This document shows positions 1 through 64,000 of a stretch of DNA of 64,000 nt, one piece after another. Made by a program: the position numbers and the translations under genes. Within the stretch, counting starts at the first letter, position 1. Each line of letters starts with the position of its first letter. The notes below the pieces were generated by a model. That model was not told where the DNA came from. It was given only the letters and a program-made list of their open reading frames with translations, and did not search any database. The stretch covers positions 1,860,001 through 1,924,000 of the forward strand of contig CM057136.1 in assembly GCA_029964075.1 (NCBI GenBank). Direction: 5' to 3'. This stretch comes from Patiria pectinifera (lineage: Eukaryota > Echinodermata > Asteroidea > Valvatida > Asterinidae).

Positions 1-1004
1 TGAAACGATTTCAGAAGGATTTACAATATAATATCATGAACACTCGCGATATAGTCTATAAGTACAAAATATATATTTATTAGAGAATGTAGTGACTGGT
101 ATAAAAACATTAACAGTACTTTTTGCCTAGTCATTTCAACTGTTTTTGTTGTTAAGATAGATAGGCTTTTGATTGGCTGAAATATATGGGTTCAAATTAT
201 AAGCCCAAAGGTAGCCCTATTTTGCATACAACCTTTGATTTTTTCATAATGCAAAAAAGGGCAAAAAAGTGCACATCAACAATTGCAATTGGCAACAGTT
301 TTAACAGTGTTGTGTGTTGTGTGACCAACAAGACAAAAATTTTGTAGGCAGTCATATTTTACACTGAATGTTTAGCTGTTTGAATGGCAGAACCCTGCAG
401 AAGAAAATAACTATTTGAGATCCATCTGTTGCAATAATTCTACCTATTTAATTAATGCACTAAATGCATTTACAATTGTCTGTAAATAGTCAACTTTTCC
501 AGTTTATAGGGGGAAGCAAATATGTGGTTATTATTATATAATTCTAAAACACCAAATGACATCAAAAGGAAATCCTTTTTTTTTTATATAGAGTTACACA
601 TGCGCATTATCAAATATTAAATGTGTTAATAATCGAGTGAGTTTAAAAACTGCAAAATCTGCTTCCAAAAAATATTGATGTTATTTAGCATTCAGATCAC
701 ATCTAGCCATGTAGCATCAGATTCTCAGTTTTCTAGATACTCAAATTGTTTTTACACTGATAGGATGTGACATATCATGGTCAATATGACATCACGGTTT
801 GTGGTAAAATATACACGTACTGCTTTAGCACAGGGTCTTTGTCTACACCAAGTTTCATTAAGATATAAAAGAATGGGGAAGTGACAGTAGACATAAAACA
901 GTGTACCATGTCTGTTGGGGAAACCAATGGGCATTTTACTTCAGTGTGAAGAAGAGCTTCTATAATCACAAAGATCAACTGTGAAAATTATCGGCTATTT
1001 TTAG
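1..1004. other. AT-rich intergenic stretch, no gene seen
   Basis: Only short open frames occur here and none resembles a known protein. I see no tandem repeat or long inverted repeat. The last part runs into the duplicated block of the lectin cluster. Confidence 0.5.
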
Positions 1005-1806
1005 CTGCTGGTGACAAAAGACTGTCGAAATATGCAATATTCCCAATGGTGTAATCAACTGCCAATTAGACAACAGCCAAAGCGGCGTTGCCAGGGAAAC
1101 TAACTGGTAGCAATCCCTGACTTTAATTGCTTTGTGCATTCAAATGAGAAGGGTAAGCCTCTTCCATTTCGCGCTCTTAACCCTAAAGGGGCCTGGGGGG
1201 CGGAATCCGCCCCCCCCCCTCGACTTTTTCCGCGATAGCCTTTAAAAAAACATGTTCTCGACCCGAGCTGTTATGACTTTTTAGCCTCGAGCCTTGTGCA
1301 TCTTTTGACACCAAAAATATAAAAATCTGACCTTGGGTTGTCGCGCAGCTAAAAATTTTCCGGCGCTACGCGCCGTGAAAACTGAATTTTCCCATATACG
1401 TCATGTACACAGAGCAGAATTACCATTCGTACATATGAATAACTAATTAGCCATAATTTCAAAACCCTTTGACCTATAGTCATGAAATTTCTTGGGTATG
1501 TTTATGATGAGTTGTTCTATGCATGTACCGAGTTTCAAAAATTTTCGTCACTCGATGACCGAGATCTTAGGGGGGGGGGGCGGAATCCAGAGAGATTGGG
1601 GCAGAGGGGGGCAGAGAGATGGTCGAAATAACCCGGCCCCTTATAGGGTTAAACCGTCAGTTGATGTTATTTCCATGCAAAACATGTTGTGGTTCTACAC
1701 TCGAAATTCAGTTGCAATTACTGGCCGAAAAGCTGAGCAGTACTGAGGCTATCCTAAAAAAACAATATATCCGTACACCTGAACATCCCTAATTATCAGA
1801 AACAGC
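1005..1806 (+). repeat. Upstream block of lectin gene, copy A
   Basis: This block shares long stretches with 4612-5110 (twice) and with 6590-6718 joined to 10187-10361. Shared landmarks are CTGTCGAAAWATGCAATATTCC, the GCGTTGYCAGGGAA stretch, a TTGTGCATTC stretch and the ATGCAAAACATGTTG stretch. In copy A and copy C it is followed by a start codon and a signal peptide. I infer that it is the promoter and 5' flank of a duplicated C-type lectin gene rather than an independent transposon. Copy A is interrupted by a piggyBac-like MITE at 1181-1648. Confidence 0.6.
1177..1652. mobile_element. piggyBac-like MITE with TTAA target site
   Basis: The inserted segment begins CCCTAAAGGGGCC and ends GGCCCCTTATAGGG, an imperfect terminal inverted repeat, and both sides carry TTAA (1177-1180 and 1649-1652). 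The uninterrupted lectin block copies at 4.8 and 5.05 kb continue straight through this position, which confirms an insertion. TTAA duplication with CCC ends is the signature of piggyBac. The 468-bp body has G and C homopolymer tracts and no transposase, so it is non-autonomous. Relatives lie at 15469-15518 and 25349-26264. Confidence 0.75.
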
Positions 1807-1900
1807 ATGGAAGTGTTGAGTGTACTGCTTCTTATGGCTGGATTTGAAGTCAGTGTGGCGACTGTTTGCCCTGTGGGCTGGCACCGATACGGAAAGTCTT
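1807..1900 (+). CDS. C-type lectin first exon (signal peptide and CTLD start)
   Basis: The reading frame from ATG encodes a signal peptide, MEVLSVLLLMAGFEVSVA, followed by TVCPVGWHRYGKSC. The Cys-Pro-x-Gly-Trp-x-x-Tyr-Gly-x-Ser-Cys pattern is the classic N-terminus of secreted C-type lectin domains. The exon seems to end inside the last Cys codon (phase 1) at a weak GTTAAT donor; without splicing, translation stops at once at TAA. The closest candidate partner downstream is the CTLD+PAN exon at 3.36 kb, but the CTLD segment between them is not seen and two repeats lie in the gap. A second copy of this exon is at 10362. Probably part of a decaying duplicate, though it could be a live first exon. 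Confidence 0.6.
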
Positions 1901-1950
1901 GTTAATTTGTGATCAAGGATCTAAAAAGTTGGCACAAAGCAGAAAGCATC

Positions 1951-2140
1951 TTAGTCTAGGGGCTAGACGTTGTTCTTGTTTGCTACGCCGATAACCGGCC
2001 AACGCTATAACCGGCCACCGCGAGAGGGCGCTATCACGACCAACCAATATCACCCACGAACCTGTCAGAACAACCTCTAGGGTACTTGCTATTGGTCGTG
2101 TAATGCGCGCGCATCTGTTTTGCCTAATGTATGTAGCGCG
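1951..2140. repeat. Dispersed repeat, copy 1 (partner at 59.06 kb)
   Basis: About 190 bp matches 59061-59250 in the same orientation. Shared words include TAGTCTAGG, GCTAGACG, CGCGAGAG, GACCAACCAATATC and GTGTAATGCGCGCGCA. It lies inside the interrupted lectin gene here and inside a TIR element of the oxidase intron there, so it is mobile or part of a mobile element. Its ends were not resolved. Confidence 0.6.
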
Positions 2141-2560
2141 CATTATATATGTTGCATAATTACCCCAAATACATGCATATTCATAGTCTAATTCCATGAC
2201 GTACCATGCATACCGCGCCGTATCCCGCGGATTGAATCATGATGTACAATATGTGTGTATACACGTAATGGTACATGTGTACCAAGGTGACCGTTTTAGC
2301 CCATTCTCGGCTAACCTTGTCCGAATTTTGTTTTAAAAAACGAGAGTTTGACAAAAAAATTTACAGAATGGATTTTTTTGGGGCAGATTTCTGGCAGAAT
2401 TCTGCAAATATTGTTGTAAATTTGATTTGATGAGAACAGCAAATTTGAACAAAAACTGAACAAATCTGAAGAACAAATTTGAATAAAAATGATACATATT
2501 TGTTTAAAAAGCTTCAATCCTTTCAAACAAACCCTGACATAATAATGGGACAAGTTGGCT
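2141..2560. other. Non-coding gap, A-rich
   Basis: Positions 2311-2553 are made of AATTTG/AAAAA-like words that leave an open frame on the minus strand, but its residue make-up is low in complexity. No domain is recognisable. Confidence 0.4.
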
Positions 2561-3184
2561 GGTCTTGGCAGAGTTGTAATAACTCGAGTTAATTACTCGA
2601 CTCGAGTCCGACTCGAGTCACAATTGTTGGTGACTCGACTCGACTCGAGTCCCTAAGGGTAAATGACTCAACTCGACTTTACTGCGAGCAAATGACTCGA
2701 CTCGACTCTCCCTCATCAAAGGACTCGACTCGACTCGAGCGAAGGCTGATAATTAAGACTCGATCGAGTCCCAAAAATGAAAAGCACAACTTTGCGAAAA
2801 GTATTCGCAATGACTTACGGTGCAAAATGTATGCTCACTTTACTTTGCGAATAACAGTCATGTACAAATATACAAGTGTCACAGACTCTCACTTCATGGT
2901 TCTAGAACGCACAAAATACCATCCGGGAACCAGATTTTTAAACACATTTTCTTATTCGCTGTTTCATCATCGGTTTTTGGCGAAGTTATGGCCTCCTTTT
3001 ATAAATTTTGGTATACATAGTGTTCAAATAATCGTGAGTCGAATCGACTCGAGCTAAATATTTGTCTCGACTCGACTCGACCTTTTGACCTAATGACTCG
3101 ACTCGATTCGAGCCACTTCTTTAAAATGACTCGACTAGACTCGAGTCAGAAAAATCAGTGACTCGTTACAACTCTGAGTCTAGG
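2561..3184. mobile_element. hAT-like MITE with TCGAGTC arrays, copy 1 (608 bp)
   Basis: The element starts CAGAGTTGTAA at 2569 and ends TTACAACTCTG at 3176. Both subterminal parts are filled with degenerate direct and inverted ACTCGACTCGAG words. The flanks GGTCTTGG and AGTCTAGG match at 6 of 8 positions, an aged 8-bp target duplication. CAG...CTG ends with 8-bp duplications are typical of hAT. A second copy at 53914-54913 has a perfect duplication. The open frames inside are by-products of the repeats. Confidence 0.8.
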
Positions 3185-3363
3185 TGCTGAAGTTCACTGG
3201 GAAACGTCGTCGTGGCCGAATCTGCGTTTTGCCCGAAATTTACGGGATAATTTCATAACATCTTTATGTGACTATAGAATGTTTATAATGTGAGTTGAAC
3301 CTTAATTTTGCGTAATACTACCAATCTTCATTTAAGTATTAATGGTGTATTTCGAGTAATCTC

Positions 3364-3828
3364 TGGATTGGCTGCTAAGACATCGACAAGGAAGGTGATT
3401 GGCAGAATTGTCCTCTGAGAGGTGATGAGACCAACAAGTATCAGAACTGGTTGGAAGGAAAGCCTGACATTCGGCACAGTGCAGCTGATTGTGCATTGAT
3501 GGGCGACTGGAGGAATGGCGAATGGGGTAACCAGTTATGCATCAATCTTAGATATGCAACATGTGAGCTTGCTATCATCGACAACGACCCTCTATTCTGC
3601 CTTGAGATCGACTCTGATGGTCGCATCACCTCCCCGTGCCTCATTGATAATCACGTCTTGATGGAGTTACAGGCTCAGGGTCTGGTGTCTTGTGGTAAGG
3701 CCTGCCTCTCACATCCCAAATGTAGCTCCTTCAATCTGAAGGACCAAGGCCAGGGCAAGATGATGTGCCAGCTGAATGACCTCGCCCTTCAAATTGCAGC
3801 TACTGATCTGAAGAAACTGGTTGCATGA
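3364..3828 (+). pseudogene. C-type lectin plus PAN/apple exon with in-frame stop
   Basis: The frame reads W-I-G, then an in-frame TAA at 3376-3378, then DIDKEGDWQNC, KYQNWLEGKPD and DCALMGDW...WGNQLC...CELA. WIG, WLEGKPD and the Cys-x7-Trp...Cys spacing are the C-terminal half of a C-type lectin domain. After it comes about 65 residues with CGKACLSHPKCSSFN and MCQLND, a PAN/apple pattern of disulphide-bonded binding modules, ending at TGA 3826-3828. The role would be secreted carbohydrate or protein binding. The frame downstream of the TAA is clean. It is either a young pseudogene or an exon starting just after the TAAG (AG at 3378-3379), which would remove the stop but also WIG. Confidence 0.7.
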
Positions 3829-4611
3829 AGCAAACTGATACAAAAGATATGCTTCAGAATGCTCTGATGAACAGGTACATGGGCCGACATTTTCAATGCA
3901 AGTACATGTCATGTACAAAACAAAGTGGGGGCTTACATTTTCACAGCTGAGAGTGAATGACTATTTTGTGGAGATTTGCTGTGAACAGCTTGCATTTTGC
4001 AAGGGTTTACAAGTTTGGAAACACTTGTACTTAGTGAGTGTTGTAACTGTTTAAAGTAATTTGCATAGTATTTTGAATTGTTTGTTTTGATTAGATGGAT
4101 AGCCTGTGCATTGGCAGAAATGTAGCCAAAACGTAACCACATACATGCACACTTTGCTTTGTTTAATATGCCACTAGTAAAACGGAAAAAAGGCAATTTC
4201 TGACCACTTTAACCATTTTTCTTATTTAGCAAAAGATATTCATGTAAACATCATTTTCGAGTTTGGAGTCATTGAATCAGCTATTTCGAGCTATAGAATC
4301 AAATGTAGGCAACATTTTTTTATTTAGGGACGAAAATAGTTCGTGCACAGAGTCCATTAACTTATTGAAGAAATTACAAAAGTCCCAGGAATCTGTGTAC
4401 AATGTCTGTGGAAAAGGCATTGCTGCACAGAAATATTATGAGCGACCTTGATATTGACACTAAAGTGTACAAAGAAGTGTGATCATCCATCATTGCATTA
4501 TCTTGAGATATGTACACATGGATTACCTCATAAAAGTTTCATGACGTCGTAGCACCAGAGCTACGAACGGGGTCTACCCCCATGTTCCCCAATACCTATG
4601 TTCCCCAATAC
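3829..4611. other. Non-coding flank of the lectin exon
   Basis: This region probably includes the 3' untranslated part of the lectin transcript. A 62-codon frame at 4263-4451 resembles nothing I know. No repeat structure seen. Confidence 0.35.
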
Positions 4612-5115
4612 CGATGGCCATTTTTAGCTGTTAATTAATGGGGAACAACTGTCGAAAAATGCAATATTCCTAACAGTGTACTCAACTCTAACTACACAAC
4701 GCCCAAAGCAGCGTTGTCAGGGAAGCAATCTTTAATAATCCTCCACTTTGACTGATTTGTGCATTCGACTGAGAAGGATAAGCTTCTTTCATTTCGCGTT
4801 CGTTATTAACTGTCAGTCGCTGTTGAGAATTTCCATTCAAAACACATTGTGGTTCTTGTGAAAGTCATCGGCCAATTTTAGCTGTTAATTAATGGGGAAC
4901 AACTGTCGAAAAATGCAATATTCCTAACAGTGTACTCAACTCTAACTATACAACGCCAAAAGCAGCGTTGTCAGGGAAACAAACTTTAACAATCCTCCAC
5001 TTTGATTGCTTTGTGCATTCGACTGAGAAGGGTAAGCTTCTTTCATTTTGCGTTCGTTATTAACTGTCAGTCGCTGTTGAGAATTTCCATTCAAAACACA
5101 TTGTGGTTCTACAAT
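4612..5115 (+). repeat. Upstream block of lectin gene, copies B1 and B2 in tandem
   Basis: The segment holding CCATTTTTAGCTGTTAATT, GTCGAAAAATGCAATATTCC and the TTCATTTYGCG stretch occurs twice in direct order, about 250 bp apart (near 4619 and 4871). The copies differ by few bases, so this is a fairly recent local tandem duplication of the block also found at 1.0-1.8 kb and 6.6/10.2 kb. No signal-peptide exon follows: B2 stops where the MULE-like MITE inserted. Confidence 0.65.
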
Positions 5116-5776
5116 TAGCCTTGTTCAATGCTCTCGTCGTTATTCGTCCCGTACGCGGTCAATCGTCGGCATATATCCTCACGCGCTATGCACATGCAAG
5201 TAAAAATACACCGCGAACAGCGACCTCATGCGGCCACTATTTTTTTATGCAAATCAGTTGGGGACGATCGGGAGCCTTGGTTCAATCGTCGGCAAAAGCT
5301 TATGTTTTTCTTCATTTTGCGCTGGATTTCTAGCGCACGACCTCGTATGCGAATACAGATAAGTGTAGGCGGGGCTAATATGTGGAGTGTCCAATCACAC
5401 CTTGGTAAATCCGGATATCATCAAATTATTTGCAGCTATTCGCTTTTTGCGGACGTGACAGGAACCACAGTTTTTGTGCATTGGTGCCGTTTGCAGAGAC
5501 ACACAACGTGTACGTGTATGGATTATGTACGGTGCCACGTTTCACTATGCAAGTTTCCATGCAACGATCGACCAATAAGAAAACGACATTTAAGGTCAGC
5601 TATGGCTATTAACATAATGAGCACCATTTATATTTGCATATAAAAATTGTGGCCGCGTGAGGTCGCTGTTCGCGCTGTATTTTTACATGCATGTGCATAG
5701 CACGTGAGGATATATGCCGACGATTGACCGCGTACGGGACGAATAACGAGAGCATTGACCAAGGCTTTTCTACAAT
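5107..5776. mobile_element. MULE-like MITE, copy 1 (652 bp, ~125-bp TIRs)
   Basis: Ends TAGCCTTGTTCAATGCTCTC (5116) and an inverse ending in GGCTT (5767) form inverted repeats of about 125 bp that share CGTCCCGTACGCGGTCAATC and ATATATCCTCACG. The flanks carry a perfect 9-bp duplication, TTCTACAAT (5107-5115 and 5768-5776). Long TIRs plus 9-bp duplications are the hallmark of Mutator-like elements. No transposase is present. Copy 2 is at 23929-24655. Confidence 0.85.
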
Positions 5777-6589
5777 AAGAAAAAAACACAATTGTCATCG
5801 TGACGTCATTTCGGATTTTGTAAAACATATTATCTACTTTCCCTCCAAGTTTCATGACGACAGGACCTTCCCTTAGGTGCTGTAACAATTGCATTTTGAT
5901 GACGTCATCATGACGTCACACACTTTTCACATATCTATGACCTAACAAACCAATTACAAAAATAATTTTGAATTTACTATGTTGCGTTCATTAGATATGG
6001 CAATGAACTTCAAAATGTACAAAATCCATATAAAATCATATGACTTCATCTGAATGTCACCTTCAGTTATAGCACATCCCGATATGTGTATACAGAAAAT
6101 TTCGACCAAATCTGCCTTGTAGATCTCTAGATCTAGGCCATTAAAAATGCACCTGTGGTGATGTCACTTGGCAAATGATGATGTCATCATGACATTACTT
6201 GTCGAGACACAACTTTGCAGTAGGGGCTATGTCTGTGCTAACTTTGAATGATGTATGACAAAGATGTATGACAAAAATAAAAGTCAAAAGTTGCGTCCAG
6301 AAAAGACGCGTACAAAGTCTATGGGATTTGAGATACAACAAAAAGAAAAGGAAGAAAAGGAAGAAGAAGAGGAATAAGTAGAAAAGGAAGAAGAACAAAA
6401 TCGGAACAACTGAAGGGACAAAGGTGTTGGTATACCGCTATAACGTCCTAATCCTCCGCTGTAAAAGATGATAACTCCCTGCACTTCTAATACATTTTTC
6501 ATACAAAGGGCGAGTTTCATCTGACCGAATCATTTCAGCCACGTACAGCATCAGAGATTTATACAGGTTGTCAGCCATTGATTGATCAG
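5777..6589. other. Intergenic DNA with TGACGTCA palindromes and a purine tract
   Basis: Four CRE-like TGACGTCA or near-matching words occur at 5801-5808 and around 5899-5918 and 6178-6195 (the last group with GATGATGTCATC variants). A purine-rich stretch lies at 6333-6400. No coding exon is recognised. The palindromes also occur near repeats elsewhere (17.59 kb), so they may belong to an old repeat. Confidence 0.4.
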
Positions 6590-6718
6590 TACCAATTAGT
6601 TTGATCGCTAGTTTATATAAGACAATAGCCAAAGCAGCATTGCCAGGGAACAATCTACTAACAATCCCTGACTGTGTTTGCTTGGTGCATTCAACTGAGT
6701 AGGATAAGCCTCTTTCAA
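6590..6718 (+). repeat. Upstream block of lectin gene, copy C, left part
   Basis: Matches 1070-1170 and 4690-4790 through GACAATAGCCAAAGCAGC, TTGCCAGGGAA and GATAAGCCTCTTTCA, then breaks off at the 5' end of the LINE. The continuation resumes at 10187 beyond the LINE tail. Confidence 0.6.
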
Positions 6719-6936
6719 TATACTGACGGTGTGCGCCTTGAGGCAGCCCCACATTCTGGTCTCTTGAAAAGTCACATTTTCTACCACTGCGTCAATTCTT
6801 GATGACTCCAAGATTGCACATCAGGTGTGTGTTGGGTTCCTGTCCATTCCTGTCAAACTGTTGTCATCAGTATGGAACTCTGTAATGTGACATTAGATGT
6901 TGCTTTTCGACAGCTATATGCCACCGGTCTGTAACC

Positions 6937-7266
6937 ATGATTCACGCACGGTGTAAGTGTCTTTTGTTATTGACAATTGCTACTACATTGTCCCTATCAA
7001 CCATGTACACAGGGAAAGCACTGCAGTATACCACGGATGAGCTGATAACCATCCAAGTCAAAATGACCAACCCAAGATCTAAACTCCCCACCAAAGTGTT
7101 CGATAACATTAGTTCGCTTGGTACCACTAAAAGGCACCATAAATATGGGGGTTGCCGGGAAGAAAAACGAAAAGAAGGGGATACGACCAAACACCTTGAC
7201 AAGAATGCCCTAACTATGACACACCTCGGCGAGGCTCGGCCTGATAAACTGTCAATCTGCTTGTAA
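6937..7266 (+). pseudogene. LINE N-terminal region
   Basis: The 109-codon frame contains YTTDELITIQ, LPTKVFDNISSLG and KRHHKYGGCREEKRK. This pattern, a short Leu-rich phrase followed by basic Lys/Arg residues, is usual just upstream of the endonuclease in CR1/L2-like LINEs. It ends in TAATAA at 7264, one frame away from the endonuclease frame. Confidence 0.6.
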
Positions 7267-7276
7267 TAAGTCAGAT

Positions 7277-7705
7277 TTGATTATAGATCACATTCGTGAC
7301 TATAGCATTGACATCCTAGCTCTAACAGAAACATGGTTTCGTGCTGAACAAGATCGGAACACCGCTAGTATAACTCCAAAGGGATATAAGCTGGTACATA
7401 TCCCCAGAAAAGGGCGTCGAGGTGTTGGTGTCGGACTAGTCTACAAGTCTAGCTTGACGGCGTCTGTTGTCAAGCAGTGTAGCCATCCACCGCCATCTTC
7501 CTTTGAATCTATGGAAGTTGACATTCATAACCATGACAACAAGCACTTCCGAATCATTGTGTTGTACCGTCCACCACACAGCTCATTAACTGCGTTCATG
7601 GATGAGTTCGCCTCCCTTCTTGATCGGTATGCGTTGTTCACTGGGCAGCTTATTATACTAGGAGACTTCAATATCCACTGGAACAATGACGCCACCACCA
7701 GCTAA
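7277..7705 (+). pseudogene. LINE endonuclease domain (first part)
   Basis: The frame contains the AP-endonuclease motifs LALTETWF, RRGVGVGLVYK, IVLYRPPHSS and LGDFNIHW, which nick the target DNA in target-primed reverse transcription. It stops at TAA near 7703. The rest of the domain continues in another frame and ends with SDHCAVHC near 7854, the conserved Ser-Asp-His. A frameshift near 7700 therefore splits the domain. Confidence 0.85.
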
Positions 7706-7850
7706 TGACCGGCGTTTTGGTAACCTCCCCACACAGTTCAACATGCAACAATTGGTAACCACTGGAACTCACACATCTCGTCACACAATAGACTTTGTGA
7801 TCACGTGACAGTTCGACACCCTCGTACAATCTGTTGACACATCGGACTTT

Positions 7851-10076
7851 GTGTCTGACCATTGTGCTGTCCATTGCCGGTTGGACTTGCGTAAACCAAG
7901 ATATGTGAGGCACAAAATCACGTATCGGGAGATCACTGCGATAGACCCCACTAAATTTAAGGATGACATTGCCACATCTCCGCTCATCACATGCCCTGCA
8001 GATACGCCATACACCTTAGTCGACCAGTACAACTCTGTACTCTGTAAACTGCTTGACTCTCACGCTCCCCCCAAAACCTGCAAAATTGTAGATAAACCAA
8101 AAATTTCTTGGTACAACAATGACATCGCAGAGGCCAAACGCAAGCGTCGTCAACTTGAACGACGCTGGCGAAAATCCAAGTTACAGATACACCGTGAGAT
8201 GTTCCAATCGCAGAAAGATCTGGTAAAATCCAAATACAGGTATTACCAGACGAATTACTACTCAGAGAAAATCCAAGGCTGTGATGGTGACCAACGTGCC
8301 CTTTTCCAGGTCATAAACCATCTTCTGCACAAGAAAACAACACCCATACTCCCATCATTTTCTTCACCCTATGTGATGGCTACCCATTTTTCTGACTTTT
8401 TCGACAGCAAGATCTTCAAGATCAGAAATGACTTAGCAGAAATGGATCCCGGCATTAATTCTGCGCAGGCAGATCTTGAGTTTTGCCAATCTCCCCTTTT
8501 ATCCTTAGCACCTGCATCAGACACGGAAGTGATGAAGATCGTCAAGAGTGCACCGACGAAGACCTGCCCTCTTGACCCAATACCGACATCGTTGGTAAAG
8601 GATCACATCAACGTGTTGATTCACCCTGTAACACTGATCATCAACAAGTCACTCGCCACAGGTCACTTCCCGACATGCTTCAAGACAGCTCTCATCACAC
8701 CCGTCACCAAGAAGAAATCACTGGACTCTAATGATCTAAAGAACTATCGTCCAATTTCAAATTTGCCTTTTATGTCGAAGGTTGTTGAGCGAGTAGTTGC
8801 AGCCAGGTTGAATGCACATCTCATTCAACATAACCTGCGGGACAACCTCCAATCAGCGTACACTAAGTTTCATAGTGTTGAGACAGCACTTGTCAAAGTT
8901 CACAACGACACAATGCTCGCTGTTGGCACCAAAAGGGTTGTTCTCCTGGTTCTGCTAGATCTTTCAGCAGCCTTCGACACCGTTGACCATAAAATCTTGC
9001 TACATAGGTTACAGTATCACTTTGGGGTACAGGGATCTGCACTTTCATGATTCAGATCATACCTCCAAGATCGATCTCAGGCTGTCAACATATCTGGAGA
9101 GTTGTCTGATCGGTCAGTTCTCCGACATGGGGTTCCGCAAGGACCTCTGCTGTTCACATTATACATAGCTCCTTTAGGGTGCATTGCAAGACGTCATGGC
9201 CTACACCCTCATTTTTATGCAGATGACACACAACTCTATGCCACCTTCTGTCCAAGTTCTCCTGGTGATGACACTATTACACACCGTATTCTTGAAACAT
9301 CCCTGAAAGACATCCAACAGTGGATGACAGCCAATCTCCTCAAATTCAACGCAGCCAAAACACAGTACCTTGTCATATGTTCTCAGCACCTCAGACACAA
9401 AGTCAACATCTCTGACATACACATAGGAGATACACATATCGCTCCTTGCTCAGAAGCCCGCAATCTTGGTGTCATTTTTGACAAGTCAATGAACCTTGAA
9501 CGACATGTCTCTTCTATTTGTCAGTCCTCTTACATACATCTACGACGTGTAGCAGCAGTAAGAAACTCACTTACATTCTCTGCCGCAGAACAACTCATCC
9601 ATGCCTTCATATCATCCAGATTAAATTTTTGCAATAGCCTACTTGTAGGTTTACCACAACATACGATAAAACGTCTCCATTTTGTCCAGAACTCTGCCGC
9701 TCGCACACTCACAAGAACGAAATCATCTTCCCACATAACGCCCATCTTGCGCAAACTTCATTGGCTACCAATCCAGTACCGCATCTATTACAAAGTTCTC
9801 CTTCTTACTTTTAAAGCTCTTCATGGCTTAGCCCCACTGTATCTGAAGGAAATGGTTCAACATTGTCAACTTAGACCAGGTCTGAGGTCGTCGTCATCCA
9901 ATATGCTGTTTGTCCCGAAGACTCGTTTGGTAACCTACGGAGACCGTGCATTTTCCAGCTCTGCACCGCGTCTCTTGAACTCGTTACCAGACGAGTTAAG
10001 GGCAATACACCAATTATCTCTCTTCACACGCCAACTAAAGACCCACCTCTTCAATCAGTTTCTTTCTCACACATAA
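7851..10076 (+). pseudogene. LINE reverse transcriptase, one in-frame TGA
   Basis: The same frame runs from the endonuclease SDH motif to the final stop at 10074-10076, broken only by TGA at 9048-9050 where LINE relatives usually have Trp (ALS[12 protein letters not shown]). RT motifs follow in order: [43 protein letters not shown] with the catalytic Asp pair, and [10 protein letters not shown]. The C-terminal region has [13 protein letters not shown] and [10 protein letters not shown]. Apart from the single stop, the frame is well kept, which suggests a recent death. Confidence 0.9.
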
Positions 10077-10186
10077 TGACCTCTCCCTTCACACACACTG
10101 ATTTTTCACTGACCGGCGCCTTTGAATGACTATTTTTTGTCAGATACTGTGCGCCTTACAAATGCTTTGTTTATTATTATTATTAT

Positions 10187-10361
10187 TTCGTGTTCGATTT
10201 AACTGTCAGTTGCTGCTGGAAATTTCCATGCAAAACATGTTGGGGTCCTACATTCAGAATTTGATTGAAATTACTGGTAGAAAAGCTGAGCAATACTGAG
10301 GCAACAATGCAAAACTATATATCATTTATACAGCTGAAAATTCCTAATTATCAGAAACTGC
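10187..10361 (+). repeat. Upstream block of lectin gene, copy C, right part
   Basis: Continues copy C after the LINE and matches 1651-1806: TAACTGTCAGTTG, TTTCCATGCAAAACATGTTG, GAAAAGCTGAGCARTACTGAGGC and CCTAATTATCAGAAAC. It leads directly into the second copy of the signal-peptide exon. Confidence 0.65.
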
Positions 10362-10463
10362 ATGGATGTGTTGAGTATACTGCTTCTCATTGCTGGAATT
10401 AAGTCAGTTTCCTCGGCAGTCGACAAGAAGTTGAACACGTGTTGCCAACGATCTGCGGGATGA
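10362..10463 (+). pseudogene. Second lectin signal-peptide exon (copy C)
   Basis: The frame starts MDVLSILLLIAGIKSVSSA, closely matching the signal peptide at 1807. After the predicted cleavage region it reads VDKKLNTCCQRSAG and stops at 10461-10463; the CPVGWHRYGKSC lectin start of copy A is missing. The upstream flank is homologous to copy A. I read it as a truncated duplicate of the lectin first exon. Alternatively it is a real secreted-protein first exon with a donor before the divergence, but no clear GT site supports that. Confidence 0.55.
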
Positions 10464-10889
10464 TCGGATGGACTGCTCAGTATGTGCGCGTGCGCGTGCG
10501 TGCTGCGTAGGCACTGCGTGAGCCCAAACCTCGAACTGATGCTAATTGACACATCGTTGTGCAAAGGATTTTCATTTAAATTCTAGCAGATAAATGCATG
10601 AGAATGTTCGCAGTGTGTACAAATTAAAAAAGTGCTGTACAATATAGAAATTTAACATTTAATCATGTCATGCAAGCCACCAGGCCAGTGAACGTGCCAG
10701 TTATTAGGCATAGTCTCATAGGCTGGTTCTATGGCGTCGTAAGGGAGTCTTTCATCAAGAAACTGAAAAGGCACTCGCGGCGCGGACGTCCGTGCCTACA
10801 CCGAGCACAGACAGTATGCGTGTCACACAATATGGACCGTACGAGTTCACGTCGCGCAGGGCTAGCTACGTACGTAGGCGAGGCGGCGC
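10464..10889. other. Intergenic, no gene recognised
   Basis: There are GTGCGCGTGCGTGC-type alternating bases near 10490 and a 90-codon frame at 10670-10942 with no recognisable domain. Confidence 0.4.
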
Positions 10890-11265
10890 GTTCACTCAAA
10901 TGTACACTGCCACTATCCGGCATTAGGGCAATTTACAAATGAAAAAATTTAAATTTCTAGATGATAAATAATCGCTAAAATGATAATGAATAATCCCTAT
11001 AGTGTACACTGCCACTATCCGCCATTAGGGCTATTTACAACAAAAAAACACCACTAAAATCATCAAAATGTGCACTGCCACCTCCATCCGCCTTTATAGC
11101 TATTTACAGTAGAAACGAATATAATATTCTAGATAATAAATAATCACTCAAATGTACACTGCCACCATCCGCCACTGGGGCTATTTACCAACACAAACTA
11201 AAATCATCAAAATGTGCACTGCCACCTCCATCCGTCATTAGGGCTTTTTACAAAGGAAAAAAAAC
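10890..11265. repeat. Five degenerate copies of a CACTGCCACYATCCG repeat
   Basis: The phrase AATGTACACTGCCAC followed by ATCCGCCATTAGGGC and a TTTAC stretch recurs near 10895, 10998, 11070, 11150 and 11214. Two alternating versions (GTACACTGCCAC and GTGCACTGCCACCTCC) give an A-B-B'-A'-B' order with unequal A-rich spacers that share TTCTAGATRATAAATAATC. This is a decayed minisatellite. Confidence 0.6.
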
Positions 11266-12286
11266 CAATAAAATTCTAGATGATATTTGTTGGTTTTTTT
11301 TTTATTCATCTTTGGTGTCGCACATGTATGATTAAAGTGTTGCAATATAGCGGTCGAGTACTAATAGAGGGGGGTGGTAAAGTCCAATGTCAAAATATAA
11401 AGACGCCCATCTGGGAAATGGTTAACACCATCAATACAAGACTGTTGACACCAAAACTAATGCTGTATCTCTTAAATAACGCCCACCCCTTGAAATTCCA
11501 AATTAACCCAAAAATGGCCTTTTTCTGGCTATTTGAGTATTCTGCTGTTCATACCCTGACAAGTCATGTTGTAGTAACGATGAATAAAGACTTATTATTT
11601 CAAATTGGAAACATTCAGGCACAACAGCATATGGAAAGAACTCAGAAAGATACCATCTGTGGTACCATCTGTCGATGGGGGTGCTGTTCTAACCGAAAAT
11701 TATGCGCACTAGCATAACGGTTGTATAGTGCTTTTCAAGGCGATACATGCATACAATTCTTACGAAGGCGCCCCCATATAGCCGATGGCACAATAGCATG
11801 ACTTTTTATAAAGTTACAACCTATAATGGGGGGAGCCCCCCCCCAACAATTTTTAAAGTGGGTGGGGGATATATGTCCCCCTACATACTTTTTTCATCCC
11901 CGTATGAAAATTGTAGCCAAATTAAGCTCAGAAAGGCTGAGTCAATGACTTCAAACTCGAACAAACAATGTTTAAAAGATAATCTTTTGCTCACAAAAAT
12001 GTGTTTAAATTGTTAAAAATTGCCTAAGATTGCAACACATATCGTTTAGAATTCATGAAATAACGTAATAATTTATTCCAAGTTGCACCTGACCAAATAT
12101 TTAAATATTCAGTTTAAGAAATGTCTGAAAGATGCATATCTTGCACACTGATAATGTTTTACGCTCGGATTCAATAAGTATCATTTTAGTAAAAAAAAAA
12201 TTTAATATGATTTACGCTGAGATAACTAAGAATTTTATGGAATACATACATGCAGGAAGTTAACATATGCTTGACAAAATGTTAAA
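11266..12286. other. Intergenic; one unrecognised 145-codon frame
   Basis: An open frame at 11280-11717 (+) encodes a Met/Thr/Asn-rich peptide with phrases such as GKVQCQNIKTPIW and VVTMNKDLLFQIG. I know no family like it, it lacks an obvious start context, and it is probably chance. A C-tract lies near 11840. Confidence 0.35.
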
Positions 12287-13629
12287 TATAGGTTTTCCCG
12301 GCCAATTTCATCAAACTTTCATTCAATTTAACGCCTGGCTCATTCGATTTAAATTGAAATTGAAAGATCACGCAGATCGGCGTTCGACAATCAAAAAGAA
12401 TCATTCAATTTCACTATCCGAGCATTCTATCGCCTTTTAGCTTCATTCGTCCCTTTCAAAGATGCATTCATATTAAAAGTATCGCGTTGTTCATTCAATT
12501 TCGTCTTAACCATTAGTAAGGGTTTGATCGGGCATTCGTTTTCATTAATGGGCAAACATATTTCACAGTTTGTCAAACATCTTTTAAGACTTCATACGTG
12601 TCAGTAATAGCGTAAATCATATTTAACGACTTCAATCCGTAGATGTCTTTCTTTCGTAATTAAAGGGTATGTGCAGTGACTTTTTCTCAGGAAATCTTAT
12701 TGTGCAACTCTTTACTACTGTGAAATTTAAGGAAACTACACAATTGACAAAAATGGTTATATCTTACTGCAAAAGTGCACTTCTTTAAACATGCTTTTCT
12801 TGACTACGTATGAGCGCACTGTTACTGTGATGTTATATATTTCAGGAAGACACTGTTTAGTTTAGGGTTTTTTTCTTTCAAATGATTCATCCAAAATTTG
12901 GTAATTAAAAACATTTGTGGGAAAGGGTGGTCATTGGCTTACTGCCATGTACTGACACATCATATAATCACCAAATAAAAGAAATTTATGACCGCGAAAT
13001 ATCCAAAATTCTAGCAACTTTGTTCGCTGAAATAGCCGTGTAACATTAATAATGCCCGGAATGCCACCACACACAGGTTTTCTGATGAGTATGAAACTTT
13101 GCATTAGCATAAAACGGATAAGGCACCAAAAACACCCCTCAAAATGGAAAATGAAACTTGCAAATAAGGTTAAATGCGACTCAAAGATGAATTTTCAAGG
13201 TTTGCATTGCAAAGTTACTTTGCATGGACCCTGTGAATATGGTTAGTGTTCGGTCAGACATGCGCAAGAAAAAATTTAAGAAATAACTCAAGGAAAATGT
13301 TGCCGATGGTATGGTACAACCATTGCCAAGCGTAGGTGTTCCGATGTCTTGCACGTCAAGAAATCGTCAACGTAAAGATGCCCCTTGCTCCAACGTTTAA
13401 ACAAGTAAAAGAGATAAACAGTGAAAAATAAATTATCTTAGTCCCTCCAATTAATTAATTCGCTATTACATCTTGTTTCCCTCATAGGGCCTATCAGTTA
13501 ATTTGTAACATTGTAAATGTTACAGTTTGGGGGGGGGGGGAATGAACCTCGAAGAAAAATAGGAAAATATATCGATTAATTTTTTTACCAATTTGAATGA
13601 CCAAACGATGAAAGCGATTGCCCATAAAC
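12287..13629 (+). mobile_element. GGTTTTCCCGGC element, copy 1, left-end part
   Basis: Begins TATAGGTTTTCCCGGCC and is rich in TTCATTC / CAATTT words near the end. It contains the family's GTGCACTTCTTTAAAC, ACTACGTATGAGCGC and CATTAGCATAAAA segments and a G tract near 13529. At GCCCATAAAC (13629) it is cut by the start of the next copy; other copies read through that point, so copy 2 is inserted here. Confidence 0.75.
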
Positions 13630-14147
13630 TATAGGTTTTCCCGGCCAATTTCACCAAGTTTTCATTCAATTTAGCGCCTGGCTCATTCGATTTAGATTGA
13701 AATTGAAAGATCACGCAGATCGGCATTTGACAATCAAAAAGAATCATTCAACTTCACTATCCGAGCATTCTATCGCCTTTTAGCTTCACTCGTCCCTATC
13801 AAAGATGCATTCACTTTAAAAGTATCGCGTTGTTCATTCAATTTCGTCTAAACCATTAGTAAGGGGTTGATCGGGCATTCGTTTTCATTAATGGGCAAAC
13901 ATATTTCACATTTTGTCAAACATCTTTTAAGACTTCATACGTGTCCCGTATTCCTTAGCGTAAATCATTTTTGATGACTTCAATCCGTAGATGCCTTTCT
14001 TTCTTAATTGAATGGTATGTGCAATGAATTTTTCTCAGGACTTCTTATTGTGCAACTCTTTACTACTGTGAAATGTAAGAAAACTACACATTTGACAATT
14101 TTTTGGGTTAATCTTGCTGCAAAAGTGCACTTCTTTAAACTTTTTCC

Positions 14148-14396
14148 ATGCTTTTCCGGACTACGTATGAGCGCGCTGTTACTGTGATGTCATTTCAGGA
14201 AGACACTGTTCAGTTTAGGGTTTTTTCTTTCAAGTTATTCATCCAAAATTTGCTAATTGAAAACATTTGTGGGAAAGGGTTGGTCATTGGCTTACTGCCA
14301 TGTACTGACACATCAAATAATCACCAAATAAAAGAAATTTATGACAGCAAAATATCCAAAATTCTAGCAACTTTTTTTGCTGAAATAGCCGTGTAA
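14148..14396 (+). other. Open frame conserved between copies of the GGTTTTCCCGGC family
   Basis: This 82-codon frame contains FQEDTVQFRVFSFK, IENICGKGLVIGLL and KISKILATFFAEIAV. Versions occur at 15538 (+, broken after the first part), 16921 (-, partial) and 22249-22575 (-, 108 codons). Because the copies are homologous DNA, shared frames do not prove translation. It matches no protein family I know. Listed as a possible short ORF of the element. Confidence 0.25.
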
Positions 14397-15464
14397 CATT
14401 AATCATGCTCGGAATGCCATCATAGGTTTTCTAATGAATATGAAACTTTGCATTAGCATAAAAACGGAGAAGGCACCAAAAACGCCCCTCAAAATGGAAA
14501 ATAAAACTTGCAAATAAGGTTAAATGTGACACAAAGATGTATTGCATTGAAAACTTTGCACGGGCCCTATGAATATGATAAGTGTTCGGTCAGACATACG
14601 CAAGAAAACATTTAAGAAATAACGCGTAAGAGAAGTGTTCCCGACGGCACATCCATTTCCAAACATATTACGTGTTCCGATGTCTTGCACGTCAAGAAAT
14701 CGTCAACGTAAAAAAAACCCTTGATCAAACGTTTCAACAAGTAGAAAAGATCAACAGTGAAAAAGAAATTATCTTAGTCCCTTTCAATTCATTATTTCGT
14801 TGCATCTTGTTTCCCTAATATCAGTTGATTTTTAACATTGTAAATTTTACAGTCATCAAGATTGTTTTGTGGGGGGGGGGAATGAACCTCGAAGAAAAAT
14901 AAGAAAAAAATATCGATTAAAAATTCTTATTAATTTAAATGACCAAACGATGAAAGCGATTGCCCATAAACGAATAAGAAACGAAAAGCATGGTTATACG
15001 TTACAAGCGCACAGATGCTCGCTAATTTGAATGCGTCTACCGTCAAAAGGTTGCAAAGACTTAATTTAAGACTGGTACAAGTTAAGTTTTGAATGCACAA
15101 AAACGAAATAGGCTGCCCAAAAACGAAAACGAACATTCACAGCAAAAGCTTGGCTGCCTAAAAATGAAATTGAATGAACCCCAAATGAAAAAGAAAATTG
15201 AATGGCTGATAATGAAACTGATTAGAGCGCACAGATGTTCGCTAATTTGAATGCGTCAACCGTCTACAAGTTAAGTCTTGAATGCACCAAAACGAAATAG
15301 GATGTCAAAGATCTTTTAAGACTCATACGTGTCCGTACTCCTTAGCGTAAATCATGAATTTTTATCAGGAATTCTTTTTGTGCAACTCTTTACTACTGTG
15401 AAATGTAAGAAAACTACACATTTGACAACATTTTGGGGTTAATTTTATCGCAAACGTGCACTTC

Positions 15465-15522
15465 TTTACCCTTTAGGGACCGGGGCGGAATGGTCAAAAT
15501 AACCCAGCCCTTTTAAGGTTAA
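15465..15522. mobile_element. 50-bp piggyBac-type mini-insert
   Basis: The segment from CCCTTTAGGGACC to CAGCCCTTTTAAGG sits between TTTA and TTAA in a place where related copies of the host element read TTTAAAC without interruption. It keeps only the two ends of the 1.18-kb piggyBac-like MITE (CCC...GGGGCGGAAT joined to GGTCAAAATAACCC), so it is an internal-deletion derivative. Confidence 0.6.
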
Positions 15523-16674
15523 ACACTTAAAGTTTCCATGCTTTTCCGGACTACGTATGAACGCGCTGTTACTGTCATGTTAGTTCAGGAAGAGACTGTT
15601 CAGTTTTGGGGGTTTTCTTTCAAATTATTTATCCTTAATTTGCTAATTGAAAACATTTGTGGTAAAGGGTTGCTCACTGGCTTACTGCCATGCATACTGA
15701 CACATCAAAGATTCACCAAATGAAAGAAATTTATAACAGCAAAATATCAAAAATTCTAACTTTTTTGTGCTTAAATAGCCATGTAACATTAATCATGCCC
15801 GGAATGCCATCACAGGTATTCTAATGAATATGAAACTTTGCATTAGCATAAAAACAGGGAAGCACCAAAAACATCCTTCAAAAATGAAAACGAAATTTGC
15901 AAATAAGGTTAAATGTGACACAAAGATGTATTTTCAAGGCTTGCATTGCAAACTAACTTTGCATGGGCCCTGTGAATGCAGTAAGTGTTCGGTCAGACAT
16001 GCGCAAGAAAACATTTAAGAAATAACTCAAGAGAAATGTTCCCGATGGTACATCCATCGCCAAACATAGGTGTTCCGATGTCTTGCACGTCAAGAAATCG
16101 TCAAAGTTAAGATGCCCCTTGCTCAAACGTAGAAAAGATAAACAGTGAAAAACAAATTATCTTAGTCCCTTCAATTAATTAATTCGTAATTACATCTTGT
16201 TTCCCTCATAGGGCCTATAAGTTAAATTGTAACATTGTAAGTTTTACAGTTATCAAGTCTTGGAAATGAACCTCGGAGAAAAATAAGAAATATATCGATT
16301 ACAATTTTTTACAAATTTAAATGACCAAACGATGAAAGCGATTGCTCATAAACGAATAAGAAACGAAAAGCATGGTTATACTTTACAAGCGCACAGATGT
16401 TCGCTAATTTGAATGCGTCAACCGTCAAAAGGTTGCAAAGACTTAATTTAAGACTGCTACAAGTTAAGTCCTGAATGCACTAAAACGAAATAGGATGCCC
16501 GAAAATGAAAACGAACATTCAGAGCAAAAGCTTGGCTGCCTAAAAATGAAATTGAACGAACCCAAAACGAAAAAGAAACCCCAATTTGACCACATGTGCA
16601 AAACTCACAGGAAATTGAATGGCTGATAATGAAAGTTATTGGAAAATTTCGGAAATTCGCCGGGAAAACCTATA

Positions 16675-17520
16675 TTTTTCCTTTTTGAGGGGTGTTTTGG
16701 TGCCCTTCTCGTTTTTATGCTAATGCAAAGTTTCATGTTCATTACAAAACATGTGATGGCATTCCAAGCATGTTTAATGTGACACGGCTATTTCAGCAAA
16801 AAAAGTTCGTAGAATTTTGGATATTTTGCTGTCATAATTTTTTTTTTTTTGGGTGATTTTATGATGTGTCAGTACATGTCAGTAAGCCAATGACCAACCC
16901 TTTCCCACAAATGTTTTCAATTAGCAAATTTTGGATGAATTATTTGAAAGAAAAACCCTAAACTGAACAGTGTCTTCCTGAAATGACACCACAGTAGTGA
17001 CAGCGTTATGCAGGGAAAGCATGGAAACTTTTAAATGCTTAAAGAAGTGCACATTTGAAATAAGATTAACCCAAAAAGTGTTGCCAAATGTGTAGTTTTC
17101 GTACATTTCACAGAGTTGCGTAAAAGAATTCCTGAGAAAGATTCATTGCACATACCCTTTAATTAAGAAAGAAAGTCAATCTACGGTTTGAAGTCATGAT
17201 TTAGACTTTTAAGACTTCATACGGACATGTTTGACAAAATGTAACATATGTTTGCCCATTAATGCAAACGAATGCCCTATCGATCCCTTACTAATGGTTT
17301 AGACGAAATTGAATAAACAACGCGATACTTTTAATATGAATGCATCTTTGACAGGGACGAGTGAAGCTAAAAGGCGATAGAATGCTCGAATAGTGAAATT
17401 GAATGATTCTTTTTGATTGTCGAATGCCAATTTGCGTGATCTTTCAATTTCAATCTAAATCGAATGAGCCAGAAGTTTAATTGAATGAAAACTTGGTGAA
17501 ATTGGCCGGGAAAACCTTTA
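16675..17520 (-). mobile_element. GGTTTTCCCGGC element, inverted partial copy
   Basis: Shows the family's internal blocks in reverse order and complement, from CTTTTTGAGGGGTG to the left-type terminus GGCCGGGAAAACC at 17516. The right-type half is missing at the junction with the composite copy upstream. The result is a head-to-head arrangement. Confidence 0.7.
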
Positions 17521-18022
17521 ATATGATTGTGTATTTTGTCCATTGTTTATTTTGTTAAATATAATAATTTGGTAATGTGATTCCTGATGACGTCATAATG
17601 ACGTGCCCTCTGTATCAGGGTTGATTTTCGTTCCACGTCTCAAGTTCCTGCTTAGAACAGGTTGAAGAAAAGTCGCTGAGAATGACGGTCCGGGAAAAAG
17701 AAAGAAAAGCTCGTACGATTCTAAATCGGTGGCATTTTTAACGATGATTGTGCACTTAAATGCAAGGCCAGTAGAATCGGACTTACAAGAAACTGACTGA
17801 GACCTCATAGTGTGTACATTCATGTACATCTTCCTGATCCGAAAGTCACAGGGAGCAATGATATTGGGAAGAAGTAAAATATATTCAAACGATATGAGAC
17901 AGGGAGGTACTGATAGAGGGGGTAATTCAGTCGTTCGTTAGTGGGTATGAAGACAAACATTGGATCAATGCCTTTTAAAGTATGAAGAAGTCAGCCAAGA
18001 ATAGGCCCTCCTTTTCAATAAA
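17521..18022. other. Short intergenic gap
   Basis: Contains TGATGACGTCATAATGACG at 17586-17604, similar to the words at 5.9 kb. No gene recognised. Confidence 0.4.
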
Positions 18023-18752
18023 GGTTTTCCCGGAGAAATTCCGATTTGTTCTAATCAGTTTCATAATCAGCCATTAAATTTTGCGTGAGTTTTGCACATG
18101 TGGTCAAATTGGCAGTAAGCCATCGAGCAACCCTTTCCCACAAATGTTTTCAATTAGCAGATTTTGGATGAATAATTTGAAAGAAAAACCCTAAACTAAA
18201 CAGTGTCTTAGGCTTCCTGAAATGACAACACAGTAACAGTGCGCTCATACGTAGTCCGACAAAAGCATGGAAACTTTTAATGTTTAAAGAAGTGCACTTT
18301 TGCAATAAGATTAACCAAAAAATGTTGTCAAATGTGTATTTTTTTTACATTTCACAAAGAGTTAAACGAAAAGAATTACTGAGAAAAATTTATTGCACAT
18401 ACCCTTTAATTAAGAAAGAAAGGCTTTTTCGGAATGAAGACATTAAATATGGGTTACGCTAAGGAATACGGACACGTATGAAGTCTTAAAAGATGTTTGC
18501 CAAAATGTGAAATATGCTTGCCCATTAATGAAAACGAATGCCCGATCAACCCCTTAATGCTGGTTTAGACGAAATTGAATGAACAACGCGATACTTTTAA
18601 TATGAACGCATCTTTGATGGGGACGATAGTGAAATTGAATGATTCCTTTTGATTGTGAAATGCCGATCTGCGTGATCTTTCAATATCAATCTAAATCGAA
18701 TGAGCTAGGCGTTAAAATGAATAAAAACTTGGTGAAATTAGCCGGGAAAACC
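18023..18752 (-). mobile_element. GGTTTTCCCGGC element, 730-bp internally deleted copy
   Basis: Has the right-type end (GGTTTTCCCGGAGAAATTCC) at 18023 and the left-type end (TTAGCCGGGAAAACC) at 18752, so it is complete at both ends. The G/C-tract half and the CATTAGCATAAAA block are deleted between them (junction near CAAATTGGCAGTAAGCC). A TATA-like flank is present on one side only. Confidence 0.75.
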
Positions 18753-18829
18753 TATAATAAGACAAATATCACTGTCGATTAAAATTAAAATAAAAAAATT
18801 GGGCCACGGTTGTCACTATTTTTATTTTA

Positions 18830-19296
18830 GGTTTTCAGCTATTTCAAAACGTTCTTCATTCGAATTCACTGTTTCTAATATTCAAATTCGTCCATCAACA
18901 TCCATTTAGTGCACTTCCAATGTTTAATTTTGTCTTTTGTCAGACAATTTCAAATTCAGTTCATACAAGCAAATTCAAACAATGATTACACGTTTTCGTC
19001 CGGGAGTATTCTATCTCGTCTCGTCTACGCCAAACCTTTCAAATTCGTCTAATTTATTTATATAAAGACGAATTCGATCTCTGAATGCTACCATTCGGAA
19101 ACAGCTTAGACGAATTTAATCTGTAATGTCGAATATTCTTAACCCGGTGACTAAAGAGGGTGACCAAACTTTGAAATTGAATGGTAAATGACTAATTTAA
19201 GTGGTTTTCGTTAAGCATTGGAATTTGTCTCGGATGAAATTGGATGTTAGAGTTGGTGAATTTGAATGAAAATGTTTTTAAATAGCCGGGAAAACC
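18830..19296. mobile_element. Divergent GGTTTTC element, 467 bp
   Basis: Starts AGGTTTTCAGCTATTTC and ends AATAGCCGGGAAAACCTATA. The interior shares no obvious block with the main family but has the same enrichment in AATTCRTC / GAATTTGAATG words. I take it as a sister subfamily recognised by the same transposase. Confidence 0.6.
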
Positions 19297-19870
19297 TATA
19301 ATATCTTAAAGCGTAACATTGCAAAGGCCTCTCTGGTAATATTTTTCCTCTCATCAATTTGATTATAAAGTAAGCCTCGTTCATTTATGATGCAGTTACT
19401 CCGGGAAAATACACAAAAGAGGCACAACCATTAATTGCTAGCTTTCTCCCTCGTCTTCTCCTCCAAATGTCAATTAGGCATCGATAAAAATAAATAAATT
19501 AAGTCAAATTATCCATGACATTTCAATTGTGTAGTTCACTGAAAAGCAGAGCCAACATAAAAAAAAAAACCCTGAAGGCAGATTACACCATGAACTTATG
19601 TTTTTTTCATCACAGAGTTTTGGTAACCCCTTGGGGTAACCCATCGGATACGCACCAACGGCGGCGATTTCTAGTCAGGATTTGGAGGGCACAGCGGCGT
19701 GCCGCTGTGCCCTCCGCGGCGTCGACAGACGAATCTCCGGGGGGGGGGGGGGGGGAGGGAAGATTGCCATGTAGGCATATTAATGGTTCGAGCTTAGTGG
19801 TAGCCCGCTAGCCAAATGCGAGTAAATACAGCGGTGGGCTAGTCAAAGCACTTGTTACATTACAGTGTTA
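19297..19870. other. Intergenic with G tract and GGGCACAGCGGC palindrome
   Basis: An inverted repeat GGGCACAGCGGC/GCCGCTGTGCCC lies at 19688-19712 and a run of about 17 G at 19739-19756. No gene seen. Confidence 0.45.
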
Positions 19871-19874
19871 TATA

Positions 19875-21127
19875 GGTTTTCCCGGCGAATTTCCGAATTT
19901 TTCTAATCAGTTTCATTATCAGCCATTCAATTTCACGTGAGTTTTGCACATGTGGTCAAATTGGGGTTTCTTTTTCATTTTGGGTTCATTCAATTTCATT
20001 TTTAGGCAGCCAAGATTTTGCTCTGAATGTTCGTGTTCGTTTTCTGGCATGCTATTTCGTTTTGGTGCATTCAACACTTAATTTGTAGCAGTCTTAAATC
20101 AAGTCTTTGCAACCTTTTGACGGTTGACGCATTCAAATTAGCGAACATCTGTGCGCTTATAACGTATAACCGTGCTTTTCGTTTCTTATTCGTTTACGGG
20201 CAATCGCTTTCATCGTATGGTTATTCAAATTAATAATGTTTTAATCGATATGTTTTCTTATTTTCCTCCAAGGTTCATTCCCCCCCCCCCCAAAAAAAAA
20301 AATCTTGATGACTGTAAAATTTACAATGTTACAAATTAACTGATATGAGGGAAACAAGATGTATCAAAATAATTAATTGAAAGTGACTAAAATAATTTAT
20401 TTTTCACTGTTGATCTTGTCTACTTGTTTAAACGTTTGATCAATGGGTATCTTTACGTTGGCACTTTTTTGACGTGCAAGACATCGGGACACGTGTGTTT
20501 GGCAACCATCGGGAACACTTCTCTTGCGTTATTTATGTTTTCTTGCGTATGTCTGACCGAACACTTACCGTATTCAAAGGACCCATGCAAAAGTAAATTT
20601 TCAACGCAAACCTTGAAAATACATCTTTGTGTAACATTTAACCTTAATCGCAAGTTTTTATTTTACATTTTGAAGGGTGTTTTTTGTGTGTGCCCTCTAG
20701 ATTTTTATGCTAATGCATGCTTGCACACAAATGTTTTCAAGTTTTGGATGAATAATTTGCACATACCCTTTAATTAAGAAAGAAAGTCAATCTACGGTTT
20801 GAATTCATCAAATATACTTTTAAGACTTCATACGGACATGTTTGACAAAATGTAACATATGTTTGCCCATTAATGCAAACGAATGCCCTATCGATCCCTT
20901 ACTAATGATTTAGACGAAATTGAATAAAAAACGCGATACTTTTAAAATGAATGCATCTTTGACGGGGACGAGTGAAGCTAAAAGGCGATAGAATGCTCAG
21001 ATAGTGAAATTGAATGATTCTTTTTGATTGTCGAATGCCGTTCTTCGTGATCTTTCAATTTCAATCTAAATCGAATGAGCCAGGCATTAAATTGAATGAA
21101 AACTTGGTGAAATTGGCCGGGAAAACC
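19875..21127 (-). mobile_element. GGTTTTCCCGGC element, 1253-bp copy with both ends
   Basis: Right-type end GGTTTTCCCGGCGAATTTCC at 19875 and left-type end TTGGCCGGGAAAACC at 21127, both next to TATA. It holds the C tract, the TGACGTGCAAGACATCG block and TTGTTTGACAAAATG-like blocks, but a middle section is deleted around 20750. Internal open frames are not supported by the other copies. Confidence 0.8.
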
Positions 21128-21509
21128 TATAATTCACTTGTCTTGTTAATGACATACTTTTTAGGGAGATATTTCAAAGGGGAATTAACTTAAATTATGT
21201 GGTATAGTTTAATGTTTGTAATGTAAAGTTGAATGTATTTTAATGTTTTGAGCACAAAAACCACGACACCTTCTATTGTATACCACTGTATATAAATGGC
21301 AATCAACCAAATCAATGAATCAATCAATCAAACCTATTAAAGTCCCCCGGGCGAGTCAAAATTATTGAAATAAGGCATGCAACTTTCTCGTGTATCCGCG
21401 AATTTTAGAGTTTTTAATGGGAATTGCGGCCTAAAATCCCCGAAAATGTCATGTTTTGGATTGATTAATACTTATCCTATTTCAAAGGTCTGGTTGAAAG
21501 GAAACTATA
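21128..21509. other. Short spacer with an (AATC)n tract
   Basis: ACCAAATCAATGAATCAATCAATCAAACC lies near 21307. No gene seen. Confidence 0.4.
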
Positions 21510-22767
21510 GGTTTTCCCGGCGAATTTCCGAATTTTTCTAATCAGTTTCAATATCAGTCATTAAATTTCGCGTGAGTTTTGCACATGTGGTCCATTTGGG
21601 ATATCTTTTTCATTTGGGTTTCATTCAATTTCATATTTAGGCAGCCAAGATTTTGCTCTGAATGTTCGTGTTCGTTTTCTGGCATGCTTTTTCGTTTTGG
21701 TGCATTCAACACTTAATTTGTAGCAGTCTTAAATTAAGTCTTTGCAACCTTTGACGGTTGACGCATTCAAATTAGCGAACATCTGTGCGCTTATAACGTA
21801 TAACCATGTTTTTCGTTTATTATTCGTTTATGGGCAATCGCTTTCATCGTTTGGTCATTGATTTTTTTAATCGATATTTTTTCCTATTTTTCTCCGAGGT
21901 TCATTCCCCCCCCCCCAAAAGAAAATCTTGATGACTGTAACATTTACAATGTTACAAATCAACTGATATGAGGGAAACAAGATGCAACGAAATAATGAAA
22001 TCTTGAAATTCGGGAACAATTCTCTTGCGTTAATTCTTAAGTGTTTTCTTGCGTATGTCTGACCGAACACTTACCATATTCATAAAGCCCATGCAAAGTT
22101 TTCAATGCAATTCATCTTTGTTTCACATTTAACCTTATTTGCAAGTTTTATTTTCCATTTTGAGGGGTGTTTTGTTGCCTTCTCCGTTTTTATGCTAATG
22201 CAAAGTTTCATATTCATTAGAAAACCCGTGATGGCATTCCGAGCATGTTTAATGTGACACGGCTATTTCAGCAAAAAAAGTTGCTAGAATGTTGGATATT
22301 TTGCTGTCATAAATTTCTCTTATTTGGTGATTGTATGATGTGTCAGTACATGGCAGTAAGCCAATGACCATCCCTTTCCCACAAATGTTTTCAATTCGCA
22401 AATTTTGGATGAATAATTTGAAAGAAAAAACCCTAAACTGAACAGTGTCTTTCTGAAATGACATCACAGCAACAGCATTAGTCCGGAAAAACAGGGAAAC
22501 TTTTAAATGCTTAAAGAAGTACACATTTGCAATAAGATTAACCAAAAAAGTGTTGTCAAATGTGTAGTTTAACATTTCACAGAGTAGCGCAAAACGAATT
22601 CCTGAGAAAAATCATTGCACATACCCTTTAAGAAAGAATGGCAATCTACGGTTTGAAGTCATCAAATATGATTTACGCTAAGGAATACGGACACGTATTA
22701 AGTCTTAAAAGAGGGTTGACAAAATGTGAAACACGTTCACCCATTAATGAAAACGAATGCCCGATCA
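21510..22767 (-). mobile_element. GGTTTTCCCGGC element, truncated copy
   Basis: Has the right-type end GGTTTTCCCGGCGAATTTCC at 21510 and follows the family through to AACGAATGCCCGATCAA at about 22767, where it passes abruptly into unrelated DNA without the left-type terminus. Confidence 0.7.
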
Positions 22768-23164
22768 AATATTGTTTCTCGCGCGTCCGCAAAATACGAT
22801 GCACTGGTAAGACAAGTGCGGCAGAATTCAAGACCAGCACCCAACAGCTCGATATTTGAAAGTCACAATTTTAACTTTTAAAGGATGGTTATGGTGTCGA
22901 TATTTATATCCTTTTTTTAAATGCTCTCTCCAATTTTCTTGCCCAACTTGGCGCATTCAAGAACGTAATATCCCTTTAAAAATGCCGGTTTCAGAAAAAA
23001 ACTGATACTGACGCGCATTTGGTTTGTTTCATGTCATTGCGCCGCCGACTTTCGCGCCAAAACCGCTAGCGAGTAAATAAAAAAAAAGGATCATGGCCTG
23101 GCTCTGCGTTTTTGTAGAACGTACCGGTATTGCTGCCAAACAAACAAACAAACAAAAAACGACA
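22768..23164. other. Intergenic, no gene recognised
   Basis: Includes an (AAAC)n-like stretch near 23140. Nothing else stands out. Confidence 0.35.
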
Positions 23165-23320
23165 AAGTATCTCGTATTATTATCTTAATTAACTGCTTAT
23201 TATCTCGGTTAAACGACTTATTATCTTGTTTAAACGATTAATTATCTCGTTTAACCGACTTGTTAATCTCGTTTAAACGACGGATTTTATCTGGTTTAAA
23301 CGACTTTTTTATCTGGTGAA
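23165..23320. repeat. Tandem repeat of TTTAAACGA units
   Basis: About six degenerate units of 25-27 bp are built on TTATCTCGTTTAAACGAC. Each unit holds the near-palindrome CGTTTAAACG. Confidence 0.65.
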
Positions 23321-23919
23321 ATTTTAAAGTGAAATTCGCGCTACTAAGGTGTTACCCATCTGCCATCTCACATCTCGCATCTGGTGTGGATGACCTGACC
23401 TTTGTGTCGCGAGTTGTAATATGCAAATTTGGAACAATTATCATCTGGAATCATGCAAACACAATTGACATTTAGGAAGGAGACGAGGCAGGCATGAGGT
23501 TACAATCAAGTATAAGCTTCATATGGCCTCTCTAAGCTCCCTTACATTTTGTACTAAAATTAGTCGGGCACTATATACAGACGTTGCTGTACTCTTGTAA
23601 TTTTGTAATTGTGTGTCTGGCAGCCAGACTGAGGGAGTGATGGTCATGTATCTGGTATATGTAAACGTTTTTTTAACCTTGCGCAGAGTGACCTGCTGCC
23701 CTTTGGGCCCCAGGTAACCGATTTTTTTGAAGAAAAAAATTGAGGTCCAATGACGGTCACCTTCCATCTAATCCTCATTCGACCCTTGCCAAATAAGCTG
23801 GTTCAATGAACTTTGCATTCAGGGCTACACCCAGGCCGTGTCAACAAACTTTCGACCAGGCCTCCTGCCAAGTCTCATTGAAACATTAACAAAGACCTGT
23901 AACTTGACACAGTCATCTC
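23321..23919. other. Intergenic, no gene recognised
   Basis: Only short frames. The sequence is the left flank of the second MULE-like MITE. Confidence 0.4.
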
Positions 23920-24664
23920 CCTTCATAATAGCCTTGGTCAATGCTCTCGTCGTTTTTCGTCCCGTATGCGGTCAATCGTCGGCATATATCCTCACGCGCT
24001 ATGCACATGCATGTAAAATAACAGCGCGAACAGCGACCTCATGCGGCCACTTTTTTATGCAAATCAGTTGGGGACGATCGAGAGCCTTGGTTCAATCGTC
24101 GGCAAAAGCTTATGTTTTTCTTTACTTTGCGCTAGATTTCCAGCGCACGACCTCGTATGCGAATACAGAGAATGTAGGCGGGGCTAATATGTGGAGTGTC
24201 CAATCCCATCTTGGTAAATCCGGACGTCATCAAATTATTTGCAGCTATTCCGCCTTTTGCGGACGTGACAGGAACCACAGTTTTTGTACATTGGTGCCGT
24301 GTGCAGAGACACTCAATGTGTACGTGTATGGATTATGTACGGTGCCACGTTTCAATTCACTATGCAAGTTTCCACGCAACGATCGACCAATAAGAAAACG
24401 ACATTTAAGGTCAGCTAAGGCTATTAACATAATGAGTACCACCCCCAAAACCTCACATGGACGATTGAACCAAGGCGCTAGATCGGGTCCAACTGATTTG
24501 CATAAAAATAGTGGCCGCGTGTGGTCGCTGTTCGCGCTGTATTTTTAATGCACTGCATGCATAGACATATTATTACTGCATGCATAGCGCTAGCGAAGAT
24601 ATCGTTCACCGCGCTACGGCCGGATGAATAACAACTAGCGCCTTGACCAAGGCTACCTTCATAA
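23920..24664. mobile_element. MULE-like MITE, copy 2 (727 bp)
   Basis: Starts TAGCCTTGGTCAATGCTCTC at 23929 and ends TTGACCAAGGCTA at 24655. A perfect 9-bp duplication CCTTCATAA flanks it (23920-23928 and 24656-24664). The left half is close to copy 1 at 5.1 kb; the right TIR is more diverged. The 236-codon frame crossing it has no domain and follows the repeat. Confidence 0.9.
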
Positions 24665-25348
24665 CTGCATACCACAGCCGCCAGTCAATTATCTTTCCAG
24701 CCCACTGTCTGGCAACTGTCTGGACATTGTCTGGCACGTGGCTTTTTGTTGTATTGCTATGAATAGGGTCTTGAAGTAAAACAATCACACCACAAATATG
24801 ATATGAGAGATCAAACTAAAGAAAAAAGTATAGACTAAAATACATAATTTTGAAGTTAATCGTGTGCTACTTCATTCAATTTGTTTTGTGATCATGAATG
24901 CACCCGCCATCAGTAGTACCGATCGATAATAGCGAGGCAGCGACATGCAAATGGGGGGACTCAAATGCGTCCCTGTAACAGCGGGCAAGATAGAGGGCTC
25001 CCTTTCTTAATGTTAATTGACGTTGCAAGTACTCTGGGTTGCGGAAAAGACCCATTACTATTTTTTATTTTTTTTTTATTAAAATGGGATTCGGTACAAA
25101 ACCTATTCGGTACAAAACCTGTTCTCAAAACAATCGCACAATTTTCCTCAGGTGACTCTTCTTGCTCTAAGGAGGGACCTCTCGGGATGGAAGATGGTCG
25201 AATCCGGGATGAACGCATCACAGCTTCGTCTTTTTGGAGCCGTAGCCACGCCCCATCCAGGGCCAGGCTTAATATTCAAGGTAAGCATTTGTATTTGAGA
25301 CTAAACACGTTATAATTCGAACAGCCATTTAAAAGAAAAGACAGTTGT
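24665..25348. other. Intergenic, no gene recognised
   Basis: A 116-codon plus-strand frame (24965-25315) and its antisense partner resemble nothing known. A doublet GGTACAAAACCTATTCGGTACAAAACCT-type repeat occurs near 25093-25118. Confidence 0.35.
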
Positions 25349-26264
25349 TTAACGCTAAAAAAGCCGGGCGGAATCCGCCCCCTCCCCCTCGACTTTTCCG
25401 CGATAGCCTTGAAAAAAAAATTTGCGACCCGAGCTGTTCTGACTATTTAGCTACGAGCCTTGCGCATCTTTCGATACCGAAAACATTAAAAAAGAATTCC
25501 GACGCAAACTGAATTTCCCCATGAACGCAGTGTACACAAAGCATTCGTGCATGAATAATTAATTAGCCATAATTCCAAAATCGTCACTCGATGGCCAACA
25601 TGTTAGGCCCCCCCCCCGGCTGAGAGATGGTCAAAATATAAACCTGCACCCGATTTCATCAAACTCTTCGTAACTTACGATGTATCACAGCGCTGCGACG
25701 CATTGTATCTCTACGATGCGTTGCAGCTGTGACGCGTCCTGCGATCCATTTCACAAAACACGTCGTAAGTGCGACGCGTCGTAGGTGTATTTATAGCACA
25801 ACTTGATGACTGTTTTATGTCTTTAGTCAGCGTACAGTAAATAGTCATCTGATATTCAACAATCAGTCGTCGGATCTCCGCCCAAAATTTGTTCAAACGT
25901 CAAATAAAATGGCAGCCGTGTGATGCAAGGAAAACAAGCTCTCAGTGGACTGTATAGCTACTTTGAAATTGTAACTGCAATATTCCATGTTATTTCATAA
26001 TTATTCAATGAATTTTCTATTTACAACTTTACACACACTGCCTCGGTATTATAATCTCGTTGATGTGATGATTAAGGCATAAAACTGGCTACGAAAAGGA
26101 CTCTTCTTATTTGGCAATGACCATTTGGATACAACGCCTTCAACACATCGCAAGTTTCGTTGAATGGATGATACGACGCATCGCGAGTTGCGACGTGTTA
26201 CACGTCGTAACTTGAGTTGCGACGCGTCGCATCGTTTAGTTAAATCGGGTACTGGCCCTTTTAA
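25349..26264. mobile_element. piggyBac-like MITE, second copy, interrupted
   Basis: From TTAACGCTAAAAAAGCC the sequence shares GGGCGGAATCCGCCCC, CTCGACTTTTTCCGCGATAGCC-like and GAGAGATGGTC blocks with the copy at 1.18 kb. The end GGCCCTTTTAA appears only after another element (25644-26254). The terminal TTAA is less clear than in copy 1. Confidence 0.6.
25644..26254. mobile_element. TIR element rich in ACGACGCGTCG words, nested
   Basis: The ends read CTGCACCCGATTTCATCAAAC and (inverse) CCAGTACCCGATTTAACTAAAC. Subterminal regions contain repeated TTACGAYGTG, TTGCGACGCGTCG and CATCGTAG words in both orientations. It splits the last ~20 bp of the piggyBac-like MITE, so it is younger. Superfamily not assigned because the duplication is not clear. 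Confidence 0.55.
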
Positions 26265-26652
26265 CTAAGGTGTATTATTCGGCCTGAAATTCACGAAATT
26301 ATTATGTTGTTAGGGTTGTTTCTTTGTACTCTTTCAAATGTCTTAAAAGGAAACTAACCTAATGTCTTACCGTTCTTGAGAAAAGACGGATGAATATATG
26401 TGTACATCGCACGCGGTGGACTTTTGTGGCATACATATACGTATTTCCCGCCGTTTCCATTCAATGTACATTACACGTCGTGTGTGCATCACATAATACA
26501 CACAACACCAACACAAATGTTGTTTCTTGCACGTCCGCATTATGCATAAGCGCCCGAGTATTTCCGAGTACAATATATGTTTAATTAACTGCTAATTGCT
26601 TATTAAAAACTTTTAAATGAGTTGATAATTAATATCCATTTCTTTCATTTAG
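26265..26652. other. Flank upstream of the 26.65-kb exon
   Basis: No recognised gene. It contains several short inverted ACGTATTT/ACACGTCG words only. Confidence 0.3.
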
Positions 26653-26748
26653 AAAACTTGAAATTCAACGACGATTTTGTGCATCAAGTATACTCGGATC
26701 GTACGGGCGAACTTTGCAGCGTCATGTACTATTTTGAATTTGACGACC
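26653..26748 (+). CDS. Exon of an unrecognised gene (copy 1)
   Basis: A pyrimidine-rich acceptor (TTCTTTCATTTAG) precedes 96 bp open in one frame, containing NLKFNDDFVHQVYSDRTGE and MYYFEFDD, and a GTATGT donor follows. An inverted copy at 52.6-52.7 kb keeps the acceptor and most of the exon, which shows where the unit is shared, but carries a 2-bp insertion. I do not recognise the family. The exon is 31 codons with phases 2 and 1, so upstream coding exons must exist; none was identified. Confidence 0.45.
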
Positions 26749-26882
26749 GTATGTTTATACGAAGCAATTGATTTATTTAAATATTTGATCAGAACATTAA
26801 AAGCTATCATTGATTAGGTGAAGTCGGAAACGAAGCCGAGCTTTAAAAAAGGGCCATCAATGTCGTCATTTTTTACTTTTAG

Positions 26883-26899
26883 CCACAGAGGCTGCCTGA
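26883..26899 (+). CDS. Putative last exon following 26.65-kb exon
   Basis: After TTTTACTTTTAG the phase-1 continuation reads P-T-E-A-A and stops at TGA 26897-26899. The inverted copy near 52.34 kb has the same acceptor and the same PTEAA-stop, although the two copies differ at many intron positions. This agreement supports a true C-terminus. The intron is 134 bp. Confidence 0.4.
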
Positions 26900-28350
26900 C
26901 CTACAATTTTAGACGTGAGCGTGGGGAATAATTGTCAGGTCTGGGAATCAGACTAGCGCCCAACGGCCGTGCGCTGACCCACACACAGTCATCACGCCAC
27001 ACTGAAACACAGCAAAAGTACCGTGGAGATGAACCATTTTTACTTACGTCATGTCCATAAATTTGATTTAAAAAACGGTCATGTTGAACTCAGAGATTTT
27101 CTTTAAACGACTACGGAGTAAAGATTAGACCTTCGATGATCTTTTTTGGAAATAAAAAACAACATTTCCACAAAAAGAAAAATAGTTTTAAGCAGGAATT
27201 ACAGGGGCGTCATGAAGTTTGTACGATACACTGTAAGTGCATGGACCACGTGTCGGCGTACAGGACTCACTGCATGACAGAACGAAGCAAATACAGACTC
27301 TTTTATAGAATTTGCCTTTCAATCCTAGACTAATATGCACATTTGGTATGGAACAAGTGTTTGAATTAAGACTGTAGAAAAAAGAAAGCGTACCAATAAC
27401 GACTTTAAAAGGGATATTTCTATTATCACCATTGTACATAACCCTTTTTTACGAATGGAAGAGGCACACAGACCATCGTTCATGATCTTCTCGGGGCCCC
27501 CCCCGCCCCCCCCCCCCCCTTGGTGACGACTCAAATCCATGGCTCAAGCTAAAGAGGGCAAAACTCGAAAGAGTGTCAAGCTTCATTTTGATGTAATATT
27601 TGTGATGTAATACATCAACTTTGATGACTCCCAACCCCCTCCCTCCCTCATCTCCCTAAACACGAGCCAGTACATCATAAAAAGTCAGGGGAAAGTCGGC
27701 AGAAAATCCTTCAGATTGCACCACAGAGCATCTAAAATCCAAAACTTTTTCGGGGCCCTCAGGCGGCCCCGGATCCCACGCCTTCAGGGCTTCGCGCTCC
27801 CCGCTCGCATTTAAAAAGCAATCCACTTTAGGACTTAAGGAACCCCCAGGTAGGGATCAGGGAATGGGCCTGAACAAGGTATGTACACAGGTACTGTGGG
27901 CGTGTACACGCAGTTTTGCGACGAGCATGTCCAAAACGTTTTCAATATGATAGGGCCAGTTTTTTTACGATTTTCTTTAGTTTGAAGTTGAACTTATCCC
28001 ACTGAAAAATTAATTCCATTCAAAGTCATCAACATAATAAACCATTATGATACATGATGTGGGGGAATTAAAATGGATTTAAGGGATCTTTTGGGGCGGA
28101 AATTATCAAATATTTTGTGTGACGTTCGTCGGAAAATTTCGTGATTCGACACCCCCCCCCCTTTCAGAATGGCCAAAAACGCCCATGGACAATACGCTAG
28201 TCAACTTAGTCGTCTAGCGTTGGGTCAAACAAAGATTATTGGCAAAGATTGTTAAACATACCTCGAAGTCCAAATTTGAGCCAGATCTCCTGCAATATGG
28301 CTAAATCGTTGAATGCAGTAAGAAATCTTAGGTTTTTTGTTGTTGTACAG
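26900..28350. other. Intergenic or intron upstream of the F5/8C exons
   Basis: C tracts occur at 27500-27519 and near 28150. A block at 27715-27790 (GCACCACAGAGCATCTA, TTTTTCGGGGCCCT) is repeated at 63220-63300. The first half of the discoidin domain must lie upstream of 28351, but I could not find its exon here. Confidence 0.4.
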
Positions 28351-28553
28351 GATTCGCTGAAGGGTGGGTTTACGGCGGCGCTGATAGAACTCCATGGATA
28401 CAGGTTGACTTCGTTGGCACAGTCACCATCACTGGTCTGATCACCCAGGGGCGCGGAGATTACGACCGTTGGGTGAAGGAGTACCAAGTGACGTACAGCG
28501 ATGACGGTCAGTCCTGGCATCCCGTGATTGATGCAGACGGCACACCAATAAAG
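28351..28553 (+). CDS. F5/8 type C (discoidin) domain exon
   Basis: After TTGTTGTACAG, 203 bp is open with FAEGWVYGGADRTPWIQVDF, GLITQGRGDYDRWVKEYQ, TYSDDGQSWHPV and GTPIK, followed by GTATAT. TPWIQVDF, ITQGRG..D.WVK.Y and YS.DG..W are the core of F5/8 type C domains, extracellular modules that bind lipids, glycans or collagen. The exon starts in phase 2 and ends in phase 0. The N-terminal third of the domain and the rest of the protein lie on exons not found here. Confidence 0.9.
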
Positions 28554-28589
28554 GTATATAGTCAGGTTGCAAACGGTTGGAATCGTGAC

Positions 28590-29560
28590 CGACTGGTCCA
28601 AAGCACCAAATCTGGCAGATAGATTATTATAGCCCTAAAGAAGATATTTAGAAGAGGTGACCCCCTGAAATTCTTTTGGGAAGAGTGCCTAACTTGCATA
28701 AAGCGTTAATCCATGTTGTGTAATATTTATTCCCATATTTTCTAAAGAATATCGGAGACTTGAAGATTATGAGGACAGAATAAAGATCCAAAATGGCTAC
28801 CATTATACCCTAAAGTTGCGCGCATTTCCTTTTCCCTCAGATATCATCAAGTAGTCTTGCCAAACCTCAGTATTGATGAGCTTCAAATTCACAATGTTAC
28901 TTAATGACACAGTTATCCTAACAAAAATAAATGAGAAATCATGTGAAACATTAATCATCTTGATATTTATCCCACGAAAAACAAAAAAGGGGGAAAATGA
29001 GGTGTCCGTTAATTGGGCTAAAAATTACGAAGCCTATCATGGGGGATTTGATCAAGCTCCCCGTTTTTGTTTTCTGGGTTAAATATCACAATGTTATCAT
29101 TGTCCACATGATTTTCCATGAAGTTTTAATCGAGTAACTGTGCCAGTAAGCAACTTGGTGAATTTGAAGCTCATCAATACTATTTGGCAAGACTACTTGA
29201 TGATATCAGTTCTGGAGACAAGGTTAATGAGCGAGGGTATAATAGTAGCCATTTTGGATCGTTACTATGTCCTCGTAATTATCCAGTCAGTCTTAAATGC
29301 TTTAGAAAATGTTATTGAAGTAAGGATGTGAAAGTGGAATCCCAAAATATACTTTTCAAAAAATAAAATAAAAAATGTACTCAAATATGGGAATAAATAT
29401 ATAACACGGTATTGATTAACGATTTATGCAAATTAGGCACCCTTCCCAAAAGAATTTCAGGTGTCACCCCTTCTAAATATCTTCTCTAAGGCTACAACAC
29501 CATATCTACCAAGTTTGGTGCTTTGGACCAGTTGGGTCACGATCTTGTCAAAAATTGGTA
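28590..29560. repeat. Large inverted repeat inside the discoidin intron
   Basis: The left arm (28590-28945) is matched in reverse complement by the right arm (about 29095-29560). Examples are TTTAGAAGAGGTGACCCC against GGTGTCACCCCTTCTAAA, and ATGAGCTTCAAATTCAC against GTGAATTTGAAGCTCAT. The loop is about 150 bp with an A-rich middle. Arms have diverged by small indels. It looks like a foldback element and would form a long hairpin in the pre-mRNA. Confidence 0.8.
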
Positions 29561-30070
29561 TGAGCCTTCTGACTAATAGAAATGTTTCAAGGTATCAAAA
29601 TATCAAAAGTCGTTTTGCTGACTATTGTTACGACATAATTAGTAGCGTCTCCAGCTTTTGATGTGAGGGGGGCAACCGCACATCCACAGCGAAATGTAGA
29701 CATGATTTTTTTTTCTTCCGACACTTGGCCTCCGTAAAATCAAAACGCGGGGGAAGGACCATCTTCCAAATGGGGGAGCTCTTCAAAACCATTATTATGC
29801 ATACTGGAAAATAAATTATGTGCCGATTTTCACGGCACATTGCATTGCCTTTTTTTTAGCTGGTTTTCTTTTTTTGGGGTTGATGTCAGAACTCTCTTTA
29901 CATTTATGGAAAAACTTAATGAGCAAAATTTCTTTCAAAACTCCTCGGGGGGGGCACCCAGCGCCCCTGCCCCTCCCCCTGCCCCCCCCCCCCTCTGGAT
30001 ATGCCACGGGACATAATGAATCCATTCGAATGTCTACAACCTGTACACACCATTCTTCTTTTTTGAACAG
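29561..30070. other. Rest of the discoidin intron, with C/G tracts
   Basis: Holds a G8/C13 cluster at 29946-29993 and ends in a pyrimidine-rich acceptor TTCTTCTTTTTTGAACAG. No other exon seen. Confidence 0.5.
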
Positions 30071-30208
30071 TTCCCTGGTAACAAGGACAGGAACACCTTG
30101 GTAACTACTCGCCTGCCGTTTGCCTTGCGCACCAGAATCCTGCGCATTCACCCCACTGCATGGCAAGGGAACTGCAGCATGAGGTTTGAAGTGATTGGCT
30201 GCTATTAA
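30071..30208 (+). CDS. Last exon of the F5/8 type C gene
   Basis: Phase 0 continuation of 28351-28553. It encodes FPGNKDRNTLVTTRLPF, RTRILRIHPTAWQGNCSMRF and EVIGCY, then TAA. The R.lRI.P..W....sMR.E..GC ending is the diagnostic C-terminus of a discoidin domain, and the stop comes straight after its final Cys. The domain therefore closes the protein. Spacing between the two exons is about 1.5 kb. Confidence 0.9.
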   Translation, partial: FPGNKDRNTLVTTRLPFALRTRILRIHPTAWQGNCSMRFEVIGCY

Positions 30209-30475
30209 GTCAGACTCATTACATTGCCGTCGAGTGAGTCAAGTGATTTCAACGTCAAAAGGTATAGCTCTGTCGTAGATCAAAACGAAAATATTTATGC
30301 TTGTAAATACCGGTTCTATTCAAGAATAATTCGGTAGTTTGAATGAGATTTGATGAATAGTATTAGTTCTTTTCATTTTTTTTTTCAATTGTGTGAATTT
30401 ATATTACTGATGCATTTAAAATGCATACTGGTTAATCGTTAGTCAGTGTGTACGTATATATAATTAGCTGATTGG
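30209..30475 (+). other. Putative 3' untranslated region of the discoidin gene
   Basis: AT-rich sequence after the stop. No unambiguous AATAAA with downstream GT-rich element was identified. Confidence 0.3.
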
Positions 30476-30898
30476 TAAGGGGCCATTCAGAATTTTCAAT
30501 GTTTTAAAATTTCGACTATTTTTCCAAATTGTGGGTGGGTGGGTCAAGCTCAATAATTGTAAATCGAAATTCACTTTTCATGGAAAAAAAGAGCACACAA
30601 AAAAACATAGATCTTTTGAATTTTGTTTTTTGTCGAAAAGTTGCAAAGAGACAGCTTTTGCCTCCGCCCAGCACTCAGCAGCAATGGATTTTTTTCCGAA
30701 AGGACACGCAACCCGCACAGGCCCGCCAGTGGGATGTAATGATGTACATGCAAGTGCATGTACATGAACATGTTTTGTTTTTAAAAAAAACTGCGTAACA
30801 AATCCGTTTTTTATTAATCGAAATTAGAGGTGGGTGGGTGGGTAAAAATTAAAAAAAGCCGAAATTTGAAAACATTGAAAATTCTGAATAGCCCCTAA
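30476..30898. mobile_element. Harbinger-like MITE, 417 bp
   Basis: Ends GGGGCCATTCAGAATTTTC and (inverse) GGGGCTATTCAGAATTTTC pair over about 30 bp. The flanks are TAA on both sides (30476-30478 and 30896-30898). A 3-bp TAA duplication with G-rich TIRs fits PIF/Harbinger. Both sides also carry an inverted-order GTGGGTGGGTGGGT motif in direct orientation. There is no transposase. Confidence 0.7.
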
Positions 30899-32200
30899 GA
30901 CTTAGAGTGAAAACAAACCCTGGGAGTACACTTTAAAAAGAAAGGCAAATCTCCAGAAAAATCTTGACCGTCCTAGAGCAAGCTTGCTTTTTCCTGTGTA
31001 CTTTAAGGACTTAATATAGCTTTAGAACATGACAACGAATACGATAAATGTTATGTACGAATTTAAGAAAGAATTATCGTCGTAATAAAAAAAGAAGAAT
31101 TATTATGTGTTAGTTGCTAGTAGGTACGGTGTTTTTACAAAGAATTAGTATGGGAGAAATTATTATCCTGAAATTTTGTAATTCGGAAAAAAAGCATTTG
31201 AGAAACACTCGCTCATATTTATTTCATATTAAGCCCAAATGTGGGGGCGGTTGCAGCCCCTGAGCTTCTGATAATGTTATGATACCAGTAAAATGGGGCC
31301 CAAAGAAAAGAAAAAGAATTCTAAAGTTCCTATATTCTCAAATAGTGTTATTGAGTGGCGGGGAAAGCATCGTAGATTTCACAATTTTCAGGGCGGGGGG
31401 GGGGGGGTGGGGCATGCCCCGGACCCCCAGCATTCACTATGCTATATCCGCCCAAGAAGCCGTTTGTATTAGCAAATGTATATGTCAAAAGACCTTTATC
31501 AAGGGTACGCCATCTTGAAAATCAAAGCGAGGCATAACGCAAACAAACATGGTGGCGTAACTATTGTGTGCGGTGAACGATTGACTCTCGCAATATTACA
31601 GCAGATTGACACTCTTATAAACGGATGGAAAGCTCAATTCCCCCCATCAGCATAGGTATGTCACGTCTTATTGTATTTTGAAGAAGGATCCGATGAATAT
31701 AAAGCCCCCAGAAAGTGGCCAGTCTGAAGTTTCCATGACTGAAGATAATATGCGAATACAGTATGAGTAAAAAAAACGAAACCCAAATGTCGGGACCATT
31801 GTTTTAGTGAAGTTATGCATGTAGCACTTTCAAAATCTAAGATATGAAAGCTGAATTCATGAGCTTTTTTTTTTTAGTACAAGAATCATTCGAATTGCAA
31901 ACAGGTGAATATTCTTTCGTCAAAACGAAAAAAAATCACATAGGGATGTATGTGAATTGTTTTCGGTTTGCTGAAAGAACGCACACCTTTTGTGTGATCC
32001 ATGGACAGAACTTTAAAACAGTGGTTGTTTTTTCACTTTTCTATCAGAGGCTTTTTCTGAGCTGAACATGCATCTGTTTTATTTGTCGTGTTGTCAATAA
32101 GTAGAGAAAGTGAATATGCTTAATTGTGACTTTTAATGTAGCCGATAAATGTGCATGTACAATTATGCCAACCTGCGCTTTAAAGGTGGCACATATATGT
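30899..32200. other. Intergenic, no gene recognised
   Basis: A G tract at 31393-31409 and short frames only. Confidence 0.4.
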
Positions 32201-32363
32201 TCATTCATTGTATGCGTTATCATATATTATCTTTAAGCAAACCTGTATCCTCGATCCTGATTGGTCGATCCATGGCAACAACAGTGTGATATGAGGCTGT
32301 ATTGCACGGTCCATATCGCACCCTGCGTATTGCGTTATTCCAAGATGCGAGCATAGATATAGA

Positions 32364-32548
32364 ATAGTATACAAATATAACATGGTTTGAGGGTGGACAG
32401 TCGATATTCGCTCCCCGAGGTATTGGAAGTTGACAAACTTGTTCCCGAGGCGAAGCCGAGGGAACTAGTTTGTCAACTTCCAATACCGAGGGGAGCGAAT
32501 ATCGGCTGTCCACCCGAAATAAACCATGTTATATTTGTTTTACTATAC
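32364..32548. repeat. 185-bp near-perfect palindrome
   Basis: Two arms of about 90 bp meet at the centre GAGGCGAAGCCGAGG. Paired landmarks are TATAACATGGTTT/AAACCATGTTATA, GGGTGGACAG/CTGTCCACCC and GGAAGTTGACAAAC/GTTTGTCAACTTCC. It would extrude as a cruciform or a stable RNA hairpin. Confidence 0.85.
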
Positions 32549-32884
32549 CTCATACATATTTAGCGCCGATTTGGGTTTTTTTTTCGTTGCAGTATGCACC
32601 TCATTTAAAAAAAAAAAACTTTACCAGTTCACCAAAAGAATCGTATTGCTCAACTTCACTAGTTCAGTTCGTTTACAATGCAGTGCAGCTGTAAATAGTT
32701 TGTGTGCAACATTCTTTTGTACAGGAGATATCTTTATTGTCCATAAATATTTTCTAGTTCGGCATCATTGAGCTCGCTCGGGAAAATAACGCGCCGTGCA
32801 ACCATCTCATCGTGTGTAACTCGTTTGGGCGATGTTCGCGCGTGCGTGCTACACCCGTGCGACAGTTCCAAGATTGCTTAAAAG

Positions 32885-32936
32885 GCATGCGTAGACTGTC
32901 GCACGGGTAACCCGTGCGACAGTCTACTACGCATGC
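32885..32936. repeat. 52-bp hairpin
   Basis: GCATGCGTAGACTGTCGCAC is matched by its inverse at 32912-32936 with one small bulge. A third, direct CCCGTGCGACAG lies at 32864. Confidence 0.8.
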
Positions 32937-32994
32937 GTATTTACCCTGTGAGTGAATCTTCGCGCGCGCGTTTGGTAAACAGCTCAAATAACAT

Positions 32995-33207
32995 CTGGCA
33001 TGCAGTGGCGTCACCAGACTTTTCAGTCTGGGGGGGCACAGGGGGGGGCACCAGCATTTGATGGGGGGGCACTTAGGTGAATATATATATATATTTTTTT
33101 ACCAACCCAAATCTCAGATGGGGGGGCACTCGGGGGGGCACTAGGTTTTCCAGGGGGGGCACGTGCCCCCCCCCTCGCCCCCCCTTGGCGACGCCACTGC
33201 TGGCATG
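32995..33207. mobile_element. hAT-like MITE, 197 bp, perfect 8-bp duplication
   Basis: Starts CAGTGGCGTCACCAG at 33003 and ends GGCGACGCCACTG at 33199. It is flanked by the perfect 8-bp duplication CTGGCATG. The interior is a series of G7/C7 tracts. A typical deletion derivative of hAT. Confidence 0.9.
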
Positions 33208-33518
33208 TGATGGCGAATTGACCAGTGAGTGTTCGGCTCTCGACCATGAATATGTATGAGGTATAGTAATCTTTTTTATTCTGTATCTATGGATGCGAGC
33301 GACATTGTAGCTGCATGCGCTAAACCGCTAAAAGGTTCGTGTAAAGCGATGGTCCAAATTTACTGCGCGTCATGTTTGCTTGAAGATAAATTCTTTTCGA
33401 AATGCCCGCGCAGTACGCTGTGAATAGCCATTCAGCGTCATTTACGTCATCATCATCACATCCAGGGGTTAGTGTAAGGAACGAGCATGTGCTCCCTGGA
33501 GTCGAGGCTGGTGGGATC

Positions 33519-33559
33519 ATTGATCTCCATATACACAGACTGTGTATATGGAGATCAAT
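33519..33559. repeat. 41-bp hairpin
   Basis: ATTGATCTCCATATACACAG is followed by its exact inverse after one unpaired centre base. Confidence 0.85.
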
Positions 33560-34271
33560 GGGTGGGATTACAGACGCACTGCATTATTCCGTGTTCCACT
33601 CGCGCTCGCAGGATTATATTATCTCCAAGTAAACTTGAATCCTCGATCCTGATTGGTTGATCCATGGCAACAACAGTGTGAATATGATCATAGATATAGA
33701 AAGATAAAAAGACTGGAGATTTGCAGCGCGTCCACACGCGCCCATTCACTGTGCGATGAATCTACGCCATTTTTGTTGTCCTCGTGGACGCGCAACTAAT
33801 TAACGTAAAGTAATGGAGCTAAAATGTATCTTTCCTCCAGCCACAGTGACCAAGCTCAACGCGCGCGAAGCGAAATGCCGCACCGAAGTATTTACGCGAT
33901 GCGCCACGGGTTGCAAAAAATAATGGTGCATACTGTGCTGCGTAAACGGCGTTGGCGATTATTCGTTTCACGTAATTTCGCGCATTGGTTATTATCTTTC
34001 CTCCAATACGTGAAACCCTCAACATGAAAGTCACGCGCGTGTGGACGCTCTGCCAAGATCTAGTCTTTTTATTCTATATCCTATGATTTGTATGAGGCTG
34101 TTTTGCACGGTCTGCGTATTGCGCTATTCTAAGATGCCGAGCGACATTCCAGCTGCATGCGCTAAACTGTCTATAAACGGTTCGTGTTGGGCAATGGTCA
34201 ACTGTACTGCGCGTCAAGTTTGCTTGAAGATAAATTCGTTATCACACTCGCGCTCGTGGAACTCGGAAAAT

Positions 34272-34341
34272 GTAGTGCGTCTGTGTCCCATAATTCAAAT
34301 CGACCTTCCGCCTCGTGCTATGTGGGACACAGACGTACTAC
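34272..34341. repeat. Inverted repeat with 32-bp loop
   Basis: GTAGTGCGTCTGTGTCCCA (34272-34290) pairs with its near-inverse at 34323-34341. Its GTGCGTCTGT core resembles the hairpin flank near 33560, so it belongs to the same family. Confidence 0.7.
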
Positions 34342-34689
34342 ACTATTCCGGTTTCTAGGCGCACTTGCAGGATAACTTTTAATATTTATTAGAAAAGTAC
34401 TGATGCTGTTACATCATGCTATCTTCACGATGCTTAAAAATTTGGCAAAACTCTTGTAATTATTAAAATTTGAAAACTACTAAACATACTGTACGTAGCA
34501 CTTGATATATCGCTGTATATACGTGTCAAATGAGCTGCAGCTATATCCCTTTAGAATTCAAACGATTCAAGCGTAGATAAGAACAACAAAAGGGCGAATC
34601 CGGGGCCAGCAGGGCCAGGTGCCATGACCCCGCCCCAACTAAACCAATTTTGTTTTTGTTTTCAAAATGCTTGGCCGTTTTTAAAAAAT

Positions 34690-35260
34690 CCGTTGTCGAT
34701 GTCAAATATCATTCCTGTTCCAAACTCAGGCGACCTCTCAAATACGGACAATTACCACGAAATCAGTGTCACCTGCGACATTGCCAAACTGTACAATCGC
34801 ATGATTCTTAACAGGTTAAAAAGTGCCAAAGAACCAAAAATCTGTGTGAATCAAAATGGTTTCAGGGAAAGGAGGTCCAGCAATACTAGCTTTATAAAGG
34901 AAGATTGACCTTCATAGATTTCAAGAAGGCGTTTGAGTCAATTCATCGAGGCAAAATGATGGGAATCCTTAAGGCTTATGGAGTTCCTCCCAGACCTCAA
35001 AGGGCCCTAAAATCAATGTATACTAACACCAGATTACGCCTGATGGTGAAACAACTGAATTCAATAAGTCAGTAGATCATCACTCTGGCTCTATTCCTGT
35101 TTATAATCGTGCTTGTTATGCTCTTCGGAAGGCAACAAGTGGTAGAAACGCAGAGCTTGGGTTTACCATCATCCGTTCTAGAGTTGTACTTGAAATTGAA
35201 TATAATGATCTTAAGGACATTTATCTTGTTATCATTCCCCATTTTTATCAAAAAGTGTAC
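34690..35260 (+). pseudogene. LINE reverse transcriptase fragment, decayed
   Basis: The first frame has SNIIPVPNSGDLSNTDNYHE, TCDIAKLYNRMILNRL and VNQNGF. A second frame has TFIDFKKAFESIHRGKMM and ILKAYGVPP. Later parts show LFIIV and LEIEYNDL in further frames. These correspond to RT domains 1-4 of a non-LTR element of a different type from the 6.7-kb LINE. The YADD-like box is not recognisable, and several indels separate the parts. An old 5'- and 3'-truncated fossil. Confidence 0.75.
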
Positions 35261-37440
35261 TTCCTCTTGTATAAAAGCGAAATACAACTTTGCTTTTCAA
35301 GTTACTGCTTCGACTGTTTTGGCCAACATAACACAGAAAAAAAGTGACCAGAGTTTGAATTGATGGCATGGAATCTTTGTAATTCCTTTTTTTCCTACCC
35401 CAAATTATGAAATGTATCCCCGCTCCCATAAGAGAGAGTTTTCCAAATTCATTTTTATGTTCCTGTACTGCAAAAAGTCTCGATATATGACTCTTAATTA
35501 ATTCCCATGTCCAGTGGTCATAAAGTTATCTCCTTTAAATATCTTATGTACGCACCTGAGAATACAATAAAAAAGACCATAAGGTAACAAGAAGGTTATT
35601 CAATCTGGATCCAATTATCTCACCCCAAAATCTCAGCAGTATTGTAAAAACATCATAATCTTCTGTGAAGTTTAAACAAAATCGGCGAACCAGACGGCGT
35701 GGCGAGCGAAAAAAAAGCCTCGTCCCACTGACTAAAAGACTCCTCCACAGTTTTAAATTGTCCAATTTTCCAATGAGCTTTAGAGGCAGCAGTTGCCCAT
35801 GCTACATTGATGCCGGCAAAAGAAATCGGTTGGATGAAAACTGATTGTTAACAGGAACTTAAGTTTTTTCAGATTTGTTTAGACTCTTAGTGGCTTAAAT
35901 AGTAATAATATACAATGACATGTATTTACATTTTGTAGTATCCTTTTTTTCATGAAGCAAATTGTGAAAAGGGTATTTTTGGAAGACCAGCTAGAATATG
36001 GATTTTTTAAAATCAAAATTCAATTATTTAAAGGAAGACTTTTGGCCGGTTGCGCTCTTTTGGGCTCTAAAAACGCACTTCTCACGAAATAATAATCATT
36101 GGAAAGATTAATGACAAGTGGAATATAAACGTGCACACAACTATATTCAATGGCTATTTTTCACTGCTAGAAATACATAAAGGGGAGGCAAAAATCGCTA
36201 ACGCGCAAAAAAAAGGAAACAAACGGGTGTTTTCAACTTTTCTCTGGAAATTTCAGACATTTTGCACAGGACTTACTGGGACCCAGAAAACACTACGTTT
36301 TGACATTCTGCGGATGGAAGTGCACCTGAAACTTTGATAATAATTACTTCAAGCGTCCCAAACTATTTTACTTGTTGAAGTATACTGAACGCAATAAGAG
36401 GGCGCTATTTGAAGTGGGTAAATTTGAGTCAATACAAAGAGTTTACCCATTCAAAATCACTTCGTAAACTCATGGAATGAATATTATTCAGTATGCACTG
36501 CCGACAATTTTGTTCTACAGCACTATATAAAATTCTAATAAATATTGCATGAAACTTTTCAAATATCCAATATACCTTACTTAATTATCTTAGCAAATCT
36601 GGTATACACTATTTTCTTATTAGAAATGAGCATTATTATATACACATGTAGATTATTACTCTTTATTAATTGTCCTTTCCCACATCCACGGTTAAGCATG
36701 AATCTAAGTAACTGGTGGAAATAGATTTTAAAAAATGTAACTGTAAATATTCCTTAGCAAATTGTTTTTCTTCTTTTTTCCATTTTTTCCCCTTTTCTTT
36801 AACGTTTGAAGTGGTTAAAGGTAATCGACACCATTTGCAAACATTCAAACATAAAACATAAAAAGCATCCTGTGAAATAATTTCCGCCCAGTATTCTGTC
36901 TTTTTCCAGGCAAAGAAAATAACCATCATTACCTCACGATGGTTAGGTTAAACCTTCAAACAGTCAACAAAAACATGCTTTGCGTGAGAAAAAACAATAA
37001 GAATGCATTGTTACAGGTTTCTCAAAAGAATGACATCTACTGCACATTATTTCGATATTTTCTTAGTTTTTATTAATAACCTGCTTCAGATTTATTGTTT
37101 ATTGTTTATTGAATTGGCAAATATAAACTTTTTTCTGCAAATGGTGACCATTACCTTAAAGCCAATTAAATTAATTGATTTTAGTCAAAGACATGATGGA
37201 GAAAGTTTGGCATATCACGACCCAAGCCTTTTCTTCCACGTCTCTTTTCTGTGTTAAATTTACATTTATTCAATAAAAGCACTTTAGATGGAGTGTAAGG
37301 GTGCACCTGCAGCGTTGTGTTGTTTCTAGATATCATTTATTACTGTCAGTGATCTGTTAAAGTGTCTCATGGCCTTACGTGTATCTGTTTAGACTAAAGT
37401 TGTGCTGGTCCCAGAGGGCCAGCCTATACTCTTAGCACTT
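35261..37440. other. Long stretch without a recognised gene
   Basis: AT-rich unique-looking DNA. The open frames here (up to 87 codons) have no domain or conserved partner elsewhere in the window. Confidence 0.45.
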
Positions 37441-37870
37441 ATCTAGCACACTGGCACGCACCGACCGACCGGACCGGACCGGACTGTCTATTGTGATTTC
37501 GACTAGAATATTAAGCCCTACCCGACCCAACCCGACTGACCTGATTTGACCTGGCCTGATCTGAATTGAACTAACCTGAACTGACCTGACCTAACTGACC
37601 TCACTGACTGTCTAAGATTGAGACCCAACCCAAACTGACCTGACCTAATTGGCTGGCCCGACCTGATTGACCTGACCTGACCCGACCTTACCTAACCTGA
37701 ACGACCTGACCTGACCTGAAGTAGCTGGCCTGACTGTCTCTTGTGATTTAGACATAAGTGATTGTTGAATAAGCCCGACCCGATCTGACTGACCTGACCT
37801 GACCTAACTTGACATGACCTGACCTGACTGACCTGACTTGACCTGACCTGACTGACTGTCTCTTAAGATT
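37441..37870. repeat. TGACC satellite with ~124-bp higher-order period
   Basis: The block is built of TGACC/TGACCTGACC pentamers with variants. The anchor GACTGTCT, often followed by TTGTGATTT, starts at 37482, 37606, 37732 and 37854, giving spacings of 124, 126 and 122 bp. So the array is organised in larger units, each with a spacer and a TGACC run. Confidence 0.8.
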
Positions 37871-38034
37871 TTGAATTGCATAAGCACTACCGTGGCCACA
37901 AACAAATGACTTCGGGAACTCCTAATAGACCCCTGAGACCGAGTTCATCTGGGACCATCTTCAGTACACACGCCTTGTCTTGTTTTCTTTCGTGGTTGTT
38001 GCAAACCAAATTTGAGCTAACAGTATAAATTAGC
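37871..38034. other. Spacer between satellite and AT tract
   Basis: Unique sequence, no frame of interest. Confidence 0.3.
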
Positions 38035-38053
38035 CCCCCCAAAAAAAAATATA

Positions 38054-38091
<38 letters not shown>

Positions 38092-38150
38092 CATAAATAA
38101 AAAAAAATTAATATATAAATATATATATAAATAAATAAATAAATAACAGT
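38035..38150. repeat. AT-rich microsatellite
   Basis: Consecutive (AT)n, (AAT)n and (AAAT)n tracts. Confidence 0.9.
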
Positions 38151-38910
38151 TGGCACAATATTTTATAAGACTTTCTGACTAGATTCCATAAAACCTGTCC
38201 CTGTGAAACTCTCACTGATGAAATTTAAAAAAAACATGAAATTTAACAATATTCTAGATGTCAAATATATCTACGCTGACATCAAAAATCTTAGAAATTA
38301 AAACTCCATATCCAGAAAACTAACATGACAAACGACTGAAAGTACATCATTCCTTTGTCCACCGTCGAAGATGTTTATAAAAGCAAGCTGTCATTTGCTT
38401 ATCTCATGAATATGCATAATCTAGCTGTCGCAGCGGTAGAGGGCAGTATCAACAAAGCAATTGGTTAGTTCGCATCGCCATATCTCAGATTGATTTAGGG
38501 GAGAATGGGAAGTACATGTGATATATAAGTAAACTAATTAAATACGGGTGTCCTGACACTATAATTTGTGAAATTATATTTATGTCATTCTTTCATGGTT
38601 CCCGTCAATATTCGAGATTCTTTTGTCAAATATCATGACATAATATTGGACGAGATTTCATTTTTATGCAAAGTGAGATTTTGTCATTACAATAAGTTTG
38701 AGTATATCGCAAATGGGAAGAAGTCGGCGTGCGGTGACCAATGTTTATATAGGACGACCTCTTTGGGAAGAAATTGATGACGATAAAATGAGGCGAATCG
38801 GCCTAAAAATGCAATTTCCTAAAACTAAATATTCATTCTTTTGCGGTTCCTGTCAAATTTCGAGATTCTTGTGTCAAATACCATGGCAAAATATCGGACG
38901 TAAAATATTC
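38151..38910. other. Intergenic; internal repeat of a TTCGAGATTCTT phrase
   Basis: CATTCTTT, GGTTCC and GTCAA near TTCGAGATTCTTTTGTC (38584-38630) recur at 38832-38880. This is an imperfect direct repeat of about 60 bp, 250 bp apart. No gene seen. Confidence 0.4.
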
Positions 38911-39330
38911 TATTAGAGAGTTCTGAGAGCCATGGAATTGGGAAATTGAAGAGATATGGCAATGCATCTCTGGCCCGGACTTGGGGCTTTCAATTCAGAG
39001 CATTTTGGATGCAATAGGGCCCGAAAGTGGCACTATTTATCCATGTTGTGGATGGATCTGTTTTCAAGATGGCTACCTTTCCACTTTGGGAAGCATCACT
39101 CGTTTAAGGGGTTGTCTTCTTTGGGTGAGAATTTCTCGAAAAGCCTCATCGGTCAACCCACCAAAAATTGAAAAGAAAATGAAAGATGACATGTGGTTCA
39201 ACATTTTTCTGTGCAGCCTGAACACCTGTGAGAGTTTTGAGTATTTTTGTTAAAAGAATTTTGAAGTATGGGCATTTATCACTGTTGTCTATGGAAATTT
39301 ATTTGATTGGGTGCACCAGTGGTCTCGCAC
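38911..39330 (+). repeat. Dispersed repeat with GGCCCGGACTTGGGGC core, copy 1
   Basis: About 400 bp matches 40331-40740 (+), 46535-46760 (-) and 47812-47905 (+). Shared words: TTCTGAGAGCCATGGAA, GAAGAGATATGGCAATG and TTCAGAGCAT. The frame structure is not conserved, so the open frames inside are not genes. Nature unknown. Confidence 0.7.
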
Positions 39331-39351
39331 AAATGTCTACTTTAATATACT

Positions 39352-39704
39352 TTCAATAGAGGGCGCGCCACATAAATAGTGGTCTCAATATCCACCACCA
39401 AACTCGAGTTGGGGGGCAACAACTCCAGAAATACAAGCTGTATTAAATGGAATTTTTGTCTACTGATTTGTCATTATGTTTAAACATTACGCGATTTAAT
39501 TTCAGAAGAAACCGTCAAACAATGAATTAAGCTATTATGACCGTAACAATATAGTGTTTTAAGCGCGACAAGTACAATCGGAATGAATTCAAGTCAACGT
39601 GGATTTTCGCGTGTAAAACGAGTTGTTCTTTTTGGTTTAATAGTGCAGCATCCGCGTTGATGCTTTGTGGAGACCACTTTTTATGTGGCGCGTCCTCTAT
39701 TGAA
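39352..39704. mobile_element. TIR element TTCAATAGAGGGCGCGCC, 353-bp copy
   Basis: Ends TTCAATAGAGGGCGCGCC and its inverse GGCGCGTCCTCTATTGAA extend about 35 bp into ATAAATAGTGGTCTC. A 171-bp internal-deletion copy is at 42833-43003; single right ends occur at 50890-50932 and 51736-51778. Target duplication unclear. Confidence 0.75.
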
Positions 39705-40330
39705 CGAAACTTAAGTAGGCAAGTGCCCACGTTTGTCTTGGTGCAAGACCACTAGTTTTATTTAGCGCGCCCTTTCTCGAAAGAAACTTTCAGTTGTTGT
39801 TTGACGGTTTCTCACGAAATTGAATCTCCTTATGTTAAACATCAAGACCAATCACTGACCGAACTTTACAACTTAATACCGCTGGGCCTGGTTGGCTCGG
39901 GTTATTGCCCAAACAACGAGTGTGTTATAAAATGTGTCCATCATGGATGGTGACTTTCTTTGCATTCGGTTTGTATTTTCCGCGTTTAAAATACTGTATG
40001 TGTTTCGGTGATATTATTTGTTATTGTTTGACGGTTTCCCATAAAATTTAATTCCACACACAGTCATCATGAGAAAGCACTTTACGAAATTTTAATTTTG
40101 CAATACAGAACAAATTCGTTAGGGGCAACAACTCAAGAAATACTAGATGTGTTAAAATTAAAATTGGTAAACGCCTTGGAAATCTAGAGTGGTAAGTATT
40201 AAAACAAAAATGTGGAGGAAAGGGAGTCGATTTGCAGGTCTGAAACCCTAGGAGGGCATCCGTGTTAATTGGCCAACATTCCGTCCGCCGAACTCATGAA
40301 TAAAAGTTATACACTCAAATTCTTCTTTAA
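39705..40330. repeat. Repeat block after the AGAGGGCGCGCC element
   Basis: TAGTTTTATTTAGCGCGCCC, TTTGACGGTTTCTCACGAAA, GGGTTATTGCCCAAACA and similar words recur at 43070-43480 and 50960-51370. Some words form inverted pairs across the block. It is one long dispersed repeat associated with the TIR element. Confidence 0.6.
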
Positions 40331-40740
40331 TATTAGAGAGTTCTGAGTGCCATGGAATTTAGAGATTGAAGAGATATGTCAATACACCTCCGGCCCAGAC
40401 TTGGGGCTTCCAATTCAGAGCATGTGGGATGCAATCGGGCCCGAAATTGGCGCTATTTAGCCATGTTGTGGATAGTCCGTTTTCAAAATGGCTACCTTTA
40501 CACTTTGGGCTGGGAAGAATCACTTCTTTTGGGGGTCGTCTTTTTTGGGTTTGAATGTTTCGAAAAAGTCATATGTCAACCCACCAAAAATTGAAAGGAA
40601 AACGACAGATGACATGCTGCTCATCACTTTTCTTTGCAGCCTGAACACCCGTGAGAGTTTTGAATATTATTTATAAGAATTTTGAAGCATGGGCTTTTTA
40701 TCACTGTTGTCTGTGGGATTTGATTTGATTGGGTGCACCC
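40331..40740 (+). repeat. Dispersed repeat with GGCCCAGACTTGGGGC core, copy 2
   Basis: Parallels 38911-39330 along its whole length with substitutions and small indels. The two copies bracket the 39.3-40.3 kb repeat block in direct orientation, like a duplicated border. Confidence 0.7.
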
Positions 40741-41065
40741 CTACTGGTCTAGCACCAATGACTACTTGAAACACTCTTTCTTTTCAAAGTGAACTAAGTG
40801 AACTTTCCATTTTTTCAAGAAACAGCAACATATCGCCTGGTATAGATACCATTGCTATTTTTAATACGGCCCCGTTTCGAAGCATCTGATTTTTTTCATA
40901 AAGAACTGGCTTTTCGTTTCCAAAATTATTTGGTCAGGGATCGTTCACGTGTTTATATTTTCTGGCGTGAGGTCACTGACCAAGTCAGCACGGTCATTTA
41001 ACCCATTTGTAAAGGATGCGTAGCTCCTTCTATGCCAGGCTATAAATACAATATATATACCTTAT
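40741..41065. other. Spacer before the minisatellite
   Basis: No gene or repeat identified. Confidence 0.35.
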
Positions 41066-42330
41066 TTTTCAAGGGCTATAACCGGGATAATATTTTGTTA
41101 TCCAACAGTGAAACTTCCGTTAAGAGCTGTATATAATAAACCGGGATATCATCATCCCACAATGACTTTTCTATCGAGGGTTGTATGACTGGGATATTGT
41201 TACCCCACATTGAAGCTTCCGTCATGGCTGCAACCGGGATACTTTTATCCAACAATGAAGATTCCGTCGAGGGCTGCAACCGGGATAATATTATCCCATA
41301 CTGAAGATTCTGTCGAGGGCTGTTACCAAGATAATATTATCCCACAATGAAACTTTCGCCATGGGCTGCAACCAGGATAATATAATCTCACAATGCAGAT
41401 TCTGTCGGGGGCTGCATCTGGGATAATATTATCCCACAATGAAGATTCCGTCGAGGGCTGCAACCGGGATAATATTATCCCATACTGAAGATTCTGTCCC
41501 GGGCTGTTACCAAGATAATATTATCCCACAATGAAACTTTCGCCATGGGCTGCAACCAGGATAATATAATCTCACAATGCAGATTCTGTCGGGGGCTGCA
41601 TCTGGGATAATATTATCCCACAATGAAGATTCTGTTGAGGGCTGCAACCGGGATAATATTATCCCACAATGAAGATTTCGACGACGGCTACAACCAGGAT
41701 AATATAATCTCACAATGCAGATTCTGTCGGGGGCTGCATCTGGGATAATATTATCCCACAATGAAGATTCTGTTGAGGGCTGCAACCGGGATAATATTAT
41801 CCCACAATGAAGTTTCCGTCTAGGGCTGCATCTGGGATAATATTATCCAACAATGAAGCTTCTGTCGAGGTCTCAACCGGGATAATATTATCCCACAATG
41901 AAGATTTCGTCGACGGCTACAACCAGGATAATATTATCTCGCAATGAAACTTACGTCCAGGGCTGCAACCTGGATAATATTATCTTGCAATGAACATATT
42001 TTCCCTAGGGCTGAAACCGGGACAAGATTATCCAAAGGTGAAGCATTGGTCAAGGGCTGCAACCGGGATAATAGTATCCCATGTTGCTCCCATGTGTTGT
42101 ACTGCCTAGAGTTGGATAATATCATCCTAGGTTGCTCCATTGTGCCATTTAATTTAATGTAGACTTGAATAATAGTATCCCGGGTTGCTCCATTGTGCCA
42201 TTTAATGTAGACTTGGATAATATTATCCCAAGATGCTCAGTACTGCCTGGACTAGGATAATATCCGAGGTTGCTGTATTGGGTCATGTAATGAAGAGTTG
42301 GATAATATTATCTTCTCTGTCTAGGATTCT
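41066..42330. repeat. 46-bp minisatellite with palindromic core and higher-order units
   Basis: About 25 units. The consensus is the perfect palindrome GGGATAATATTATCCC, then ACAATGAAGATTCYGTC and GAGGGCTGCAACC. A block beginning at 41282 repeats at 41466 (184 bp, 4 units), and another at 41561 repeats at 41699 (138 bp, 3 units). Beyond 42080 units degrade and change to a version with GTTGCTCCATTGTGCC. The frames on the minus strand follow the repeat and are not genes. Confidence 0.95.
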
Positions 42331-42832
42331 GTCCCCGGCGGCTCCGGTGCGCCATGTTTAGAACCCAGACTTGAGTTCCTGAGTTGGATATTATTGACCC
42401 AAGTTGCATAATTGTGTAATAAAGTCTTCTTTTTTTTCATTTCTGTTTTTGTTGTACAGCTTGAACTGTACTGAAACATTAAAAAATAAACTGCAAGACG
42501 CATGTCGTTCTTCGTGTTGTATTCGCATTTATTCAGAGAAAAAAAAATCTGTTCGTTGTTGAACAAAAGTCCAACGGTCATACGTTTAAATGAAAATTGT
42601 TTTCCGATTTTGGTCTACATTTGAGGAACACTTGAGATGCAGTATGTTTCATTAGCTAGTTTTGTTGTTAATGATACTGTAATTAAATACCAGTTGTTGA
42701 TACGCACGAGGAGTAACACATTTTTGGCCGAAAATTGAAAGAGTTTGTAATTGCCATATTTAGAAGAAAAAAAGGGAACTAAAAAAGTTCACCTTGAAAA
42801 GGAAGAGTGTTTTGAATAATCTTTCAATAGAG
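42331..42832. other. Intergenic, no gene recognised
   Basis: AT-rich sequence with only short frames. Confidence 0.4.
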
Positions 42833-43003
42833 GGTGCGCCAAAAAATAGTGTTCTCGATATCCACCACCAAACTCGTTTTGGGGGCAGCAACTCAAGAAA
42901 TACAAGATGTATTATCGAATTATCGTCTACGTTTAGCAAAAGTACAGCGTCCGTGTTGATGCTTTGTGGCGACCACTATTTATGTGGCGCGCCCTCTATT
43001 GAA
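42833..43003. mobile_element. TIR element TTCAATAGAGGG, 171-bp copy
   Basis: Same ends as 39352-39704, including the AACTCGTTTTGGGGGCAGCAACTC stretch on the left and TTGATGCTTTGTGG on the right, but half the length. Confidence 0.7.
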
Positions 43004-43497
43004 CAAAACTAGCTTTAGTATATCACCCCGACAAAAAAAAATTTAAAAAAATTCCATCTTATAATAGCTTTAGTATAGGCACGTTCGTCTTGGTGCGAGA
43101 CCACTAGTTTTATTTAGCGCGCTCTTTCTCGAAAGAAACTTTCAGTCGTTGTTTGACGGTTTCTCACGAAATTGAATCTCCTTATGTAACACATCAAGAC
43201 CGATCACTGGCCGACTTTACAACATAATATGGCTGGGCCTGCATAGGCTCGGGTTATTGCCCAAACAACGAGTGTGTTACTTTGTCCGCGGGCGTTAACT
43301 TTTTTTTTCATTCGGTTTATATTTTTCGCGTTTAAAATACTTCATTTGTTTCGGTCCTATTATTTGTTATTGTTTGAAGGTTTCCCATAAAAAGTTAAAT
43401 CTCATCATATTACACAGTCATCATGACAAATCACTGGACGACATTTCAATTTTGAAATACAGAACAAACTCGTTTTAGGGGCAACAACTCGAGAAAT
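43004..43497. repeat. Second copy of the AGCGCGCYC repeat block
   Basis: Matches 39730-40150 and 50965-51370 (CGAGACCACTAGTTTTAT, TCGAAAGAAACTTTCAGT). It is cut by the GGTTTTC element that starts at 43501 in the phrase GAGAAATA. Confidence 0.6.
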
Positions 43498-43500
43498 ATA

Positions 43501-44041
43501 GGTTTTCCCGGCCAATTTCCTAAAACGTTCATTCACTTCTGAAAATCCGTCATTCATTTTCGTCTGAAATTGAATGCACGTCTTCAATCCCATTTAAATT
43601 CAACGAAAGTTCAAACGTTTTCATTGTCTGTGCATTCGGTTTTGAGAAACAGACGGCCAATTATTTTACCTGTGCATTCATTACGCAAGCAAACCTTTTC
43701 GTGCAGAGTTCTGGAATACAAGGCCGTGAATGTGCAATCAAAATTACATTATCCTAATTCCAAATAGCAAATTAAATCACAGAACATTAAACTAAAAGTG
43801 AAATAGAATGGTCAATGTTTGAAATTGCCCTCGAAAAGCGAAAAAGAAGTCTAGTAAACGAATCTGAATGAACAGAAACGAAAGGTGCTGCTCAATAACT
43901 TAATTGATTGAACTGAAATGGAATCGAATGCTCTGGTAGCGAAAATGAAACACATGTTCAGAGCGATTCTCAAATTCAGACGAAAACGAATGACCAATTT
44001 TCCGAGGTGAATTAACATTAAGAAATTGACCGGGGAAAATC
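43501..44041. mobile_element. GGTTTTCCCGGC-type element, divergent 541-bp copy
   Basis: Ends GGTTTTCCCGGCCAATTTC and (inverse) GATTTTCCCCGGTCAATTTC next to TATA. The interior is packed with TTCATTC/GAATGAA words but does not share the main family's internal blocks. Third subfamily. Confidence 0.7.
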
Positions 44042-44112
44042 TATATTACAAATGTATTAACATTAAAATTTCAAACGCCTGGGAGATCTATAGAGATCTC
44101 ATGAATACAAGT

Positions 44113-44245
44113 TAGGCCTGTTTCAGACGTCGTGCTTATGCCGTGTCGAATACAATTGAATTTAGCGCGAGGTTAGCACGGTGTAAGCACGGCAGTGGTT
44201 TTAAACGTCGAACTTAATTACAAACGCCTAGTCGAATTTAAATAA
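44113..44245. repeat. Fragment of the GTTTCAGACGTCGTGCT family
   Basis: GGCCTGTTTCAGACGTCGTG starts the fragment, and an inverted GCACGGTGTAAGCACGGCA part with GTTTTAAACGTCG follows. Related pieces are at 46960-47030 and 47170-47375. Confidence 0.6.
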
Positions 44246-44542
44246 ATCCAACATGGCGGACCAACAGTCACAACAACGAATATGATTTTGTGCTCTTCAT
44301 CAATTAGAGTTTCACGATAAAAACAAATTTTGTTTCAACAGGATCCTTAATCAAGTACTTAATCCCGGAGGAAAGCTTTAATGGTGTCCCTTATTGTAGT
44401 CCTTTTGTTGTCGTGGCCCGATGAGAACGTTGCACTAATTCCTCATCTGCCTAAGGATGAACCCCTGTATTAAAAGTGCCACATGCACCAATGCTAAATG
44501 CCCATACTTCCAAATGTTTTTTTTTAAATAACGAAGAACAAT

Positions 44543-45196
44543 TTGTCCTTCCTTGGTGAACACTATCTACAGGTACACGGCACTGCAATGGGCACTCACA
44601 TGGCCCCGTCGATGGCTTGCCTCTTCATGGGTGACCTCGAAGAACGCATTCTTGCCTCGGCCCCATGTCGCCCTTGGATCTGGTGGAGATATATTGATGA
44701 TTTTTTTTTCATCTGGACCAGTGATGAGGACAGTCTTTTGACCTTCACTAACCACATCAATTCCTTCCACAGAACCATCAAATTCACATCGGAGTTCTCG
44801 GCTCACCAAACCCACTTTCTGGATGTCACCGTCCGCAAGCAAGGCAACTCACTAACCACTGACCTGTATTCCAAACCCACAGACACCCACCAGTACCTCC
44901 ACTCCTCCAGCTGTCACCCGTTTAGCCAGGCACTCAGACTCAGACGAATTTGTTCTAATGATTCCAATTTCTCCCGCCATACACAGAGGAACAACTTGGT
45001 GGCCAGGGGTCACAGCTCTCGCCAAGTTCATCGTGCCATTGCCAGAGCTAAAGCTATCCCCAGAAATCTAGCTCTCACGGGAAAGGCCCCTGATGCCATG
45101 GCCAAACCCATGATTCCCTTGGTTACCACGTTTCACCCCAATTTCCCTCCCCTTCGCAAAATCACTAATGACAATCATCATATCCTCCATACTTAA
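44543..45196 (+). pseudogene. Penelope-like reverse transcriptase, C-terminal part
   Basis: Shows LGEHYLQVHGTAMGTHMAPS, then RYIDDFFFIW with the catalytic Asp pair, HQTHFLDVTV and DLYSKPTDTHQYLHSSSCHP. This order and the GTAMGT.MAPS phrase are specific to Penelope-like RTs. The frame ends at TAA 45194-45196, where relatives continue towards the linker. Confidence 0.9.
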
Positions 45197-45232
45197 GATC
45201 GCCTTGCCCGTGCCATCCCCAACGGCCCCACA

Positions 45233-45928
45233 TTGGCTTACAGGCGTCCTCGAAATCTACGGGACTTGATTGTTCGAGCTGAAGTCCCTTCCTTAGATGC
45301 AACCCCCTCGGTATCAGGTCAAGTCGGACCCAAACCAAGTCGGACCCATGCCAAGTCGGACCCATGCCAACTCGGACCCACGCCAACTCGGACCCACTAC
45401 CAAGTCAGACCCACATTGGCTTACAGGCGTCCTCGAAATCTACGGGACTTGATTGTTCGAGCTGAAGTCCCATCTTTAGATGCATCCCCTCCCACCCAGC
45501 ATGGTACTTTCAAGTGCAGTTCCAGATGTGTTGTCTGCCAGATTCATATCCAGGAGTCTGACCCCTTTATTGGCCACTCTTCTGTCACTACCCACAGAAC
45601 CATTGGTAACATCACTTGTAACACCTCTAATGTCATATATCTCATTTCTTGCAGGCTCTTTGGAGTGCAGTATGTAGGTGAGACTAAGAATACGCTCAAG
45701 AAGCGTTTCTATGCCCACCGGTCAACGGTCAACACCAAGAAACTAGACACCCCTGTTGGTCATCACTTCAACCTGCCTAACCACTCCATTTCTGATATGA
45801 TTTTGCAGGGCATTGAATCTCTTGGCCATCGCAAGCACTCAGTTCGCCTCAGCAGAGAGAAAGTGTGGATGAATCGTCTTCGAACTATTCAACCACATGG
45901 TCTCAACATCCAACTTGGAAATGATTAA
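45233..45928 (+). pseudogene. Penelope-like linker and GIY-YIG endonuclease
   Basis: Same frame as the RT. The linker LAYRRPRNLRDLIVRAEVP is present twice, 183 bp (61 codons) apart. The endonuclease part has VIYLISC, GVQYVGET and LKKRFYAHR, the GIY-YIG core with the Arg of the catalytic helix, and later VGHHFNLPNHS and LSREKVWMNRL. The frame ends at 45926-45928. Between the linker copies is a 16-bp tandem repeat. The domain makes the target nick. Confidence 0.9.
45317..45412 (+). repeat. 16-bp tandem repeat inside the Penelope-like element
   Basis: Six units of AAGTCGGACCCATGCC and close variants lie between the two linker copies. The total insertion keeps the reading frame. Confidence 0.9.
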
Positions 45929-46295
45929 TCCTTATCTTCCTCCATTGTCTTCTGTTACAGATAATTCATCTGGTCTTCCTTGTTTGTGTTTACCCATCTT
46001 CCGCCACCTTTCATCCCTTTCCACCTCAATACTGTCCCCCCCCCCCGCATCATCCCTTCACTCTCACACTCTTTTGTCCGTTCCCACTCCCTGTGACCTT
46101 TGATCCCTCCCTGTTTACACCAGACCCCTTGTGGTTTGCCATCTCCCTTTGTTTCTTTGTTCTCTCATCCACCCTCCCCTGCATCTTTCCACACCTTTCC
46201 CACCTAATCCTCCTTTTGTGTTTCTTCTTTCAGCCCTGCATGTTTGTGTGCACCCCCATGTTAATGTATGTACCTTTGTCATTTCTGTTTTAGCC

Positions 46296-46326
46296 TCTGA
46301 AGAAGAACTTGCTAAGTTCGCAACGT
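46296..46326 (+). ncRNA. Possible degraded hammerhead ribozyme motif
   Basis: The string CTGAAGA, the hairpin GAACTT-GCT-AAGTTC and GCAAC resemble the hammerhead core CUGAUGA - stem II - GAAAC, with changes at two core positions. Hammerheads are known in the terminal repeats of Penelope-like elements, and this is at the right place. Activity is unlikely with these changes. Confidence 0.4.
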
Positions 46327-46380
46327 CGGGCCACATTAATTTTAAGATTTATATATTTCAGGTCCATCCAGTCAGTAAGC

Positions 46381-46534
46381 AGTTTGCAGCAGTTTTACTT
46401 TTTTTCTTTTTTCATTTTTTTTTAAATACTCAGAACTCTCACAGGTATTTAAGCTGCATAGCAAGTGATGATCAACATGTCATCTGTTCATTTTCTTTTA
46501 AAGTTTCGATGAGTGGACCATTGAGATGAGAAAA
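46381..46534. other. Spacer after the Penelope-like element
   Basis: T-rich sequence. No feature seen. Confidence 0.3.
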
Positions 46535-46760
46535 TCTCATCCAATGAAGACGTCCCCTATTTCCCCAAAGCAGAAAAGTAGCAATCTTAAAAAACGATCC
46601 ATCCACAACATTTCAAAATAGCGCCAGTTTCGAGTCCAATTGCATTCAAAATGCTCAGAATTGGAAGCCCGAAGTCCGGGCCAGAGGTTCATTGCCATAT
46701 CTCTTCAATTCCCAAATTGTATGGCTCTAAGATATCTCTATTATAGAAGGTTTCGAGGGT
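46535..46760 (-). repeat. Dispersed repeat of the 38.9-kb family, copy 3
   Basis: Reverse complement of 38911-39130 with CCATATCTCTTCAATTCCCA and CGGGCCAGAGGTTCATTGCC. Confidence 0.7.
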
Positions 46761-46959
46761 ATAACTTTTATTCATGAGCTCGGCGGATAGGTTTATGCCT
46801 TTTTTACAGGAGTGCAGCCCTATGACTCTTGAAATTGTTTCACGTAAGGCGCCATATTTGTTGATGCCTTTGTTAGTTGATTATTTCTTTACTTGTACAC
46901 ACGTTGCGAGCATGCGCATTCCTAATTATAAACGATGTTCACGGCAGTAGCACGGCGCG

Positions 46960-47374
46960 TGGTTTCAGACGTCGTGCTACTGCTGTGTCGAATACAATTG
47001 AAATTAATCCGACACGGTGTAGCATGAATTTAGGTTTTATGAAATACGGACTCATTGGTGGTTTTGCGCATGCCTATGCATAGATAATTAGGAGAGGGAG
47101 CGGTCACGTGAGAGGGTTTAACCAATAAAAGGGAAAAAGAGTCCGATTTTCATACGAGTCCGATTTTCATGTGACAACGGCAGTAGAACGAAGTTTGAAA
47201 CTGCGCCGTGCTACTGCCGTGCTAAATTGATAAGCACCGCAGACCCTGTCGAGGTAAATCTTCTGCCGAACCGAAAATCAATAATTGGTTTCAAACGTCG
47301 TGCTTGTGCCATGTCGAATAAAGAAAATTCAAGTTTATTTCTATTCGACATGGCATGAGCACGACGTCTGAAAC
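46960..47374. repeat. GTTTCAGACGTCGTGCT family, copies with an 87-bp hairpin
   Basis: GTTTCAGACGTCGTGCTACT starts near 46963 and its inverse pieces follow near 47170-47220. The terminal segment 47288-47374 is a hairpin: GTTTCAAACGTCGTGCTTG...ATTCGACATGGCATGAGCAC with the inverse end GACGTCTGAAAC. Confidence 0.65.
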
Positions 47375-47783
47375 ACAGTGGCGGTTCTACGGGGGGCTGG
47401 GGGCTGTACCCCCAAAAAAAATGGCCAGCCCCCCCCCCCCCAAACAAAATCCATTAAAAAAAAAATTGGCACTAGCAAAATGTAAGAATGTGACGTACAT
47501 GCGAACGGTCTCCCCTTAATAAAAAGTCATGAGAAGTGTGCATTTGTACACTTTTAGTTAATATAGTGTGCCTGATTGTAGGATTTTATCAGCGCTCCCC
47601 ATTGAAAAAATGGCACGAGCCCCCTACCTCCCCCCCCCCTATTGATTTTCGGAGGCCTAAGTGTTTGGAGAAAATAACCGGTCTACATTTCAGCACGCCT
47701 CCCTGAAAAAAAAATCTGGATCCACCCTGCTACCCCCCCCCCCCCCTCCAAAAAATGGCTCTAGAACCGCGCCTGCTAAAACA
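47368..47783. mobile_element. hAT-like MITE, 400 bp
   Basis: Starts CAGTGGCGGTTCTACG (47376) and ends CTCTAGAACCGCGCCTG (47775). The flanks CTGAAACA and CTAAAACA are a near-perfect 8-bp duplication. The uninterrupted host sequence (…CTGAAACAGGCC…) is seen inverted at 44.11 kb, proving the insertion. The interior has several C tracts and no coding. Confidence 0.85.
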
Positions 47784-47811
47784 GGCCTTATACGATCAAA
47801 TTCTTCTATAT

Positions 47812-47905
47812 TTAATACAGGGTTCTGAGAGCCATGGAAATGGGAAATAATATGGCAATGCACCTCTGGCCCAGACTTGCGGCTTCCAATTCAGAGCATT
47901 ATAAT
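47812..47905 (+). repeat. Dispersed repeat of the 38.9-kb family, copy 4 (short)
   Basis: Contains TTCTGAGAGCCATGGAA and CTCTGGCCCAGACTTG, then breaks off. Confidence 0.6.
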
Positions 47906-49095
47906 GCAGGACTATCCTAGGTCTGATTCCCGCCCCCTGAATACAAAATCGCAACGATAATGTTAGCGCGGAACCAGCCTATCGCAAAAAGGAAACACGG
48001 CTATCACCAATGTGCAGTTTGTTTGGTGATGAGCTTCGATTTTCGCTGAATTCGAAAGTGTCTCTGGCAATTATCAGTACTTTTTACCATTTGAAACGTA
48101 TCCAGTAAAGTGTGTTTGAAAGTTGCCTTTGTGGAGACACTGGCGATTTTGCCTACTGGTTACTGATAATTGATAAATGCTTTTGAAAATTGTATACATT
48201 AATACTGAATGAAGACACTTTAAAGGTGCATGGCTTGATTGATACAGCTGAGATAAGTTGTGTGTAGATATGAATGAAAACATGAATTATGGTACGTGCA
48301 CATGGTATGCAAAAAAATATGAGAGCAGTTCTGCATGGGCATGTTTATTTCATAAAAAAATGCTTATTTCATAACTGGCAGCATTGATCCTTGTGTAACA
48401 AATAGTGTTTGATCGATGGTTCGCTATACAAAGTGGAGAACATAAATCAGGCCTTGACCTTTAAAAGGTATTATATAAATCTCATTCTACATTTTTGTGG
48501 AGAAATGTCAGCAATAAGTTTATCAATTGGGACTTTAATACACTTTTAGATGGTTCAGGTAAGCGTATAAACCAGCACAGTCGATTCAGAATATGACCGT
48601 TATCGGATCAAGAAATTATTAAAGGATAAGTGTGCTGCCCTTCAAATTAAAACTTCGAAGAAAAACTTTTAAAACTCACATCTTAATTTTGATCAAAAAA
48701 TTGATTTGGGGTAATTATGCAAAACCCAAATGTAAGTTGAGTCGATGCTGATGAAGTAGGGATGTTTGAATTTGTTAATAACACATCTTACTCTTTCTAA
48801 TTAGGTGGAATCAGTTAATTTAAACGATTAAAATGACCCTCAATCAATATATTTTGCCATAAATAAGATTTGTACAAAAAAATGATTTAAATCAGTGATT
48901 TACACAAAAAATTGTTTGATTTAATTTTAGCCAACCCTGGGCCTTTAACTCACCTTTTCCCCCACGAATAAAATGAAACAGCGAGCTTGATTGATTAAAC
49001 TGAAAGCACAAAAGGCAGACAAAATTAAACCAAATAATATAAAATAATTGGGATAGACAAACATTATGAACCTGTTTGAAGAAGCCTCAATACTT
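47906..49095. other. Long stretch without a recognised gene
   Basis: AT-rich. No repeat, exon or RNA gene was recognised. Confidence 0.4.
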
Positions 49096-49109
49096 GTAAG
49101 GTGGATACG

Positions 49110-49400
49110 GTAGCCCTGTAACGACACTTCAATGTTAACCTTTTCAATATTAACGTTGAAACTTCGCAATATGAACGTTTAACCTTCGCAATATGCACCC
49201 TGTACGTTGCTTAATTTCGCAATGTGGAACTTGATCCTTTTCATTGTGAACGATCTATTCTCTGACTGTTAATGTTAATGTTCGATCTTGCACCTTGTTT
49301 CTTTGCAATATGAACCATGTACCTTCGCATTGTCAACGTTCCACCTTGCATCTTCTTGATATTATTGTTGAACCATGCTCCTTCGCGATGTGAACGATGT
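49110..49400. repeat. Degenerate repeat of TTCGCAATATGAACGTT words
   Basis: About nine spaced variants of TTCGCAATRTGAACGTT followed by AACCTT occur at irregular 25-40 bp steps. An old minisatellite. Confidence 0.5.
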
Positions 49401-50731
49401 TAATATACGATGTCCTCGCCAAGCCATATAAACCGACCACTCGATAGGATAATTGTCAATATGACGGCTGTTCAATGTCACTTAAGCCTCATATTCGTGG
49501 TGTCGCTTATCCGGTATTTGGTCACTTACTAAAAATGTATCATTTATTTTGAGGCAGATGAGTTGTTTGACTGAAAAAGAAGTGTTCATTAAATTAGACC
49601 AATCATTTTCTTGAAGATAGACTCGTCGTCAATTGGAATAAAACAAAGAAATACGTCATAAAATATTCAATGATCACGTAAGAATGCTTTTCATGCAACG
49701 TTTAATTTCAAAACAAAATGAAATGTGTCAGACCTTTAACATAATTTGTTTCATTTTATAGCTATTGGGAAGATAGGGTAAATATTTGGGGGATTTTGTT
49801 CAGGCATAGCATTTGGCACACAGTCAGAGCCTATCTTTAAAAAAGATAAATCTACAGGGCCATCGCAGATATGTCTTTAAAATGGATAAATTGAGATTAA
49901 ACTTTGCAAAGTGACTTATCAATATCTAATTTATTGAATTAGGTACGGGGGCTGTTTGTCGATTGCTTGTCGTTTTCCCTAACGTGGCGCACTTCGAAGC
50001 TTACCCAACTTTCCTGGTGTAGTGGTGCCAAACTTCTATGTTGACAAACCTCAAATTCATGCAGTAAAATACTACTAGTACTTTTACATTATTAATGCTT
50101 GCTATTCAACCTCTGTAAACAATTTCCGTTTCATAAAATTTAATCCGAAATTCAAAAACGGTGGCGTCCAGAAATTGGGCACAAATTGACGGAGTCGAGT
50201 TCCCCATGGAGGAAGGAACAACGTGGCGCACTGTCTTGAATAAATCTCGGAAAATTCCAAATTAACATTTAAGATAAATAATTATTATCTCTACTTCCAT
50301 ACCCAGCCAGATGTTTGTCAGAAAATGATTTTCTTATTTTTCGGGGCATTTTCAAATGGTTCACTTTGCACTTGAAAATAAAATCGGAAAATCACGCCAA
50401 AATAAATTTATCTTCTAACTTTGTTATGGGTAAATAAACTCGCGATTTATGAACAGCAGTGTTTATAGAACTTGATGAAATTTCACTTTCTGTAAAATTT
50501 CAGTTAAAACTTTTGCTCTATAGGTAGGCGCTACAGGCGAAAAATCAAAGTGCACCACGTTGGGGGCCGCGCCACGTTAGGGTACATCAACAATTATGTG
50601 TACCGTTTTGGGAAAAAAAACATTCTCGAGAAATAATTTTCCACCCAAAAAAATAGTTGATTAGAATTTTTCTTATCGGCGATTTTTTTTTTATCGGCGA
50701 ATCGATAAGCCCAACGCCTTGGTCAAGGCTA
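49401..50731. other. Long stretch without a recognised gene
   Basis: AACGTGGCGCACT occurs at 49981 and 50221 and CCACGTTGG/GCCACGTTAGGG near 50556-50580. These may mark an unresolved inverted-repeat element. No coding exon seen. Confidence 0.35.
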
Positions 50732-50944
50732 ATAGCTCCACGGTTTCTCACGCCGTTCAAACTACTTCTCCTACACATCCTAAAAACTAATTGCACGAAA
50801 TTTCAATTGAATCCATTTCGTATTTCTTGAGTAGTTCATCGGAAACGAGTTTCTTCTTTTTGTTCAATTTTGCAGCATCCGTGTTGATGCGTTGTTGAGA
50901 CCACTATTTATGTGGCGCGCCCTCTATTGAACGAAACTTAACAT
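50732..50944 (+). repeat. 213-bp direct repeat, left copy
   Basis: Runs from ATAGCTCCACGG to CGAAACTTAACAT and is matched without indel by 51578-51790, with about four substitutions. Its right part is the end of the TTCAATAGAGGG element. Confidence 0.9.
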
Positions 50945-51577
50945 GCGTGCGGATGCATGTATTGGCGGTGCGAGACCACTAGTTTTATTCAGCGCGCCCT
51001 TTCTCGAAAGATTTTTTTCAGTTGTTTGTCGGTTTCTCACGAAATTTAATCACCTCATGTAAGACATCAAGACAGATCACTTGCTGAACTTACAACTTAA
51101 TATAGCTTGACCAGGTGAGCTCGGGTTATTGCTTAAACAGCGAGTGTATTATTATTATTTTTCCATGGACGTTGACTTTTCATTTTTCCTTTGGTTTGCA
51201 TTTTTTACGTTTAAAATACTGTATTTGTTTCGGGTATGCTCTTTTTCATTGTTTGATGGTTTGTCATGAAATTAAATCTCATAATGTAACGCAGTAATCA
51301 TGATAAATCACTGAATATTCAATTTTGAAAAACAGAGCAAACTCGTTTTGGGGGCAACAACTCAAGAAATACACGTTACATTAAAATGAATTTTCGTACA
51401 CTCATTTGTCATGATGTTTGACATGAACAGATTTATTTTCATAAGAAAAGGTCAAACAATCAAGTTATTATGACCGTAACAATACAGGGTTTTAATTGCG
51501 ACAAATACAATCCTAATGGAAGTCAACGTGGATTTCTAGCGTTTCAAACACTAGATTGTTACGATCATATTATATTT
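50945..51577. repeat. Third copy of the AGCGCGCCC repeat block
   Basis: Matches the 39.73-kb and 43.07-kb blocks (GACCACTAGTTTTATTCAGC, GGTTTCTCACGAAATTTAA) and lies between the two 213-bp direct repeats. Confidence 0.6.
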
Positions 51578-51790
51578 ATAGCTCCACGGTTTCTCACGCC
51601 ATTCAAACTACTTCTCCTACACATCCTGAAAACTAATTGCACGAAATTTCAATTGAATCCATTTTGTATTTCTTGAGTAGTTCATCGGAAACGAGTTTCT
51701 TCTTTTTGTTCAATTTTGCTGCATCCGTGTTGATGCGTTGTTGAGACCACTATTTATGTGGCGCGCCCTCTATTGAACGAAACTTAACAT
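51578..51790 (+). repeat. 213-bp direct repeat, right copy
   Basis: See left copy; the offset is 846 bp. Equal length and about 98% identity indicate a recent duplication, an unequal exchange or element-end direct repeats. Confidence 0.9.
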
Positions 51791-52289
51791 ATTTTACGGC
51801 GTTTGGGGGGGGGCAACAACTCAACTAGATTTAATTGATTAACATTTCAAACGCCTTGGCGATCAAGAGTTGTGAGCATCAAAAAAAAACTGGAAGTGCG
51901 TGTAATTATCACTCTATGGGAGTCGATTGAAAGGTCTGAAGCCATTGGAATTCAAAATGGCGGCGCCCTGCGCATGCGTTTTGTATTTTGTTTGGGGGTT
52001 TTCAGGGGTCGGGACATGGGCGATTTTTTTTGTACACAACAGTCTTGGGTGTTTATTTTTAGGCCACTTGGATAAAGGTTTATCCACTCATGTACACCCT
52101 CTCTAGGCCTATAATTATATGCTGGATAATAATACACAAATTCACAGGTTTGGTTGAGCAACTCCGCGATGGCGAAGTTCAATTTTTTTTATGTTGGGGG
52201 GGGGGGGTAATCTGATAACTTTTGGGACACATTGCCTACCGAAGATCCAATACCAGGGTGAGAGAGCAGGTAGTGATGGGCGCGTACTT
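51791..52289. other. Spacer with a G tract
   Basis: G run at 52195-52207. No gene recognised. Confidence 0.35.
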
Positions 52290-52735
52290 CTCGACACCCT
52301 GGGGTCGAGGTTGAGGTCAGGCAGCCTCCGTGGCTAAAAATAAGCATGACGACATTGATGGCCCTTTTTCAAATCTCGGCTTCGTTTCCGATTTCGCTAT
52401 ATCACTTATAGCTTTTAATTTTCTGATCAAATTTTTAAATAAATCACTTGCTTCGTTATATCGTACAGTTATGATAATACAGTTTGATATTTCTGTAAGA
52501 TAATATTGACTAATGTTGATCTGGAATCTTCAAATTAGGCACCCAAATAGCACTGTTAGCAGGCGGAGCCGACTGAAGACCGAGTTTTGGAAAATCTCGG
52601 TAACGGTCGTCAAATTCAAAATAGTACATGACGCAGCAAAAAGTTCGCCCATACGATCCGAGTTTACTTGATGCACAACATCGTCGTTGAATTTCAAGTT
52701 TTCTAAATGAAAGCAATGAACATTAATTATCAACC
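52290..52735 (-). pseudogene. Inverted decayed copy of the 26.65-kb two-exon unit
   Basis: On the minus strand it shows TTTCATTTAG, then the exon with LENLKFNDDVVHQVNSD and MYYFEFDD-like pieces. A 2-bp insertion (CTTTTTGCTGC for CTTTGCAGC) shifts the frame, and the donor reads GTTACC. The intron and the terminal PTEAA-stop exon follow near 52340. Divergence is higher in the intron than in the exon. Confidence 0.6.
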
Positions 52736-52749
52736 CATTTTAAAAAGAT

Positions 52750-52960
52750 GCCCCCCCCACACACATGTACACACACACACACACCAGCACACATCCGTGC
52801 CCCCGGGTGTCGCCCCCTCCCCCCTCCACATTTAAAATCAATATATCATTGAACCAAGATATGTCTTGGTTCAATATTTTCATTGGGCAAATGATATACT
52901 GGTACATATCGTTTGCCTTTTGGGCCCCCCCCCCCCCCCATTTTAAATTTATGCACCCTC
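52750..52960. repeat. C tracts, (CA)n microsatellite and a short palindrome
   Basis: CACACACA at 52756-52786, C runs near 52750 and 52925, and TTGAACCAAGATATGTCTTG-GTTCAA at 52849-52873, a 25-bp palindrome. Confidence 0.8.
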
Positions 52961-53608
52961 TGCTGGTGCTCCCGAGAAGTTTCTCCCTTACGCCACTGAA
53001 GCCTGTGCCAAAATTAAGAAAAGCTTAAATTCTTCATTCAACTTCCCATGCATGATGCTTGTGCGAGCGGTTGGATGTCTTGTGAGGGCGCACTACTACT
53101 AAAACCTCAAATGCGGCTACCAGAATTTTTACCATTACAATACGACCACGTGGGTCGTATAATGAACAGGGTCATCAATAACACTGTATAGCTCCCCAAG
53201 GCAAGACTAAACTGTCCTCCCCCCTCCAAGCACGACCACCCCATAACCCCCACCCCTTCTTTCTTTCTTTTTTACTCCCGCTCTACGAATGCTCCTGGGC
53301 TCCAACGGTCCGTTTACTGGCTACATTTTTGCCGGCCTCAAGTCAGATTACTGAATTCGCCTGTGATTAGTAGAAATACTCGTGTTGCTTCAATGTCAAG
53401 TCACTGCGATGGCATTTTTATCAGATCTGGAGTAATGTCAGCTATCGAAGAACAACCTAAAAACCGAAAATAAAAATAGAAACCTCAACGTTTTCATACT
53501 TAGATTGTACCAGATCGTAAGAAAGCTATGCTGCGGCTAAATTCAGAAGAAATTAACCTATAACCTTCCCAAATCCTCCAAAATCCTCCTTGCATAAGTG
53601 TAGAGTTT
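52961..53608. other. Intergenic, no gene recognised
   Basis: No repeat or exon seen. Confidence 0.35.
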
Positions 53609-54946
53609 CCAAAGGCCAAGTTCGGGCAAGGACCATTAGTCGACTAGTGGTTGATTTGTGACTTACCTTACGCCTGCGCACTGATAGCAACGTGCGAACG
53701 TCTCCAGTCAAACGCTGGTCAAAATGTCATCGAAAAACTTCTGGATCCTGGCTCTCTGCTAGCGTTATGAATGCGCACGGCTATGGTTACCAGCGATGCA
53801 ACCAGCCCCAGTAGGTTGGTTCAAAATAGTCGACTAGCGTAGTTAACCACCGTCGACTAGACAGTGTTCGGGCAAGCGTTAGTCGAACTATGGTTAACCA
53901 TTGGTCAACTATACAGAGTTGTAATGACTCGAGTCAATGACTCGACTCGAGTCCGACTCGAGTCACATTTTTTGGCGACTCGACTCGACTCGAGTCCCGA
54001 CGGGTAAATGACTCGACTCGACTCGAGTCACTGCGAGCAAATGACTCGACTCGACTCGAGTCCCTCATCAGAATGACTCGACTCGACTCGAGGAAGGCTA
54101 ATAAGACTCGAGTCCCAAAATAAAAGCAAAACTTACTTGCGAAAAATATTTGCAATGACTTACGCTGCGCCGTTCGCGTTGCCAGTTTTTGTTCACGTCA
54201 CGCTAATGTTCGCGAATAATGTACGTTTATATACAGCGGCCGTCTGTTTCCTTCCTCCATAATGAAACAACAAACATACACCGTGTCGCGGACTCCCACC
54301 TTGTGGTTCTATAGCATGTAATGCTCAACCCGGAACCAGACTTAAAACGCATTTCTCAATCCGCGGTTTCATCATTGGTTTCGGGCGATTTTGAAGTTCT
54401 TGGTGGAACGCTGGCTTATTCATGTCCCGATTTCACACAAAAATGGATACGGACGGGCCCACCTTTAAATAATCAGAAACAGTTTTGTATAATGCAATTA
54501 GGTTTTAACGTCAGCGATCAGCGAACAACAAAATCTAGACCCGAAGCCAAACCAGTTATAAGACCGAAGTTTCACATCTTCTTATCTGTGACGTGAGCTA
54601 GCAATGGAAACTGTTGGTTGGGTACCATACAGCATACTTTATGTCTTTGGATTTCCGTAATAGACTGGTGCCTTGTATTCTTTCTCTCTTGTGTTTGTTG
54701 CTTTTTATTGTAATTTAGTGTTCAAATATTTGTGACTCGAATTGACTCGAGCTAAATACTTGACTCGACTCGACTCGACTCGACCACACTCTGTGACTCG
54801 ACTCGACTCGACTCGACCTTGTTGACCTAATGACTCGACTCGACTCAAGTCACTTCTTTAAAATGACTCGACTCGACTCGAGTCACAAAAATCAGTGACT
54901 CGTTACAACTCTGCAACTATAGTCCTTGCGCGAACTTGGCCAAGGA
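53609..54946. mobile_element. TIR element GGCCAAGTTCGGGCAAGGAC, carrying a nested hAT MITE
   Basis: GGCCAAGTTCGGGCAAGGAC near 53609 is matched by the inverse of the end GTCCTTGCGCGAACTTGGCC near 54946. Subterminal TAGTCGACTAGTGGTT-like words occur in both halves. Without the 1008-bp hAT insert, the element is only about 330 bp. Confidence 0.65.
53906..54921. mobile_element. hAT-like MITE with TCGAGTC arrays, copy 2 (1000 bp)
   Basis: Starts CAGAGTTGTAATGACTCGAG at 53914 and ends CGTTACAACTCTG at 54913, with the perfect 8-bp duplication CAACTATA (53906-53913, 54914-54921). Arrays of ACTCGACTCGAG fill both ends; the ~550-bp middle is longer than in the 608-bp copy at 2569. The two middles share GACTTACGSTGC, CGGAACCAGA and TTCATCATYGGTTT. 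The 91-codon frame in the middle has no known domain. Confidence 0.95.
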
Positions 54947-54949
54947 TTG

Positions 54950-55300
54950 AGGCTATGGCAAAAATGTGTGGCTGATTTTGGAGGATGCACTGAGGTCTTG
55001 GGCTGGACCTTGTGTTGTTTATACTCAGCCATGTATAAATGTTGGCCTAGATTCTACTTGAAATCCTCCGCATGATGTCACTGGCTCTGCCTCAACAAGG
55101 TGACGTACAGTAATTGCTGGAGGATTTGCAGGATTGAGGCAGTGGTCACCCCTCCAAGGACCACATCAAGAAATAAGGGAGGATCTTGGAGGGTTGAGGC
55201 TGTATGCAATTTTTACATGGAGGCAGTTGGAGGATTTTGCAGAATTGAAGTTGCATCCTATCAAAAAATGCCTAGGGAGTTAGGGTTTAAGAAGATGTAA
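54950..55300. repeat. Degenerate GGATTGAGGC / TTGGAGGATTT words
   Basis: GGATTGAGGCTATGG, TGGAGGATTTGCAGGATTG, GGAGGGTTGAGGCTG and TTGGAGGATTTTGCAG recur at irregular spacing. An old tandem repeat. Confidence 0.45.
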
Positions 55301-55335
55301 ATGGTATAATTTAGACATAAACGAAGATGTCATAC

Positions 55336-55405
55336 CAGTTAGCGCCATAGCTCTGCTCAACTCCTCTCGCAGGATTTCCAGAACCTTTCTAACCCCTGCC
55401 TCCCC
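55336..55405 (-). CDS. HAO1: Hydroxyacid oxidase exon 7
   Basis: After GTAAAG on the minus strand, 70 bp encodes [20 protein letters not shown] and ALTG, the usual penultimate helix of the enzyme, ending in phase 1 at GTATGA. It continues exon 6 (GLAYD) in phase 0. I did not find the following exon. Confidence 0.85.
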
Positions 55406-58400
55406 CTTTACATTGATGGAAACGAGAAAAGGGTGATAAATATTCTTCCAAAACGCACAAGGACTTCAAAATTAGCAGGTGCTTCTTTTTCTTGGAAGAT
55501 TAAAACAAAGTTGAACCACCCAGTGTTTTCATTAAAAACAAATTAATATGGGACTATTAAAAGGGACAGATGCGAGATGACGGGACAGGTTTTTTCCCTC
55601 CAATATCTTTGATCGTGTTTCCTTTTTGTTTTTAGTTATTCATATTTTTTAATAACAAACGTTCCATATTGCGTTTATATTGCGCATATCGTCACCGTTT
55701 TCACGAACAGCCACATACTATATATATTATGTTGATTTTGAAGAAAAGTGTTTTCGTTATAATCGCAAAAGAAGTTTCTCATATTTTAAAACTTCAAGAA
55801 ATACTACTTTGCAACAACTTTGTGCAGCAAGGAAACCATCACACGATTCTACGAGAGCTGAAGTTTTACATGAACCTGGTAATAAGACTTAATACAGCAG
55901 TTAATTAGTAAAAATTAATTAGTAAAGATATGTGGCTCTTCGTGAAAACGCAAATTCAGGTTTCCGAGATATTGGCCCTTTCTGTTCAACGTGTATTTCT
56001 ATAGGCGCGCGTGAGTACGCGCGCGCAGCTGAAAATGTAACAAAGATATGTGGCTCTTCGTGAAAACTCAAATCTCATTTGACCTACTTTTACGTATTTC
56101 CGTGCAATGGGTTTTGTACGCGTTCAAAGGGCCAAAATGTATGTGGCTCTTTGTGAAAACGCAAAATGCATTTATCGAGATTTCTGCCCCTTGCAACATT
56201 AATGTAACTTAGAAATGAATGATGTTTCGCTTACAGAAACATGTCAAAATGGTTAAGTACATTGTTTGAATGCGAAATATTGAAAAAATTCAAAATCGAA
56301 AAAAATGTAATTTTTGACATATGTGGCTCTTCGTGAAAACGGTGACGATATTGCGTTTATATTGCGTTTATATTGCGCAAATTCCATGTCAAAATATTCT
56401 TCCCCCCCAAAAAAAAAAAAAAAATATTGGGGCTCGAGTTGTTACGTCCGATTTCCCCATTGCAAACACCTAATCAGTTCATTCCAAAGTGACGACGCTC
56501 TGAAAATACAAAGAACTGGTTTATTTAAATTTGATAGGAAACAAAACCTACATCGTAAGCGAGTCCCCACAGTGCGGGTCGGCCGATGAAGACGGCTCGT
56601 GCTCCCAGAGCAAGGGCCTTGAGGACATCGGTGCCTTTACGCACTCCTCCGTCAAGATACACCTCCACGTTGGAGCCACGTACGGCGTTGACTACCTCGG
56701 GTAGAGCATCTATCTGTTGGGGAGATTTACCAAGATATGCCCTATACTTTAATGGTAGAAGATTTTAAAATCCTTGAAAAAAATAATTGCGACCTAATAT
56801 ATTAATGGTTATCGGAAGTGATTTTAATGAACTTATACTTGGGATGTTGAAAACGGAAAATTTCAGCCCATGGCATGTTCGTAACCGTTCTTTGTGTGTA
56901 TTGGCCAGATTGGAAAACATAACGACGTGGTCTAGTCTATAGGGAAGATGTTGCTAACGTTCGCCAACGTTCATGGCAAACAGTCGGCCCCACTTGCGCA
57001 ACCGTTCCCAACGTTGGCAAACGTTAGCTTTAGTGTAAAGCACATCGTCGCTAAACTTTATGGTTACAAAGACAGTGCGCGGAACCGTCGGCAGCCTGCG
57101 AGATAGTTTGCGTCTGTCTTGGTTGTCGGTGACATTTGCGGATGAAAAGTTTCCATATGTCTGCGTTGCAGATGGGTCTTGATTGCGCTGCTCTCTGCGT
57201 TTCTGACCTCGATATGGAAAGTATAGGCTTGATTTCCGGACCCCTGCAGTGTCTTCACAGAGGAACGCCCCTGAACGTAAGCGCATGGCGGCTATGACGT
57301 TCATGCCCTCAACTCTCTTTTTCACAGTTGATGTAATTAATGCAAGTATCCACTACGCCCAAAGCTATAACCTTCCTTTTGGGAAGGCGCTGATGTGGAT
57401 TTTTTTTAATTGCGTTCAAGTTATTTAACAAGCGCATTTTTATATTTGTACCTTTATAAGACATTACGAGTTTCTAATCTTGAAGATTACACTTCCTACA
57501 CTCACAGTCAACTATCGGCAACAAAGATTTTAAACACTTTCACATTTAATTTTGCTTGTACCAAAGATCGTATGGGGCAATCTAAGTGCTGGTACCCAGT
57601 CAAGTTACCCCAAATGGCAGAGTTGTAACCAAGTCATTTTTTCCAAGTCAAGTCAAGTCCCAAGTCAAATTTAAGCAAGTCAAGTCAAGTCTCAAGTCAA
57701 AAAAATAGCGACTCGATCGAGTCAACAACACTGCCAAACGGTGCTGCGCGTGTTTTTTTTTCTCTCATGTTTACCGTAGCTGGTACCCCGTCCAGTTGAC
57801 GGCCGCCATGATTTGACACCCAAATGGCAGACACACCGCGCTTGACTGCTTCACTGGCATCTTCAGCTGCACGAGGATAAACAACATACCAGATTCAATC
57901 CAAACTTTATTTTGCACACATTTCTCGCCGGCTTTTTTGTGAGCCAACACGCATAATGTTACACACTTAGGCAAAACATAAATAGCCAAACCATAGTTAA
58001 TTTTCAGATCAGGGATCCTTGGTGGATCTGGATGTAGTTTTTGTACCAAAACGTACGCGTAACTATCATTTTCAGACTTATTTGACTCACCAGTGAGTAT
58101 GCCTTTCAGTACGATCGGCAAAGTGGTCAGGTCTCGAAGCCATTCGAGGTCATCCCATGTCAGTGAGGGGTCAAGTGTCATTCTGTCTTCAGAATCGAGG
58201 TAAGAACCACCGGGAACGACGAATTGCGGAAACCTGCAATAGAAGAGTGATATACATTCTCGTACCATGCATGTATGAAAATTATTTGATATTATTTTTA
58301 GTAAATCTTACTAAAAAGTGCACTTCTTGAAACATTAAAAAATATTCCATGCTCTTGAGGGCGCTGTTGCTGTGAGTCATTTCAGGAAGACAACGTTTTG

Positions 58401-61400
58401 TTCAGGGTTTTTCTGTTCAAGTTGTTGGTCAAAAGAGCTCGCAGAATGTGTAGCCTGCGTGATGATGAGGTAGCCTAAGCCGATCCTACTGCAAGATCAC
58501 CCAGTCCAATCTTACATACCTATAGTGTGGACATGGGGGGATTCCTTATGTCGACCTGGCTCAGTCCACTGCAGAAGGTTAATACAACCTGCATCGTGTG
58601 ACAAAGGTATCAAGGTTAGCACACTCACGTCAAATCCGGAGGTTCAACAGCCGGGCCAGTGCGCCGCCTTTCCACCCCATTCCCTGTCACTGGCTGATCC
58701 ACCGTCAGCACGATCCCCTTGAAGCCCGCCCTCTCGGTCCTTTTGACCAGCCACTCGGCGTGCGAGGTAAGCCTGTCCATGCTGGTCCTGTCACAAAAGA
58801 CGTTGAGCTGCTGGAACAGCGGTGTTTCGGGCCCAACGGCTGCGGCTATGTCTTCCAGAGGCTTGTTGGACCACATGCTGAGCCCCATTGCGGAACCAAC
58901 ACTGGCTACGCCTACGGAACACGTGCAAATGGCGTTACCGCCTGAACGCTTTGGGTGCGTTCGAGCATGTTACTCGTGCTAACAGGAGTATACTCTTGAG
59001 CACACGAACGGCAGGAGTACGACCCGAGGGTAAGCGAGTATTGCAAGAGTGTACTCAGACCTAGTCTAGGAGCTAGACGTTTCATGGTTTGTTTGATACG
59101 CGATAACCCTCCGCCGCGATAGGTGCCGCCGCGAGAGGCCGCTATCCCGACCAACCAATATCGCCCGCGGACTTGTAAGTATCAACGTTAGGGCATCTCA
59201 TTTTGGTTGTGTAATGCGCGCGCACCAGTTTGGCGTAATATATGCAGCAAGCAATTCTAAAAATTCATAGTAGTTCCGAAGCAAACTCTAATTTCCATTC
59301 CAGTACTATATAACAGATACAGCAAGACTTTTGTGCAACCTCACTGGTTAGCTTTTTTGTGTGTGTGTTTAGTATGCTTGGGACTAAAAATGGGCCGTAA
59401 TTGCCCGCAGAAGACGCGCATGCGCTGCAGTTTCGGGGAGATTTCAGGAGATGCCCTAGACACGCGCACGCACTCTGTGCAAACCCGCGGGTCGTACTCC
59501 TGCCGTTCGTGTGCTCAGGAGTATACTCGTGTTAACACGAGTAGCACGCTCGAACGCACCCTGGGAGTATTATACTCTTGCACCGAGAGTAATGCGCACG
59601 CAACATTTTCTTGCGCTAGTATACAGGGTGTTTCAATAAAAAGGAAACCCAAATTTAAAGAACCAGTATGGACAGACTAAATGTTTACTGGCTTTAAAAC
59701 TGGTATCATCTGAAAGCGTAATCTCTATGCTTTTCAATGATACCTTGTTTACATTTCCAGGGTCATGCATCACTGAGCGCCACTGTCTTGAGATTTTGAT
59801 GCAAAATTGCAGTTGGTTCACTTTCATGTCAAACACAATAGGCATGGTGTGCATGAGAATAAGTATCCAAGAAGAAGACACGAGTGCATAAAATGAAACA
59901 AAAAAAACCAAGTCGGGTTGGTTTCAAAACTGGATTTTATTGTTTGTCATGAATTTCTCGTTTTGACCAAGCCACGTTCAAAACAATGTGCCATTTTCCC
60001 GAGGATTAACATTCAAGCCATTTCACAGGCATTTCCGTAACAATAGGCACACCGTGCCCAGTGGGGTTTTTTTTATGAAAGCGAACCAACTGCATTTTTT
60101 GCATCCAGGTTTCAAGACAATGATGCTCAGTGATGCATGACTCAGAAAACCTAAACATGGTATCATTGACAAGCATAGAGATTACGCTTTCAGATGATAC
60201 CAGTTTAATAGCCAGTAAACATATCGTCTGTCCATACTCATTCTTTGAAGTTGGGTTTCCTTTTTTTTTAAACACCCTGTATAGCAAGAGTAACACGCGG
60301 CGAACGCACCCCTCTAGCTGGCAACACGCATGCACTGTCTTGTCTACGTAGTCGCCGTCCAAACCATTTGCATGTCACGTGAGGCGTCAGGATCAAAATT
60401 AATCACTGGATCTAGGAACTTTATAGACCTTTCTGCGCTGGTTGGCAAACTGCATGTTTGCCAACCTCGGCCTGCAAAAGTATGGAAGGTCCAACACTGC
60501 AAAAATGAAGAAGAGTTATTAAAGATCACCAAAATATTATTTGATACTTGAAAATACAACATTTTCAACAAAGCTACAACATAATTCCCACATATGTCTT
60601 TTTACCATGTGTTGGTGGCGTTATGAGGACTTTTTTTGGAACAATGTGTTGCCAACCACGGCTTCAATTTATGCGCTTACGGCAGCCCATACAAAATGGC
60701 GCCAATGTTTACAAACAAAAGAAAGGCCTATGGTAGCAGACCAGTAAATAAACTTCCATAGACCCCAATGGTAAATGCTCCCACTTCAAAATTCGGGGAA
60801 AATACTAACAACTATCTCCAAGGTGTTCGCGACCCACATCAAATTAAAGCTTATTTCATCATCTTTCATTTTCTTTTCAATTTTCGGGGGGTCAACTGAT
60901 GACTTTTAGGAGAAATTTCCATCTGAAGATGATCACCCCTGAAAATAGTCCTGAAGCCCATCGCCATTTTGAAAAACGATGCCTACATTCCATTGCAAAA
61001 TAGAGCGCTTTTAGGGTCCAAATTACATCAAAATTACACAGAACTGCAAACTCCCTGTCCTGTGCACGGCTTCCACCCATATTTTTTACAAACCCTCAAG
61101 TTCATGGCCCACAACATGCTCAAATACTGAAGATTTTGAGGGCATGCAAATCGTGATTTGGCCGGCGCAGGCAATTTCGGACCGATTTACTGGTCTGCAC
61201 CCCTATAACAACAATATGAGGCACGGCGGTTCGGGAAGCTGACATGAGGCATGACCAATTTCTGACGTCATCCGTTTGGTAAACTTAAATTGCCCGCGTA
61301 TACTTCTTGAAGTCTTCCCAAATTCTCAAAACATCATTCAGAAAACTGTCACTGCCGTACCTTTAGCGGTTGCTATTTCTGCCTCTGGATGCAGCATACC

Positions 61401-62451
61401 ATGGCTGGATGATGGGCAAACCCCGATTGGAAGCTCCAGACGATGACCCAGGAGACTGATACTGAGATCTCGCTGGGAAACATTGCGTAAATAACGAGGT
61501 CGTAGCCGATACCTGGATTGAGATTGATCACACAAATTAATAATGATATGCGAAGTTATGGTGGCTAGTCACAAGCCTGAATTTGCCGAACTGAATGCTA
61601 CCCGAAGTAATGAAGTTAACAATAATTCGTAGCGGCTCCTTTCTGAACATGATTGAGAATTTGTATTTGGAGGCGACAAATTAAAACTCATCACTGCGGC
61701 CTGAATATGAACGGAGTGAAAAGATTCCCCCAAAAGTTCCAATTTTATGTAATTTAGGTGCAGTATTTTGGAAGCAGTATTTTGGAAGTCATCACAACGC
61801 TCTGTCAGCTTGTGGACGTCTTCAGGGCATACCGTGGCTCGGCCAACCCCAAGATTGGAGTACTCGCACTTACAATTCTTTTGCACAAGCTTCCCCCTGC
61901 TAGCTGTTGGCATGCATGCACCTTAAAAAGCTTCACCTGAGCGTTAACATCCAGAAGTGGACTTTGCCAAATACCGGCGTAGATGTAGATAAGGACATGG
62001 AAAATGTATACAAAGTCTTGAATCTGGACCGATCCAGTAAGCACCGCCCCATGGTGTACTGACCAATCACAGACGTGATTTATGTCCGACGTGCGTGCAC
62101 AGAAGTCCGACATGCGTGCACGCGCGTATGATGCGCGCGGCAGGAAAATACAGCGTGGCATTGGAGAGGAGCACGTGGTAATTTGCCCACGTGCGCAGTG
62201 GGCGGGGCTTACTGGATCGGTCCATTGGAGGGCAAAGGGTGAAGTGTTAAGGTATTATGTTGTCATGTACGTACTGTTCTAGTTGCGGCTAGCAAACGAT
62301 TTTGGAACATTTACCTTTGGAAAGCCAATGCGTTGTCAGCCAACGTTTGTTCCGAGTCTGCTCCCGATCTGAAATACTGCCACCATGGCTCAGAAGACTT
62401 GCTCCTCAAGTACTGCTCGAAGTCTTGCACAGTGATAGGTCCCGATGCCAT
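55336..62451 (-). CDS. HAO1: (S)-2-hydroxyacid oxidase (glycolate oxidase family) gene
   Basis: Seven exons with matching GT/AG borders and phases encode about 346 residues of an FMN-dependent alpha-hydroxyacid oxidase, which oxidises glycolate or longer 2-hydroxyacids to 2-oxoacids with release of hydrogen peroxide, normally in peroxisomes. Family motifs in order: [86 protein letters not shown] and FIGRP. Catalytic Lys, His and Arg of the KG, SNHGGR motifs are present. Family length is about 365-370, so a last exon of ~20-25 codons (with any peroxisomal C-terminus) is missing from view. HAO1 versus HAO2 orthology cannot be settled. Confidence 0.9.
55689..56349. mobile_element. TIR element with internal TGTGGCTCTTCGTGAAAAC repeats
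   Basis: TCGTCACCGTTTTCACGAA and its inverse TTCGTGAAAACGGTGACGA bound 661 bp in intron 6 of the oxidase gene. The phrase TGTGGCTCTTCGTGAAAAC also occurs at 55931, 56046 and 56143 in direct orientation. Both flanks carry ATATTGCGTTTATATTGCG, an 11-bp tandem repeat. Confidence 0.7.
56552..56713 (-). CDS. HAO1: Hydroxyacid oxidase exon 6
   Basis: 162 bp between CCCCAACAG and GTAGGT, phase 0 at both sides. It encodes [39 protein letters not shown] and GLAYD: the FMN phosphate-binding DGGVR and GRP loops. Confidence 0.95.
56940..57330. other. Intron 5 segment with GTTAGC / CGTTGG palindromes and an open frame
   Basis: A 123-codon frame on the minus strand (56954-57325) has a basic composition and no domain I know. 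Its left part contains GCTAACGTTCGCCAACGTT and CCAACGTTGGCAAACGTTAGC, an inverted pair, so it may be the edge of a repeat rather than a gene. Confidence 0.3.
57618..57730. repeat. CAGAGTTGTAAC fragment with CAAGTC array
   Basis: Begins CAGAGTTGTAACCAAGTC, the same 12-bp end as the TCGAGTC hAT-like MITEs, but the array is CAAGTCAAGTC instead of ACTCGACTCGAG, changing to ACTCGATCGAGTCAACAAC at the end. No opposite end was found; a truncated sister element in intron 5. Confidence 0.65.
57775..57866 (-). CDS. HAO1: Hydroxyacid oxidase exon 5
   Basis: 92 bp after CTCGTGCAG encodes [20 protein letters not shown] and [10 protein letters not shown], ending in phase 0 at GTAAAC. It holds the catalytic His and Arg (SNHGGR). 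Confidence 0.95.
58091..58233 (-). CDS. HAO1: Hydroxyacid oxidase exon 4
   Basis: 143 bp after CTATTGCAG encodes [39 protein letters not shown] and IVLKGILT, ending in GTGAGT. DPSLTW.D..WL...T.LPIVLKGI is a family signature; the Lys binds FMN. Confidence 0.95.
58282..58450 (+). repeat. Internal fragment of the GGTTTTCCCGGC family in oxidase intron 3
   Basis: AAAAGTGCACTTCTT, CCATGCTCTT-GAGGGCGCTGTT, TCATTTCAGGAAGACA and TTCAGGGTTTTTCTGTTCAAG match the family at 14.11-14.24 kb. No ends are present. Confidence 0.65.
58629..58911 (-). CDS. HAO1: Hydroxyacid oxidase exon 3
   Basis: 283 bp after TTCCGTAG encodes [64 protein letters not shown] and EPPDLT. The family pattern is clear, but the usual QLY(V/I)YKDR reads QLNVFCDR, and the segment after DR is about 7 residues longer than in human HAO1. 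The acceptor lies only ~42 bp from a TIR element. Confidence 0.9.
58953..59561. mobile_element. TIR element GGGTGCGTTCGAGC in oxidase intron 2, 609 bp
   Basis: GGGTGCGTTCGAGC...GGAGTATACTC...CGAACGGCAGGAGTACGAC (58953-59023) is matched in reverse by 59491-59561, TIRs of about 70 bp. A copy of the 1951-2140 repeat (59061-59250) lies inside. Target duplication not resolved. Confidence 0.75.
59061..59250. repeat. Dispersed repeat, copy 2 (partner at 1.95 kb)
   Basis: Same order of words as 1951-2140. Here it is bracketed by the 70-bp TIRs, so it may be the core of that element; the copy at 1.95 kb would then have lost the TIRs. Confidence 0.6.
59632..60281. mobile_element. Mariner-like MITE with long inverted arms, 646 bp
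   Basis: Flanked by TA at 59632-59633 and 60280-60281. Starts CAGGGTGTTTCAATAAAAAG and ends CTTTTTTTTTAAACACCCTG-type inverse. Further inside, ACTGGCTTTAAAACTGG..., GATTACGCTTTCAGATGATACC and TGCATCACTGAGC are paired with their inverses, so each arm is about 250-300 bp. TA duplication and the CAGGGTGTTTC end fit Tc1/mariner. Confidence 0.8.
60282..61360. other. Remainder of oxidase intron 2
   Basis: A second GCGAACGCACCCC at 60301 suggests another end of the neighbouring TIR family. A short inverted GTTGGCAAACTGCATGTTTGCCAAC hairpin is at 60440-60464. CATCTTTCATTTTCTTTTCAATTTT near 60850 is the inverse of a phrase of the 38.9-kb repeat. No exon recognised. Confidence 0.45.
61361..61512 (-). 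CDS. HAO1: Hydroxyacid oxidase exon 2
   Basis: 152 bp after CTCAATCCAG encodes [40 protein letters not shown] and [10 protein letters not shown], ending at GTACGG in phase 1. RPR.L..V..RD......G....PIG..P...............E...A is the family's substrate-proximal region. Confidence 0.95.
61513..62314. other. Oxidase intron 1
   Basis: Contains a TIR element at 62026-62223 and otherwise no recognised exon. Short open frames here do not resemble the oxidase. Confidence 0.5.
62026..62223. mobile_element. TIR element GGACCGATCCAGTAAGC, 198 bp
   Basis: GGACCGATCCAGTAAGCACC and its near-inverse GGGGCTTACTGGATCGGTCC bound the segment. Two CACGTG palindromes (62173, 62188) lie inside, in GCACGTGGTAATTTGCCCACGTGC. 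No clear target duplication. Confidence 0.7.
62315..62451 (-). CDS. HAO1: Hydroxyacid oxidase exon 1
   Basis: 137 bp from ATG (62449-62451) encodes [40 protein letters not shown] and ALAFQ, ending at GTAAAT in phase 2. This ATG is the first in frame, and the length before YFRSGA fits the family. The Tyr of QYFRSGA is the conserved active-site Tyr of the N-terminus. Confidence 0.95.
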
Positions 62452-62500
62452 TTTGACTCACTGGTATATTAAAGAAGCTGGTCGACCATCAAAATGACTG
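62452..62500 (-). promoter_or_regulatory. Presumed 5' untranslated/promoter-proximal region of the oxidase gene
   Basis: TTTAATATACC lies about 25 bp upstream of the ATG on the minus strand, too close for a normal TATA box, so it is more likely part of the leader. No transcription start can be fixed. Confidence 0.25.
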
Positions 62501-62941
62501 TACAGCCTGTCAAAAAAAATGGTACAATCGAAAACGATTTTTTTTTCAATATTAAATCTCAACATATTAAGTAAGTCGTTTTGAGCATCACATTAAAGAA
62601 AAAAGACCAGGCTTCCCGATACTTTTTGTTTCATCTCATTTGCTTTTGTCAACCCAGAGATACTTCCAGTTTACTGCGGAACACAAAAATCGAGTTTGTA
62701 CCACAGTACTCGAAACAACTCTGCCCATGCATAAAAGTGGCACAAAATCGATTTTGGTGTATCGCACTAAATTGATTATATCTCTGAATTGACAAAAGCA
62801 AATAAGATCAAACAAACACTATTGGAAAGCCCAGTCTTTGTTCTTTAATATTATACCAAGTAAGAATGACTTATTTTGAAATTTCATATTTAACCAGTTT
62901 TTGTCTTCCGATTGTACCATTGTTTTTTTAGACAGGCTGTA
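62501..62941. mobile_element. Mariner-like MITE upstream of the oxidase gene, 437 bp
   Basis: TA at 62501-62502 and 62940-62941 flank CAGCCTGTCAAAAAAAATGG and its inverse ending GACAGGCTG. Inside, TGGTACAATCG, CTTTTTGTTTCATCTCATTTG and GCTTTTGTCAA are paired with inverses, so nearly the whole element is a hairpin of ~210-bp arms. It begins 50 bp upstream of the oxidase start codon. Confidence 0.85.
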
Positions 62942-62954
62942 GTCTGAGTATCAC

Positions 62955-63345
62955 CACCGGCGGCGGAACCGGGGGGGGGGGGCAGTTGCCCCCACTTTTG
63001 AATAGGTAGCTATTTTGCCCCACACACACACACACACACACATCTTTTACCAGGAGCGATTTTTTTTATTTTTTTAAAAACAAGGTTAATTAAAATGATA
63101 CAAGAGGTAAAACAGATTTTTGAACACGTGTCTCATTTACAGGGCCCTATTAATAGTATTATGTACTACAATGTATCTTTTGCTCAGAAAATATTGGTTA
63201 AAGTGGTCAGAAATTGCCTCAGATCGCACCACAGAGCATCTAGAATCCAATTTTTTCGGGGCCCTTAAGCGGGCCCCGAACCCCACGCCTCAAGGGTATG
63301 TTCCCCCACTTTTGAAAAGCGATTGACACCCCTGGTTGGGGTTGA
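62955..63345. repeat. Dispersed repeat with GCCCCCACTTTTGAA ends
   Basis: TTGCCCCCACTTTTGAA near 62987 recurs as TTCCCCCACTTTTGAAAAG near 63301. The block GCACCACAGAGCATCTAGAA and TTCGGGGCCCTTAAGC (63217-63280) matches 27715-27790. It also contains (CA)n at 63022-63042. Confidence 0.6.
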
Positions 63346-63454
63346 AATTTGACAATAGGACTTATTATAATTAGTCAATAATTTGACTTATACTTAAGTG
63401 AGTATGGCGACACAAAATTAGAAAAATGATACGAAAAATAAGGATATACCGTAA

Positions 63455-63565
63455 TTTTCGAAATATAAGCCGGGCGGTGTATAAGCCGCAGCACGCAAAA
63501 ATCTGCAAATTAAGATCTGAAGTCGGCGTATATAAGCCGCACCCACCGCAGCGGTTCAATTTTGT
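63455..63565. repeat. TATAAGCCGC repeat fragment
   Basis: ATATAAGCCGGGCGGTGTATAAGCCGCAGC near 63463-63492 and TATATAAGCCGCACCC near 63529. The CCGTAATTTTCGAAATATAAGCCG beginning (63448) resembles ends of a DNA-transposon MITE type that is widespread in animals. Clear opposite ends were not found. Confidence 0.45.
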
Positions 63566-64000
63566 AAGGCCTCCAAATTCTAGTCAAAAAGCTCTGGACC
63601 AGTTTCAGTTACACTACAGAAGCTATAAAAGGGCCACAAAATTTATATCAATTCATTTTCAATCGATACACTTACAAACAAATATGGACATTGATGATGA
63701 GAAATAAACACCGGGAACTGCTGCCGGCTGCCCCGTCCGGTCCCCGGCCTTAAAAGTTAGTGCATGGCCGGCCAGGCAGCCTGCGCCACGCCGGTGAATG
63801 ACAAAATTTTCCCGCAGTACGTGAGAGAGTATGCAACCCACCGTGTGTTGTCTGACTGGAGCACTACAAATCTTGCTTTTGTACGTGGCAACAGATGCTG
63901 ACTTGTTTTTTCCTAAGAATAAACAGGTCCCCTTTTACCTCAAAACTTTTCAAATTTTTGTGATTACTAGCGAATAGTAACGTAAAAAATTCAAGTTTTG
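63566..64000. other. Right edge of window, no gene recognised
   Basis: GC-rich patch at 63710-63790 with GGCCGGCCAGGCAGCCTGC. No supported exon. Confidence 0.35.

Follow-up and report, generated by a model that had tools for sequence, protein, structure and literature searches.

Non-autonomous Tc1/mariner (ITm) transposons are small elements, bounded by terminal inverted repeats (TIRs), that duplicate a TA dinucleotide in AT-rich targets. Sailor (DD82E), of the IS630-Tc1-mariner group, is reported from one echinoderm species and generates 4-bp TATA duplications (PMC8533490). ISL2EU, of the PHIS group, targets A|AT|T and produces a dinucleotide duplication (PMC4482050). KolobokP is described as having 5'-RR...YY ends, a TTAA target duplication and long direct repeats at its termini (PMC9587614). 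In a Tn7-like CAST, changing the distance between TnsB sites results in roughly 10-bp periodic activity (PMC10201428).

Here we describe a TIR family in a 64,000-nucleotide stretch of the Patiria pectinifera genome (contig CM057136.1, positions 1,860,001 to 1,924,000; hereafter referred to as the window) and follow it through the genome. The family is similar to ITm elements in being small and TIR-bounded, with a likely TA duplication, an AT-rich target and no transposase seen, and is unlike them in the phased site arrays of its arms and in that nine DDE_3/DDE_1 loci examined lack these ends. Its borders fit the 5'-RR...YY ends of KolobokP when read as GG...CC, with TATA left outside the TIR; by contrast, neither the TTAA duplication nor the long direct terminal repeats of KolobokP are seen here, where flanks are TATA and ends inverted. 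With Tn7-like ends the family shares several spaced transposase sites per end (putative here), with spacing tied to helical pitch; these ends are, however, bacterial, and the comparison concerns how they work, with no homology claimed.

A large TIR family with defined borders

The elements form a large TIR family whose borders are real; it has more than two thousand ends, comprises several subfamilies and has been mobile recently. Seven TIR elements or pieces (E1–E7), with ends of the type GGTTTTCCCGGC, and one interior fragment are present in the window. There, GGTTTTCCCGGCSAATTTC occurs 10 times at ≤3 mismatches (0.05 expected from shuffling), which confirms the sequence-only reading that a real TIR family shares a 12-bp end; the 12-mer end itself has 14 matches at ≤2 mismatches (3.8 expected). 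Across the 613.5-Mb genome, GGTTTTCCCGGC-type ends number 2,187 (1061 + 1126) at ≤2 mismatches, against 0 for the reversed-pattern control. Inverted terminal repeats at both borders, and many dispersed copies without a transposase of their own, are the features of a MITE-like TIR DNA transposon. The left and right arms of the window elements are unlike each other, as had been claimed. The shared end and differing interiors of the subfamilies also held up, their number rising from the three first proposed to five distinguished genome-wide.

Element coordinates run from TAGG to CCTA. E1 (12289–17518, + strand) is an inverted composite of subfamily alpha (L...L), interrupted by E2. Its L ends lie at 12291 (+) and 17516 (−), flanked by TATA and TTTA, respectively, and blastn aligns it with E2 over 12287–13629 (86.5%) and 17520–16676 (85.2%). 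E2 (13632–16672, +), also alpha, is nested in E1 with TATA on both sides and perfect 12-bp ends, and contains an internal partial duplication of approximately 1.05 kb, the two copies of which are 85.7% identical. E3 (18021–18754, −) and E5 (19873–21129, −; TATA on each side) are alpha copies with internal deletions, arranged R...L. E6 (21508–22768, −) is a truncated alpha copy, with the R end present and the L end missing, that matches E2 coordinates 238–1015 and 2546–3045 (blastn). E4 (18828–19298, no strand assigned), of subfamily b, is approximately 470 bp long, with a TIR pair at 18830(+)/19296(−) and an unrelated interior. E7 (43499–44043, +), of subfamily c, is approximately 545 bp long and sits in a host repeat that is also found empty at 40058–40189 and 42869–42914. 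The interior fragment (58271–58434, +; 164 bp) is 70% alike to the alpha interior and has no ends; the eight elements or fragments counted earlier are thus reached only if this fragment is added to E1–E7. It adjoins an FMN-dehydrogenase exon.

Some copies are recent, since two alpha copies (L030 and L041) are 98.8% identical over 1,629 bp and two e copies (L081 and L082), with different flanks, are 99.2% identical over 2,255 bp. Pairwise identity among E7 and six other c copies is 79.9–91.4%. One e element resembles its own reverse complement along its whole length (79.8%), indicating that long TIRs exist in the family.

It is quite possible, although we lean somewhat against it, that the family is a repeat already catalogued for this or a related animal, a reading compatible with the others considered here. 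A family with more than two thousand ends should not easily escape repeat annotation; however, the open-access literature, judged from titles, yielded no transposon paper giving the end sequence.

Phased words in the arms

The elements, which together span 9,593 bp, contain CATTC/GAATG 85 times, a density of 8.9 per kb compared with 2.1 per kb elsewhere, bearing out the dense TTCATTC/GAATGAA word usage noted previously; dinucleotide shuffles of the elements gave a mean of 27.7 and a maximum of 45 in 200. In six window arms, some of them otherwise little alike, an inward-facing CATTCRATTT (a motif chosen after the L arm had been seen) recurs near offsets 29, 50, 111, 132, 174 and 201. The E1 L arm array (12320–12542, +) has inward CATTC at 12320, 12341, 12402, 12423, 12444, 12465 and 12492 and at offset 242, and the E2 L arm array (13663–13885, +) has it at 13663, 13684, 13745, 13766, 13808, 13835 and 13876. 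The c1 arm of E7 (43530–43684, +) follows the same register at offsets 29, 50, 132 and 174, with an outward site at 66.

Single-arm autocorrelation gave no clear single-lag peak, and a motif-position test was used in its place. Shared-position coincidences numbered 29, against a null of 3.5 ± 1.9. This value was reached by 0 of 2,000 rotations and by 0 of 1,500 permuted motifs, the best of which (22) was the same word shifted by one. The period was 21.0 bp when pooled (0/1,000) and 20.7 bp in within-arm distances (18/2,000), in tests that count arms as independent, related arms included. Sites are oriented inward in 26 cases versus outward in 5, and L-type arms are richer in sites than R-type arms, which suggests unequal ends.

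Five arms of new subfamilies, among 20 arms, were tested later; one fitted the register clearly, one did so marginally and three did not. In arm d1, sites lie at 89, 110, 131, 152, 173, 200 and 240 (outward site at 65), each one or two bases below the corresponding position in the window L arms; the arm has none at 29 and 50, and its own periodicity is not significant (115/2,000). Arm dL024 was marginal, 14 of 239 rotations doing as well, and d2, e1 and e2 were off register (126, 112 and 239 of 239 rotations equal or better, respectively).

The shared word positions could instead be relics of a single long TIR in an ancestor, the arms of which have since diverged, and so be kept by descent and not as protein sites, a reading that we consider unlikely but that has several observations on its side. 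Outside the motif, L retains 51% identity with c1 and 41% with d1, so the shared register may partly be ancestry; long TIRs do occur, as the self-complementary e element illustrates; and the register is absent from three of the five later arms. Identity in motif columns is not always higher than in the rest (0.42 versus 0.41 for L–R; 0.39 versus 0.41 for R–c2). By contrast, the b arms are near random relative to the others outside motif columns (0.21–0.36) and yet carry sites at common positions, and the period is also seen in within-arm distances, with the related arms counted as independent. Of the earlier impression that it was as if binding sites were the only conserved thing, the recurrence of words at shared positions stands, and can be sharpened to words phased at approximately 21 bp and mostly inward.

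Target site and superfamily

TATA abuts 10 of 13 window ends, and three window pairs have one flank other than TATA. Among listed pairs, 18 of 29 have TATA on both sides, a figure in which fetched loci were often preselected for TATA at one end and some pairs are chance; outside this preselection, 27 of 57 end-like sites abut TATA, chance sites included. The flanks of 53 TATA-abutting ends carry A at −2 in 42 and A or T at −3 in 50, giving a target context of WAA-TATA. Two empty SINE paralogs of the L030 target are 2 bp shorter than one TATA would need, and a third paralog, read by eye, agrees; 2 bp are likewise missing between L025 and L040 (67% identity). The empty site of E7 is compatible with TA, TATA and no duplication alike, and the L032/L029 empty-site alignment is too heavily gapped for use. 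We therefore favour, from these usable sites, an element TAGGTTTTCCCGGC...GCCGGGAAAACCTA that would duplicate TA inside the WAA-TATA context; its termini would be TAGG...CCTA, with the TA belonging to the TIR and a 2-bp TA duplication. The TATA preference proposed previously survives as an AT-rich, TATA-type target, but the duplication favoured by the usable empty sites is TA, not TATA.

Membership of the PHIS group, as ISL2EU or a related lineage, appears improbable. The favoured 2-bp duplication and the AT-rich target would be shared with ISL2EU (PMC4482050), and many PF13359 genes are present in the genome (at least 152 matches). However, if AT were duplicated in T|AT|A, the empty site should hold one TATA and thus be 2 bp longer than it is; the WAA-TATA flanks and the empty-site length disagree with an A|AT|T target with AT duplication; and two PF13359 loci, of the at least 152 matches, have no GGTTTTCCCGG within 3.8 kb each. 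That the elements are Sailor is very improbable: TATA is present at the target, as the 4-bp TATA duplications of Sailor would have it, but the SINE empty sites are 2 bp too short to hold one TATA, the usable empty sites favouring TA, the TIR starts reported for Sailor, GT and CC, differ from those here (PMC8533490), and a degenerate HCELNPIE-box pattern, a box that may vary between taxa, had 0 genome matches at ≤1 mismatch.

Coding capacity and autonomous partner

The window elements contain no open reading frame of ≥150 amino acids. No transposase match was obtained for 11 frames from fetched copies (a set distinct from 66 shorter window frames); among ten of these frames, one resembled a phage protein family below threshold (E 0.083) and nine matched nothing. 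Alpha interiors show many indels between copies. Among 88 DDE_3 and 54 DDE_1 matches, the five and four loci examined, respectively, have other or no TIRs and no GGTTTTCCCGG in 3.1–4.5 kb, and PF01359 has a single weak match in the genome. Transposase-match and end positions were compared by eye, two of the end lists being the first 100 places. At C15:11738536 a DDE_3 match lies 2.9 kb beyond an alpha L end (C15:11735635); the 401 bases at the expected R end of this pair contain no GGTTTTCCCGG, with a diverged end there by eye.

For 13 of 15 exact alpha R ends of the recent type, an L end lies approximately 1.65 kb away (L029, L030, L041 and 10 of 12 tested); the remaining two are joined to alpha sequence of approximately 760 and 1,170 bp, with no second end in 5.95 kb. 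Separately, a single contig carries a strong excess of exact alpha L ends. The 22 exact c ends form no exact–exact pair within 10 kb, and all 8 of those inspected have a diverged partner within 620 bp. In L053, a 2.8-kb R...L pair, the longest open frame is 104 amino acids. A search with the GGCTATTT end gave 404 ends, with at least two pairs of 2.26 kb among the first 100 listed; considered as autonomous copies, these were rejected, being e-type with approximately 1.2 kb of additional sequence, in which no transposase was matched. Exact matches to a 19-mer, on 1 contig in IMG/VR and in 18 stretches of prokaryote genomes, were dismissed as chance, and not relatives, because they have no preceding TATA and no paired GGTTTTCCCGG and are alike over only 19–32 bp. 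The search suggested earlier, for TIR pairs around long open reading frames, thus did not yield the autonomous partner in the pairs and 11 transposase loci examined.

Discussion

The elements are probably non-autonomous cut-and-paste transposons whose arms include putative phased transposase-binding arrays. They would be moved in trans by a separate transposase, the DDE type being the likeliest, for which the inward CATTCRATTT words, chiefly in L-type arms, are candidate binding sites; the short word at intervals of approximately 21 bases may be a row of enzyme docking sites. Sites approximately two helical turns apart would place bound subunits on one face of the helix, an arrangement that would help to pair the ends. 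Away from the sites, the sequence would be freer to change, so that different interiors could be carried along. Reasoning by analogy with Tn7-like elements, we entertain, as a long shot, a hitherto undescribed animal transposase lineage with many sites per end two helical turns apart and unequal ends, in which spacing, more than sequence, would define the mobile end and new interiors would be recruited repeatedly.

If the array is what the transposase reads, the differing interiors of the subfamilies would follow from one simple principle, under which ends and spacing are retained and everything else may change. Because it is numerous and recently mobile, with alpha L ends concentrated on one contig, the family provides a useful marker of transposition in the P. 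pectinifera genome.

A family of elements with a common end

The sequence-only reading picked out a 12-bp end, GGTTTTCCCGGC, with two continuations, and these occur in the window far more often than expected by chance. Seven elements or pieces carry this end, E1–E6 at 12.3–22.8 kb and E7 at 43.5 kb; the item at 58.3 kb, included in the earlier count of at least eight elements or fragments, is a 164-bp stretch of alpha-subfamily interior without ends. E2, with a partial internal duplication, is nested in E1, which consists of inverted halves with an L end at each border (L and R being the two differing ends of alpha elements). E3 and E5 have internal deletions, and E6 has no L end. Elsewhere, two frames at positions 7851–10076 encode reverse transcriptase (PF00078) and are assigned to a presumed non-LTR retrotransposon. 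Positions 44543–45928 contain a frame resembling reverse transcriptase, scoring below the Pfam cut-off, and after it a GIY-YIG domain; this element is presumably Penelope-like, a name given from this domain pairing. An exon-like frame on the reverse strand (57771–58268) resembles FMN-dependent dehydrogenase (PF01070), which suggests a host gene in the right part of the window.

The genome scanned comprises 613.5 Mb in 1,020 contigs (window, G000:C8:1860001-1924000). With up to two mismatches, TATAGGTTTTCCCGGCSAATTTC occurs 1,061 times in forward and 1,126 times in reverse orientation, whereas the same sequence read backwards has none in this genome at that tolerance; the further continuation GGCTATTT marks 404 exact ends. 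Several subfamilies exist, as proposed, but genome-wide we distinguish five rather than three: alpha (five full-length copies outside the window, 1,616–1,656 bp), b (represented by E4), c (E7-like, 512–737 bp among the listed end pairs), d (locus L044, 8664–9787, and relatives) and e (L083 and L084, 1,085–1,086 bp). The L083 element (1–1085) matches its own reverse complement along its whole length at 79.8%, a foldback-like form. At L072 (12–534), a c element adjoins a b-type end with their respective TATA sites a few bases apart; different subfamilies insert here at the same AT-rich spot. Of the 63 exact alpha L ends, 17 lie on the window contig (16.8 Mb, 2.7% of the genome) against 1.7 expected (binomial 8e-13 if independent, with segmental copies kept in the count); the excess could reflect local hopping or a special chromosome.

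Over 1,629 aligned bases, alpha copies L030 and L041 share 98.8% identity, and L029 is 96.7 and 97.4% identical to them, respectively. The alpha copies of the window are older, with 83.7–92.8% identity to the other alpha copies compared. The e-type elements at L081 168–2428 and L082 165–2423, 2,257 and 2,255 bp long, have different flanks and are 99.2% identical. Relative to the 1.09-kb e copies they contain about 1.2 kb extra, including a 126-aa open frame that by eye resembles a LINE reverse-transcriptase tail; this frame has no match in Pfam.

Target site and classification

TATA directly flanks 10 of 13 window ends, in line with the insertion preference suggested earlier, and 27 of 57 end-like sites in the fetched loci and window, a set that omits preselected anchors and includes chance sites. 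Among 53 ends, WAA is the preferred sequence beyond TATA. The usable empty sites favour a duplication of TA, not TATA, with termini TAGG...CCTA. The L030 alpha element lies in a repeat that, judged from its own sequence, is probably a tRNA-like SINE. Alignments with two paralogs of this repeat (L021 2959–2838 and L030 8809–8699) fall 2 bp short of the length needed for one TATA, a by-eye reading of a third (L035 9595–9497) agrees, and 2 bp are likewise missing between L025 and a 67% paralog in L040; we favour TA because of these shortfalls. The E7 host repeat, in contrast, singles out none of the three possibilities: scores for no, TA and TATA duplication were 110, 110 and 103 against the best paralog, 74, 73 and 76 against the next, and, for two weaker paralogs, 39, 35, 31 and 18, 14, 10. 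The L032/L029 pair, too gapped in alignment, was left out of this inference.

The elements are non-autonomous TIR DNA transposons. The ITm group uses TA in an AT-rich context, which makes it the lead candidate superfamily. None of nine ITm-type loci examined carries these ends, and a search of the genome for the Sailor box did not find it. The target logic of ISL2EU does not fit, and neither the TTAA nor the direct repeats of KolobokP were observed. At G000:C15:11735635-11738949 an exact alpha L end and a DDE_3 match share a strand and are separated by 2.9 kb (401 intervening bases read). Several PF13359 matches share an E-value of 2.7e-47 (for example, C11:5567559, C16:10805189 and C5:16345295), several with a 382-aa open frame, which suggests that the family was active recently; the ends studied here are absent from both PF13359 loci fetched.

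Phased words in some arms

CATTC words number 8.9 per kb inside window elements and 2.1 per kb outside, bearing out the dense TTCATTC/GAATGAA usage first noticed. Sites were scored as CATTCRATTT with up to two mismatches in the first 240 bp of each arm, past offset 20. Inward sites lie at 29, 50, 111, 174 and 201 in the L arm, 49, 112, 173 and 200 in R, 27, 49, 111 and 206 in b1, 28, 50 and 113 in b2, 29, 50, 90 and 132 in c1, and 49, 111, 116, 131 and 171 in c2. By orientation, the count is 26 inward against 5 outward sites. The six arms share 29 site coincidences, compared with 3.5 ± 1.9 (maximum 14 in 2,000) under per-arm rotation and with 0 of 1,500 permuted motifs reaching 29 (best 22, the same word shifted by one). 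Pooling the sites gives a peak period of 21.0 bp, equalled in strength by 0 of 1,000 random sets, and within-arm distances alone peak at 20.7 bp (18 of 2,000). These tests assume an independence that related arms do not have.

Arms fetched later were compared with a register taken from the window arms only, using 239 rotations per arm. The d1 arm, with sites at 89, 110, 131, 152, 173, 200 and 240 and an outward site at 65, places them at L-arm positions minus one or two bases (positions 90 and 153 of the L arm being weaker variants, and its outward site lying at 66); it has no sites at 29 or 50. It matches the register at 5 of 7 sites (4 rotations equally good), and its periodicity alone is not significant (115 of 2,000). 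Matches were 3 of 6 for dL024 (14 rotations), 1 of 4 for d2 (126), 1 of 4 for e1 (112) and 0 of 4 for e2 (all 239). The array thus characterizes only part of the arms, chiefly those of L type, not every arm.

Shared word positions could also have been inherited from a long ancestral TIR. Fixed-column identity is higher in three motif blocks than in the rest in 13 of 15 arm pairs, by a slight margin in some; it is 0.42 versus 0.41 for L–R and lower in the blocks (0.39 versus 0.41) for R–c2, and b arms have 0.21–0.36 outside the blocks. We consider common descent a rather unlikely account of the positions. The words may also be bound by a host factor.

The explanation we prefer, and hold to be fairly probable, is that these are non-autonomous cut-and-paste elements moved in trans, some of whose arms carry phased arrays of candidate transposase sites. 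Their ends, target and copy pattern match such mobilization. Helical phasing of transposase sites has a bacterial precedent in VchCAST (PMC10201428). While the ends pair, sites spaced by two helical turns, all on one face, might allow several transposase subunits to bind cooperatively or, alternatively, might help the arm to bend.
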